The translations under genes and the position numbers were made by a program. Shown one piece after another: positions 1-47,106 of a DNA stretch of 47,106 nt. The stretch is from Bdellovibrio sp. (GTDB lineage: Bacteria > Myxococcota > SpSt-1050), in NCBI GenBank assembly GCA_020725805.1, contig DYEF01000045.1, positions 1 to 47,106 of the forward strand. Reading direction: 5' to 3'. Position 1 is the stretch's first letter, and each line of letters starts with the position of its first letter. The notes below the pieces were generated by a model that was given only the letters and a program-made list of their open reading frames with translations, was not told the origin of the DNA and made no database searches.

Positions 1-139
1 ACCTGAACAGCAGTTGATCTGGATTTCGTTTTAACAAGTCTTAATCTATGGTAGTGCGGTTTCACACTAATTGACTACATCTATTATCCAATTAAATCAA
101 CAAGTTAACTTTTTAGGATTTAAAAGTGGGAAAATCAGG
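1..139 (+). repeat. Dispersed ~130 bp repeat, copy 1 (may run past the window edge)
   Basis: The reverse complement of 33332-33460 aligns with this stretch with small indels. Shared blocks here are GGATTTCGTTT at 21-31, AGTCTTAA at 37-44, CTATGGTAGTGCGGTTTC at 46-63 (two differences) and the block from GTTAACTTTTTAGG at 104 through TTTAAAAGTGGGAAA to about 138. The inner dyad TAGTG (52-56)/CACTA (65-69) encloses an 8-nt loop and is kept in the other copy. The right edge overlaps the stop codon of the hybrid kinase, which is 3' to it on the map and transcribed towards it. No transposase or terminal inverted repeats are seen. The left edge is unknown because the window starts here. Confidence 0.8.
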
Positions 140-2999
140 AGGCAAAATCCTTGATATAGCCCGACATATAGATAATTTTGATTTTGCTGTTTTTCTTATG
201 GATTTCCTCTGCAAGGGTGATTCCGTCGATTACGGGCATCTCGACGTCGGTTATCAGCAGGTGAATATTGAAATTGATACTTGCGGCAAGTTTGAGTGCC
301 TCCGCACCGTCGGGTGCGGTAAGAATGTTGCATTTCAGGTCCTTGAGGATAATCTCAAGCGGTTCTTTTACGTAAGGGTCATCCTCGACAATCATAATAT
401 TCCTGTCGTTTTCGGGTATTATGAACTTCCTGATGCTGCTGTCTGATTTGTCATATATCAGCGGCAATATGATTATGAAACCGCTTTTCTCTCTGCTCCT
501 GTCCGAATAGATATAACCGCCGTGAAGTCTTATTATATTGCTAACTACGGGTAGGTTGAATTCGGGTTGTTCGTCTTTCTGTCCGAGCAGTTTTATTTCG
601 AATATATCATCGGAGAGAATCTCATCAGACAGGACTGTCCCCGACATAAGTTCGATCTTGATCATGTTCTCCTGATTCTCCTCACCTGATGCGGTTATCT
701 GAGGCTGAATAAAGATTGTGTCAATTGTCAGAGACAGAGGTGAGTCAATTCTGGTTCTGTTAATCAGATATCTTGCGCAGAGTTCTATTGCCTCTGTAAG
801 TTTCTCCTTATCACACAGAACAGAAAGATCAGGGCAACGGTTTTCACTGAAGAAACTCACCGATTTTGTTCTGCACAGCTCCGAGAGCCTCTCCTGAAAG
901 GATTTATATAAAACAGAGACAGAGGTTGTCTCCTTTACCATGGATTCGTAGGTAGAATATTTCATAAGATATGAAGTGAGTTCTCCGCCTTTCTGGATTG
1001 CCAGATTTATCTGATTCAGATAATTTTCTGTCCTGTTGTCTGTATTTATGCCTGCGCGGATTATCTCGAGATAACTTTTTATACTGAAAAGAATATTGTT
1101 GAAGTCGTGGGCAAGACTCGAGGCGAATCTCGAGGCATATTCATATTTCTGAGCCTTTACAATCATCATCTGGTTCTTTCTGATAATCTCCTCATTTTCC
1201 TTTTGTCTTTCCTGCAGGATGAAGTTTGATATTGCGACACTGATATCTCCGGCGATATTGATATAATAATCGGAGTTCTTAAAGGAGGATTTATTATCTG
1301 ACACAAGTGCCAGAATAGAATAGACCCTTGTATCAACAATTACAGGAATGAATATCGCTGATTTGTAACCGCATTCAGCAAAGACGGATCCTAGAGGCGA
1401 GTCATTCAGGTCCTTCTCTGCATCATTGATTTTCTTTATCTCCATATCGAGATAACAGAGGACGACGGGATTTGAGGATGTATCTGATTCACTCAGCTTT
1501 ATTTCCGAAAGATACTCCGTTAATCGGTCTTTCTTTGCTGATTTATTAATTACAATTGAGTCTCTTTTGTTGTCTTTTGAAAAATATACGACATTTTTTA
1601 TGTTGTTGTTCCTGCTCATCAGGGAAATAATCTCATCTGTCAGCTGGTCCTCGGATTTCGAATTTGAGATAATTCTGTTGATTCCGCCAATGAGTGCAAG
1701 AATCTGATTTCTCTCTTCCAGTTCCTTCTGGACCTGAATCAGTTCGGTAATATCCTGTGAGACACCTGCACACCCTGTAATCCTGCCTTCGGTATTGATA
1801 AAAGGCTTGTAGTACACAATATAATTTCTTCCCATAATCCTGATCTGATACGAACCTGTCTCTCCGGTCAGGGCAAGAAGTGCGTGCTTGATCACAGGGT
1901 GTTCGGGGTCATTTGTATCGAAGAGTTCGTAGAAAGTTCTTCCAAGCATATTTTCAGTAGATATCTTCAAGAGATTCAGTATAGTCCCGTTTACATAGGT
2001 AAGTCTCAGATTTTCATCGGTTGTCCATATAAGTGTTGGCAGTTGTTCTGCAATGATTGCAAGCCTGTTCTCTGTTTCCAGCCTTTTCTTCTCTGATTCC
2101 TTCTCCTCTGTAATATCTCTGACAATTATGATAATTCCGGTAAGTTCCCCCTTCTCATCCCTGACAGGTTCGCATCTTATGAATATATATCTGCCGTTGG
2201 GAAGCTGTGTATTGGTCTCATATTTCTGCGCGTTCTTAACCTCCGTACTGGCTATACAGTTATCACAATTCTCATTTTTACCCCAGAAAGCCTCGTAACA
2301 TTTCTTCCCTGTCAGACTTTCTTTCGGGTCGGAATTGAGAAGATGCTGACCTGAAACGTTTATCCATTTGATATTCTGCTTTGTGTCCATAAAAACGATT
2401 GCATCTTCGATGCTGTTGAGCACATTTGTGAGATTTTTCGGCAGATAATCGGTAATAAGATTCAGAAATTCTTCGCTTACGATCTCGAAATGCTCATATT
2501 TCTTACCGTTAATAACGAACTTCTGGACGATGGTATTTACGGCGATATAAGACCTGAATCTGTTGTATATGTACCCGCTTATATATTTTACTGCCATATT
2601 TTCACTGCTTTTCATAAAGTTCTCTATCTCTGCATATGTATCCTTATTAAATATCTCGCGCAGATGTCTGCCGGCGACAAATACCATTTCGCTGTATCCC
2701 AGCAGTTTAAGGAATTTATCATTGCAGTATATTATAACTCCTTCCTCGGAAGTGCAGATAGGGAAGTAGTTGTGTTTTGCCAGTGCGGTTTCAACTGAAT
2801 CCGATTCCTCGATTCTCTTCTGCCATTTTCTCACAAAGGTATAGTTAAAGTAAATAAAGTATATAATGAGTATTAGACCGACGGCTAATTCGCGGTAAAC
2901 AGTATATGTCCCTGATGGTATTCCGGTAAGGATAGAAAGAATCCACAGGATAACAATAGAAACGACCAACAGAAATATAATTTTTTCATTTTTCTGCAT
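135..2999 (-). CDS. PAS/GAF hybrid sensor histidine kinase with truncated receiver domain
   Basis: A 954-residue sensor kinase. Residues 8-27 and 36-53 are hydrophobic and look like two membrane helices. About three PAS-like domains follow (roughly 75-180, 190-300 and 312-430; the second contains a CDNC motif), then a GAF-like region (440-600). A HisKA-like segment holds SSLAHDFNN with the likely phospho-accepting His631, followed by a weak ATPase domain. The C-terminal receiver begins NIMIVEDDPYV near 867 and has LLITDVEMP with the likely phospho-Asp918. It stops after YIKDFAS, some 30 residues short of a normal receiver, so strand 5 with the conserved Lys-Pro and the last helix are missing. 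The stop codon lies at the edge of a dispersed repeat. The ATPase domain lacks an obvious N-box, so autokinase activity is uncertain. The gene is transcribed divergently from the homocysteine operon. Confidence 0.9.
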   Translation of the reverse strand: MQKNEKIIFLLVVSIVILWILSILTGIPSGTYTVYRELAVGLILIIYFIYFNYTFVRKWQKRIEESDSVETALAKHNYFPICTSEEGVIIYCNDKFLKLLGYSEMVFVAGRHLREIFNKDTYAEIENFMKSSENMAVKYISGYIYNRFRSYIAVNTIVQKFVINGKKYEHFEIVSEEFLNLITDYLPKNLTNVLNSIEDAIVFMDTKQNIKWINVSGQHLLNSDPKESLTGKKCYEAFWGKNENCDNCIASTEVKNAQKYETNTQLPNGRYIFIRCEPVRDEKGELTGIIIIVRDITEEKESEKKRLETENRLAIIAEQLPTLIWTTDENLRLTYVNGTILNLLKISTENMLGRTFYELFDTNDPEHPVIKHALLALTGETGSYQIRIMGRNYIVYYKPFINTEGRITGCAGVSQDITELIQVQKELEERNQILALIGGINRIISNSKSEDQLTDEIISLMSRNNNIKNVVYFSKDNKRDSIVINKSAKKDRLTEYLSEIKLSESDTSSNPVVLCYLDMEIKKINDAEKDLNDSPLGSVFAECGYKSAIFIPVIVDTRVYSILALVSDNKSSFKNSDYYINIAGDISVAISNFILQERQKENEEIIRKNQMMIVKAQKYEYASRFASSLAHDFNNILFSIKSYLEIIRAGINTDNRTENYLNQINLAIQKGGELTSYLMKYSTYESMVKETTSVSVLYKSFQERLSELCRTKSVSFFSENRCPDLSVLCDKEKLTEAIELCARYLINRTRIDSPLSLTIDTIFIQPQITASGEENQENMIKIELMSGTVLSDEILSDDIFEIKLLGQKDEQPEFNLPVVSNIIRLHGGYIYSDRSREKSGFIIILPLIYDKSDSSIRKFIIPENDRNIMIVEDDPYVKEPLEIILKDLKCNILTAPDGAEALKLAASINFNIHLLITDVEMPVIDGITLAEEIHKKNSKIKIIYMSGYIKDFAS

Positions 3000-3005
3000 A
3001 AAACT

Positions 3006-3034
3006 ATTTTATTTCGGGTTGAAATTTATGTCAA
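3006..3034 (-). promoter_or_regulatory. Sigma-70-type promoter of the hybrid kinase, probably giving a leaderless mRNA
   Basis: On the minus strand TTGACA (3034-3029) and TAAAAT (3011-3006) are separated by 17 nt. Only six bases (AGTTTT) separate the -10 box from the kinase ATG at 2999-2997. Transcription would therefore start at or next to the A of the start codon, and no Shine-Dalgarno sequence is visible upstream. Confidence 0.65.
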
Positions 3035-3066
3035 GTCTTCTCTTGTGAGACTCAGTATCTTTTGAT

Positions 3067-3095
3067 TTGACTTAAAGTAGCAATTGTTTTATACA
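3067..3095 (+). promoter_or_regulatory. Sigma-70-type promoter of the homocysteine operon
   Basis: TTGACT (3067-3072) and TATACA (3090-3095) are separated by exactly 17 nt. The first gene starts 25 nt downstream with GGGAG at 3111-3115 as its ribosome binding site. The promoter is back to back with that of the kinase. A short dyad, AGTCT (3034-3038)/AGACT (3048-3052), lies between the two -35 boxes. Confidence 0.65.
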
Positions 3096-3120
3096 ATTAA
3101 ATAACTTATAGGGAGTTGTT

Positions 3121-4317
3121 ATGGCTTTTGAAAGGTCAATAGAGGAGATTAATGAAAAAATAAGATGCGGGAATGTCGTTGTGGCAACTGCCGAAGAGAT
3201 TTTATCTATGGCAGAATCTGACGGGTATGAGAATACCTTCAGAAAGGTGGATGTCGTAACCACCGGGACCTTCGGACCTATGTGCTCGACAGGGGCATTC
3301 CTGAATTTCGGACATTCTGACCCGCCTATAAAGATGCAGAAGGTCTGGCTCAATGATGTACCTGCGTATACAGGTATTGCCGCAGTTGATGCCTATATCG
3401 GGGCGACCGAACTCTCTGAATCGAGAGGATTTGAGTACGGAGGTGCACACGTAATCGAGGACTTAATTGCTGACAAACCCGTCAGACTGAGGGCAACCTC
3501 GTATGGCACCGATTGCTATCCCCTCAGGGAGATCGAGACGTATATCAATCGTCAGATGCTGAATCAGGCGTATATCTTTAATCCCAGAAATGCATATCAG
3601 AATTATACGGTTGCAATAAATACATCAGACAGGACGATTTATACATATATGGGTATTCTCTATCCGAAAATGGCGAATGCAACCTATTGCTCTGCCGGTC
3701 AGCTCAGCCCGCTCCTGAATGACCCGTTTTATGAAACAATCGGGATTGGTACAAGGATATTTCTCGGAGGAGCTCAGGGATATGTTGCATGGGAGGGGAC
3801 ACAGCATTCACCGTCAGTTGCAAGAAATGAGAAGGGAATTCCCATTGGAGGGGCAGGCACGCTTGCGGTGATAGGGGATATAAAGAAGATGAACAGGCGG
3901 TATATGAGGGCGGCCGTTTTTGAGAGATACGGCGTCTCGATGTATGTAGGGCTCGGGGTTCCGATTCCGGTAATAAACGAAAAGATTTTCAGAAATGTGC
4001 TTGTAAGAGACGAGGATATACAGGTACCGGTGCTGGATTATTCTGTAGGACGGAGGAAGAGACCAGCTCTTGGAATTGTTAATTATAAACAGTTGCGCTC
4101 GGGTTCTGTCGTAATTCAGGGGAGGGAGGTAAAGACGGCTCCTATATCAAGTTACAAAATGGCACGTGAAATCGCCACGGAACTGAAAAAGTGGATACTT
4201 AAGGGAGAATTCTTTCTGAGCAATTATGTACAGCCCCTTCCGAAAAATCAGAATGTGAAACCGCTTGAAATCAGAGACCTTGAGGATTTAGAGGTGGAAT
4301 ATGAAAAAAACCGCTAA
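3121..4317 (+). CDS. Homocysteine biosynthesis protein (COG1900/DUF39), L-aspartate semialdehyde sulfurtransferase
   Basis: A 398-residue protein of the DUF39 family, which in methanogens helps convert aspartate semialdehyde and sulfide-derived sulfur to homocysteine. Visible family signatures are TTGTFGPMCSTGAFLNFG with Cys55, TSYGTDCYPL with Cys132, and the long GIGTRIFLGGAQGYVAWEGT stretch, which is slightly shortened here. The two cysteines correspond to the catalytic pair I recall for Methanosarcina MA1821 (numbered one lower there). No CBS domains follow, unlike the methanogen enzyme. The end overlaps the next gene by 17 nt, so the products are probably translated together. The start is supported by GGGAG nine bases upstream and by the promoter at 3067. 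Confidence 0.9.
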   Translation: MAFERSIEEINEKIRCGNVVVATAEEILSMAESDGYENTFRKVDVVTTGTFGPMCSTGAFLNFGHSDPPIKMQKVWLNDVPAYTGIAAVDAYIGATELSESRGFEYGGAHVIEDLIADKPVRLRATSYGTDCYPLREIETYINRQMLNQAYIFNPRNAYQNYTVAINTSDRTIYTYMGILYPKMANATYCSAGQLSPLLNDPFYETIGIGTRIFLGGAQGYVAWEGTQHSPSVARNEKGIPIGGAGTLAVIGDIKKMNRRYMRAAVFERYGVSMYVGLGVPIPVINEKIFRNVLVRDEDIQVPVLDYSVGRRKRPALGIVNYKQLRSGSVVIQGREVKTAPISSYKMAREIATELKKWILKGEFFLSNYVQPLPKNQNVKPLEIRDLEDLEVEYEKNR

Positions 4318-4747
4318 AAAGGCAGAAAGAAGGCAGATTTTCAGAAAGCGTGTGATGCTTACTTTTTCCCAGAAACTTGTCGGTCAGCCCGTAATGTACA
4401 GACTGATTAAGGAATATGATGTGGCCGTCAATATACTTTTTGCAAAGGTACTTCCCAATGAGACCGGAAAACTCGTGGTTGAGTTTTCTGCCTCAGATGA
4501 AAAGAGACTCAATAAAGGTATTAATTTCCTGAAATCACTCGGGGTCAGGATTGAACCCATCAGCAAGGAGATTGTCAGGGATGAGGAGAACTGTATAGAC
4601 TGCGGTGCCTGTACCTCAGTTTGCCGTTCTGGGGCACTCTCCATTGACAGAAAAAGCTTTGAACTCGTCTTTGATCAGGAAAAATGTGTCCTCTGCGAAA
4701 TGTGCATTCACGCCTGTCCTATGAAGGTAATAAATATTTCGTTCTGA
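4301..4747 (+). CDS. NIL-domain ferredoxin, partner of the homocysteine sulfurtransferase
   Basis: A 148-residue protein with an N-terminal NIL-type ligand-binding domain (about 15-85) and a C-terminal 2[4Fe-4S] ferredoxin. The cluster motifs are CIDCGACTSVCRSG and CVLCEMCIHACPM. It corresponds to the NIL/ferredoxin protein (MA1822 in Methanosarcina) that works with the COG1900 protein in sulfide-dependent homocysteine synthesis. It likely delivers electrons or sulfur during the sulfur transfer. It overlaps the upstream gene by 17 nt and its TGA overlaps the ATG of the next gene (ATGA-type junction). The Lys/Arg-rich first 20 residues are not part of the NIL domain, so a start slightly downstream cannot be excluded. 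Confidence 0.88.
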   Translation: MKKTAKKAERRQIFRKRVMLTFSQKLVGQPVMYRLIKEYDVAVNILFAKVLPNETGKLVVEFSASDEKRLNKGINFLKSLGVRIEPISKEIVRDEENCIDCGACTSVCRSGALSIDRKSFELVFDQEKCVLCEMCIHACPMKVINISF

Positions 4748-5484
4748 TGGAGTATGTCGAAAGATATTACAGGCAGGTTTCGGACCCTCAGGACCTGCTG
4801 AAGTTCGAAGTCAGGATAAAGGAATCAGACCTCCTGATACTTGCACCCGAGGATTTCTCATACGATGTAAGAGATTATCTCAAGAAAATCCGCAGAGACC
4901 TCGAGGATTATATCAGTCAGGATTCGGAGTTTCTGGAAAGTCTTGTGCCGGTTCCCGTAAAAAAAAATATGCCGCCGGTAGCCGTTCTGATGGCTGAGTC
5001 TTCAGCAATGGCAGGGGTAGGCCCTATGGCTTCGGTTGCAGGTGCAATTGCAGAGCTTACAGGCAGATATATTCTCAAAAGACTCGGGGGTTTACGCAAG
5101 GAGGTTATTGTCGAAAACGGAGGAGATATATTTCTCTATACACAAAAAAAACGGAATGTCCTTGTCTTTGCCGGTGAATCACCGCTTTCGGAGAAGATAG
5201 CAATCGAAATCTCAAGACTCGACCAGCCTCTTGGTATCTGTACCTCGTCTGCTACTGTCGGACCGTCAAAAAGTTTCGGTATTACCGATGCATGTGTTGT
5301 TATATCGAGGAGTGCAGCATTTTCTGACGCGGCGGCTACAGCATTCGGGAATATGGTTAAGAATCCTGATGATATCGGAAGGGTTGCCGAATCTGCTATA
5401 AAAAATCCATCTGTTTACGGTATCCTGATAGTAGTGGGGGACAGATTCGCCGCTGCCGGTGATATCGTGCTCGTAAAATCCTGA
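4747..5484 (+). CDS. UPF0280/COG2122 ApbE-like protein of sulfide assimilation
   Basis: A 245-residue protein of the UPF0280 family (COG2122), distantly related to ApbE flavin transferases. Recognisable pieces are PMASVAGAIAELTGRYIL, VENGGDIFL and GPSKSFGITDACVV. The Methanosarcina homologue MA1715 supports efficient sulfide assimilation into homocysteine, which fits its position as third gene of this operon. I chose the ATG at 4747 because it overlaps the TGA of the ferredoxin gene. An in-frame upstream ATG at 4684 would add 21 residues that merely read through the ferredoxin gene in another frame. The biochemical activity of this family is not established. Confidence 0.85.
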   Translation: MEYVERYYRQVSDPQDLLKFEVRIKESDLLILAPEDFSYDVRDYLKKIRRDLEDYISQDSEFLESLVPVPVKKNMPPVAVLMAESSAMAGVGPMASVAGAIAELTGRYILKRLGGLRKEVIVENGGDIFLYTQKKRNVLVFAGESPLSEKIAIEISRLDQPLGICTSSATVGPSKSFGITDACVVISRSAAFSDAAATAFGNMVKNPDDIGRVAESAIKNPSVYGILIVVGDRFAAAGDIVLVKS

Positions 5485-5609
5485 ACTATCAAATTGTCCT
5501 CTGTCTGTAATCTTTTTATTGCCAATTATTACTTTATGTGTTAGGAGTTGACTCCGTGTTTTCGGGGAGGGTAGGTAAGGAGGCTCATATTTTTCAGGAG
5601 GGTGTAAAG

Positions 5610-6287
5610 ATGATGAGAGTCGTTTGTATTTTGTTATTGTCGCTATTACTTTTTTCCTGCGATCCGGCAGAGAGCAGGTTCAACGAGGCACAGAGATGTG
5701 AGAAATTCAGCGACAGCAAGTGTGCCCTGAAAAATTACATCGATATTCTTACGAATTTCGGGACCTCTCAGTTTGCCGAAAAATCCTCGGAGCGTGTCTA
5801 CGAGATTGTGAGAGTAAAGACCAGAGATTTTTCGAATATCGAGAAGGAAGAACTTGAGATTATGAAGAATTTTTCGGAGAAATTCCCAGAATCGAAACTC
5901 GGCAAATACGCAAAAGAGTATTTTGGCAAGGAAGAACTCAAAAAGAAGATAGCGGAGAGTATAAAACCCCTTCTGGATAAGATGCTGATAGAGGACTATG
6001 AGGGGATTGATTCCTTCTTTTCAAGCGGGAAGACCGATGAAAAATTCCTGAGTACTGTATCCGTCAAGGACAGAAGGACCGGTATGAGCGTAGAAAGTTT
6101 CAATATTCTGGATGTGTTGCCGAAAGGAAATGATCAGGCAGATATTATACTTTCAAGAAGGGAATGGTATCCATCTTCGAGTGTGACGGGAGATGTCAAA
6201 TATCTGGTACACCTGAAAAAGTCATCAGACAAATGGCAGGTTGCTGGTTTTGAATTGGCTCCTGTTCATTCACTCAAACTTAAGTAA
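5610..6287 (+). CDS. Small exported lipoprotein, helical (function unknown)
   Basis: A 225-residue predicted lipoprotein. The N-terminus [17 protein letters not shown] is a lipoprotein signal with lipobox LFSC, so Cys17 would be the lipidated residue. The next ~100 residues are charged and helical with a TPR-like look ([20 protein letters not shown]). The C-terminal ~90 residues read like a small beta-rich domain ending in [12 protein letters not shown], similar in style to NTF2-like lipoprotein domains. The start at 5610 has AGGAGG at 5596-5601. An upstream in-frame ATG at 5538 lacks a signal peptide and is unlikely. The gene sits just upstream of enolase. I do not recognise the family. Confidence 0.75.
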
Positions 6288-6304
6288 GAACGGAGGTATT
6301 TATT

Positions 6305-7624
6305 ATGTTTACAGGCGAAAGAGAACTCAGGATTGTTGAGATAAGGTCAAGGGAGATTCTGGACTCGAGGGGATTTCCTACTATTGAAACTGATGTCGTG
6401 CTGGAGTGCGGGGTTATCGGACGTGCCGCGGTTCCGTCAGGTGCATCGACGGGTGTGCACGAGGCACTCGAACTGAGGGATGACGACAAATCAAGATATA
6501 TGGGTAAAGGTGTCAGAAAGGCTGTGGAAAATGTAAGTGTAATGGCAAGTGCGGTAATAATTCCAAAGAAGATACCTGCTACCGAGCAGAGAGAGCTCGA
6601 CAGACTTATGATTGAGTATGACGGTACTCCCAACAAGGGGAAAATGGGTGCGAATGCGATACTCTCTGTATCTATGGCCGCCGCAAGGGCCGCTGCATAT
6701 GCACTTGGAATACCGCTTTACAGGTATCTTGGTGGCGTAAACAGTTTTCTGCTTCCGACTCCTTTTATGAATATTCTCAACGGCGGAAAACACGGGGATA
6801 ATCCGCTTGAATTTCAGGAGTTCCTGATTGTTCCGGCAGGTGCAAAAAGTTTTGCCGAGGCAGTAAGATACGGCTCTGAGGTCTTCCATTCGCTGAAATC
6901 GATTCTCAAATCAAAGGGACTTGGTATTGCCGTCGGTGACGAGGGAGGTTTCTCCCCGAAGGTTGCAAATACAAGGGAGACACTATCTCTTATTGTTTCG
7001 GCTATAGAAAAGGCAGGTCTTAAACCCGGCAAGGATGTCTTTCTGGCTCTGGACCCCGCTGCAAGCGAATTCTATAACAGCGAGAAGAAGGTCTATGAGA
7101 TGAAGACGGAAGGCAAAGATATGACTCCGGCAGAGATGGTCGAATTCTATTCGAAACTTGTAAATGAATTCCCGCTTGTCTCAATCGAAGACGGAATGGC
7201 AGAGGATGACTGGGAAGGCTGGAAGATAATGACCGATAAACTTGGCTCTTCGATTCAGCTTATCGGAGATGACCTCTTTGTGACCAATATCGAAAGACTC
7301 AGGGAAGGTATCAGAAGAGGCGTAACAAATTCGATTCTGATCAAACTCAATCAGATCGGGTCTGTCAGTGAGACTATAGACACAATCAATCTTGCAAGAA
7401 GGGTTGGTTACACTACGGTGGTATCTCACAGGTCCGGAGAGACCGAAGACCCGTTTATTTCGGACTTTACGGTTGCTATGGGTTGTGGAATGATAAAGAC
7501 AGGTTCACTTTCACGTTCGGAGCGTCTTGCAAAATACAACCAGCTTATCAGAATAGAAGAGGAATTACAGAGTCAGGCAATATTTGCAGGAACTGATATT
7601 ATCAAGAATTTTAATAAAAAGTAA
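6305..7624 (+). CDS. eno: Enolase
   Basis: A 439-residue protein matching enolase along its whole length. It interconverts 2-phosphoglycerate and phosphoenolpyruvate in the cytoplasm. Landmarks are [13 protein letters not shown] at the start, [59 protein letters not shown] with the catalytic lysine, and [10 protein letters not shown] near the C-terminus. Asn of the usual SRGNPT motif is Phe here. GGAGG at 6292-6296 supports the ATG at 6305. The gene is followed after 15 nt by rplC, so the two are probably co-transcribed. Confidence 0.97.
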
Positions 7625-7639
7625 CTCAAGGAGGAAGCG

Positions 7640-8305
7640 ATGTTATCAGGTATTTTAGGAAAAAAAGCAGGAATGACCACTCTTTTTGATGAGTACGGGA
7701 ATGCCCACAACGTTACGGTTATAGTAGCCGGACCCTGTACGGTGGTAAACAAGAGAACACTTGAGAAAGACGGTTATGCCGCTCTTCAGCTTGGTTATGA
7801 GACCGAGAAGCAGAAGAATCTTATTAAACCGGCCGAGGGATATTTCAGGAAGCAGAATGTAGCTCCTCAGAAATACCTCAGGGAATTCAGAATCGACAAG
7901 TCGGCTCTCGAAACATACCAGATAGGTCAGGAGATAAAGGTAGAGACCGTTTTCGGCAAAGGCGATTTTGTGGATGTTACGGGTACAACGAAGGGCAGGG
8001 GTTTTGCCGGTGTTATGAAGAGGTGGAACTTCGCGGGTTTTCCGATGACAAGAGGTACACACTTCTACAGAAGGCACCCCGGTTCGATAGGTAACAGAGA
8101 ATGGCCCGGAAGAGTTATGAAAGGCAAGAAGATGGCCGGCCATTACGGTAACGAACAGGTAACAATCCAGCATCTCAGGATCTATAAGATCGACCCCAAG
8201 AACAACCTCATCTATGTGGAGGGCGCGGTTCCGGGTCCGGCAGGTGAACTTATTGAAATCAGAAAGTCAGTTAAGAAGGCTGTCAAACATAAGCACAAGC
8301 ACTGA
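7640..8305 (+). CDS. rplC: 50S ribosomal protein L3 (uL3), outside its usual operon
   Basis: A 221-residue L3 protein, a primary assembly protein of the large subunit near the peptidyl transferase centre. Family features are MLSGILGKKAGMTTLFDE, TKGRGFAGVMKRWNF, RHPGSIGNREWPGRVMKG and VYVEGAVPG-like text near the end. The loop that is often GQNQTPG in other bacteria reads GNREWPG here, so the usual PrmB-methylated glutamine position appears changed. The C-terminus ends in an unusual KHKHKH tail. No rplD, rplW or rpsJ flanks it: eno is upstream and an outer-membrane protein gene is downstream. GGAGG stands before the ATG, and a hairpin follows the stop codon. Confidence 0.96.
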   Translation: MLSGILGKKAGMTTLFDEYGNAHNVTVIVAGPCTVVNKRTLEKDGYAALQLGYETEKQKNLIKPAEGYFRKQNVAPQKYLREFRIDKSALETYQIGQEIKVETVFGKGDFVDVTGTTKGRGFAGVMKRWNFAGFPMTRGTHFYRRHPGSIGNREWPGRVMKGKKMAGHYGNEQVTIQHLRIYKIDPKNNLIYVEGAVPGPAGELIEIRKSVKKAVKHKHKH

Positions 8306-8310
8306 TTTTA

Positions 8311-8355
8311 TCCGGTAATGATACTTGAACTATTTGAGTATTTCATCGGATTTTT
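8311..8355 (+). terminator. Probable Rho-independent terminator after rplC
   Basis: An interrupted stem pairs TCCG (8311-8314), ATGA (8318-8321) and TACT (8322-8325) with AGTA (8337-8340), TCAT (8343-8346) and CGGA (8347-8350). A run of five T (8351-8355) follows. Bulges on both sides make it weaker than a textbook terminator. Confidence 0.5.
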
Positions 8356-8356
8356 A

Positions 8357-8385
8357 TTGACTTGAATTTTATAAATATGTTATTT
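8357..8385 (+). promoter_or_regulatory. Weak candidate promoter of the Glt/Nfs-like cluster
   Basis: TTGACT at 8357-8362 lies directly after the rplC terminator. The best -10 at 17 nt spacing is TTATTT (8380-8385), which is poor. The position, 35 nt before the first gene of the cluster, is the main support. Confidence 0.3.
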
Positions 8386-8419
8386 ACCAATTTCATAACA
8401 ATTCCTTTAGGAGGAAGAT

Positions 8420-9148
8420 ATGAACAAATTGTATCCCGCCATCCTTTCCCTGCTGCTGATAGTTATTTTGTCCGCAACCGCATTTGCAGGTGAAAATGAG
8501 AGTATAAGGGCACTGCAGAACAAGGCATATCCGCTCAATATGAAACTCGAACTCAGTCTTGGCGGAGGAATCTCCATCGCCGACAGATATTCGCAGTCGA
8601 TACCTGCGGGCGGAGAGATTATATTCCATCCGTTCGATTTTCTCTCGCTGGGTGGTTTCTTCCTTTATACAAAGAGTTCGGAGACCAGCCTATCAAAGGA
8701 GCTCAGAAAACAGAGTCTCAGTGCCGACGAGCCGGAAAGGACAAGGACCAAATGGATTACGGGCGGTGAGATACTGATTTATCCTATTTACGGAAAGTTC
8801 AGCCTCTTTTCCGAGATTGCATTTAACTATCACATATATATAGGCGGCGGCGGCGGTGTCGGCAACATCGTGGTTACGAACTATTCGAATGATACCGAAA
8901 AGAGCTACGGTACAAAACCCGTTTATACAATTGCCGGAGGAGTTCAGACTCACCTTTTCAGATTCGGAGAAAAGAAAAACAAATATCTGGATTTCAAGGT
9001 CGAGGGCAGATATTTCGGTTATACAGTTGACGCTGACAAGGAATGGCTCGATGCAGAGATTGCAAAGGGCAGGCCGTCTGATGCCATATCGAATTCAGCG
9101 CAGCACAGACTCGTACTTACAATGGCATATCTCTCATTCCTCTTTTAA
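8420..9148 (+). CDS. Outer-membrane beta-barrel protein, GltA/GltB-like
   Basis: A 242-residue exported protein. The signal peptide MNKLYPAILSLLLIVILS, with cleavage near AFAG, is followed by alternating short hydrophobic strands and Gly-rich turns such as LELSLGGGISIADRYSQ and FDFLSLGGFFLYTKS. The chain ends on LTMAYLSFLF, so a terminal aromatic residue of barrel type is present. It opens a gene block whose order resembles the Myxococcus glt and nfs clusters, where small barrels (GltA, GltB, GltH) form the outer-membrane part of the complex. The assignment rests on context, and sequence alone shows only a barrel. AGGAGG precedes the ATG. The next gene follows after 15 nt. Confidence 0.75.
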   Translation: MNKLYPAILSLLLIVILSATAFAGENESIRALQNKAYPLNMKLELSLGGGISIADRYSQSIPAGGEIIFHPFDFLSLGGFFLYTKSSETSLSKELRKQSLSADEPERTRTKWITGGEILIYPIYGKFSLFSEIAFNYHIYIGGGGGVGNIVVTNYSNDTEKSYGTKPVYTIAGGVQTHLFRFGEKKNKYLDFKVEGRYFGYTVDADKEWLDAEIAKGRPSDAISNSAQHRLVLTMAYLSFLF

Positions 9149-9163
9149 TTGCGGAGGTATGTG

Positions 9164-10744
9164 ATGAGAAAAATATCATTATTTGTTATCCTGTTCCTGC
9201 TTCTTTCTTCCGTTCTGTATGCGCAGAAGAAGGAGGAGGAACTTAAGCTCTCTGCCTCTGTCAAAAAAATTATTGATGAGTATAACTCCGGCAACTATAT
9301 ATCGGCAGCCTACAAATTCTTTGATGTTTACGAAAATGATACAAATCAGGCAAACCAGCTCGCTGCCGAATATTTTGTAGGTTCATCACTTGCCAAGATA
9401 GGCCTTTACGGACCGTCGGTATATTTCTTTGCGAGTATTCTTAAGACCGGTGCAAATCATCCCTTTTACCTGAAGGCGATTGAAGGTCTGGCAGATGCGG
9501 CACAGAAGCTCAAGGATGACCTCGTCATTCCGGAACTTCTGCTGAGATATTATTCCCCCGAATTCCAGAAGCTCCCTCCCGAGACGCTCAACCATATCAA
9601 TTATCTCATCGGGGAACTCTCTTTCAGGAAGGGAAGGGTTGCCGAGGCAGAGAAGTTTTTTGACGTCATCGGAAAGGACAGCAGATACTTCTACAAGGGC
9701 CTTTATATCAAGGCAATTCTGAGAGTCAGGTCACAGAAGATCGAAGAGGCCAACGAAATATTTTCCGAAATATTTAATGCAATTCCATTTAAGGAAGGGA
9801 AACTTGTAAAGGATACAAAACTTGTTGTGGACAAAGATATCCTTCAGGTCAGGAATCTGGCAATTATGGGTCTGGCTCGTAATTACTATGAACTCGGAAT
9901 GTATCAGGAATCGGCAAAATACTATGAAATGATCGAGAGATTCGATACCGAATGGCTGGATGCGGTATTCGAAGGCGGCTGGACATATTATCAGCTGAAG
10001 GATTACGGAAAGGCAATCGGGGCAACCCATACGCTGCTTGCTCCGGGATACAGGGAACAGTTCTTCCCCGAGACATATATTCTCAGGGCAACGGTCTATT
10101 TCGAAAACTGTCTTTATGATGAGGCAAAGGATACACTCGAGGAATTTTATAAAAGGTACAAGGATATGCCGGACAAACTCAAGCCGGTCATTTCCGATTC
10201 ATCCAAATCCCCTGAGTATTATTTCGATATGATGATAAGCGCCTCGATTTCGGAAAAGACCGATATCCCGCAGGAGCTGAGGAAATACCTCCTTAAAAAC
10301 CCGAGATTACAGAAGTTTATATATTTCATTCTGGAACTCGACAAAGAGAATGATATGGCAGGCAAGATAGGTTCATTCAAGGATTCCCGTATCGGTAATT
10401 TTATTAAAGGCAATATCCGTCAGCAGAGGGAACTGCTAGTAAAGATTGTAGGAAAGTGGATTCAGATAAGACTTATCGACCTTCACGATTCCCTTATTGA
10501 CTTTCTCAATCAGGCTCAGCTGATCGATTTCGAAACAGTCAATGCCCAGAGGAAACAGCTCCAGTCAACCGGAGAACAGCAGGAAGCAAAGCAGGGTGCG
10601 GCGGCAGCTCCGGCCAAGAAATCAAAGCTCAAAAGGCCTCAGATTGATTCCGATAAGGTTGATTTCTGGGATTTTGATGAGGAGTACTGGAAAGATGAAT
10701 TGGGGTATTATTTTTATACACTAAGAAACGAATGTAAGAAGTGA
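9164..10744 (+). CDS. Periplasmic TPR protein, GltC-like
   Basis: A 526-residue protein with signal peptide MRKISLFVILFLLLSSVLYA cleaved near YAQ. Most of the chain is made of helical TPR-type repeats, for example NYISAAYKFFDVYEND, YYELGMYQESAKYYEMIERF and YYQLKDYGKAIGATHTLL. A Lys/Ala/Gln-rich linker (about 460-490) leads to an acidic aromatic end, FWDFDEEYWKDELGYY. By size, repeats and position next to a barrel gene it resembles GltC of the Myxococcus gliding complex. I chose the ATG at 9164 with GGAGG at 9153-9157. A TTG at 9149 would add five residues and put the binding site inside the gene. Its TGA overlaps a GTG of the next gene. Confidence 0.75.
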   Translation: MRKISLFVILFLLLSSVLYAQKKEEELKLSASVKKIIDEYNSGNYISAAYKFFDVYENDTNQANQLAAEYFVGSSLAKIGLYGPSVYFFASILKTGANHPFYLKAIEGLADAAQKLKDDLVIPELLLRYYSPEFQKLPPETLNHINYLIGELSFRKGRVAEAEKFFDVIGKDSRYFYKGLYIKAILRVRSQKIEEANEIFSEIFNAIPFKEGKLVKDTKLVVDKDILQVRNLAIMGLARNYYELGMYQESAKYYEMIERFDTEWLDAVFEGGWTYYQLKDYGKAIGATHTLLAPGYREQFFPETYILRATVYFENCLYDEAKDTLEEFYKRYKDMPDKLKPVISDSSKSPEYYFDMMISASISEKTDIPQELRKYLLKNPRLQKFIYFILELDKENDMAGKIGSFKDSRIGNFIKGNIRQQRELLVKIVGKWIQIRLIDLHDSLIDFLNQAQLIDFETVNAQRKQLQSTGEQQEAKQGAAAAPAKKSKLKRPQIDSDKVDFWDFDEEYWKDELGYYFYTLRNECKK

Positions 10745-10752
10745 GTGTAAAG

Positions 10753-13700
10753 ATGAAGAGAGTATTTTTTATTGTCAGTCTTATTATTTCATTTTGCTTT
10801 ATTGCCTCCGTTTTAGCGTTTTCCGACCTTTATGCACAGGAGACCAAGACAGAGAAGAAAGATAAAAAAGGGAAGGCCTCCCAGGAGAAAGAGGAGAAGA
10901 AGAAGACGACTCCGACAGGCCCGGCCAAGATAGATATGCCAAAACCCGAGGAGAAGGAAGTCTCGAGAGATGAACTTGCCGACAAGAAACGGGATGAGGC
11001 AATAAAAATGCTGAAGGACATTATCACCCGCTTTGAGAAGGGCCCGAAGAAAGCCGATGTTATGTTTCAGCTGGCCGAACTCTACTGGGAAAAATCCAAA
11101 TATGTGTATTTTCAGGAAATGTATGAGTATGAAAAGAAACTGGATGAGTGCAATAAGAAGACAAAGGACCTGAAGGCCTGCGAGAAGATAAAAATCAATA
11201 CAAGACAGTCTGAACTCTACAGAAAACAGGCACTCGATATTTATGAGAAAATCATAAAGGAATATCCGGATTATCCGAGAAAGGATGAGGTGCTTTTCGT
11301 CCTTGGCTACAACCTCTACGAGATGGGGAAGAAGAACGAAGGCGTCAAATACTATTGGGAACTTATCAAAAAGTATCCGAAGAGTAAGTATGCCCCCGAT
11401 GCATATCTTTCACTCGGCGAACACTTCTTCAACAACAATGAGGTATTCAAGGCCGTTCAGGCTTATGAGAAAGCGCTTACATTCAACGACCCGAAAATTA
11501 CGGTGGTTTCACTCTACAAGCTTGCATGGTGTGATTACAACCTCGGCGAATATGAAAAAGGTATCGAGAAGCTGAAACAGGTTATCGGTTATGCACAGAA
11601 GGAAGGAGACAAGAGCAAGATCAGACTCGAGAGAGAGGCAATGAACGACCTCGCGCTCTTCTTCTCTCAGGTTGACGCGGTTGATGAGGCAAAGGATTAC
11701 TGGGAGAAGGTGGCGGGAAGACAGAAACTCAAGGACCTTTTGAAACTGCTTGCAAAGGTTTATGACGATCAGGGTAAATACGACCAGGCAATCAAGACTT
11801 ACAGACTCGTAATCAACGAATACCCCAATGCACCGGAGTGTCCGGAGTTTCAGAGCAATATAGTCCAGAACTACAAAAAGCTCAACAACACAGAGATGGT
11901 CAAGAAGGAGATCAGAAGACTGGTCGACCTTTATAAGCCAAACTCCCCATGGGCAAACCAGAATGCAGAGAACAAGTTTGCACTTGAGAAGGCATACGAG
12001 CTGACCGAAGAGGCCTTAAGGGATATCGTTCAGGAGTACCACAGGGAAGCCCAGAAGACAAAGGACGTAAAGACCTATGCTCTGGCAAGGGATATTTACA
12101 AGGAGTATCTTGACAACTTCCCCAAGGCAGAACACTCCTATTCGATGAGGTTCTTCTACGCAGAGATTCTGTGGGCGTTGCAGGAGTACGAGAATGCGGC
12201 AATAAACTATGCGCTTGTCGTAAAGCAGGACCCGAAAGGCAAGTATTCGGTTACATCGGCCTACAACAGGGTTCTGGCTTATGAAAAGATGGTTGAGATA
12301 ATGGAGAAAGGACAGAAGGCTGAGACCCTGAAGGAAGGTAAGGTGGACGAGAAGAAGAGCAAGGGTGCAGTAAAGAGAGTGGAAAAGTTCATCAAACTTG
12401 AAAAAGGAAAGACCTACGAGAAGAAGGAAATTCCCAAGATAGAACTTGAGCTTGCAAAGGCCTGTGATGAGTTTACACAGCTTGCTCCCAATCATAAGGA
12501 ATTCTTTGCGGTCAAATTCAAGGCAGCCACCATATATTATAAATACAACCACTTTGATGAGGCCTCAAAGAGGTTCGGTGAGTTTATCGAAAAATTCCCG
12601 GACAACAAGTTTGCACTCGGTGCATCCGATATGATTCTCAACTCCTATGAGATCAAGGAAGACTGGGCGAGCCTCTTTTTCTGGGCAAACAAATTCATCA
12701 ACATAAAGCCGCTTGCCTCACAGAAGGACCCGGCAGAGAAGAACAAACTGTATCAGGCCCACCTTCAGGAGGTTGTTGAAGGTTCGGCATTCAATATCAT
12801 AATAGATATGCAGAAGAAGGGTAAGACCCTTGATGCCGCAGTTGCATTCAGGGATTATGTCAATAAATATCCTCAGGCAAAACATACCGACAAGGCACTT
12901 AACAACGCCCATATTCTATTTGCCGAGGCAAAATATATTGATAAGGCAATTGAGGCAGCATCACTGCTCATTGATAAATTCCAGAAATCGGAGTTCTATG
13001 AGCCTACTTTCTACAAACTCGGGTATTACTACGAAAAGATTGCCGATTTCAGCAATGCCAGCAAATACTATGAAATTTACTTTGATAAGCTGAAAAAGAA
13101 GAATAAAGAGGCCGGTGACGCTATTTACAATGCGGCACTTTTCAGGGAAGCAACAGGAGACCTGAAGGGCGCTATCGCAAATTATCAGACCTATATAAAG
13201 GCATTCCCGACAAACAAGGATATTATACAGGTTCAGATGAAGATTGCCGCAATCTACAACGAAATGAAGGACTATGAAAAGGCAAAAGCCATATACAAGG
13301 GGATTGTTGCAAAACCGAAGGACGTCTCAATCTCCGATGTCATCGATGCCCAGTACGAAATGGCAATGATATACAAGAAACTGGGGCAGATACCTGCATA
13401 CGAGAAGGAACTCCAGACACTTCTGAAGATGGCAGAGAAACTCAAAAAAGGCGATGCCAGCGAAAAGACATTTTACTATATTGCAAACTCCAGATTTTTA
13501 CTCACAGACTCCGCTTTCAAAAACTATATGGCTCTCAAATTACAGCTCCCTGAGAGCACAATGAGAAAGCAACTCAAGGAGAAGACCGAGAAACTGGATA
13601 AGCTGGTAAAGGAATACACGGCGATTCTTCAGATGGGACAGGGCGACATCGGTATTGCAGCACTCTGCCGGATTGGTATGATCTATCAGGATTTCACAAA

Positions 13701-14151
13701 GACCCTGCTCGAGGCCCCGATTCCGAAAAACCTCAATGATGAACAGAGAGAAATCTATGTCGCCGAGCTTCAGAATATGGCATTCCCGGTAGAAGAAAAG
13801 GCTATCGAGGCCTATGAGAAGAGCCTCGCAAAGTCATACGAACTTACGATTTACAATGAATATTCAAAGATTGCACAGGAGAGACTCGACGGATACAAAC
13901 CGGGTTCGTATCCGGATTTGCCGGAGACAAGATATGTTGCCAAGGAGTATTTTTACGGACAGCTCTTCTATCCTTCGCTGATTGCAAAGGCTCCGGAACC
14001 TCCGAAACCGCCGGAGACAAAGAAGGAAGAACCGAAGAAGGAAGAAAAGAAGGAGGAGAAGAAAGAGGGTGAGGAGGAGACCGGCAAGGAATCGGGTTCA
14101 GGAGATGAATCTTCCGAACCGCAGGAAAATGAAAAAACACCTGAGGAATAA
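10753..14151 (+). CDS. Giant TPR periplasmic protein, GltD/AgmU-like
   Basis: A 1132-residue exported protein. Signal peptide MKRVFFIVSLIISFCFIA is followed by a Lys/Glu-rich linker (about 28-80) and then by a long series of TPR repeats covering roughly 85-1050, such as EVFKAVQAYEKALTFND, GKYDQAIKTYRLVINEYP and GDLKGAIANYQTYIKAFP. The last 60 residues are a Pro/Glu/Lys tail. Length, location and repeats match AgmU/GltD (about 1200 residues), the scaffold of the Myxococcus gliding complex that bridges the periplasm. The start is uncertain: GTG at 10741, overlapping the previous stop, would add four residues. I prefer the ATG at 10753 because it gives a normal signal peptide. Confidence 0.75.
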   Translation: MKRVFFIVSLIISFCFIASVLAFSDLYAQETKTEKKDKKGKASQEKEEKKKTTPTGPAKIDMPKPEEKEVSRDELADKKRDEAIKMLKDIITRFEKGPKKADVMFQLAELYWEKSKYVYFQEMYEYEKKLDECNKKTKDLKACEKIKINTRQSELYRKQALDIYEKIIKEYPDYPRKDEVLFVLGYNLYEMGKKNEGVKYYWELIKKYPKSKYAPDAYLSLGEHFFNNNEVFKAVQAYEKALTFNDPKITVVSLYKLAWCDYNLGEYEKGIEKLKQVIGYAQKEGDKSKIRLEREAMNDLALFFSQVDAVDEAKDYWEKVAGRQKLKDLLKLLAKVYDDQGKYDQAIKTYRLVINEYPNAPECPEFQSNIVQNYKKLNNTEMVKKEIRRLVDLYKPNSPWANQNAENKFALEKAYELTEEALRDIVQEYHREAQKTKDVKTYALARDIYKEYLDNFPKAEHSYSMRFFYAEILWALQEYENAAINYALVVKQDPKGKYSVTSAYNRVLAYEKMVEIMEKGQKAETLKEGKVDEKKSKGAVKRVEKFIKLEKGKTYEKKEIPKIELELAKACDEFTQLAPNHKEFFAVKFKAATIYYKYNHFDEASKRFGEFIEKFPDNKFALGASDMILNSYEIKEDWASLFFWANKFINIKPLASQKDPAEKNKLYQAHLQEVVEGSAFNIIIDMQKKGKTLDAAVAFRDYVNKYPQAKHTDKALNNAHILFAEAKYIDKAIEAASLLIDKFQKSEFYEPTFYKLGYYYEKIADFSNASKYYEIYFDKLKKKNKEAGDAIYNAALFREATGDLKGAIANYQTYIKAFPTNKDIIQVQMKIAAIYNEMKDYEKAKAIYKGIVAKPKDVSISDVIDAQYEMAMIYKKLGQIPAYEKELQTLLKMAEKLKKGDASEKTFYYIANSRFLLTDSAFKNYMALKLQLPESTMRKQLKEKTEKLDKLVKEYTAILQMGQGDIGIAALCRIGMIYQDFTKTLLEAPIPKNLNDEQREIYVAELQNMAFPVEEKAIEAYEKSLAKSYELTIYNEYSKIAQERLDGYKPGSYPDLPETRYVAKEYFYGQLFYPSLIAKAPEPPKPPETKKEEPKKEEKKEEKKEGEEETGKESGSGDESSEPQENEKTPEE

Positions 14152-14172
14152 ATTATGAGAGGTAATATAGTG

Positions 14173-15924
14173 ATGGAAAAGAGATTTTTTTATTTCATTT
14201 TAATCGGGTTGCTTGTATTTGCCTTTGGTTGTCCGCCCAAGAAAGTTGAAGCTCCGACTGATAAACAGGTTAAAGTTGCTGAATCTTTACCGGAAGATGA
14301 CTTTGCAAGGGGAGTACAGCTTTATAATCAGGGTAATTACTCCGAGGCGATTAAGGCATTTTCAGATGTGGTCAGAAAAGACCCGAAAAATTTCAAGGCA
14401 TATCTGAATCTTGCATCGATTCAGATGAAGATGGAAAATATTCCGGAGGCACTTTCGTATTGTGATAAGGCAATTAATGCCGACCCCGCAAGTGTTGAAC
14501 CGGTTCTTGCCAAGGCGCTGGTTTACAAGAACACCGGAAAATACAACGAAGGTGTAAAGTTTCTGACTGATATGCTGAAGAAATTTCCGAACAACAGTAA
14601 AATTCTGAATAATATAGCCGTCTTTCACAGACTCAACAAGGAATATCAGAAGGCAGAGGCTGTTATCAGAGAGCTTCTCGCACGGGACCCCGACAATGTC
14701 GAGGCTTATAAGAACCTGTCTCTTATTTATTATGATCAGGGTAATTTCAAGCTTGCGAAGCTGACTCTCGGGAATGCAGGTAAACTTGACCCGAAAGATG
14801 CTTCGATAAGAAACAATCTCGGAATGATTGCACTGAAAATGGATGATTATGTGTCGGCAATGGGTTACTTCAGAATTGCACTTGAACTTGACCCGAATAA
14901 TGTAGAGGCGCATCAGAATCTGGGTACAATAGCATTGCACTTCAAGGATTATAATGCTGCATTTTCACATTTTAAGGTTATAGCCACTCTTGAGCCGCAG
15001 AATGAAAACGCACATTTTCAGCTTGCTCTGACATTGATTGGTCTACAGAAGCCTCAGGAGGCTATGAACAAACTTGATGAGGTTTTGAAGCTTAACCCTA
15101 AAAAATATGAGGTTCTCTATTATCAGGCCTTCGTAAATCATACTTACCTCAAGAAGGTTGATGAAGCTATCGACCTTTATAAGAAGTTTGCCTCATCTGC
15201 CACCAAGGATAATGAACTTAAGCAGAAGGCAGTTGCTATGATTGCAAAACTCGAGGAACAGAAGAAGCAGGCAGAGATACAGAAGAAGATGCTGGAGGAA
15301 CAGGAAAAGAAGATGAAGGAGGAGGAGGCAAAACGTAAGGCAGAGGAAGAGAAGAAGAAACAGATGGAAGCCAAGTTCAAGGAATTATTCGATAAGGCAA
15401 ATACTGATATGTCCGAAGGCAAACTTCAGGAAGCTAAGAATAATCTTACTGAATGTCTGAAAATCAATCCGGAAAGCAAAGAGGCAAAGGCAAAACTGAA
15501 GGAAGTCGAAGATAGGATCAAAGAAGAAGAGGCAGCTAGGAAGAAAGCTGAGGAAGAGGCCAAAAAGAAGGCCGCCGAGGAGGCAAAGCAGAAGGCAGAG
15601 GAAGAGGCCAGGCTGAAGGCTGAGGAGGAGGCAAAAAAGAAGGCAGAAGAAGAGGCGAAGAAGAAGGCGGAGGAAGAGGCCAAAATGAAGGCTGAGGAGG
15701 AGGCGAAGAAGAAGGCAGAAGAAGAGGCCAAAATGAAGGCTGAGGAGGAGGCAAAAAAGAAGGCCGAAGAGGAAGCCAAAAAGAATGCTGAAGAGGAGGC
15801 CAAAAAGAAGCAGGAAGAAGAAAAGAAGCCGGATTCAGGAGGAGAAAATACAACCTCTGAACCAAAAGAAAAACCGACCGAACCCGCTAAAACAGAAGGT
15901 TCAGAAAAGACAGAGAGTAAATAA
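14173..15924 (+). CDS. TPR lipoprotein with Lys/Glu single-helix tail, GltE/AglT-like
   Basis: A 583-residue lipoprotein. MEKRFFYFILIGLLVFAFGC gives a lipobox FGC with Cys20 lipidated. About seven TPR units follow (40-340), for example GVQLYNQGNYSEAIKAFSDV and NLGMIALKMDDYVSAMGYF. Then comes a charged helical stretch, one more TPR-like unit (FDKANTDMSEGKLQEAKNNL) and twelve octapeptides of the KKKAEEEA type, and finally an acidic Ser/Thr/Pro tail. The Lys/Glu helix resembles the periplasm-spanning segment of TolA. Its place between the giant TPR protein and the small exported protein matches gltE (aglT). The ATG at 14173 was chosen. An in-frame ATG at 14155 would add six residues and weaken the signal peptide. 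Confidence 0.8.
   Translation: MEKRFFYFILIGLLVFAFGCPPKKVEAPTDKQVKVAESLPEDDFARGVQLYNQGNYSEAIKAFSDVVRKDPKNFKAYLNLASIQMKMENIPEALSYCDKAINADPASVEPVLAKALVYKNTGKYNEGVKFLTDMLKKFPNNSKILNNIAVFHRLNKEYQKAEAVIRELLARDPDNVEAYKNLSLIYYDQGNFKLAKLTLGNAGKLDPKDASIRNNLGMIALKMDDYVSAMGYFRIALELDPNNVEAHQNLGTIALHFKDYNAAFSHFKVIATLEPQNENAHFQLALTLIGLQKPQEAMNKLDEVLKLNPKKYEVLYYQAFVNHTYLKKVDEAIDLYKKFASSATKDNELKQKAVAMIAKLEEQKKQAEIQKKMLEEQEKKMKEEEAKRKAEEEKKKQMEAKFKELFDKANTDMSEGKLQEAKNNLTECLKINPESKEAKAKLKEVEDRIKEEEAARKKAEEEAKKKAAEEAKQKAEEEARLKAEEEAKKKAEEEAKKKAEEEAKMKAEEEAKKKAEEEAKMKAEEEAKKKAEEEAKKNAEEEAKKKQEEEKKPDSGGENTTSEPKEKPTEPAKTEGSEKTESK
15538..15825 (+). repeat. Twelve tandem 24-bp coding repeats (KKKAEEEA octapeptides)
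   Basis: Within the GltE-like gene twelve consecutive octapeptides follow the pattern K-x-K-A-E-E-E-A, varying at the second residue (K, Q, L, M). The DNA units of 24 bp are nearly identical but carry synonymous changes. The alternation of Lys and Glu blocks suggests a stable single alpha-helix rather than a heptad coiled coil. Confidence 0.85.
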
Positions 15925-15932
15925 TAATGAAT

Positions 15933-15964
15933 TTGTGGAATTTTTTATCCGTTTTTGATATAAT
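15933..15964 (+). promoter_or_regulatory. Internal promoter with extended -10 before the GltF-like gene
   Basis: TGATATAAT at 15956-15964 is an extended -10 element (TG-N-TATAAT). TTGTGG at 15933-15938 is a weak -35 at 20 nt from TATAAT. The next ATG is 22 nt downstream, with GGGAGG at 15974-15979. Confidence 0.55.
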
Positions 15965-15985
15965 TATTTGTGTAGGGAGGTAATT

Positions 15986-16252
15986 ATGAAGAGAATCCTC
16001 TTTTTGTGTGCATTTTTAACTCTGTTATTGGCTTTTTCGGCAGTATCTTCTGGTCAGGAGGCTGGTTCCGGTGATAAGGTTGTCTATAAACAGAAAACAA
16101 TCATCGATTTCTCTGATGTTACTATTCAGGGTGAACTGAAAAAACCTGACGGGTCATATATATCATCCAGAAAAGAGGCTCAGTTCGGCAGACTTATTAA
16201 AGTCAGGGAAAATTTTGAGCCGGAACTTTTCAAGTCTGTGGATAAGTTATAA
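15986..16252 (+). CDS. Small exported protein, GltF-like
   Basis: An 88-residue protein with signal peptide MKRILFLCAFLTLLLAFSAV, probably cleaved near SSGQ. The mature part contains VVYKQKTIIDFSDVTIQGEL and ends in ELFKSVDKL. Small proteins of this kind, with an IDFSD-type core, sit just before the FHA/AgmX-type protein in glt and nfs clusters, where the gene is called gltF. That placement is from memory and was not searched. The start at 15986 follows GGGAGG. An upstream GTG at 15968 would add six residues without improving the signal peptide. Confidence 0.7.
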   Translation: MKRILFLCAFLTLLLAFSAVSSGQEAGSGDKVVYKQKTIIDFSDVTIQGELKKPDGSYISSRKEAQFGRLIKVRENFEPELFKSVDKL

Positions 16253-16275
16253 ACCTTCATTAAAGTGAGGTTAAA

Positions 16276-18006
16276 ATGAAATACAGATTTTTAGTGAAAT
16301 TTCCTGACGGTAAAGAGGATATTTTCGAACTGGAGAAGGATAGCATAATTATCGGTTCCTCCACAGCAGCGAATATCCAGCTTGAATCTGAGAGTGTCAG
16401 CGCCCTTCATTGTATGGTAAGGGTAAACAAGGAAGGCAATTTCAATATAATGGATATGGGTTCGAAGACCGGTATCTTCGTAAACGGGGAGAAGGTCAAG
16501 GAGAAGACACTGGCAAAAGGTGATGTCGTCAAAGTCGGAGATTTTGAGATTCAGCCTCTCTATGATGAGAAAGCATCAGAGCAACCCAAGGAGAACGTAA
16601 AAAGCGACAAGCCCAAACCGCCTGTGAAGAATGTTGTTAAGAAGGTGACGAAAAAGAAAAGAAGGATTCCGGCCGATTCACTTAATATGTATGTATCACC
16701 CAAGAAACTTGAGGAAGACAAGGCCGATGAGTCCAATAAGGTTCCTGATGTCATTGTGAGATGGCTCGGAGGAATGATTGGTGAACTGGCCATTATCGGC
16801 AAAAGGACGGAGATTACGATAGGTTCAACTGAGCAGAACGATTTCGTCATCCCTGAAGAATATCTTAAGGCCGATAAGTTTCAGCTTGTAACACAGGATG
16901 GTTCATCGCATACCGTAAATATTCCGGAAGGCTGGGAACTGATTCATTTTGTTGATGGCAAGAAGAGTTCATCCGATGCAAAGAAGAGTGTTTCTCTCAA
17001 GCTCAATGAAGTTATAGTATTGAAGAATGGTCCGATAGATATCATAGTCAGGTATATTCATCCGAAGAGTGCTCCCAAGGAGAATTTCCTCAGGAGTATG
17101 GATTACAGATTTGCCCAGTGGCTTATCTCGTCTGTTCTTTTTGTTGCAATTGCACTCTTTATAATGGTTGTCTTTTTCAAGGATACGCTTACATCTCCTC
17201 CGGATGACCTTCAGAAGAGTCTCAACCGCTTTGCAAAAGTGGTTCTGAAAGAGGCTCCGAAGAAGGTTGAAAAGAAGGAACTCGAGATGAAGGCGATAAC
17301 TGAGAAGAAGATCGGAAAGGTAATAGATGAAAAACGTCCTCCTGTCAAAGGTCCGAATATTGCTGACCCGAACAGAAGAGTGGAAAACAGAAAGGTCGCA
17401 TTGAAGTCCGGAGTCCTTGGAATTCTGAGAGGGGCAGGAGGTAATCCGGCTATGAATTCGATCTTCGGTGCCGGTCTTGGTGCGGGTATTAATAATGCCC
17501 TTGGCGGTCTCCACGGTACAATGATGGGAGATTCCGGCGGTCTCGGCGGACTTGGTTCGAGAGGCGGCGGAGGCGGCGGCGGTGTTGCAGCGCTTGGCGG
17601 CATCGGAATCGGTGGCGGTAAGAGCAGGAGAGGGCACGGAGATTTCAATCTCGGGGCCGGAGGAAAATCCGAAGAGGCGGTTTCTACAGGTAAACTCGTG
17701 ATGGTCGGCGGTCTCGATAAGGATGTTGTGGCAAGGGTAATCAAGAGATACTGGGCGCAGATAAAATACTGTTATGAAAAGGAACTCAGCAAGAACCCGA
17801 ATCTCTATGGTAAGATTGCGGTCAAGTTTACTATATCCGGCAATGGTTCTGTCTCTGATGCAGAGATCGAACAGACCGAGATGAATAACGCCGCAGTTGA
17901 AGACTGCATTGTCAGAAATATCAAGAGATGGATGTTCCCTGCTCCGAAGGGCGGCGGTATTGTTGTGGTCAGGTATCCGTTTATATTCAAGAGCGCCGGG
18001 CAATAA
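16276..18006 (+). CDS. FHA-domain, single-TM, AgmX/PglI C-terminal protein, GltG-like
   Basis: A 576-residue protein. Residues 1-95 form an FHA domain (IIGSSTAANIQLES, ALHCMVRVN, SKTGIFVNGEKV), which binds phosphothreonine and should be cytoplasmic. A second, divergent FHA-like domain spans about 160-265. One membrane helix lies near 281-301 (LISSVLFVAIALFIMVVFF). Then come a Lys/Pro-rich periplasmic stretch, a Gly-rich linker (about 389-462) and an AgmX/PglI-type, TonB-like C-terminal domain (479-576) with YWAQIKYCYEKEL, GKIAVKFTI and FPAPKGGGIVVVRYPF. This architecture is that of PglI/GltG of Myxococcus. The protein could pass a phosphorylation signal or mechanical force across the inner membrane. 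Position before a second barrel gene fits gltG-gltH order. Confidence 0.88.
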   Translation: MKYRFLVKFPDGKEDIFELEKDSIIIGSSTAANIQLESESVSALHCMVRVNKEGNFNIMDMGSKTGIFVNGEKVKEKTLAKGDVVKVGDFEIQPLYDEKASEQPKENVKSDKPKPPVKNVVKKVTKKKRRIPADSLNMYVSPKKLEEDKADESNKVPDVIVRWLGGMIGELAIIGKRTEITIGSTEQNDFVIPEEYLKADKFQLVTQDGSSHTVNIPEGWELIHFVDGKKSSSDAKKSVSLKLNEVIVLKNGPIDIIVRYIHPKSAPKENFLRSMDYRFAQWLISSVLFVAIALFIMVVFFKDTLTSPPDDLQKSLNRFAKVVLKEAPKKVEKKELEMKAITEKKIGKVIDEKRPPVKGPNIADPNRRVENRKVALKSGVLGILRGAGGNPAMNSIFGAGLGAGINNALGGLHGTMMGDSGGLGGLGSRGGGGGGGVAALGGIGIGGGKSRRGHGDFNLGAGGKSEEAVSTGKLVMVGGLDKDVVARVIKRYWAQIKYCYEKELSKNPNLYGKIAVKFTISGNGSVSDAEIEQTEMNNAAVEDCIVRNIKRWMFPAPKGGGIVVVRYPFIFKSAGQ

Positions 18007-18030
18007 ACACTTTTTGAAAGAGGTAAAGTT

Positions 18031-18597
18031 ATGTTCAGAAAGACAGTTATTTTTCTTCTGTTTACCTTTGTATTTTCTTCATTTCTTTATGCGGCCGAGC
18101 CTTACAAGGGGCTGTCAAGTGAAATCAATCCCGGGATATTATTTACAATAGGCGGTAATAAGAGCAATTCAAATTCAGAGCCATTCTTCAATTTTATTCT
18201 GGGTTATTCATTCAGCAAGTCGAGTATGGCAGGTCTCTCCCTTTCGGCGTCGATGGTCTCGAATAATGCCGTGGAGAAGAAGACGGGAGATATTGAAAAA
18301 GACCGTCTTAATTATGATAATTTTACACTTACTTTTATGAATGTTGCCTATCAGTATAAAATCGGTGTTGGACCCGAACTTTTTGTGCCTGTCAAGGTAT
18401 TTGGAGGCGGAGCAATAGCATCTCCGGTACCAAATAATAAAGGTTCATTTCTGCCCGATTTCGGACTTGCAACCGGTATAGGTTATGATTCATACAGAAA
18501 AGGGCTGCAGCTTGGCGTCGAATTTGCATTCAGTTATATACTTAATATTAATGCAAAAGCGGCTATGATATATCCCACGATTAAGTATGTCTTCTGA
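18031..18597 (+). CDS. Outer-membrane beta-barrel protein, GltH-like
   Basis: A 188-residue exported protein. The signal peptide MFRKTVIFLLFTFVFSSFLYA is followed by AEPYKG. The mature chain alternates short hydrophobic strands with Gly/Asn turns (FNFILGYSFSKSSMAGLSLS, LGVEFAFSYIL) and ends in TIKYVF with a terminal Phe, as outer-membrane barrels do. It is 24 nt downstream of the FHA/AgmX-type gene. In the Myxococcus gltDEFGH cluster the corresponding last gene encodes the porin-like GltH. The role is inferred from this order. Confidence 0.7.
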   Translation: MFRKTVIFLLFTFVFSSFLYAAEPYKGLSSEINPGILFTIGGNKSNSNSEPFFNFILGYSFSKSSMAGLSLSASMVSNNAVEKKTGDIEKDRLNYDNFTLTFMNVAYQYKIGVGPELFVPVKVFGGGAIASPVPNNKGSFLPDFGLATGIGYDSYRKGLQLGVEFAFSYILNINAKAAMIYPTIKYVF

Positions 18598-18679
18598 ATA
18601 TATTGGATAAATTTTTTTCAGATTTGTTGCTTTATAATTTAGTAATACAACACGCTGCAGGTTGGAAGAATCGGGTCAA

Positions 18680-19498
18680 ATGAATATCAAGGGTTTTAAT
18701 GATTTTATGCTGAATATTACCAAATCCTACATACTTGATAAACTGCGTGTAAGCGACCCGAAGAAAGTAGAGATAGAACTTAAGAGAAGAATAAAGGAAG
18801 ATGAATATCTCAAAATAACCAAATATTTTCAGAAAAACAGCAAGGTAAAACAGATAAAGACCAATGTTTTTATTGATCAGTTTCTTGATACCGGGGATTT
18901 CAGGATATTTCACTCAGGTGCAAGCCTCAGACTAAGATATAAGGGGAACGGGAAGAATGTCTATCTTCAGTATAAGGGGGGCGGTTTTGTATTGAATAAT
19001 GTATTGTTCAGGTCTGAATTCTCTTCGAGGAAAATATCACATCTTGTGAAAGAGGAAGGTCATAGGGATATTATTCAGTTTAACGAAAAGAGTTTTATGT
19101 GGATTCTCAATAATGCCGTCGAGGAGGATATGAGGAAGGCGATGTATGACCATCTGGGGTCAAGGGTCATACGGAATATTAAGACCGGGCCTGTTATATG
19201 TTTTTATAAGAAAATCAAGTATGAATATAACATCGACGACGACATATATCTTGAACCTTCTTTGGATTTTCTTAGTGCATTTCATATAAAGAGCAATTCC
19301 TTTCATCCGATGTCGAGTTTATATGAATACGAAAACGAGATTAAATCCCGGAAGAACGACCTGATCCTAAAACTCAAGAGTATCTCGCAGCTACTGGATT
19401 TCGAAGGGGTTATCAATAAAATGGTCAGACCGGATTATGAATGCAATGATAAATATCACAGAATTATGAGCTATTTTGTTAAAAAGGCTGTGCATTAA
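18680..19498 (+). CDS. CYTH/VTC-like triphosphate tunnel protein next to polyphosphate kinase
   Basis: A 272-residue protein with the ExExK hallmark of the CYTH (triphosphate tunnel metalloenzyme) superfamily, EIELK at residues 31-35. Basic strand motifs such as SLRLRYKGNGKNVYLQYKGG and later acidic residues could line the tunnel. Members hydrolyse inorganic triphosphate or, as in VTC4, make and bind polyphosphate. The substrate here is not known. It lies 73 nt upstream of ppk and 2.1 kb upstream of sixA on the same strand, suggesting a polyphosphate role. The start is uncertain: ATG at 18680 was chosen, and TTG at 18662 would add six residues. Confidence 0.7.
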   Translation: MNIKGFNDFMLNITKSYILDKLRVSDPKKVEIELKRRIKEDEYLKITKYFQKNSKVKQIKTNVFIDQFLDTGDFRIFHSGASLRLRYKGNGKNVYLQYKGGGFVLNNVLFRSEFSSRKISHLVKEEGHRDIIQFNEKSFMWILNNAVEEDMRKAMYDHLGSRVIRNIKTGPVICFYKKIKYEYNIDDDIYLEPSLDFLSAFHIKSNSFHPMSSLYEYENEIKSRKNDLILKLKSISQLLDFEGVINKMVRPDYECNDKYHRIMSYFVKKAVH

Positions 19499-19571
19499 AG
19501 CGGTTTTAACTGATATTTAATTATATATTAACAATGATTTTGTATCTTAATGTGCGGGTGGTGAGGTGTAT

Positions 19572-21626
19572 ATGAGCAGTGACCAGATTAAATTGCTGTT
19601 TAACAGGGATTTAAGCTGGTTGTCATTTAACAACAGGGTTCTTGACGAAGCGGCCGATGAATCTGTTCCCCTTCTCGAAAGACTGAGATTCCTGACTATT
19701 GTCAGTTCCAACCTCGATGAATTTTTTAAGGTCAGATTTGCAGAATTGTCAAAATTGTTCAGAAAGTATCCCACAAAGAGATTATCTGACGGGTATCCGC
19801 TCAGTCGTGTGATTTTTCAGGTAAGAGAGGAAGTTGTAAGACAGAAGAACAGGCAGGCGGAGCTTTTCAATATTGTTATGAATAAATTGAGAACCGAAGG
19901 ACTTATGCTCCATTATGAATACAGCAGTTTAAATGATGAAATTGATGAACAGGTCAGAAAACAGCTTCCGAATCTAAATATAGTAATCAGAAAACTCAAT
20001 GAACCTATGCCCGAACTCAAAAGTGAGACAATCTATATTTATGTCAGATTTGTTGATGAGTATGCAGTTATAGGCTTTGATACCACAGATAAGAGGCTGA
20101 TTAAGGTAGAGGATAATGATTACAGATTATCTTTTGTATTGCTTGAAAGGTGGCTTCTTGCACATATAAAACAGTATTTCCCGGGCAAAGAAATAATTGA
20201 GACGTTTCCCTTCAAGATTATCAGGGAACACGACCTCCCTTATGAATTCGATGATGATTCTATGGAAGGTTTTATCGAAAAAAGCAGAAACAGCGGCCGT
20301 CTTCCGAGGGTTGTCCGTCTTGAAGTGGATTCTCCATTATACCCAGAAGGCGCAATTTTTATCTCAACAATTCTAAGGATAGACCCGGTTTCCATTTACA
20401 GGTTCAGTATACCGCTTAATCTCAAATCACTGAATAGTATTCTGAATTATGAAGGGTTTGAACATCTGAAATATCCGAAGATTACACCGGCAGTACCTGT
20501 CCCTTTCAAAAAACCCGGCAAGATAATAGATATTATAAAAAAGCATGATGTGCTTTTGCATCATCCGTATGACTCTTTTGATATCGTTGTCAATTTTATC
20601 AAGGAGGCGAGTATAGACCCGGAAGTAACGGATATATATCACGTGATATACAGGGCGGGTGAAAAGTCGGAACTCCTTGAATATCTGAAACAGGCAGCAA
20701 GTTCAGGAAAGAATGTGTCGGTATATGTGGAAATCAAGGCAAGGTTTGACGAAAAGACCAATCTAAAATGGATAAAAGAACTTAAGAGCGCAAAGGTGAA
20801 GGTAATCCCCCCTTTGAGAGACAAGAAAGTACATAGCAAGGTGACACAGGTTGTTAAGAATATCAATAGCAGGAAATATTATTATACCCACCTCGGAACC
20901 GGCAATTATCATCCTACTACAACGAGACTCTATACCGACCTCGGATTACTTACATCCAATCAGGAGATAGGGGAAGAAGTCCATACATATTTCAGCAGGC
21001 TTGCAGAAAGTAAGAAGGTGCCGTATTTAAGGCACTTGCTGGTTGCACCTGCAAATCTGAGGACCGGTATATTACGGCTGATAAGGAATGAAATCAAAAA
21101 TCATATTAAATACGGCAATGGTCTGATTATAGCCAAGATGAATTCACTTGTTGACCCGGATATCATAAGTGCGCTCTATAACGCATCGATGAGCGGGGTG
21201 AAAATCTATCTTATTGTAAGAGGAATCTGCTGCCTGAAGCCCAATATCAAAGGTATAAGCGAGAATATCAGTGTTACGAGTATTATTGACAGGTTTCTCG
21301 AACATTCCAGAATCTTCTATTTTTATGCAAACGGGGAGGAGAAGGTCTATCTTTCGAGTGCTGACTGGATGCCGAGAAATTTCTACAACAGGTATGAAAT
21401 AGCCTTTCCTGTCTACGACCAGCTCCTGAAAAGATACGTTAAGGATGTCATCCTCTCTACGGCACTTGCTGATAACGTAAAGGCAAGGATATTACAGCCG
21501 GACGGCAGCTACTTAAGGGTAAAACCTGCTCAGGGCGAAAAAATAATAAGGTCTCAGTTTCAGTTTGTTTCACTGGCTGAGAGTTCGTATAAGGGTACTA
21601 TACTGGAAAGTCGTATAGATAATTAA
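19572..21626 (+). CDS. ppk: Polyphosphate kinase 1
   Basis: A 684-residue PPK1, which reversibly makes polyphosphate from ATP. Signatures are FNRDLSWLSFNNRVLDEA at the start, HHPYDSFDIVVNFIKEAS, the catalytic region with VYVEIKARFDEKTNLKW, KVHSKVTQVV and THLGTGNYHPTTTRLYTDLG, and SADWMPRNFYNRYE near the end. The four-domain length is normal. GAGGTG seven bases before the ATG supports the start at 19572. A GTG at 19566 would overlap that ribosome site. It lies between a CYTH-type protein and SixA. Confidence 0.96.
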   Translation: MSSDQIKLLFNRDLSWLSFNNRVLDEAADESVPLLERLRFLTIVSSNLDEFFKVRFAELSKLFRKYPTKRLSDGYPLSRVIFQVREEVVRQKNRQAELFNIVMNKLRTEGLMLHYEYSSLNDEIDEQVRKQLPNLNIVIRKLNEPMPELKSETIYIYVRFVDEYAVIGFDTTDKRLIKVEDNDYRLSFVLLERWLLAHIKQYFPGKEIIETFPFKIIREHDLPYEFDDDSMEGFIEKSRNSGRLPRVVRLEVDSPLYPEGAIFISTILRIDPVSIYRFSIPLNLKSLNSILNYEGFEHLKYPKITPAVPVPFKKPGKIIDIIKKHDVLLHHPYDSFDIVVNFIKEASIDPEVTDIYHVIYRAGEKSELLEYLKQAASSGKNVSVYVEIKARFDEKTNLKWIKELKSAKVKVIPPLRDKKVHSKVTQVVKNINSRKYYYTHLGTGNYHPTTTRLYTDLGLLTSNQEIGEEVHTYFSRLAESKKVPYLRHLLVAPANLRTGILRLIRNEIKNHIKYGNGLIIAKMNSLVDPDIISALYNASMSGVKIYLIVRGICCLKPNIKGISENISVTSIIDRFLEHSRIFYFYANGEEKVYLSSADWMPRNFYNRYEIAFPVYDQLLKRYVKDVILSTALADNVKARILQPDGSYLRVKPAQGEKIIRSQFQFVSLAESSYKGTILESRIDN

Positions 21627-21649
21627 CCTTTATTCGGAAGGGTTATGAT

Positions 21650-22165
21650 ATGATAATTATTTTTGTTAGGCACGCTACTGCAATGGATAAGAAAAAATTT
21701 GCAAAGTCGGGTAATCCTGACAGTGAGAGACCTCTGACTGCGAAGGGGCTCAAGGACATAAACAGAATCGGGAAGATTCTGAAAAAACATATTATTGAAA
21801 AAGTAGATGTAATATATTCAAGTCCGTATAAGCGTGCGATGCAGACTGCCGAGGTCCTTTCCGGAATATATAAGAAAGACATCAAAAAGGCTGAGTTTTT
21901 GTCTGCGGACGAAACAGATTACAATCAGATGCTCTCACTTCTTTTAAAACAGCCGAATAAAAGCGTTATTATTATGGTCGGGCATAATCCTTCACTGGGA
22001 AACCTTATAGGAAAACTCGTTGTGAACAGACCTGTTCCTGTTGTCAGCCTCGACAAGTCAGGAGTGGCTGTTGTCAGGCTGGAAAAGGGCGGGAGCAGGA
22101 TAAAGAGTGTCGAACTTGTATGGATTCTAAGGGCTGATGTGTTGAAGAAAATGTGTCTCGGTTAA
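21650..22165 (+). CDS. sixA: SixA-type phosphohistidine phosphatase
   Basis: A 171-residue histidine phosphatase superfamily protein. The RH motif is in FVRHATA (Arg7-His8), the second arginine in YSSPYKRAMQTAEVL, and the second catalytic His in MVGHNPSLGNLI. SixA removes phosphate from phosphohistidine in signalling or PTS proteins. Pairing with ppk is a recurring arrangement in other bacteria, as I recall it. GGAAGGG precedes the ATG. Its TAA overlaps the stop codon of the convergent GlcNAc-kinase-like gene inside a shared TTAA. Confidence 0.9.
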   Translation: MIIIFVRHATAMDKKKFAKSGNPDSERPLTAKGLKDINRIGKILKKHIIEKVDVIYSSPYKRAMQTAEVLSGIYKKDIKKAEFLSADETDYNQMLSLLLKQPNKSVIIMVGHNPSLGNLIGKLVVNRPVPVVSLDKSGVAVVRLEKGGSRIKSVELVWILRADVLKKMCLG

Positions 22166-23160
22166 ATACTGTCTGCCTTTCTGATACCCTTTTTTAATCT
22201 GCCTTTTAATCTGTTTGCCCTGAAATCTCCGTAATATCTGTCATAGGCAAACAGCAACGCACCTATAACCGGCTCTGTATCAAGTGTAACAAATCTTGTG
22301 TTCGGAAATTTTGTGATAATCTTTTTCCTGATATTTTCTACCATTATACTCTTTGGCTGCCTGATGAATACTGAACCTCCCAGAGCTACAGTGATTCTTT
22401 CGTTGGTCTTAAAGAGTCTCTTTAATCCGGTTATTGCCGCGAAAGAGAGAGCCTCTGCGCAATTTATAAGTATCTCTCTTGCTATCTTATCACCCTTTCG
22501 GGCAGCATCGAACACAAGAGGCGTAATGGTATTCAGTCTGTGATAATCGAGTGAATCATAATAGGTAAGTTCAATCAGGTCTTCTATGTCTTCTACCCCG
22601 AAATGTCTCTTAATTATGTCGTACAGAACTGTATATTTCCCTCTGCCGTCGTTATATCTGAAGGCTGCATGATAGGCTGCCATAGCAATATCGGAGCCGG
22701 CCCCGTAATCGCCTGTCAGCGGACCAAGTCCGCCGATTCTGACCATCTTTCCTTCTTTATTAAAGCCTATGCAGTTTGTCCCCGTCCCCGAAATAAGGGC
22801 AAGACCTATGCCGTCACTGGTGCCGGCTCTGAGTGCGATAGTAGTATCATTTACAAGAATCTTCGGGGTGTCCGGTAAGATGTCGCTTAGGATTGAAAGT
22901 ATGATATCGAAGTCCTTGTCCCTGTCGGCACCTGAGATGCCGAAACCCGCATAGAGAATCTGACTACTTTTTATTTTTGCCTTTCTGAGGGCAAACTGAA
23001 TCCCGTTTCTGAGTTCAATGTATGCCTTCTTGATACCATATGACTGAAAATTCGATGGTCCTGTTCTTACAAATGCACGGATTCTGCCTTTCTCGTCGGA
23101 GATGGCTGTAATTGTCTTGGTCCCGCCCCCGTCAATTCCCAGAAAGAATCTGCTGGTCAT
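22162..23160 (-). CDS. BadF/BcrA-family sugar kinase, N-acetylglucosamine kinase-like
   Basis: A 332-residue ASKHA-fold kinase. Motifs are FFLGIDGGGTKTITAISDE (phosphate 1), VNDTTIALRAGT (connect/phosphate 2 area), ALISGTGTNCIGF and GGLGPLTGDYGAGSDIA, followed by VALGGSVF (adenosine site). These fit bacterial and eukaryotic N-acetylglucosamine or glucosamine kinases better than benzoyl-CoA reductase activators. It would phosphorylate an amino sugar from peptidoglycan or uptake. It is the last gene of the minus-strand operon. Its ribosome site GAGAGGA lies inside the last codons of rpe, so the two are translationally coupled. A basic C-terminal tail (RLKGRLKKGIRK) is unusual. Confidence 0.85.
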   Translation of the reverse strand: MTSRFFLGIDGGGTKTITAISDEKGRIRAFVRTGPSNFQSYGIKKAYIELRNGIQFALRKAKIKSSQILYAGFGISGADRDKDFDIILSILSDILPDTPKILVNDTTIALRAGTSDGIGLALISGTGTNCIGFNKEGKMVRIGGLGPLTGDYGAGSDIAMAAYHAAFRYNDGRGKYTVLYDIIKRHFGVEDIEDLIELTYYDSLDYHRLNTITPLVFDAARKGDKIAREILINCAEALSFAAITGLKRLFKTNERITVALGGSVFIRQPKSIMVENIRKKIITKFPNTRFVTLDTEPVIGALLFAYDRYYGDFRANRLKGRLKKGIRKADSI

Positions 23161-23163
23161 AAT

Positions 23164-23859
23164 TTATCCTCTCAGAGATTTGATTGCTGATTTCCGGTTT
23201 TTTGCAGAAAATATATAATTGCCCGCAACAAGTATATTTACTCCGTTTTGGATGAGTCTGCCTGCATTTTCTCTGTTTACACCTCCGTCAACTTCGATAA
23301 CGGTTTTGAGATTTTTGAGCATATTATTTGCTTTTTTGATTTTATCCATCGTCTCTTCTATGAATTTCTGCCCGCCGAATCCCGGATTCACGGTCATAAT
23401 GAGAAGTAGGTCTGTCTCCTTAACGATTTCTTCAATGGCACACAGAGGTCTGTGAGGATTGACAGAGACACCGCAGAGAATATCCTTAAATACCCTGCCG
23501 GTCTTTTCCATCGGAAATTTTGATGATGCCTCCCTGATTTTCTGAAGTGTCCTGTGAAGATGCCTCGTGGTCTCCTCGTGAACTGTTATTATATCGGAGC
23601 CGGATAGTGCAAAATCATCGATGTATCTGTCAGGTTCTTCTATCATGAGGTGTACGTCAAACGGGAGTCTGGTGGTCTTCCTGAGTGATTTTATCACCGA
23701 CGGACCTATGGTAATATTCGGTACAAAGTGGCCATCCATAACATCGATGTGAATTATATCCGCACCGCAACTCTCTACATCTCTTATCTCTTCGCCAAGT
23801 TTTGAAAAGTCGGCGGAGAGAATCGAAGGGGCGACATAGATCTTATTTTTTTTAAGCAT
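23164..23859 (-). CDS. rpe: Ribulose-phosphate 3-epimerase
   Basis: A 231-residue TIM-barrel enzyme of the pentose phosphate pathway that interconverts ribulose 5-phosphate and xylulose 5-phosphate. Motifs are APSILSADFSKLGEEI, HIDVMDGHFVPNITIGP, FDVHLMIEEPDRYI, MTVNPGFGGQKFI and VIEVDGGVN, with the usual metal and catalytic residues. An insertion of about a dozen residues, SSKFPMEKTGRVF, sits between strands 4 and 5 and makes the chain slightly longer than usual. It lies 3 nt downstream of rsmB. Confidence 0.95.
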   Translation of the reverse strand: MLKKNKIYVAPSILSADFSKLGEEIRDVESCGADIIHIDVMDGHFVPNITIGPSVIKSLRKTTRLPFDVHLMIEEPDRYIDDFALSGSDIITVHEETTRHLHRTLQKIREASSKFPMEKTGRVFKDILCGVSVNPHRPLCAIEEIVKETDLLLIMTVNPGFGGQKFIEETMDKIKKANNMLKNLKTVIEVDGGVNRENAGRLIQNGVNILVAGNYIFSAKNRKSAIKSLRG

Positions 23860-23862
23860 ATT

Positions 23863-25167
23863 TCACTTCCTTTGCAGAAGGGCGTAAAAAAAACTATTAA
23901 AGTTATAATCTGATATCCTTAAAAATCCGTCGTTGTCCGTAAAATTTTTCAAAACAGAGTTCTCCATATCCGGACTGATTATCTCAAATTGTGGATTTTC
24001 TTCAACAAATTTCTTAATGACTTTTGTCGTCTCAGAACCGGTGAGTGTGCATACGGAATAGAGCAGTCTTCCGTCGCTTTTCAGATATTTGGAAATGTTT
24101 TTAAGTATTCTGAATTGTACGGAGGCAAACCTTTTGACTGCCGGATTCCTGATTCTGAACTTGATTTCCGGGTTTTGCGGTAATGTCCCGAGACCGGAGC
24201 AGGGGGCATCAATCAGTATCCTGTCAAATTCCATATCAAGACTGACCTTTGCGGCATCTGCTCTGATAAATCTGAATTTCGGGTTTTGTATCTCTTTGAT
24301 ATCTATAGAAGTTATATCGGCTTGTTCATTTGTCAAATCATATATCTGCAATGCCTTGACCTGATTACCGGAGCAGACGTCCAGTACGGACTGGTTGCCG
24401 CTGACACCGAGAATCCTGCCGGCAATCTGGCTCAGTTCTGATTGTATAATAAACGAATCGGACGGGAGTATCTGATGCAGTGTTTTCTGCGAAACGGAAT
24501 TATTCAGCAGGATGGCATCCGGCACGACTTCAGAATCAATAAATTCGATGCTGTTTCTCTTAAGTATTCTTCTTACAGAGGCGATGTCTTTTCTTACTCT
24601 CAGGGTAATTTTAGGTTTTATGAATGAACTTTTGTAGAGTTTAAGCAGGTCATTGTATGGTATTTCATCTTTCAGCTCAGAGATAAACTTCTTCATAAAA
24701 AGGTTGTCATCTTTGAGTCTCTCGAACTTCTGTTTAAGGTTTTGCTTTTCAGTGAGTCTTCTCAGGAGGTAGTTTAGAAAACCGGCTCCCTTGTGGTTGC
24801 CTGTTATCTGTCTGTATGCGTCTATAGTCTCGGAAACAGCCGCGTATACCGGTATTCTCTCCATTGTAAGCATCTGGGCAAGTGCCGTCTCTAAAGCCGT
24901 AAGTATCGTCTTTTCAAACTTATATAGTGGTTTATTCGTCTCCGTTACTATTATCTCGTCGTAGAGTTCCCTGTATCTGAGGGTGTTGAGCACAATATTG
25001 AAAATCAGGTCTTTATCCTGCAAGGATAAATCTTCTTGACCGAAGTAGCGGTCAATAACGGTATCTCTCGAATGGTTTTTATAAATTACCTCATTAATTA
25101 TCTTTATTGCAATTCCTCTGGAGTTTGTAGCCTTGTACATGTTGATATTATCGGCCGGATTAATCAA
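23863..25167 (-). CDS. rsmB: 16S rRNA m5C967 methyltransferase-like protein with altered SAM motif
   Basis: A 434-residue protein with an N-terminal NusB-like RNA-binding domain (about 12-150) and a C-terminal RsmB/NOL1 methyltransferase domain. Both catalytic cysteines are present, in IDAPCSGLGTLPQNPE and LYSVCTLTGSETTKV. SAM motif I, usually DLCAAPGGKT, reads DVCSGNQVKA here and so lacks the Gly-Gly-Lys. The enzyme would methylate C967 of 16S rRNA, unless the altered motif weakens cofactor binding. The start overlaps the upstream gene by 8 nt. A second ATG nine codons in, before YKATNSRG, is possible. Confidence 0.88.
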   Translation of the reverse strand: MINPADNINMYKATNSRGIAIKIINEVIYKNHSRDTVIDRYFGQEDLSLQDKDLIFNIVLNTLRYRELYDEIIVTETNKPLYKFEKTILTALETALAQMLTMERIPVYAAVSETIDAYRQITGNHKGAGFLNYLLRRLTEKQNLKQKFERLKDDNLFMKKFISELKDEIPYNDLLKLYKSSFIKPKITLRVRKDIASVRRILKRNSIEFIDSEVVPDAILLNNSVSQKTLHQILPSDSFIIQSELSQIAGRILGVSGNQSVLDVCSGNQVKALQIYDLTNEQADITSIDIKEIQNPKFRFIRADAAKVSLDMEFDRILIDAPCSGLGTLPQNPEIKFRIRNPAVKRFASVQFRILKNISKYLKSDGRLLYSVCTLTGSETTKVIKKFVEENPQFEIISPDMENSVLKNFTDNDGFLRISDYNFNSFFYALLQRK

Positions 25168-26041
25168 TCCAGTGTACGGCCTTAATCTCTCTTTTTATAC
25201 CTCTGTGGTATTTATATTTCGGGTATCCGAGAATAACCGAAGTTACTGCTTCGTGGTTATCGGGTATATTGAATAGCTTCTTTATGTTTTTATCTCTGTT
25301 TATGGCCGGTGGAATAAGACCTACTATGGTGGCTCCGAGTCCGAGTGATTGTGCGGCAAGGGCGGCGTAAGTTACAAAGATAAAAGCATCTTCTTTATGT
25401 TCGGGGGCATCTTCAGGTGCATGAAAGACCATAAGTGTATGTGCACCTCTCGTAATCCCGTCATATTCTTCTGTAATATTTCTGTATATCCCCTTTTCTA
25501 TTCTCGGCAGGAGATGGTTATACAATGTTTTTATCATATCCTTTCCGACTTTTCTTCTTATTATGAATCCGCCTATCGGATTTCTGAGCATCTTACCGAG
25601 TTTGTCATAGAATTCTGATATGGAAGGCAGAATACCCAGAATCTTTTCACGGCCGTTTATGACCGTCACTTCTATATGGTGTTCTTTATCCCCGTGCGGG
25701 GCAAGTGATATTGCATATAATATTTTCTTAAGAAGTTCCTTTTCAACCGGTTTGGGTCTGAATCGCCTTACAGAACGTCGGTGTTCGAATATTGAAAAGA
25801 GGTCAGCTGAGTCTGACAGCCCGAAGAAATGTTCTTCATAGTTCTTTTGGTCCGCAAAAACTGATTTTGTCCTGCAGACCGCCATACACTGTCCGCAACC
25901 TATGCATATTTCTGTATAATCTTCTCTGAAAAACGGAATACCGGACTCATCTTTTGCAATGACAGAGGCAGGGCAGACCTCTATACAGGCACCGCACTTC
26001 GAACAGGTTTCTCTGTTTACCGAAAATGATGATGTTGACAT
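25160..26041 (-). CDS. Ferredoxin-nitroreductase fusion protein
   Basis: A 293-residue protein with an N-terminal 2[4Fe-4S] ferredoxin (CSKCGACIEVCPASVI and CIGCGQCMAVC) followed from about residue 85 by a nitroreductase-fold FMN domain (FEHRRSVRRFRPKPV, SLAPHGDKEHHIEV, LGLGATIVGLIPPA). Such fusions are common in anaerobes. They probably use ferredoxin-derived electrons to reduce a small organic substrate that is not known. It lies between the Ser/Thr kinase and rsmB, with an 8 nt overlap to rsmB. GGAG just upstream supports the start. Confidence 0.88.
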   Translation of the reverse strand: MSTSSFSVNRETCSKCGACIEVCPASVIAKDESGIPFFREDYTEICIGCGQCMAVCRTKSVFADQKNYEEHFFGLSDSADLFSIFEHRRSVRRFRPKPVEKELLKKILYAISLAPHGDKEHHIEVTVINGREKILGILPSISEFYDKLGKMLRNPIGGFIIRRKVGKDMIKTLYNHLLPRIEKGIYRNITEEYDGITRGAHTLMVFHAPEDAPEHKEDAFIFVTYAALAAQSLGLGATIVGLIPPAINRDKNIKKLFNIPDNHEAVTSVILGYPKYKYHRGIKREIKAVHWID

Positions 26042-26058
26042 TTTATTCTCCGGATTTG

Positions 26059-27735
26059 TTATGAATATCTAAGATAACCTATTATTTCCAGCATAAAATA
26101 TACCTTGAGGACCTCGTCTTTCCTGTAATTATAGGATAGTACAGCCTCATTTATTGCCTCATTCAGATTTCTCTTCTGGGTAAGAATCTTGAGCAGTCTC
26201 ATCTCGTAGGCATTGAACCGTATCTTTTCGATATACTGATTTGCATCATAATTTATTGATATGGGCTGGAAGATAAAATTTGAGATGTAATTTTCTATTA
26301 TGTATGAAGGGGTGTAGTTGTAGATACATCTGTAGATAAATTCAAAATCTCCGAGATTAAGCGGCAATGCCTCCTGCTTTGTAATCTCCTTGTCGAAATA
26401 TACGAAAATGCCTCTGTCCCAGCTGAGGAGGTGATATATCTTCTCCTTAATCTGTTCGACCAGGAGGTTGTACATCTCGTGAGGCTTCAGAAAGCCTTTG
26501 AGGACTAGATAATCTATGAGTCTGAGGTTTTCCTCCTTACAGGTCTTTAAGGATTCACTGATTACCTCTTTTGAAAGAACACCTTTTCTTAGAATATATT
26601 CACCGATGAATTCGGGCTGGTAGTTGGATGCCACATAGTATATTTTACCATCCTTGAAAAAAATGTTCTTGTATGTACCTGAGTTTTCCACATACAGTCT
26701 GCCGGTCTTTTTCTCCTTCATCAGCTGAACGATAATTTTAGAAACGGGAACTGCAGTGATACTGCCCGAATAATTGCTCTGTTCCTGAAGATTTGTCAGA
26801 GATTCTGTCTCGAGTTGCTCTTCGTAGAGTGTATGCATAAAATTCTTCAGCATTACATAGTTTAGTCTGATATTTTTCGATGAGATATAGTTTTGTATGT
26901 CTGTCTGGAATTCCTGTGCAGATTTATATCGTTTTTTCGGATTCTTACTGGTGGCCTTTAATACTATATCTCTCAGCACGGGGTCAACCTGACGGGAGTT
27001 GTAGGTTATTTCGTCTATCTCTTTATTGAGTATTTCTGATAAAAGCCTCTCATCGTTGGTTTCGTCAAATGCCTTTCTCAATGTCAGCATCTCATAGAGA
27101 ATTAGTCCTGCATCGTAAATGTCTATCTGATGGTTGAAATTTTCGAGCATTATCTGTTCGGGCGCAAGATAGGATATCTTTCCTTTCAGTACATTCCCTT
27201 TCTGCTTGCTCTTGTCGAATTTTGATTTGGCAATACCGAAATCGCCTATCTTTATCTCTCCCTCGAAGCTTATGAATATGTTGGACGGATTTATGTCTCC
27301 GTGAATTATCTTCAGTTCGTTACCTTTGTTGTCTCTGGCCGAGTGTATAACATTCAGTCCTTCGAGGATTTCCGAAATGATGTAGAGGATGATATCCAGC
27401 GGCATCGATATGCCCATCGAGAAGACATTCCTTATAACAGAATAGAGATCTTTTCCGTGGATATATTCCATTACCAGATAAGGGGTATTTTCTATTTCAC
27501 CGACATCGTAGACTTCAATTACATTCGGATGCATTATACACGACATCAGTCTGCCTTCGTTGAGGAATAATCTCACAACCTCGGGGTCGTTTTTGTGTTT
27601 GTCCTGAAGTTTTTTCAGTGCGAGAGGTTTATTGGTGCTGGCGGAGTTCATCTTCTGTGCAAGAAAGACCTCTGCCATACCTCCGGTACCGATTCTTCTT
27701 GTGAGAACATAATTTCCGAAAACTATCTGATTCAT
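26059..27735 (-). CDS. Non-RD Ser/Thr protein kinase with DUF4388-like C-terminal domain
   Basis: A 558-residue soluble protein. The kinase domain (about 7-290) has the glycine loop GTGGMAEVFLA (16-26), the ATP lysine in LALKK, the catalytic loop IIHGDINPSNIF (Asp147), DFG (165-167) and YLAPEQ. The residue before the catalytic Asp is Gly rather than Arg, so it is a non-RD kinase and may not need activation-loop phosphorylation. Residues about 330-500 resemble DUF4388 (PATAN), as in other deltaproteobacterial regulators (KKTGRLYVENSG, IFFKDGKIYYVAS). No membrane helix is seen. It sits 1 nt downstream of uvrB in a housekeeping operon. Its targets are unknown. Confidence 0.9.
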   Translation of the reverse strand: MNQIVFGNYVLTRRIGTGGMAEVFLAQKMNSASTNKPLALKKLQDKHKNDPEVVRLFLNEGRLMSCIMHPNVIEVYDVGEIENTPYLVMEYIHGKDLYSVIRNVFSMGISMPLDIILYIISEILEGLNVIHSARDNKGNELKIIHGDINPSNIFISFEGEIKIGDFGIAKSKFDKSKQKGNVLKGKISYLAPEQIMLENFNHQIDIYDAGLILYEMLTLRKAFDETNDERLLSEILNKEIDEITYNSRQVDPVLRDIVLKATSKNPKKRYKSAQEFQTDIQNYISSKNIRLNYVMLKNFMHTLYEEQLETESLTNLQEQSNYSGSITAVPVSKIIVQLMKEKKTGRLYVENSGTYKNIFFKDGKIYYVASNYQPEFIGEYILRKGVLSKEVISESLKTCKEENLRLIDYLVLKGFLKPHEMYNLLVEQIKEKIYHLLSWDRGIFVYFDKEITKQEALPLNLGDFEFIYRCIYNYTPSYIIENYISNFIFQPISINYDANQYIEKIRFNAYEMRLLKILTQKRNLNEAINEAVLSYNYRKDEVLKVYFMLEIIGYLRYS

Positions 27736-27736
27736 T

Positions 27737-29716
27737 TCAGTTTATCTTGAGTAATAATTTTTCGTACTTTCTGATTTCATCTCTTATCTCTGCTGCCTTT
27801 TCAAATTCCAGATTAGAGGCGCATTTTAACATCTCTTTTCTTAATGTGGCAATCTTTTTTTCTATGTTTTTCAAGTCCTTTTCTGACACATCGTCATATT
27901 CGAAATAGTCATTGTTGTATATTCTGAACTTTATGTCCGAAACTCTCTTTATTATTGATTTAGGGGTAATATTGTTCTGCCGGTTGAATTCAAGTTGCTT
28001 TTCCCTTCTTCTGCCGGTCTCCCTGACTGCCTTATCTATGGATTCGGTAATTCTGTCTGCATATAAAATGGCCGTCCCGTTGATATTCCTGCTGGCCCTT
28101 CCTATCGTCTGGATTAAAGACCTCTCCGACCTCAGAAATCCCTCCTTGTCTGCATCTAGTATGGCTACAAGTGAGACCTCCGGCAGGTCAAGTCCTTCCC
28201 TGAGAAGGTTTATCCCGACCAAAATATCGAATTCACCTTTTCTGAGTCCCCTTATTATCTCAATCCGTTCGAGTGTATCGATGTCAGAGTGCATATATTT
28301 TACCTTAAACTTTTTGGAAGTAAGATATTCTGTAAGCTCTTCGGCAAATCTTTTTGTGAGGGTAGTAACCAGTACTCTTTCTCCTCTCTCTATTCTTTTC
28401 GAAATCTCGGCAATCAGGTCCTCAACCTGATTCTGTGCTGGTCTTATATGTATCTCGGGGTCCAGAAGACCTGTAGGTCTGATTATCTGTTCGGCTATAT
28501 TATCCTTTGCCATTGATAGTTCATAGGGACCGGGGGTGGCGGAGACATATATTACTTGATTTACCACCTTTGTAAATTCCTCGAATTTAAGTGGCCTGTT
28601 ATCAAGTGCGGATGGTAGTCTGAATCCGAATTCAACAAGAGTCTCTTTTCTCGACCTGTCACCGTTGTACATAGCGTTGAGCTGCGGTATCGTTATATGA
28701 CTCTCATCAATAATTGTCAGAAAGTTTTCAGGAAAGTAATCCAGAAGGGTAGGGGGTGGTTCACCCGGTCTCCTGTTTGTAAAGTGTCTTGAATAATTTT
28801 CAATACCATTGCAGTAACCTGTCTCCATAAGCATTTCGAGGTCGTATCTGACTCTCTGTTCGAGTCTCTGTGCCTCAAGCAGTTTGTTCTGTCTGTAAAG
28901 CTCCTCAAGCCTTGTTCTGAGTTCTTCCCTTATCGATTCCAGTGCCTGATTCAGCTGGTCTCTGGTAATTGCATAGTGGGAGCCCGGGAATATGTAAACC
29001 TTGTCCAGCTCTGTTTTTGTAATTCCTGTTACCGGGTCGAACTCCCTGATGGACTCGACCTTTTCTCCGAGGAGAATGATTCTTATGGCCAGAGATTCCT
29101 CGTAGGGCGGGAATATATCAATGGTATCACCTCTGGTTCTGAACGTGCCTCTGTGAAAATCCACATCATTTCTCTCGTACTGCATCTTAATCAGTTTGCT
29201 GATGATTTCTTTTCTGCTGTATCTTCCTCCCTTGGCAATGAACAGCTGCATCTCCGAATAACTTTCTGAGGACCCGAGGCCATATATGCAGGATACAGAA
29301 GCCACAATTATCACATCATTTCTGGTCAGAAGCGAGTGTGTGGCGGAGTGTCTCAGTCTGTCAATCTCTTCGTTGATATCAGTCTCCTTCTCAATGTACA
29401 GGTCCTTTTCGGGGACATAAGCCTCGGGCTGGTAGTAATCATAATATGATACAAAGAATTCAACCGCATTTTCAGGGAAGAAACTCTTAAATTCCTCGAA
29501 GAGCTGTGCCGCAAGCGCCTTATTCGGACTCAGTACAAGGGCCGGCAGTCCGACCTTTTCTATGACACAGGCCATCGTAAATGTCTTGCCTGAGCCTGTT
29601 ACACCAAGTAAAACCTGATGCCCCTTGCCAGCTTCTATCCCTTTTACAAGCTTTTCGATTGCTGCTTTCTGGTCTCCCTGAGGTTTGAATGCGGAATGTA
29701 ATCTGAATGAAGGCAT
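27737..29716 (-). CDS. uvrB: Excinuclease ABC subunit B
   Basis: A 659-residue UvrB, the DNA-damage verification helicase of nucleotide excision repair. Motifs in order are [12 protein letters not shown] (Walker A), [20 protein letters not shown] (the beta-hairpin that grips DNA), [20 protein letters not shown] (helicase motif II), [30 protein letters not shown] and QTIGRASRN (motif VI). The UvrC-binding UVR helix pair is at the C-terminus ([13 protein letters not shown]). Length is normal. It follows the DUF47 gene and precedes the Ser/Thr kinase by 1 nt. Confidence 0.97.
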
Positions 29717-29725
29717 TCGTAATGA

Positions 29726-30358
29726 TTATGCATTTTTGAGTACTATACCTTCAATCACATTTGCCACATCCTCACAGCGGTCAATTGCCATTTCGATATT
29801 TTCGTAAATCTCTTTCCATTTTATTATATTTATCGGGTCTTTTTCCTCTGCGAACAATTTGGTAATGGCCGCTCTCAGTCTTGAATCACCCTCATTTTCG
29901 AGGCGGTTTATTTCAATGCAGTGCTTCTGGATTTTTTCCCTGTTCTTAAAATCCCTCATTTCGAGGACTGCCTTATGAAGTTCAGAGAAGGTAAGTCTTA
30001 ATACCTCTGTAAGGCTTATGAATTCGGGAGTTATAGATTTAATGTTATACATATCAAACCGCAGCATTGTTGCCTGTGTAAGGTCTAATATGTCATCGAT
30101 CTTCTTTACGAGATTCTGGATATCCTCACGGTCAATCGGAGTAAGGAATGTCTTGTTGAGTGCCTCGATTGTAAGATGGACAAGTGTATCTGCTTCGTGT
30201 TCGATCTCCTTGAGTTCGGAGTTACATACCTGAAATTCGCATTTTTCATAATTTTTGACGGTCTTTTCGAAAAGTTCAAGTCCTTTGTTTATTGTAGTTG
30301 CAATCTTGTCGAAATATTCAAAAAAATCAATCTCTTTTGGCATTAGTTTTTTCAGCAT
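29726..30358 (-). CDS. DUF47/PhoU-like protein
   Basis: A 210-residue all-helical protein of the DUF47 (TIGR00153) family, relatives of PhoU that usually accompany PiT phosphate transporters. Acidic metal-binding helices contain LKEIEHEADTLVH and INRLENEGDSRLRAAI, matching the repeated E-x-E-x-D pattern of PhoU. No transporter gene is adjacent. The ATG at 30358 was chosen because GAGGAGG stands just upstream. An in-frame start at 30406 would add 16 residues and lie close to the -10 box of the promoter at 30386-30413. It is the first gene of the minus-strand operon. Confidence 0.88.
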   Translation of the reverse strand: MLKKLMPKEIDFFEYFDKIATTINKGLELFEKTVKNYEKCEFQVCNSELKEIEHEADTLVHLTIEALNKTFLTPIDREDIQNLVKKIDDILDLTQATMLRFDMYNIKSITPEFISLTEVLRLTFSELHKAVLEMRDFKNREKIQKHCIEINRLENEGDSRLRAAITKLFAEEKDPINIIKWKEIYENIEMAIDRCEDVANVIEGIVLKNA

Positions 30359-30385
30359 TATTAGTTCCTCCTCTAAATATTCCGA

Positions 30386-30413
30386 TTTATAATTAACTAA
30401 ATCCAAATGTCAA
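30386..30413 (-). promoter_or_regulatory. Sigma-70-type promoter of the minus-strand operon
   Basis: On the minus strand TTGACA (30413-30408) and TATAAA (30391-30386) are 16 nt apart, about 28 nt before the DUF47 start codon. It drives DUF47-uvrB-kinase-nitroreductase-rsmB-rpe-sugar kinase. Confidence 0.65.
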
Positions 30414-30418
30414 ATAAT

Positions 30419-30446
30419 TTGATTAGAGGGAGAATCTTTTTATATG
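30419..30446 (+). promoter_or_regulatory. Candidate promoter of the metalloprotease, overlapping a dyad
   Basis: TTGATT (30419-30424) and TATATG (30441-30446) are 16 nt apart, and the -10 is imperfect. The -10 is also the left arm of a perfect dyad, TATATGA (30441-30447) and TCATATA (30456-30462), that could be an operator. Confidence 0.4.
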
Positions 30447-30462
30447 ACAGAAATATCATATA
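30441..30462. promoter_or_regulatory. Perfect inverted repeat in the metalloprotease promoter region
   Basis: The 7-bp arms TATATGA and TCATATA are separated by 8 bp. The dyad lies between two divergent transcription units and overlaps the candidate -10, as an operator would. It resembles the dyad at 35787-35804. Confidence 0.5.
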
Positions 30463-30487
30463 GTAGGGGGTAAAGTTGTTTTGTTTT

Positions 30488-30527
30488 GAAAGACAATGCC
30501 GTTTTGCAATATTATTGGTTGTCTTTC
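30488..30527 (+). promoter_or_regulatory. 5'-UTR stem-loop abutting the metalloprotease ribosome binding site
   Basis: GAAAGACAA (30488-30496) is the exact reverse complement of TTGTCTTTC (30519-30527). The 22-nt loop contains a small TGC/GCA pairing. AGGAGG begins at the next base (30528), so folding could influence translation of the protease. Confidence 0.55.
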
Positions 30528-30543
30528 AGGAGGTAAGTACTTT

Positions 30544-33195
30544 ATGAAAAAACATTTTATCAGTTTATTGGTTTTAACACTTTTTGCTTTTAGCTCTGAC
30601 ATCGCATTCGGATATAATTATTTTGAAGACCTTTCGATGTCCGGAATGGATAAATTCATTGCAATTAATCCTCAGGCCAGGATAGTCTTTAAGGATGCCA
30701 TCAGAATCCCTTCTTTGATTTACAATATAAGTATCCCTGCATCCGGTGAGTATGAGGTCAGAAATTTCATACAGAACAATTATAATCTGTTCGGCTTAAA
30801 ATCCGATCATACCCAGTTGTCGCTAAAAAGGAGCAATTTTTTTGACGGTTTTACCGTTTACAGATATCAGCAGATGTTTGATGGTATAGAAGTTGACGGC
30901 GGCGAGATTGTAACACTCATGAAAGGCAATAATATAATTCAGATTTCAAGTTCTGCACGTCAGGTAGATAATCCCCCGGATTCCTTTGTATATTCCTACG
31001 ATGCAGCAAAGTCAATCGTCCTGAATCATCTGAAACCCTCTCTCTATAACGAGAAGTCCTTTGAGATCAATAGGGCATTTCTTGAGCAGGGGGATGGTTT
31101 TTATCCTGTTTATAAGGTGTATATAGAATCATATGTGCCGGTCGCAAGTTATATATATTATATCGATGCAAGGGATGGTTCTGTCATTCAGAGAATAAAC
31201 CGTATGTTCAATGCAAGTGGCTCGGTATATATGGATTCACCTGAAAAGAGTGGCAGTCTTACAACCGTTACTCTTACAAATTTAACGTCAAGCTCGGCCC
31301 TCTCTGGTAATTATGTAGATACTTATTCAAACTGTGACCCGAGATATGCCTGCTCTGAAAGCAACAGGCAGGCAAAGGCGGACGGAGGCGGTAATTTCGT
31401 TTATACTCCTAATGAAGCCGGGGCAACATCGAGCAATCCGTATGACCCGTTTGCCGAGGTTATGAACTTCTATCATATAAACCGGGCACACGACTGGTAT
31501 AAGTCGAAAGGTGTAAATGCTCTGGATTTCAAACTTGAGGCGGCGGTCAATGTTACAAAACTCGGTACAGAAATGCAGTGTAATGCTGCCTATATAGGCG
31601 GTGCGTTTATTGTAGGCCTCTGTCTCGGTTCGAATCCTTACAATACTGCAAAAAAGAATGTCAATATCGCCTATGATGCAGATGTAATGATGCACGAATA
31701 TACACACGGTTTTGTGGACAAGACAAGTCAGCTCTACGGAGGAATAGACTCCTACGGATTGAACGGAATTCCCCTTGGTCTCAATGAGGGGACTGCAGAT
31801 TTTATACCGTCTCATATTACAAATGATGAGGTGATAGGCAGGCACCTTTCAGTAGCGTTCGGCGCCGGTGCTGTAAGAAATCTCAATGACTATTCCCGGT
31901 GTCCAGATAATATAGTAGGAGAATCACACGAGGATGGAAAAGTGTTTGCAGGTCCGACCTGGCTTGCGAGAAAATATTTGAATGGTGATGACAACTTCGG
32001 TAAGGCAGTAGCACTCGCCATGGCTTCAATCAGCAGGACTGCATCTCTGCAGGATGCTGCAAATGCTGTTCTCTCGTCGGCCCAGACTATCGGGGGAAAC
32101 ACAATGGCAGATCAGGTAGAGAAGGCTTATAATGAGAGGAACTTACTGAACTGCGGGAGACTGGTTGATGTCCCCAACGGCTATACTGCCAGCGGGTGGA
32201 CCCTTGTACCGGAATATTCCGGTGTAAGCGGAAAACAGCCGTTTGTGATTCAGTTCGTCTATACAGTTCCCTCAAGCGCCCAGTCGATAAGTGTAGATAT
32301 GAATGCAATGAATCTGCAGACAGGTGCAGATGCCACTAGCAAAGTTACATTTTATGTAAACTATAACAGTTATGTTAAATATTCAACTTCCGGTACTACG
32401 GCAACTTACAAATGGGTAAATACCCCGAGCCAGACAATAAACAGTCCTCAGCCCGGAAAATATTATGTTCTTGCCGTTGGCGATGGATACGGGCTTTATC
32501 AGTTTTCTTTTACGTTCACATTCAAGGGTCCTCCCCCGACTGTCGCTTCAATTACACCGGATTCGGCAAAACAGGGAGATACTATCCCAGAAGTTACTGT
32601 AAAAGGGACGAATTTTCAGCAGGGCTCAAAGATATCTCTCGGGCCAAATACCAATGTGCAGACGACAGTCTTTGTTGATGCAAATACTTTGAAGGGCCAG
32701 AATGTGAGGATCGGTTCTACTGCTGCTACAGGCAAGAGAAATGTTACTGTAAATAATCCTGATGGTCAGCAGGGAGTAGGAACTGGATTGTTTACGGTCC
32801 TTCCTGCCAATCCGGTAGATGCAGGGGTCGATACTGGTGTGGATACCGGTGTGGATACCGGATATGATTCCGGTATTGATACAGGTTTTGATTCAGGATA
32901 TGATGCAGGCAAGGATGTCATTACAGATACCTATGTTCCTCCCGATGTAGTATATGATACCAGTAAAGATGTAGTTACAGATACTAATGTCCAGCCGGAT
33001 ACGAATGTAGTTGTCGATACAGGTTATGATACCTATCCTGTAAAGGATGTAAAGACGAACGATATTAACAAAGAAGAATGTAAATGCGATGAGACATACG
33101 GATGTGACCCTGATTGTGAATGTGATCCGGAGTGTCAGGAAGGAACGAATGATGGTATTGTGGAAAGCGGATGTTCCTGCTCCATAATTAATTAA
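30544..33195 (+). CDS. Secreted zinc metalloprotease (M4/M36-like) with PPC, IPT, DxGx repeats and Cys-rich tail
   Basis: An 883-residue exported protein with signal peptide MKKHFISLLVLTLFAFSSDIA. A FTP/PepSY-type propeptide covers about 25-230 (DGIEVDGGEIVTLM). The catalytic domain has HEYTH (His384, Glu385, His388) and the third zinc ligand Glu415 in LNEGTADF, a gluzincin arrangement between thermolysin and fungalysin patterns. A PPC-like domain (about 550-660) and an IPT/TIG domain (about 665-755) follow. Then come eight D-x-G-x units, a Thr/Asp/Val linker and a tail with ten cysteines that ends SGCSCSIIN. The tail recalls a MYXO-CTERM signal without its membrane helix. The ATG at 30544 follows AGGAGG. 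A strong terminator lies downstream. Confidence 0.88.
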   Translation: MKKHFISLLVLTLFAFSSDIAFGYNYFEDLSMSGMDKFIAINPQARIVFKDAIRIPSLIYNISIPASGEYEVRNFIQNNYNLFGLKSDHTQLSLKRSNFFDGFTVYRYQQMFDGIEVDGGEIVTLMKGNNIIQISSSARQVDNPPDSFVYSYDAAKSIVLNHLKPSLYNEKSFEINRAFLEQGDGFYPVYKVYIESYVPVASYIYYIDARDGSVIQRINRMFNASGSVYMDSPEKSGSLTTVTLTNLTSSSALSGNYVDTYSNCDPRYACSESNRQAKADGGGNFVYTPNEAGATSSNPYDPFAEVMNFYHINRAHDWYKSKGVNALDFKLEAAVNVTKLGTEMQCNAAYIGGAFIVGLCLGSNPYNTAKKNVNIAYDADVMMHEYTHGFVDKTSQLYGGIDSYGLNGIPLGLNEGTADFIPSHITNDEVIGRHLSVAFGAGAVRNLNDYSRCPDNIVGESHEDGKVFAGPTWLARKYLNGDDNFGKAVALAMASISRTASLQDAANAVLSSAQTIGGNTMADQVEKAYNERNLLNCGRLVDVPNGYTASGWTLVPEYSGVSGKQPFVIQFVYTVPSSAQSISVDMNAMNLQTGADATSKVTFYVNYNSYVKYSTSGTTATYKWVNTPSQTINSPQPGKYYVLAVGDGYGLYQFSFTFTFKGPPPTVASITPDSAKQGDTIPEVTVKGTNFQQGSKISLGPNTNVQTTVFVDANTLKGQNVRIGSTAATGKRNVTVNNPDGQQGVGTGLFTVLPANPVDAGVDTGVDTGVDTGYDSGIDTGFDSGYDAGKDVITDTYVPPDVVYDTSKDVVTDTNVQPDTNVVVDTGYDTYPVKDVKTNDINKEECKCDETYGCDPDCECDPECQEGTNDGIVESGCSCSIIN
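32818..32913 (+). repeat. Eight 12-bp coding repeats (D-x-G-x tetrapeptides)
   Basis: In the metalloprotease gene the tetrapeptides DAGV, DTGV (twice), DTGY, DSGI, DTGF, DSGY and DAGK follow one another. Such Asp/Gly units are common flexible linkers, possibly calcium-binding, in secreted proteins of Myxococcota-like bacteria. Confidence 0.8.
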
Positions 33196-33232
33196 ATCCT
33201 TACCAGCTAATTTGATAGAATATTGAATTTGA

Positions 33233-33256
33233 GCCCTCAGAAATGAGGGCTTTTTT
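33233..33256 (+). terminator. Rho-independent terminator of the metalloprotease
   Basis: A perfect 7-bp stem, GCCCTCA (33233-33239)/TGAGGGC (33244-33250), with a GAAA tetraloop is followed by six T (33251-33256), 37 nt after the stop codon. Confidence 0.92.
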
Positions 33257-33331
33257 GTTATTTTTTCCGGCTTCATATAAGTCAAAATCAGGGAATGATA
33301 TGGTTCAAAACTGAGGTTTTGGGGTTAGTTT

Positions 33332-33460
33332 TCTGAGTTTCCCATTTTTAAATCTTAAAAAGTTAATTTACAGATAATTACTATACTAAGATAGTGAGAA
33401 ACCGCGCTATCATAGCTTAAGACTCTCTGAAACGAAATCCTTGGCAACTGCTGTTTGGAT
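33332..33460 (-). repeat. Dispersed ~130 bp repeat, copy 2
   Basis: The reverse complement of this stretch aligns with 1-139. The inner stem GATAGTG (33390-33396)/CGCTATC (33405-33411) has one G-T wobble and the same 8-nt loop position as copy 1. The loop reads AGAAACCG here and TGAAACCG in copy 1. It lies between the protease terminator and the convergent lipoprotein gene. In both copies the element follows the 3' end of a gene read in the same relative direction and begins with a CTGA...TTTCCCA block. Confidence 0.8.
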
Positions 33461-33485
33461 TGGGTTTATCCGGGGAAAAGGTTTT

Positions 33486-35375
33486 TTATGGTTGCCAGTC
33501 CTTGCAGCAGAGGTCATCTTTGTGTGCCGCATCGCATCTTCCTCCGCTCCTGAATAAGGTAATACAGGCCTTGACGAGTCGTACGTAGTAATCACCCATT
33601 TCATTCTTGGCAGGCTCGATATCCCTGTTGTATTCCTTATCGTACTGGTCCAGAAAGCATCCGTTCTTGTTTCTTGGGTCAGAGCAGGGGCAGAGCGGTA
33701 CCAGATCGCAGGGCTGACGTCCGACGACCCACTCATTCCATCCGGCTATTGTTGCTACCGGGATTTCCGGATTATTAAAGAGTGTTTCGAACTGTTTCCT
33801 GAAGGTCTTTCCGTGGTATTTGGGGGTGGCTGTATCCGTGTGACTCATATAGTCGGCACCGTATGCAAGCGCAATCGGGAACTGCTCGGGCAGACCATTT
33901 AGTTTTGAGATTCTCTGGAAGCAGGGTTGACCTTCGAGCGGTGATGCCTTGCATCTTTCGAGATAACTCCATTTTTCCGTTCCCTCAGGTTCGATAGCCC
34001 ACATTTTCCGGATTGTATAGTTGTTGGCAAGTGTGGAAATTGTCTTGTCGTCCGCAGGCCACTGGTCATTTACGGTCACAAGGATTAACGGTTTCCCTTT
34101 ATACACAAACTGAAGACCCGGATATTTGTTTAGGAGATTTAGTAATGTAAAAACCATATATTTGCTTGTGTCCGATGTGGTTATTGATGTAACTGGCACC
34201 CAAGGTACAATTCTTGGGGCATTCGGGACCTGACTCCATACTGCGACCATAGTAGTAAATGGTTCGATTATCATCTTTTCGGGTCTGTCACAGAGAGTAC
34301 CGGTATTGTACGGATGATTGGTTACATCCACAAAAACGAATTGTGCACCTATGTCACGCAGTGTCTCGGCGTGTTTTTTCAAAAGAGCGTTATTGTTTGT
34401 AAGACAGTAATATCCCGCCTCGGGCTCTCCCCACCAGAACGATGTCGGAGGGAAAGGATTCTGGGGCCATGGGGGCCATTGTTCCTGTCCGGCAAGGATT
34501 TTAGATAAGTCGTGGACATCTTCGGCTGAGGGGCAATGCCAGGTGTGATAGAAGACGCCGATTACAGTGTTGTTAGGATTGAAAGGTTTATCCACGCAGA
34601 GAAATTTACTCGTATCACATTTATATCGGGTGCCGGGGCAATCCGAATCCTTCTGGCATTCAACACAATAACCCTTTAAAGTGCATATGTTTCCGGAAGG
34701 TTTCCAGTCGCAGGGTTTGACATAAGGTATGCATTTGTCTCTGCATATCCCGTTAAAACAGCCCCTGTTAATGTCTTTGCAATCCTCGTCTTTGCTGCAT
34801 TCCGGATAAATAACCTGTCCGGCATCATACCCGGTGTCAAAAGATACATCGCTGATATCGCTATATATATCACTTATGTTCGCCGTATCGGTTCCGGTGT
34901 CATTTGATGTCTCTTCAGTATCAGTTCCATAGTCCGTAAAAGAATCCTGATAAATATCGGTTCCGCCGTCATTAATGATATTTGTTTTGCATAGAGAGGT
35001 ATCATATCCGGAGCAGTCTTTTTTACATTCTGCCAGACCCGATATAAACCGGCTGTCCAGTTCCCTGCAATCTCTGGTATCTTTGTCGCATATCTCTCCG
35101 GTCTCTTTTATGCCGTTACCGCAATTGATATTGTGAATATCGTCCAATACATGCAAATCACTAAAAGCCCTATCTTCGGATAGAGCGGTGTCGCTCTCTG
35201 TATCAGCAGTCTCTTCTCCGGTTTCATCAGATTCATTGTCAAGAGGGGATTCAGATACAGAATCTTTAGGGTTCTTATTAATAGTGTCCAGAAGCCCGGA
35301 TTCCTCTTCTGAATTACAGGAGAAAATAAATAGTACAAAAAAACCCAGCAGCAGTATGAAATATCTGTTGCGCAT
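33486..35375 (-). CDS. Cys-rich and Asp/Thr-rich lipoprotein with GH99/GH71-like domain
   Basis: A 629-residue lipoprotein. MRNRYFILLLGFFVLFIFSC places the lipidated Cys at position 20. A Ser/Glu/Asp/Thr-rich linker holds a CGNGIKETGEICD unit typical of myxobacterial secreted proteins. A second linker with DTGYDAG leads to CxxDxDC-type repeats (CSKDEDC, CQKDSDC). The C-terminal ~350 residues read VIGVFYHTWHCP, AQFVFVDVTNHP, KPLILVTVNDQW and AGWNEWV, like the barrel of GH99/GH71-type glycoside hydrolases or WbsX-like proteins. Substrate and catalytic residues could not be assigned. It likely acts on the cell surface on an alpha-linked glycan. GAGGG upstream supports the start. Confidence 0.8.
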   Translation of the reverse strand: MRNRYFILLLGFFVLFIFSCNSEEESGLLDTINKNPKDSVSESPLDNESDETGEETADTESDTALSEDRAFSDLHVLDDIHNINCGNGIKETGEICDKDTRDCRELDSRFISGLAECKKDCSGYDTSLCKTNIINDGGTDIYQDSFTDYGTDTEETSNDTGTDTANISDIYSDISDVSFDTGYDAGQVIYPECSKDEDCKDINRGCFNGICRDKCIPYVKPCDWKPSGNICTLKGYCVECQKDSDCPGTRYKCDTSKFLCVDKPFNPNNTVIGVFYHTWHCPSAEDVHDLSKILAGQEQWPPWPQNPFPPTSFWWGEPEAGYYCLTNNNALLKKHAETLRDIGAQFVFVDVTNHPYNTGTLCDRPEKMIIEPFTTMVAVWSQVPNAPRIVPWVPVTSITTSDTSKYMVFTLLNLLNKYPGLQFVYKGKPLILVTVNDQWPADDKTISTLANNYTIRKMWAIEPEGTEKWSYLERCKASPLEGQPCFQRISKLNGLPEQFPIALAYGADYMSHTDTATPKYHGKTFRKQFETLFNNPEIPVATIAGWNEWVVGRQPCDLVPLCPCSDPRNKNGCFLDQYDKEYNRDIEPAKNEMGDYYVRLVKACITLFRSGGRCDAAHKDDLCCKDWQP

Positions 35376-35567
35376 TAATGACCCTCTTGAAAACTAAACT
35401 GGTTATCGTCATAAATGTTATGTTTTGAACAAATCATTTGGTTAGTAATATATAACCCAATTATAACTATTTTTACACTACTATTTTCGTTTTGTTGCAT
35501 AAATCATACATTTATTACTGAAAGAAAAGAAAATCGGCCGGAATTGATACAGACCGCCGGTACCAGT

Positions 35568-35603
35568 TATGAGGTTTTGTGGTGTTTTGGCTATGAGGTT
35601 TTG
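35568..35603 (+). repeat. Two 12-bp direct repeats 24 bp apart
   Basis: TATGAGGTTTTG occurs at 35568-35579 and 35592-35603. The 24-bp period and the location about 110 bp upstream of the -35 box would suit an activator bound twice on one DNA face, although 24 bp is slightly more than two helical turns. Confidence 0.55.
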
Positions 35604-35710
35604 ATATGTCATCTAATTGTTTGATTTTATTGGACAGATAAGCACTTTTTCTGAAACCTTTTGGCAAAACAAATACCATAAAACATTAATTAAATATTTT
35701 GATTTTTTAT

Positions 35711-35740
35711 TTGACACAATGCGTAAAGTATTGTTGTATT
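35711..35740 (+). promoter_or_regulatory. Promoter candidate of the hdr-flx-hyd operon
   Basis: A consensus TTGACA (35711-35716) is followed after 18 nt by TGTATT (35735-35740). A transcript from here would have a leader of about 120 nt that includes the short ORF and the hairpin before hdrC. Confidence 0.5.
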
Positions 35741-35786
35741 TTCCCTACAATTAAAGGGGAGGACGACGTGTGAATTAGTGGAAGTG

Positions 35787-35804
35787 TATATGGAATTTCA
35801 TATA
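35787..35804. promoter_or_regulatory. Perfect dyad in the hdr leader
   Basis: TATATG (35787-35792) and CATATA (35799-35804) are exact reverse complements around GAATTT. The arms are those of the dyad at 30441-30462, with a 4-bp shorter spacer. Confidence 0.4.
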
Positions 35805-35855
35805 ACCAAAATCAATTGCAGTATTTACCACCTGATTAAGGTGGTATTTTATTAA
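35790..35855 (+). CDS. Possible 21-codon leader peptide upstream of hdrC
   Basis: ATG at 35790 opens a frame reading MEFHITKINC and ending VVFY before TAA at 35853-35855. GGAAG lies five bases upstream. The frame runs right through the hairpin at 35826-35853 and stops just before the hdrC ribosome site, as in attenuation or translational-coupling leaders. No run of a single control amino acid is present, so a chance ORF remains quite possible. Confidence 0.3.
   Translation: MEFHITKINCSIYHLIKVVFY
35826..35853 (+). promoter_or_regulatory. Attenuator-like hairpin before hdrC
   Basis: TACCACC (35826-35832) and GGTGGTA (35840-35846) form a perfect 7-bp stem with a TGATTAA loop. TTTTATT follows at 35847-35853. 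The hairpin ends four bases before the AAGGAGGTG ribosome site, so it could end transcription early or control ribosome access. Confidence 0.6.
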
Positions 35856-35869
35856 AAAGGAGGTGCTGT

Positions 35870-36424
35870 TTGTCATCTCATTCAAATGCAAAACATAAGG
35901 AAAGAATGACACTCGCTGATGAGATTGAGGAACTTACAGGCATTAATCCCCTGAAGTGTTATCAGTGCGGCAAATGTTCTGCGGGCTGTCCCGTAAGGAT
36001 ATTTATGAAGGTCTCCCCCAATAAGGTTGTGAGACTTGTTCAGCTCGGGCTTGACGATGAGGCTCTGAAATCAGAGACGATATGGATGTGTGCAGGTTGT
36101 CTTACCTGTTCAACGAGGTGCCCTCAGAACTTTGACCTTGCAAAATTTATGGACGCCCTAAAGGAGATAGCAATTAAGAAGGGCGTAATTACGAGAAAGG
36201 ACATTCTCAAATTCCATAAGGCATTTCTAAAGCAGATTGAGGCAAACGGGAAGGCTTTTGAATTCGGGCTCATCAGGGATTATAAACTTGCTACCTTCAA
36301 TCTCTTTCAGGATATGGATATTGCCCCTGAGATGTTCTTTAAGGGTAAGATAAAGCTCTTCCCGCACAAGATAAAGAACAGGGATGCCATAAAGAAGATT
36401 TTTGACAAAGCAAATAAGGAGTAA
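35870..36424 (+). CDS. hdrC: Heterodisulfide reductase subunit C-like iron-sulfur protein
   Basis: A 184-residue HdrC with two [4Fe-4S] motifs, CYQCGKCSAGCPV and CAGCLTCSTRCPQNFD. It passes electrons between HdrA and the catalytic HdrB. It starts with TTG at 35870, which has an almost perfect ribosome site (AAGGAGGTG) five bases upstream. The first ATG, at 35906, has only a poor site. It is the first gene of an eleven-gene redox operon. The TTG start may lower translation of the first subunit. Confidence 0.92.
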   Translation: MSSHSNAKHKERMTLADEIEELTGINPLKCYQCGKCSAGCPVRIFMKVSPNKVVRLVQLGLDDEALKSETIWMCAGCLTCSTRCPQNFDLAKFMDALKEIAIKKGVITRKDILKFHKAFLKQIEANGKAFEFGLIRDYKLATFNLFQDMDIAPEMFFKGKIKLFPHKIKNRDAIKKIFDKANKE

Positions 36425-36427
36425 AGG

Positions 36428-37312
36428 ATGGATATAGGATACTATCCCGGTTGTTCACTTACGGGTACTGCAAAAGAGTATGACCAGTCTATCAGGAGGG
36501 TCTTTTCGGAGCTTGGAATAAATCTTGTGGAACTGGACGACTGGTCCTGCTGCGGTGCCACATCTGCCCACGCAACAAACCATCTTCTCTCGGTTGCCCT
36601 GCCTGCGAGGAATCTGTCACTGGCAAAAAAGCAGGGACTTAAAGAGATATTTATTCCGTGTGCCGCCTGCTACAACAGGTTTGTAGTAGCAAAGTATGAG
36701 ATGGAGAAGAATCCCGGGCTGAAAAAGAGAGTGGAGGAAATGATCGAGGAGAAGGCCGATACCGATATTGGTATCGTAAATATGGTTGAGATGTTTCAGC
36801 GTATTGACAAAGAATTGATTCTGGCAAAGAGGCAGAAGGAACTGAAGGGTTTCAAGGTGGCGGCATATTACGGCTGCCTGCTTGTGAGACCAAACAGTAT
36901 TACACAGTTTGATGATGCCGAGATGCCGACATCGATGGAAGAGATTATAAAACTTACGGGTGCAGAGCCGGTCGACTGGAATTTCAAGGTTGAATGCTGC
37001 GGGGCATCCCATTCCATTACGAATATGAACGTCGTCCTTACGCTCTCGAAGAGGATTATCGATGATGCCGCTGAAAACGGGGCCGAGGCAATCATTGTAG
37101 CCTGCCCGATGTGTCATTCCAATCTGGATATGAGACAGAGGAATATTTCGAAGCAGGATTCACAACATAAGAATATGCCCATACTTTATCTCTCCGAACT
37201 GATAGGACTTTCTCTCGGTCTCGACAAGGAGAGTCTGGGACTCGGACTGCACTTTACAGATACCGAACCGGTCTTATCCCGTTTCTCAACTGCAATCGTA
37301 GCAAAGGAGTAA
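36428..37312 (+). CDS. hdrB: Heterodisulfide reductase subunit B-like catalytic protein
   Basis: A 294-residue HdrB with two CCG domains that carry the noncubane [4Fe-4S] clusters. Visible pieces are YYPGCSLTGTAKEYDQS, WSCCGATSAHA and PCAACYNRF in the first half, and YYGCLLVRP, VECCGASHS and ACPMCHSNLD in the second. In methanogens this subunit reduces CoM-S-S-CoB. In bacteria the acceptor is not settled and may be a different disulfide or a protein such as DsrC. It follows hdrC by 3 nt. Confidence 0.94.
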   Translation: MDIGYYPGCSLTGTAKEYDQSIRRVFSELGINLVELDDWSCCGATSAHATNHLLSVALPARNLSLAKKQGLKEIFIPCAACYNRFVVAKYEMEKNPGLKKRVEEMIEEKADTDIGIVNMVEMFQRIDKELILAKRQKELKGFKVAAYYGCLLVRPNSITQFDDAEMPTSMEEIIKLTGAEPVDWNFKVECCGASHSITNMNVVLTLSKRIIDDAAENGAEAIIVACPMCHSNLDMRQRNISKQDSQHKNMPILYLSELIGLSLGLDKESLGLGLHFTDTEPVLSRFSTAIVAKE

Positions 37313-37318
37313 TCTGAA

Positions 37319-39316
37319 ATGATGAGAATAGGTGTTTTTGTATGTCACTGCGGTGAAAATATCGGCAAGACAGTAGATTGCCCCACTGTTGCCAAAGAGG
37401 CAATCAAACTTCCGAATGTGGTCTATTCGATTGACTACAAATATATGTGTTCTGACCCCGGACAGAATATGATAAAGCAGGCAATCGCCGAGCATAAGCT
37501 CAACGCTGTCGTTGTTGCCTCCTGTTCACCTCATATGCACGAAAAGACTTTCAGAAAGGCCTGTGCTCAGGCGGGTCTGAATCCTTATATGTGTGAGATT
37601 GCAAATGTCAGGGAACACTGCTCGTGGGTCCACGACAATGTGGAGGAGGCCACAAAAAAGGCGGTCGATTTAATAAGAATGACAGTCGAGAGAATCAAGT
37701 TCAATTTCCCGCTCTCGGAAATCAAGGTTCCCATTACGAAGAAGGCTCTCGTTATCGGTGGCGGAATCTCCGGTATTCAGGCAGCGCTAGATATAGCAGG
37801 TGCCGGATTCAAGGTAATCCTTGTCGAAAAGGAACCCTCGATAGGCGGTCATATGAGTCAGCTCTCCGAGACCTTCCCGACACTTGACTGTTCACAGTGT
37901 ATTCTGACACCCAGAATGGTAGAGGCTTATCAGCATCCGAATATCAAACTCTATACTTATTCCGAGGTTGATAATGTAGACGGATTCATCGGGAACTTCA
38001 AGGTTACTATACGTAAGAAGGCACGTTCCGTAAAAGAGAATCTCTGCACAGGATGCGGACTCTGTGTCCAGAAATGCCCGATAAAGAAGGCTCCTTCCGA
38101 ATTCGACGAGGGACTTGCAAACAGACCTGCAATCTATGTCCCGTTCCCGCAGGCAGTTCCGAATATTCCTGTAATCGACAGGACAGTCTGTACATTCTTT
38201 AAGACTGGCAAATGTCAGATGTGCAAGAAGGTCTGCGGAAGGGATGCCATAGATTTCGAGCAGAAGGACGAACTTATTACTGAGGATGTGGGCGCAATCA
38301 TCGTTGCAACAGGTTATAAGCTTTATAAGATAGATAAGAAATCAAAGGATGCAGCGGTTAAGGGTTATGGTGAATACGGCTACGGCAAATACAAGGATGT
38401 TATCGACGGATTGCAGTTCGAGAGAATTGCAAGCGCTTCAGGTCCTACTGCCGGTGAAATACTCAGACCATCGGACAAGAAACAACCCAAAAAGGTTGTC
38501 TTCATCCAGTGCGTGGGCTCCAGAGACCCGTCGAAGGGGTTCGAGTACTGCAGCAAGATCTGTTGTATGTACACTGCAAAACACGCAATGCTATATAAGC
38601 ACAAGGTTCACGACGGTGAGGCCTATGTATTTTATATGGATATACGTGCAGGCGGCAAGGGTTATGACGAGTTCGTAAGGAGGGCCATCGAGGAGGACCA
38701 CGTAAAGTACATAAGGGGAAGGGTCTCAAGAGTCTACGAGAAGAAGGGAAAATATATTGTAAAAGGCGAGGATACGATTTCGGGAGTGCCGGTTGAAATC
38801 GAGGCCGATATGGTGGTACTTGCAACTGCAATCGTTGCCCAGCCTGAGGCGGCAAAACTCGCACAGACACTGGGAATTCCGTATGACAAGTATGGATTCT
38901 ATGCAGAGGTCCATCCGAAGCTGAGACCTGTCGAATCCTCGAGCGGCGGAATCTTTCTCGCCGGTGCCTGTCAGTCGCCGAGGGATATTCCTGAATCGGT
39001 GGCAATGGCATCTGCTGCGGCGAGTAAGGCTCTCGTTCTCTTTGGGAATGAGATGCTGGAGCGCGAACCGATTGTTGCAAAGGTCAACGAGAATACCTGT
39101 GTGGGCTGTTTCTACTGCAAAAAAGTCTGTGCCTACAATGCAATTGAACTGAAAGAGATAAAGGATAAGAAGGGGAATCTTGTAAAGGTGGTTGCGTCGG
39201 TCAATACCGGTCTCTGTCAGGGGTGCGGTACGTGCAATGCAACCTGCCCCTCGAAGTCCATCGAACTTATCGGATTCAATGACGAGCAGATTTTCTATCA
39301 GATAAAGGCACTCTAA
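37319..39316 (+). CDS. hdrA: Heterodisulfide reductase subunit A-like, electron-bifurcating flavoprotein
   Basis: A 665-residue HdrA. An N-terminal iron-sulfur domain begins MRIGVFVCHCGENIGK. The FAD-binding site is VIGGGISGIQAALDIAGAG followed by EKEPSIGGHMSQL, with LDCSQCILTPRM after it. Ferredoxin-type motifs are CTGCGLCVQKCP, CQMCKKVC, CVGCFYCKKVC and CQGCGTCNATCP. HdrA splits electron pairs between ferredoxin and HdrB. The position that is selenocysteine in some HdrA proteins is read with a Cys codon here. It is followed by the mvhD-type gene. Confidence 0.95.
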   Translation: MMRIGVFVCHCGENIGKTVDCPTVAKEAIKLPNVVYSIDYKYMCSDPGQNMIKQAIAEHKLNAVVVASCSPHMHEKTFRKACAQAGLNPYMCEIANVREHCSWVHDNVEEATKKAVDLIRMTVERIKFNFPLSEIKVPITKKALVIGGGISGIQAALDIAGAGFKVILVEKEPSIGGHMSQLSETFPTLDCSQCILTPRMVEAYQHPNIKLYTYSEVDNVDGFIGNFKVTIRKKARSVKENLCTGCGLCVQKCPIKKAPSEFDEGLANRPAIYVPFPQAVPNIPVIDRTVCTFFKTGKCQMCKKVCGRDAIDFEQKDELITEDVGAIIVATGYKLYKIDKKSKDAAVKGYGEYGYGKYKDVIDGLQFERIASASGPTAGEILRPSDKKQPKKVVFIQCVGSRDPSKGFEYCSKICCMYTAKHAMLYKHKVHDGEAYVFYMDIRAGGKGYDEFVRRAIEEDHVKYIRGRVSRVYEKKGKYIVKGEDTISGVPVEIEADMVVLATAIVAQPEAAKLAQTLGIPYDKYGFYAEVHPKLRPVESSSGGIFLAGACQSPRDIPESVAMASAAASKALVLFGNEMLEREPIVAKVNENTCVGCFYCKKVCAYNAIELKEIKDKKGNLVKVVASVNTGLCQGCGTCNATCPSKSIELIGFNDEQIFYQIKAL

Positions 39317-39332
39317 AGAGAGGTATAATACT

Positions 39333-39779
39333 ATGTCAGATTCAAGTTTTGAACCGAAGATTGTGGCATTTGTCTGTAACTGGTGTACTTATACCGGTGC
39401 AGACCTTGCCGGTACTTCAAGGATGAAATATCAGTCGAATGTGAGGATGATCAGACTCCCCTGTACCGGGAGAATAGACCCGATGTTTATTATCAAGGCC
39501 TTCGAGTCCGGTGCAGACGGTGTTCTCGTGTCCGGCTGCCATCCCGGGGATTGCCATTATACCGCCGGCAATTATCACGCACGGAGAAGATGGATTCTCT
39601 TCAGGCAGCTTCTGAAATTCGTAGGGATAGACGAATCCAGAGTCTTCTTCTCGTGGGTCTCTGCCTCCGAGGGGAAAAAGTGGGTAGATGTTATCAATGA
39701 GGTTACAGATACGGTCCGCAGCAAAGGTCCGTTCACGAATTACCAGAAACTTAATAAGGAGTTTACAATAAATGGCTGA
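39333..39779 (+). CDS. mvhD: MvhD/FlxD-type iron-sulfur protein
   Basis: A 148-residue protein of the MvhD (FlpD) family with [2Fe-2S]-type cysteines. The motifs are AFVCNWCTYTGADLAG, RLPCTGRIDP and VSGCHPGDCHYTAGN. MvhD links an electron donor, either a hydrogenase or the NADH-oxidising Flx subunits, to HdrA. The end overlaps the next gene by 8 nt. With no MvhA/MvhG hydrogenase beside it, the FlxD role is more likely. Confidence 0.92.
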   Translation: MSDSSFEPKIVAFVCNWCTYTGADLAGTSRMKYQSNVRMIRLPCTGRIDPMFIIKAFESGADGVLVSGCHPGDCHYTAGNYHARRRWILFRQLLKFVGIDESRVFFSWVSASEGKKWVDVINEVTDTVRSKGPFTNYQKLNKEFTING

Positions 39780-40632
39780 CATAATTTCTATAGCAAGAGG
39801 TGTTTTCGAGAATAAAAAGGCCGATATTCTTATCGGATATACAAAGGCTACTTCAGAGGGAAGGACAAGGCCGGTTATCGTCAGGAGCGCTGATGAGGTG
39901 CAGAATCTTGTGCTCAATTCATCCTGCCTGAACAATCTCGCGACTTACCTGACACGCAAAGAGAATAAGGGGAAAAAGGTTGCAATTGTTGCCAAGGGTT
40001 GTGATATAAAGTCCATTGTCCAGCTGATTGCAGAGAGTCAGATTAAGAGAGAGAATGTCTATATAATCGGGGTAAAATGCAACGGTGTAAAGCGGAGTTT
40101 CGAGGGCGAGGATTCAAAGAAGATCGCCGAGAAATGTCTTAACTGCAATGTCAGGACTCCTCACCTTGCAGACGAGACGGTTGATATGAGTGATGAAGGG
40201 TTGACCGGAAAGGATGAGAAGGCCGAACTTATCGAAAAACTCGACTCTATGAGCGCCGAAGAGAGATTTGCCTTCTGGGAAGAGCAGTTTGAAAAGTGTA
40301 TAAAGTGTTATGCCTGCCGTCAGGCCTGCCCGCTCTGTTACTGCGAAAGATGTATTGCCGATAAATCTATGCCGAGATGGGTTGAGTCGAGTCCCACAAA
40401 GAGGGGGAATTTTGCATGGAATATAGTGAGGGCGTTTCACCTGTCCGGCAGATGTATAGGTTGCAATGAGTGTGAGAGAGTCTGTCCGGCCGGAATACCG
40501 CTCTCCCTTCTGAACAGAAAGATGGTTATGGTGGCAAAATCCGAATTCGGTTATGAGTCCGGTATGAGTGCAGATGCGCCCACTCTGATAGGCACCTATG
40601 ACCTAAAGGACAAAGAGGAATTCATTAAATAA
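39772..40632 (+). CDS. FlxC-like iron-sulfur protein with FrhB-like N-terminus
   Basis: A 286-residue protein. The first ~130 residues (KKVAIVAKGCDIKSIVQLIA, GVKCNGV) resemble the N-terminal part of coenzyme F420 hydrogenase/dehydrogenase beta subunits. The second half carries a dense cysteine motif, CIKCYACRQACPLCYCERC, and a further ferredoxin motif, CIGCNECERVCPAGIPLSL. By content and place between the MvhD-type protein and the FlxB/A pair it corresponds to the third Flx subunit of bacterial FlxABCD-HdrABC complexes. It probably bridges electrons between them. The gene symbol is left blank because this assignment is mainly by context. Confidence 0.75.
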   Translation: MADIISIARGVFENKKADILIGYTKATSEGRTRPVIVRSADEVQNLVLNSSCLNNLATYLTRKENKGKKVAIVAKGCDIKSIVQLIAESQIKRENVYIIGVKCNGVKRSFEGEDSKKIAEKCLNCNVRTPHLADETVDMSDEGLTGKDEKAELIEKLDSMSAEERFAFWEEQFEKCIKCYACRQACPLCYCERCIADKSMPRWVESSPTKRGNFAWNIVRAFHLSGRCIGCNECERVCPAGIPLSLLNRKMVMVAKSEFGYESGMSADAPTLIGTYDLKDKEEFIK

Positions 40633-40644
40633 ACGGAGTAAACG

Positions 40645-41664
40645 ATGGAAGAATATATTATTTCCCTTGAAGACTTAAAGAAGCTTGCAGATAATTTGAT
40701 TAAGGAAGGGACGGATCTCTTTCTCCCGTCTCCGGACAACAGCAGATTTGTCAGACTCAAAAAGGCAGATGAACTGAAACTTGCACCTGAGGCCCGTCCT
40801 TCCGATATCTCTGCCAAACAGGCTGCATTCCCGAAGTGTGACCCGGTTCTCTTCTATAAACGGGATAAGAGCACAGTAGAGCTGAAGGATGCAGAGCCAT
40901 CGGCCAATCAGGTCCTTTTTGGTCTCAAGCCCTGCGACGCAGCGGCCTTCGGGATTATGAACAAGGTATTCAACTGGGATTATAAAGATAACTTCTTCAA
41001 TAAAAGACTCGAGAATACACTTGTAATCGGGCTCGCCTGTACCTATTCGGATGATTACTGCTTCTGCACTTCGGTCGGACTGAGTCCTGTATCAGAGACA
41101 GGTTCTGATATCTTTCTCGTAAGACTTTCGGATGCTCAGTTTGCGGCACGCGCTGTCACGGATAAGGGCATTCAGTTTGTAAAGAAATATTCCCAGCTGT
41201 TTGCGAAGGGTGATTCCTCAAAGAGCAAACCGGCCCTCGAGTCCATAAAAGGACCTGCAAGGAAATTCGATTCGAAGAAGGTAAAGGACTGGCTCGACAA
41301 AAATTTCGAAACCGACTTTTTCAATCCGGTGGGCGATACCTGTCTCGGATGTGGTCAGTGTGCATTTGTCTGTCCGACCTGTCACTGCTTTGATATAGTA
41401 GATGAAGATTATTCATACAGCGAGGGCAGGAGGATGAAAAACTGGGATGCCTGTCAGTTCTCACTGTTTACATTGCACGCCTCAGGTCACAACCCGAGAG
41501 ATAATCAGGCAAAGAGATACAGACAGAGAGTAAACCACAAGTTCAAATATTATATTGACCGCTTCAAGGAGATTCTGTGTACCGGATGCGGCAGGTGTTC
41601 GAGGGGATGTCCGGTCACGATAGATATAGGCTCAATTGTTACCAAAATCGGCAATCTCACATAG
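40645..41664 (+). CDS. flxB: Sulfhydrogenase-beta/AsrA-like 2[4Fe-4S] subunit, FlxB-like
   Basis: A 339-residue protein of the HydB/AsrA family. The middle contains VLFGLKPCDAAAFGIM and a CxFC-type motif, DDYCFCTSVG. The C-terminus has CLGCGQCAFVCPTCHCFD and CTGCGRCSRGCPVTID, for two [4Fe-4S] clusters. It pairs with the next gene to pass electrons from NAD(P)H. Its paralogue in the same operon is at 42976. The closeness to hdrABC and mvhD argues for the Flx role, and the pair could instead belong to the hydrogenase. Confidence 0.85.
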   Translation: MEEYIISLEDLKKLADNLIKEGTDLFLPSPDNSRFVRLKKADELKLAPEARPSDISAKQAAFPKCDPVLFYKRDKSTVELKDAEPSANQVLFGLKPCDAAAFGIMNKVFNWDYKDNFFNKRLENTLVIGLACTYSDDYCFCTSVGLSPVSETGSDIFLVRLSDAQFAARAVTDKGIQFVKKYSQLFAKGDSSKSKPALESIKGPARKFDSKKVKDWLDKNFETDFFNPVGDTCLGCGQCAFVCPTCHCFDIVDEDYSYSEGRRMKNWDACQFSLFTLHASGHNPRDNQAKRYRQRVNHKFKYYIDRFKEILCTGCGRCSRGCPVTIDIGSIVTKIGNLT

Positions 41665-41673
41665 AGGTATAAT

Positions 41674-42507
41674 ATGGAAAATATTTACAAACCTTATCTG
41701 ATGGAAATCAAAGAGATTATTGACGAGACGGTTGATACAAGGACTTTAAGGCTGCAGTTCAGGTCGGAGGAAGATAAGAAGAGATTCTCGTTTAAGGCAG
41801 GACAATTCGCCGAATATTCAGTCTTTGGCGAAGGTGAGTGTACGTTCTGTATTGCATCTCCTCCTACGAGAATGGATTTTATCGAATGTTCATTCAAGCA
41901 GGTCGGAAAGGTTACGAATGCACTCAGAAGGCTCAATGTCGGTGATACAATTGGTTTCAGGGGACCTTACGGCAACTGGTTCCCCGTAGAGGAGATGAAA
42001 GGGAAGAATATCGTTTTTATTGCCGGAGGAATCGGGCTTGCACCTGTAAGGTCTGTTATACTCAATGTTCTGGACAGGAGGAAGGAATTCAAGGATATCA
42101 CGATTATTTACGGTGCAAGGTCGGTCGGGGATTTGGTTTACAAAAGGGAACTCAGGGAGTGGCAGGGGATGAGTGATGTAAGGACAGTGGTTACCGTTGA
42201 CCCGGGTGGTGAGACGCCTGACTGGAAAGGGGAGATTGGTTTTGTCCCGACTATAGTCGAAAAGGCTGCTCCGAAGAGCGACAATGCGGTTTCGATTATC
42301 TGCGGTCCTCCGATTATGATAAAGTTTACACTCCCTGTTATGATGAAGCTGGGATTTAAGGAGGAAAATATTATTACAACTCTCGAAAACCGTATGAAAT
42401 GCGGTCTGGGGAAGTGCGGAAGATGTAATATCGGGAATATTTATGTCTGTAAGGACGGGCCTGTTTTCAGTTATTCCCAGCTTAAGGTCCTTCCTCAGGA
42501 ATACTGA
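41674..42507 (+). CDS. flxA: FAD/NAD(P)-binding reductase subunit (HydG/AsrB family), FlxA-like
   Basis: A 277-residue ferredoxin-NADP reductase-type protein. The FAD region has AGQFAEYSVFGEGECTF and GPYGNWFP. The nucleotide region has FIAGGIGLAPVRSVI and ICGPPIMIKF. The C-terminal [2Fe-2S] motif is MKCGLGKCGRCNIGN with a further YVC. It would oxidise NADH or NADPH and feed the iron-sulfur partner encoded just upstream. It is a paralogue of the gene at 44003. A gap of 65 nt separates it from the receiver gene, one of the larger gaps inside the operon. Confidence 0.88.
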   Translation: MENIYKPYLMEIKEIIDETVDTRTLRLQFRSEEDKKRFSFKAGQFAEYSVFGEGECTFCIASPPTRMDFIECSFKQVGKVTNALRRLNVGDTIGFRGPYGNWFPVEEMKGKNIVFIAGGIGLAPVRSVILNVLDRRKEFKDITIIYGARSVGDLVYKRELREWQGMSDVRTVVTVDPGGETPDWKGEIGFVPTIVEKAAPKSDNAVSIICGPPIMIKFTLPVMMKLGFKEENIITTLENRMKCGLGKCGRCNIGNIYVCKDGPVFSYSQLKVLPQEY

Positions 42508-42572
42508 TTGGGATGAGTAAAATGTTCGTTTTTTTCAGGGATATTAACCATTTTTAAGAGGAGAGATGAACT

Positions 42573-42965
42573 ATGAATGACAAAAAGACAATTCTGATCA
42601 TTGACGATGATGCCGATCTGGTCGAGATCATCAGGACAGTTCTCGAGCAGAACGGCTATACAGTCCTTTCAGCCAGTAACGGGACCGAAGGACTGACAAA
42701 GGTGGAGACCCAGCGTCCGGACCTCATAATTCTCGATGTTATGATGGACTCGGTAACGGAGGGTTTTCAGGTCAGTTACAAACTCAAGAATAATCCTAAG
42801 CTGAAGGATATTCCAATTCTCATGCTGACATCGGTCTCCCAGCACACCGGTTACAAATTTTCCAAAGACAAGGATGGTGATTTTATTGCGGCGGATGAAT
42901 TCTGTGAAAAGCCGATTCAGCCCAAGGACCTGCTGACAAAAGTTGAAAAGTTACTAAAGAAGTAA
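42573..42965 (+). CDS. Single-domain response regulator inside the redox operon
   Basis: A 130-residue receiver domain with no output domain. The acidic pocket is IIDDDAD, the phospho-acceptor Asp55 lies in LIILDVMMD, the Thr/Ser switch in LMLTSVSQ, and the conserved Lys in CEKPIQPKDLL. A short loop insertion, GYKFSKDKDGDFIAADEF, precedes the Lys. It stands between the flx pair and the hydrogenase genes and shares their orientation, with GAGGAG as ribosome site. No histidine kinase is encoded in the operon. Its partner may be a distant kinase, and its target may be a subunit of the complex. Confidence 0.92.
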   Translation: MNDKKTILIIDDDADLVEIIRTVLEQNGYTVLSASNGTEGLTKVETQRPDLIILDVMMDSVTEGFQVSYKLKNNPKLKDIPILMLTSVSQHTGYKFSKDKDGDFIAADEFCEKPIQPKDLLTKVEKLLKK

Positions 42966-42975
42966 AGGAGGATAT

Positions 42976-43992
42976 ATGCAGGGATTTTTATTGACAAAAG
43001 AAAATATAAAGGGGCTTGTTTCAGAATTGATGAAGTCATACAGGGTTGTGGCTCCTGTAAAGAAGGAGACCCGTTTTGATTTCTGTGAGATTGAGAAGTT
43101 CGAAGATATCAGAATGGACTATGATACGACTATTCTGCCTCCGAAGAAACATCTCTCTCCGCCTGTTGAAACGCTTCTGAAATTCAAAAGGTCAGAGAAT
43201 AAGGCAGAACCGGTATTCGACAATACACCGGTTGCTCTTTTCGGATTGCACCCATGTGACATCAAGGCAATCAGACATCTGGACCAGGCATTCTCTGAAA
43301 ACAACAATTACGACAGACATTATCTGGCAAAGAGGGAGAAGTCACTTATTATCGGTCTCGAGTGCCAGCCGTATGACTATTGTTTCTGTTCGAGTGTAGG
43401 CTCTACATTTGCAAAGGACGGATTTGATATAATGCTTACACCCGCAGGCGACTCCTATTTTGCAGAGGCCGGAAGCAAGAAGGGTGAGGAGATTCTGAAG
43501 AGCATTCAGGCAAAACCTGCTCAGGAATCGGATGCAAAAAAGGCAGAGCAGTTCAGAGCAGAGAAAGAGAAGAAGATCGTCCGTAAATTCAATAAGGTAA
43601 ATGCCTCCACGGTAAAAGAGCTTATGGAGAAGACGTGGGACCACAAACACTGGAAGGAACTTGAAGAGAGATGCCTTGCCTGTGGTTCCTGCAATCTTGT
43701 ATGCCCGACCTGTTTCTGCTTTGATGTTCAGGACGATGTGAGTCTGAATCTCAATGACGGCGAGAGAAAGAGACTGTGGGACGGATGTATGCTCGTTGAT
43801 TTTGCAAAGGTTGCCGGTGGTGAGAATTTCAGGGAACACAGAAGCCAGAGAATCAGGCACAGAATCAACAGAAAAATGAACTATCTCTATGACAGATTCA
43901 ATTCACCTACCTGTGTGGGATGCGGCAGATGCGTAAGAGCCTGCACGGTAAAGATTGACCCGGTAGAGATAGTAAACGAATTATCAAAGTAA
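42976..43992 (+). CDS. hydB: Sulfhydrogenase beta subunit
   Basis: A 338-residue iron-sulfur subunit of group 3b [NiFe] (sulf)hydrogenases. It has VALFGLHPCDIKAIRHLD, PYDYCFCSSVG, CLACGSCNLVCPTCFCFD and CVGCGRCVRACTVKID. The Pro of the last cluster motif is Thr here. It passes electrons between the gamma (NAD(P)) and delta (hydrogenase small) subunits. The gene order beta-gamma-delta-alpha equals hydBGDA of Pyrococcus furiosus. The ribosome site AAGGAGG precedes the ATG. Confidence 0.9.
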   Translation: MQGFLLTKENIKGLVSELMKSYRVVAPVKKETRFDFCEIEKFEDIRMDYDTTILPPKKHLSPPVETLLKFKRSENKAEPVFDNTPVALFGLHPCDIKAIRHLDQAFSENNNYDRHYLAKREKSLIIGLECQPYDYCFCSSVGSTFAKDGFDIMLTPAGDSYFAEAGSKKGEEILKSIQAKPAQESDAKKAEQFRAEKEKKIVRKFNKVNASTVKELMEKTWDHKHWKELEERCLACGSCNLVCPTCFCFDVQDDVSLNLNDGERKRLWDGCMLVDFAKVAGGENFREHRSQRIRHRINRKMNYLYDRFNSPTCVGCGRCVRACTVKIDPVEIVNELSK

Positions 43993-44002
43993 GGAGGAAG
44001 AT

Positions 44003-44851
44003 ATGGTAGCAAATATTCAGGAAAAGAGCCTTTATCTTCCAAAACTGGCAAAGATGACCAAGAAGGAACGTTTTACGGACAAGGAGATGTTCTTCGAGTT
44101 CAGATTCGATGATGGTTCGAATCTCAATCACAGACCGGGCCAGTTTGTGGAATTGTCGATTTACGGTATCGGCGAGGCTCCGATTTCAATAAGTTCAAGT
44201 CCGACCCAGCAGGGCTATTTCGAACTCTGTGTGAGGTCTGTCGGAAGAGTTACAAGTTATCTGCACAATAATCTGAATGTGGGTGATTATGTCGGTATCA
44301 GAGGGCCGTTCGGCAATGGTTTCCCGTTTGAGAAGTTCAAGGGACACGATATGCTCTTTATATGCGGTGGACTCGGTGTTGCTCCTCTGAGGTCACTTAT
44401 CAACTATACACTCGACAAGACAAAAAGGGGAGATTTCGGAAAAGTCTACATACTTTACGGCTGCAAGAACAATCAGGAATGGCTCTATCAGAAAGAGGTC
44501 GAGGGATGGAAGAACAGGGCTGATGTAGAGACATATCTCACTGTTGACAAGTGCACTGATTCAAACTGGAAGGGGAATGTCGGTGTTATAACCACCCTTA
44601 TTCCAAAGGTCAACTTCGACGTCAACAAGACAATTGCTGTAATATGCGGACCGCCGATTATGTACAAATTCGTGGTCTTAGAGCTCAAAAACAGGAATTT
44701 CAAGGAAGAGAATATCTATATGTCACTGGAAAGAAGGATGAAATGCGGTGTAGGTAAGTGCGGTCACTGTCAGATTAACAGCGTTTATGTCTGTCAGTCC
44801 GGTCCTGTCTTTGATTTACCAACAGTCAGAAAACTGCAGGAGGCAATATGA
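44003..44851 (+). CDS. hydG: Sulfhydrogenase gamma subunit, FAD/NAD(P)-binding
   Basis: A 282-residue reductase-type subunit. FAD binding is at RPGQFVELSIYGIGEAPISI and GPFGNGFP, nucleotide binding at CGGLGVAPLRSLI and ICGPPIMYKF. The C-terminal [2Fe-2S] motif is MKCGVGKCGHCQINS. It exchanges electrons with NADP(H) or NAD(H). It overlaps hydD by 4 nt. It is a clear paralogue of the flxA-like gene at 41674. Confidence 0.92.
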   Translation: MVANIQEKSLYLPKLAKMTKKERFTDKEMFFEFRFDDGSNLNHRPGQFVELSIYGIGEAPISISSSPTQQGYFELCVRSVGRVTSYLHNNLNVGDYVGIRGPFGNGFPFEKFKGHDMLFICGGLGVAPLRSLINYTLDKTKRGDFGKVYILYGCKNNQEWLYQKEVEGWKNRADVETYLTVDKCTDSNWKGNVGVITTLIPKVNFDVNKTIAVICGPPIMYKFVVLELKNRNFKEENIYMSLERRMKCGVGKCGHCQINSVYVCQSGPVFDLPTVRKLQEAI

Positions 44852-45588
44852 AACCAAGAGTCGCATTCTTTGATTTTGCAAGTTGTGAGGGATGCCAGTT
44901 GGCGGTGATAAATCTCGAGAATGAGCTTCTGGACCTTGTATCACACATCGATATAGTCAACTTCAGAGAGGCTATGACCGAGGCATCTGATGATTATGAT
45001 ATAGCATTCATCGAAGGTTCGGTCACGAGAGAGGCAGATATCCCGAGACTGAAGAAGATCCGTGAAAATGCAAAACTGGTCGTCCCGATCGGTGCCTGTG
45101 CCTGTACAGGCGGCGTAAATTTCAGGAAGAATTTCTATGAACTCGGTGAAATCCGGAACTACGTCTACGGAGAGAGTGCAAAGTACTTTGATACCTTTGC
45201 CACCAGACCTGTAAAGGCGGTAATCCCTGTGGATTTCGAGATTCCGGGCTGCCCCATAAACCCGAAGGAATTTTTAAGTGTCGTAAAATCACTTCTCATC
45301 GGGAGAAAACCTGAAATTCCGAATCACCCTGTCTGTGTAGAGTGCAAACTTGCGGGCAATGTCTGTATGTATGACAAGGGTGAGGTATGTCTGGGTGCTG
45401 TAACAAGAGCCGGCTGCGGTGCCTGGTGTCCTTCCAACGGGAGCGGATGCGAAGGCTGCAGAGGCCTTGTGGATGAACCAAACAAAAACTCCGAGAAAGA
45501 AGTTCTTACCAAGGCAGGGCTTACAGTAGAGGATGCCGTGCAGAAGTTCAGAATTTTTGCAGGCTATTTTGAGGAGGTGAAAAAATGA
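44848..45588 (+). CDS. hydD: [NiFe] hydrogenase small subunit, sulfhydrogenase delta
   Basis: A 246-residue small subunit. The proximal cluster region reads DFASCEGCQLAV, and later pieces are PIGACACTGGVNF and EIPGCPINPKEFL. A second cysteine-rich part, CVECKLAGNVCMY, CLGAVTRAGCGAWCP and CEGCRG, can hold the other clusters. No signal peptide is present, so the enzyme is cytoplasmic. Its 3' end overlaps hydA by 4 nt and its 5' end overlaps hydG by 4 nt. Confidence 0.95.
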   Translation: MKPRVAFFDFASCEGCQLAVINLENELLDLVSHIDIVNFREAMTEASDDYDIAFIEGSVTREADIPRLKKIRENAKLVVPIGACACTGGVNFRKNFYELGEIRNYVYGESAKYFDTFATRPVKAVIPVDFEIPGCPINPKEFLSVVKSLLIGRKPEIPNHPVCVECKLAGNVCMYDKGEVCLGAVTRAGCGAWCPSNGSGCEGCRGLVDEPNKNSEKEVLTKAGLTVEDAVQKFRIFAGYFEEVKK

Positions 45589-46886
45589 GTACGAATATGA
45601 ATATCAATGTCCATTATGTTACCCGTGTCGAAGGTCACGGTAATATTGTTGTGGACGTAAAGGACGGAAAAGTCGAAAAGTGTATATGGGAAGTCATCGA
45701 GGCCCCGAGATTTTTCGAGGGTTTCATAAGAGGTGTTCATTATAAGGATGTCTCTGAAATCGTTTCGAGAATCTGCGGAATCTGTTCAATCGGTCACACC
45801 ACTGCGTCCATCAGGGCCACTGAAGATGCATTCGGTTACAAACCTACCGAACAGACCCTGACTCTGAGAAAGCTCCTTCTGGACGGAGAGACATTGCAGT
45901 CTCATATACTGCACACATATTTCCTTGCCGCACCGGATTTTCTGGGAGCAAAGTCGGTTTTTGCAATAATACCGACACATCTCGAAGCGGCAAAGATGGC
46001 ATTAAGACTCAAAAGGATTGCCAATGACCTCTGTGACCTTATCGGAGGCAGAACGATTCATCCGATAAGAGAGGTTGTCGGCGGATTCACCAAACTCCCG
46101 ACAGAAAAGGAACTCAGGGAATTAAAGAAGACACTCGAGACAGAGGCACTTCCTCTGATGGACAAGACCGTTGATGTCTTTGCATCCCTTGCACCTAAGA
46201 TTCCGAATTTTGTCAGAGAGACCGAATTCCTTGGTCTTGTCAGGGATGATGAATATGCATTCTATGACGGTGAACTGGGTTCGACAGATGCCGGCAGGAC
46301 GGATGTCCATAATTACAAAAGCTGGACAAACGAATATGTGGTTCCTCACTCCTCTGCAAAATGGACAAAGAACAAGAGAGAGTCCCTTGCAGTCGGAGCG
46401 CTTGCAAGATTCAATCTCAATGCAAAACTACTCCATCCGAAGGCAAAGGCAGCAGCAGAAAAGCTCGGGCTCAAACCTATCAACTACAACCCCTTTATGA
46501 ACAATATTGCTCAGGTTGTAGAGGCAGTGCATGCGGTGGAAGATGCACTTATCCAGATTGACAAACTTCTCTCGAAAGGAATTAAGGACGAGAAGGTTGA
46601 CCCGATGCCGCTCAAAGAGTGTCGCGGAGTAGGCGCCGTCGAGGTTCCGAGAGGAATTCTGATTCACGATTACACATATGACAAGACTGGTCATATCGTT
46701 CAGGCAAACTGCATAATTCCGACAAACCAGAACTGCGCAAACATCGAGTATGATATGAAGAAACTGGTTCCGGAGATTATGGACAAGCCTCAGGACGAGG
46801 TTCAGCTTATGCTCGAGATGCTGGTCCGTTCCTATGACCCGTGTATCAGCTGCTCGGTCCATCTGGTAAAGGTGAATTTTAAGTAA
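45585..46886 (+). CDS. hydA: [NiFe] hydrogenase large subunit, sulfhydrogenase alpha (group 3b)
   Basis: A 433-residue catalytic subunit. The L1 motif is RICGICSIGHTTA, the L2 motif DPCISCSVH, and between them RVEGHGNIVVDV and GGRTIHPIREVVGGF are typical of the family. Only LVKVNFK follows the last His, so the C-terminal peptide to be removed by the maturation protease is very short, like the VVRL end of the Pyrococcus enzyme. The Ni-Fe site needs Hyp maturation proteins, none of which are in the window. It is the last gene before a strong terminator. Confidence 0.96.
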   Translation: MSTNMNINVHYVTRVEGHGNIVVDVKDGKVEKCIWEVIEAPRFFEGFIRGVHYKDVSEIVSRICGICSIGHTTASIRATEDAFGYKPTEQTLTLRKLLLDGETLQSHILHTYFLAAPDFLGAKSVFAIIPTHLEAAKMALRLKRIANDLCDLIGGRTIHPIREVVGGFTKLPTEKELRELKKTLETEALPLMDKTVDVFASLAPKIPNFVRETEFLGLVRDDEYAFYDGELGSTDAGRTDVHNYKSWTNEYVVPHSSAKWTKNKRESLAVGALARFNLNAKLLHPKAKAAAEKLGLKPINYNPFMNNIAQVVEAVHAVEDALIQIDKLLSKGIKDEKVDPMPLKECRGVGAVEVPRGILIHDYTYDKTGHIVQANCIIPTNQNCANIEYDMKKLVPEIMDKPQDEVQLMLEMLVRSYDPCISCSVHLVKVNFK

Positions 46887-46904
46887 GGTATTACATTACA
46901 CAGA

Positions 46905-46936
46905 AAAAAAGGCAGGTTTTTCTACCTGCCTTTTTT
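46905..46936 (+). terminator. Strong Rho-independent terminator of the redox operon
   Basis: GGCAGGT (46912-46918) pairs with ACCTGCC (46924-46930) around a TTTCT loop. An A run (46905-46911) before it and a T run (46931-46936) after it extend the stem and could make it work in both directions. It begins 18 nt after hydA. Confidence 0.92.
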
Positions 46937-46980
46937 ATTTCTTTAGTGTCCTTATATATACTCATAATTCTGAATATACC

Positions 46981-46992
46981 CCAAAATTTTGG
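46981..46992. repeat. 12-bp perfect palindrome near the right edge
   Basis: CCAAAATTTTGG at 46981-46992 is self-complementary, with looser outer pairing of ATACC and GGTAT and a T run after it. It lies in 170 bp of otherwise gene-free, AT-rich sequence downstream of the operon. It may be an operator of a gene beyond the window or a minor second terminator. Confidence 0.35.
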
Positions 46993-47106
46993 TATTTTTA
47001 GAGATTAAATTTGCAGGGATTATTGATTTTACTACTATCTAAAAGTAATCTGACTCTCTAAGCCTCTTGTTTCCTTATGTTTGCAAGGACTATGTAAACA
47101 AAATGC

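Follow-up and report, generated by a model that had tools for sequence, protein, structure and literature searches.

A well-supported orthologue of the Myxococcus xanthus nfs cluster in an uncultured order of Myxococcota

Introduction

The closest described relatives of the gene cluster analysed here are two paralogous systems of Myxococcus xanthus: Nfs (nfsA-H, MXAN_3371-3378), so far known only as a sporulation device, and the Glt gliding complex (G1+G2). The Agl motor, whose AglR subunit binds NfsG, transports Nfs directionally along the Exo polymer of the spore coat (PMC3858216). Each system has two mutually stabilising barrels, which in Nfs are NfsA and NfsB (PMC4488436), and gliding involves the vWA adhesin CglB (PMC12288465). 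The G4 and G5 clusters (MXAN_1922 and MXAN_1327) are further paralogues of the same kind, and the order of gliding and sporulation events was left open (PMC3169522). According to Wartel et al. (PMC3858216), glt and nfs duplicated recently, within a terminal deltaproteobacterial branch. No survey of Nfs across Myxococcota was found in the literature searched, with subscription reviews outside its scope.

Herein, we describe an nfs-type cluster in a 47,106-nucleotide stretch of DNA (the window), which is part of a 3.29 Mb metagenome-assembled genome (MAG) that is 98% complete. The M. xanthus AM003 genome (G195) served as the reference. Its contig C31 carries a locus (L174) with ORFs of 294, 439, 520, 1286, 535, 96, 744 and 200 aa in the order A-H; since these match the published nfsA-H lengths (294, 442, 512, 1202, 499, 94, 682 and 200, where 1202 and 94 follow a start correction; PMC2875238), the locus was taken as nfs. 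Contig C23 of the reference carries gltA-B-C and contig C144 carries gltF-G-H-I-J.

Organization of the cluster

Seven consecutive ORFs occupy positions 8420-18597 on the + strand, with intergenic gaps of -4 to +61 bp. The first (8420..9148, +) encodes an NfsA/NfsB (GltA/GltB)-type outer-membrane barrel of 242 aa with a signal peptide, which scored 56.7 bits against TIGR04565, under the cut-off of 60. Its AlphaFold model has 8 strands (pLDDT 82) and matched the OmpA, OprF, OmpX and NspA barrels in Foldseek; the barrel is predicted to be 8-stranded and OmpA-like. It is followed by an NfsC (GltC)-type periplasmic TPR protein (9149..10744, +; 525-531 aa; NF033756 236 bits, E 7e-70) and by a giant NfsD (GltD)-type TPR protein (10741..14151, +; 1136 aa) with a hydrophobic segment at its N-terminus. 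The HMM scan of the window proteins returned no NCBIfam model for GltD. In direct comparison it scored 672 bits with NfsD of M. xanthus, versus 295 bits with the GltD of the window's own genome, and the 672-bit match lies far above generic TPR similarity.

The fourth gene (14155..15924, +) encodes an NfsE (GltE)-type TPR protein of 589 aa (NF033758 131 bits; 124 bits to M. xanthus NfsE), whose N-terminal FAFGC is consistent with a lipoprotein signal and whose tail is rich in Lys, Glu and Ala. A small exported protein of the NfsF (GltF/CglF) type comes next (15986..16252, +; 88 aa; NF033764 81 bits; 74 bits to M. xanthus NfsF); a PHROGs search with it gave no match. The NfsG (GltG)-type protein (16276..18006, +; 576 aa; NF033760 308 bits, NF033768 120 bits, PF00498 59 bits) is predicted to be the motor-coupling subunit. 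It retains the layout needed for that task: a cytoplasmic FHA domain, one transmembrane segment (about 277-295), a Gly-rich periplasmic stretch and an AgmX/TonB-like C-terminal domain. The last gene (18031..18597, +) encodes a predicted outer-membrane barrel of the NfsH (GltH/CglE) type, 188 aa with a signal peptide (NF033755 60.6 bits; 57 bits to M. xanthus NfsH), and its structural model, built on six sequences, consists of putative strands only, at low confidence (pLDDT 52).

The same seven genes stand in the same order in SKW273 (G001; L028/L034), an independent MAG of the same genus. All seven are 71-91% identical in amino acids between the two MAGs, while synonymous sites are saturated. 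Thus, the cluster is genuine and evolves under purifying selection. Misassembly was ruled out by the identical order in the independent MAG. An earlier note, made from the window alone, had recognized seven same-strand Glt/Nfs-like genes of the right type and order, and the HMM matches, the GltD comparison and the order in SKW273 all bear this out. Neither of the outcomes that would have spoken against it, generic TPR matches only or another gene order in the related genomes, was observed: the profile matches exceed generic TPR similarity. Its list of gene types needs two amendments, namely the placing of the CglF gene at 15986-16252 and the presence of one A/B-type barrel versus two in NfsA-H.

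No second A/B-type barrel was found in the window cluster, which contains one TIGR04565 match. Genome-wide, TIGR04565 barrels number two in each of the genus's two genomes, one per cluster, compared with five in G167, the only other genome of the window's order found, and six in M. xanthus. These counts point to a genus-level reduction to one barrel, unless the second has diverged past detection. Because NfsA and NfsB of M. xanthus stabilise each other, assembly with one barrel must differ from that in M. xanthus. As the barrel loss lies inside an otherwise orthologous cluster, we regard the cluster as a reduced orthologue. The single-barrel form also offers a smaller complex for structural work.

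Relationship to Nfs and Glt

We compared the cluster with both M. xanthus systems. In trees of GltC, of GltD and of the C+D+G concatenation, the window cluster falls with M. xanthus nfs (support 97/93, 91/87 and SH-aLRT 99, respectively), while the glt-type paralogues, including a second cluster on contig C16 of the same MAG, form a separate clade (100/99, 99/99 and 100). The window GltC and GltG do not group with M. xanthus GltC and GltG but fall in the sister clade. The profile scores agree in direction: all five proteins with a Glt equivalog match fall below its cut-off (GltC 236<450, GltE 131<225, CglF 81<90, GltG 308<650, CglE 60.6<70), and only the generic AgmX C-terminal domain (NF033768) passes its own. 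The GltC, CglF, CglE and barrel of the C16 cluster, in contrast, exceed the Glt model cut-offs. A Glt (gliding) identity of the window cluster was ruled out by the trees together with these scores.

The second line of evidence is positional. The gene for ribosomal protein L3, rplC (7640..8305, +), lies upstream of the cluster and encodes no component of the machine. It is single-copy in 10/10 genomes tested. In the window, SKW273, G167, M. xanthus, G058 and G005, rplC is immediately upstream of the nfs-type cluster on the same strand, at a distance of about 55-325 bp. It lies some 4 kb from the nfs-type cluster in G163, and does not adjoin it in G015 and G182. The rplC-nfs arrangement is a conserved chromosomal address in several families, and the conservation of this flank in relatives provides independent positional evidence for the nfs identity. 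The earlier note had listed rplC as a flanking gene; that flank proves to be single-copy, directly upstream and conserved. As shown by trees and position, the window cluster is the orthologue of M. xanthus nfsA-H; the C16 cluster is that of glt.

The window cluster thus resembles M. xanthus Nfs in component types, order, clade and place after rplC, and in having no linked motor and no counterpart of GltI/J/K. It differs in its single GltA/B-type barrel, versus two in M. xanthus, and in its host, whose genome is 3.3 Mb and in whose lineage, to our knowledge, sporulation is not known; the latter counts against the Nfs model. The window GltC is only about 28-37% identical to GltC of families outside its order. 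With the M. xanthus Glt complex the cluster shares the component types A-H, but it is a paralogue: the true Glt of this genome is on C16 and its GltI/GltJ on C97. Two other GltD paralogue loci of M. xanthus (contigs C76 and C209) are presumably G4 and G5. In the GltD tree, neither of them falls beside the window cluster; in the GltC tree, C209 sits weakly at the base of the Nfs side, on a long branch.

Gliding and motor genes elsewhere in the genome

The MAG was searched family by family for further Glt-like systems, motors and gliding parts. The cluster on C16 encodes, in order, a vWA lipoprotein, a barrel, GltC, GltD, GltE, CglF, GltG and CglE. Its first gene (L018:1970-3991) has a lipoprotein-like N-terminus and the MIDAS motif DNSGS; it scored weakly (43 bits) against a Bdellovibrio MIDAS adhesin model, and a Pfam scan of it found nothing. 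Homologues occupy the equivalent place in SKW273, G167 and G015. The protein resembles CglB and is a candidate adhesin. On C97, a GltI of 3502 aa is followed by a GltJ of 726 aa with a zinc ribbon (NF033761 275 bits), and their homologues in M. xanthus are GltI (1184 bits) and GltJ. An MglB-MglA pair lies on C44.

A third system (G000:C9:46058-57796; L019, L030) comprises, in one operon, GltC, GltD, GltE, TolQ, TolR, TolR and a GltG-like protein without FHA, and has orthologues in G167, G015, M. xanthus (contig C76) and the UBP6 genomes. The window cluster shares paralogous TPR and AgmX-domain subunits with this motor-bearing core complex; unlike it, the window cluster has no motor but has barrels, CglF and a GltG with FHA. 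A second TolQ-TolR-TolR trio lies on C67. The ExbB search of the genome found five motors, two of AglR type, which ruled out the candidate explanation that the lineage has no motor. In the ExbB tree, the C9 and C67 motors cluster with two M. xanthus motors, and this AglR-type clade has strong support. Since the C16 glt cluster, GltI-GltJ, AglR-type motors and MglB-MglA are all found, the genome, by its gene content, carries most or all known gliding parts.

These genes change the picture drawn before. The absence of AglRQS and of GltI/J holds for the window but not for the genome, given the motors on C9 and C67 and GltI-GltJ on C97. The description of the host as a probable non-gliding relative is not supported, given a glt cluster with an adhesin-like gene, GltI-GltJ, two AglR-type motors and MglB-MglA elsewhere in the genome.

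With so many gliding parts at hand, the window cluster could itself be a second gliding machine, whose products form focal adhesions, either alongside the C16 Glt or as a substitute for it, and propel the cell. Its component types are those of Glt, and motors, MglAB and GltI/J are present in the genome. However, the cluster is phylogenetically Nfs, not Glt; no vWA adhesin or GltI/J is linked to it, whereas the C16 cluster starts with a vWA/MIDAS lipoprotein; and deletion of nfs in M. xanthus caused no gliding defect (PMC2875238). We consider this reading very improbable.

Age and distribution of Nfs

The phylum of the window also contains Myxococcus-like genomes, as a phylum-wide search showed, and is therefore Myxococcota. 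A GltC homologue is present in 184/195 genomes of the phylum, usually in several copies. Both the Nfs and the Glt clade hold most of the sampled families, and their subtrees are largely congruent. In the C+D+G concatenation, the relative position of the window's order is the same in both clades, which points to vertical descent. We asked how this fits later duplications. In AU tests, each based on a quick tree, forcing the duplication into the Myxococcus-side families lowered the log-likelihood by 695 units (p-AU 5e-78), and forcing it into the lineage of the window itself lowered it by 582 (p-AU 5e-54); both scenarios were rejected. The Nfs/Glt split thus appears to be older than the radiation of the sampled families, contrary to the published recent duplication. 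The earlier note had considered the cluster ancestral or repurposed. In the gene-tree comparison with Myxococcus that it proposed, the cluster groups with nfs and not with glt, and "ancestral" does not hold in the sense of a core predating the duplication: it represents the Nfs branch of an old Nfs/Glt duplication.

When the window GltC was used as a query, matches of at least about 195 bits, the nfs-type range, were obtained in about 26/31 family codes, a count made from scores and not from a tree. They include lineages with genomes of 2.7-5 Mb; in the Anaeromyxobacter-like family f11, GltC is of the lower-scoring type only. This breadth bears on whether the cluster is strictly a spore-coat assembler, as in M. 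xanthus, in an uncultured host that forms myxospores. The operon is orthologous, it has the same chromosomal address and the genome encodes a Wza-type exporter. Against this stands the presence of nfs-type GltC in most family codes, small-genome lineages included, and we know of no documented sporulation in most of the lineages with nfs-type GltC. On this evidence a strict spore-coat role is unlikely.

The UBP6 genomes have one Glt/Nfs-type cluster each. In the rumen bacterium G196 (contig C60; L190/L191), a motor-bearing cluster directly follows the Glt/Nfs-type cluster, within about 2 kb, and this arrangement is possibly close to the ancestral one. The UBP6 cluster joins the window side in the GltD tree, while the GltC and concatenation trees leave its place open.

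Given its age, its wide distribution in the phylum and its frequent location beside rplC, Nfs is unlikely to have been limited to the myxospore coat in its original role. A gliding machine that appears complete is encoded elsewhere in the genome of this uncultured relative with Nfs; Nfs therefore looks like an ancient general-purpose device rather than a late by-product of gliding. The occurrence of both paralogues across families, together with the fixed rplC address, makes the order of gliding and sporulation testable in nfs-bearing relatives without known sporulation. Tentatively, and with more doubt than belief, we propose a broader picture, in which Nfs is ancient across most Myxococcota, stands beside rplC and acts on the surface glycan of growing cells; the spore coat would be a late use, Nfs would work with a single A/B barrel in this genus, and one proton motor would power both machines, Nfs as well as Glt, within a vegetative cell.

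Proposed function

We think it fairly probable that the cluster, as an nfsA-H orthologue with one barrel, encodes a trans-envelope transducer that is driven by a motor in trans and moves or packs exported surface polysaccharide. The products would form a force transducer without a motor of its own. NfsG, through its FHA-TM-TonB-like layout, would couple in trans to a proton-driven TolQ-TolR-TolR motor, that of C67 or C9; NfsC, NfsD, NfsE and NfsF would span the periplasm; and the barrel and NfsH would lie in the outer membrane, holding the surface polymer. Motor strokes would then shift the outer-membrane part laterally, so that exported polysaccharide would be distributed, wound or compacted on the surface. 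Since the cluster lacks linked genes for a motor, an adhesin or a polysaccharide, motor sharing and cargo, like lateral movement, are proposed by analogy with Agl-Nfs of M. xanthus. The genome has one short Wza/OPX-type outer-membrane polysaccharide exporter, on C47, with a Wzy-like gene adjoining. The surface-glycan or envelope-transport role suggested earlier is kept as the favoured guess.

The window complex might instead transport a non-polysaccharide (protein or lipid) across the envelope, or be coupled to the motor-bearing C9 complex, as the position of the single UBP6 Glt/Nfs-type cluster directly before the motor-bearing one (L191; L109) could suggest. Glt and Nfs are, however, the only relatives tested so far, and they act on slime and Exo polymer (PMC3858216); we give this alternative little credence. 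In conclusion, the orthology of the cluster to a known complex is well supported, its host belongs to an uncultured order, and movement of exported polysaccharide is the proposed function of the complex.

Neighboring genes in the window

Directly downstream of the cluster (18662-22165) are genes for a CYTH-domain protein, a polyphosphate kinase (PPK) and a SixA-type phosphatase. The three genes are also downstream of nfs in SKW273; beyond these two, they were not found beside nfs in the other genomes compared. A Ser/Thr protein kinase fused to DUF4388 is encoded at 26059-27735, and might supply phosphothreonine to FHA proteins, NfsG among them. At 35870-46886 is a hydrogen/electron-transfer locus with genes for Hdr-like/FAD-FeS proteins, two Fer4_22 subunits and the large subunit of a NiFe hydrogenase, which suggests that the host is an anaerobe. 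At the other end of the window (3121-4747) lies a gene for an HcyBio homocysteine-biosynthesis protein with its NIL/4Fe-4S partner, a combination known from anaerobes.
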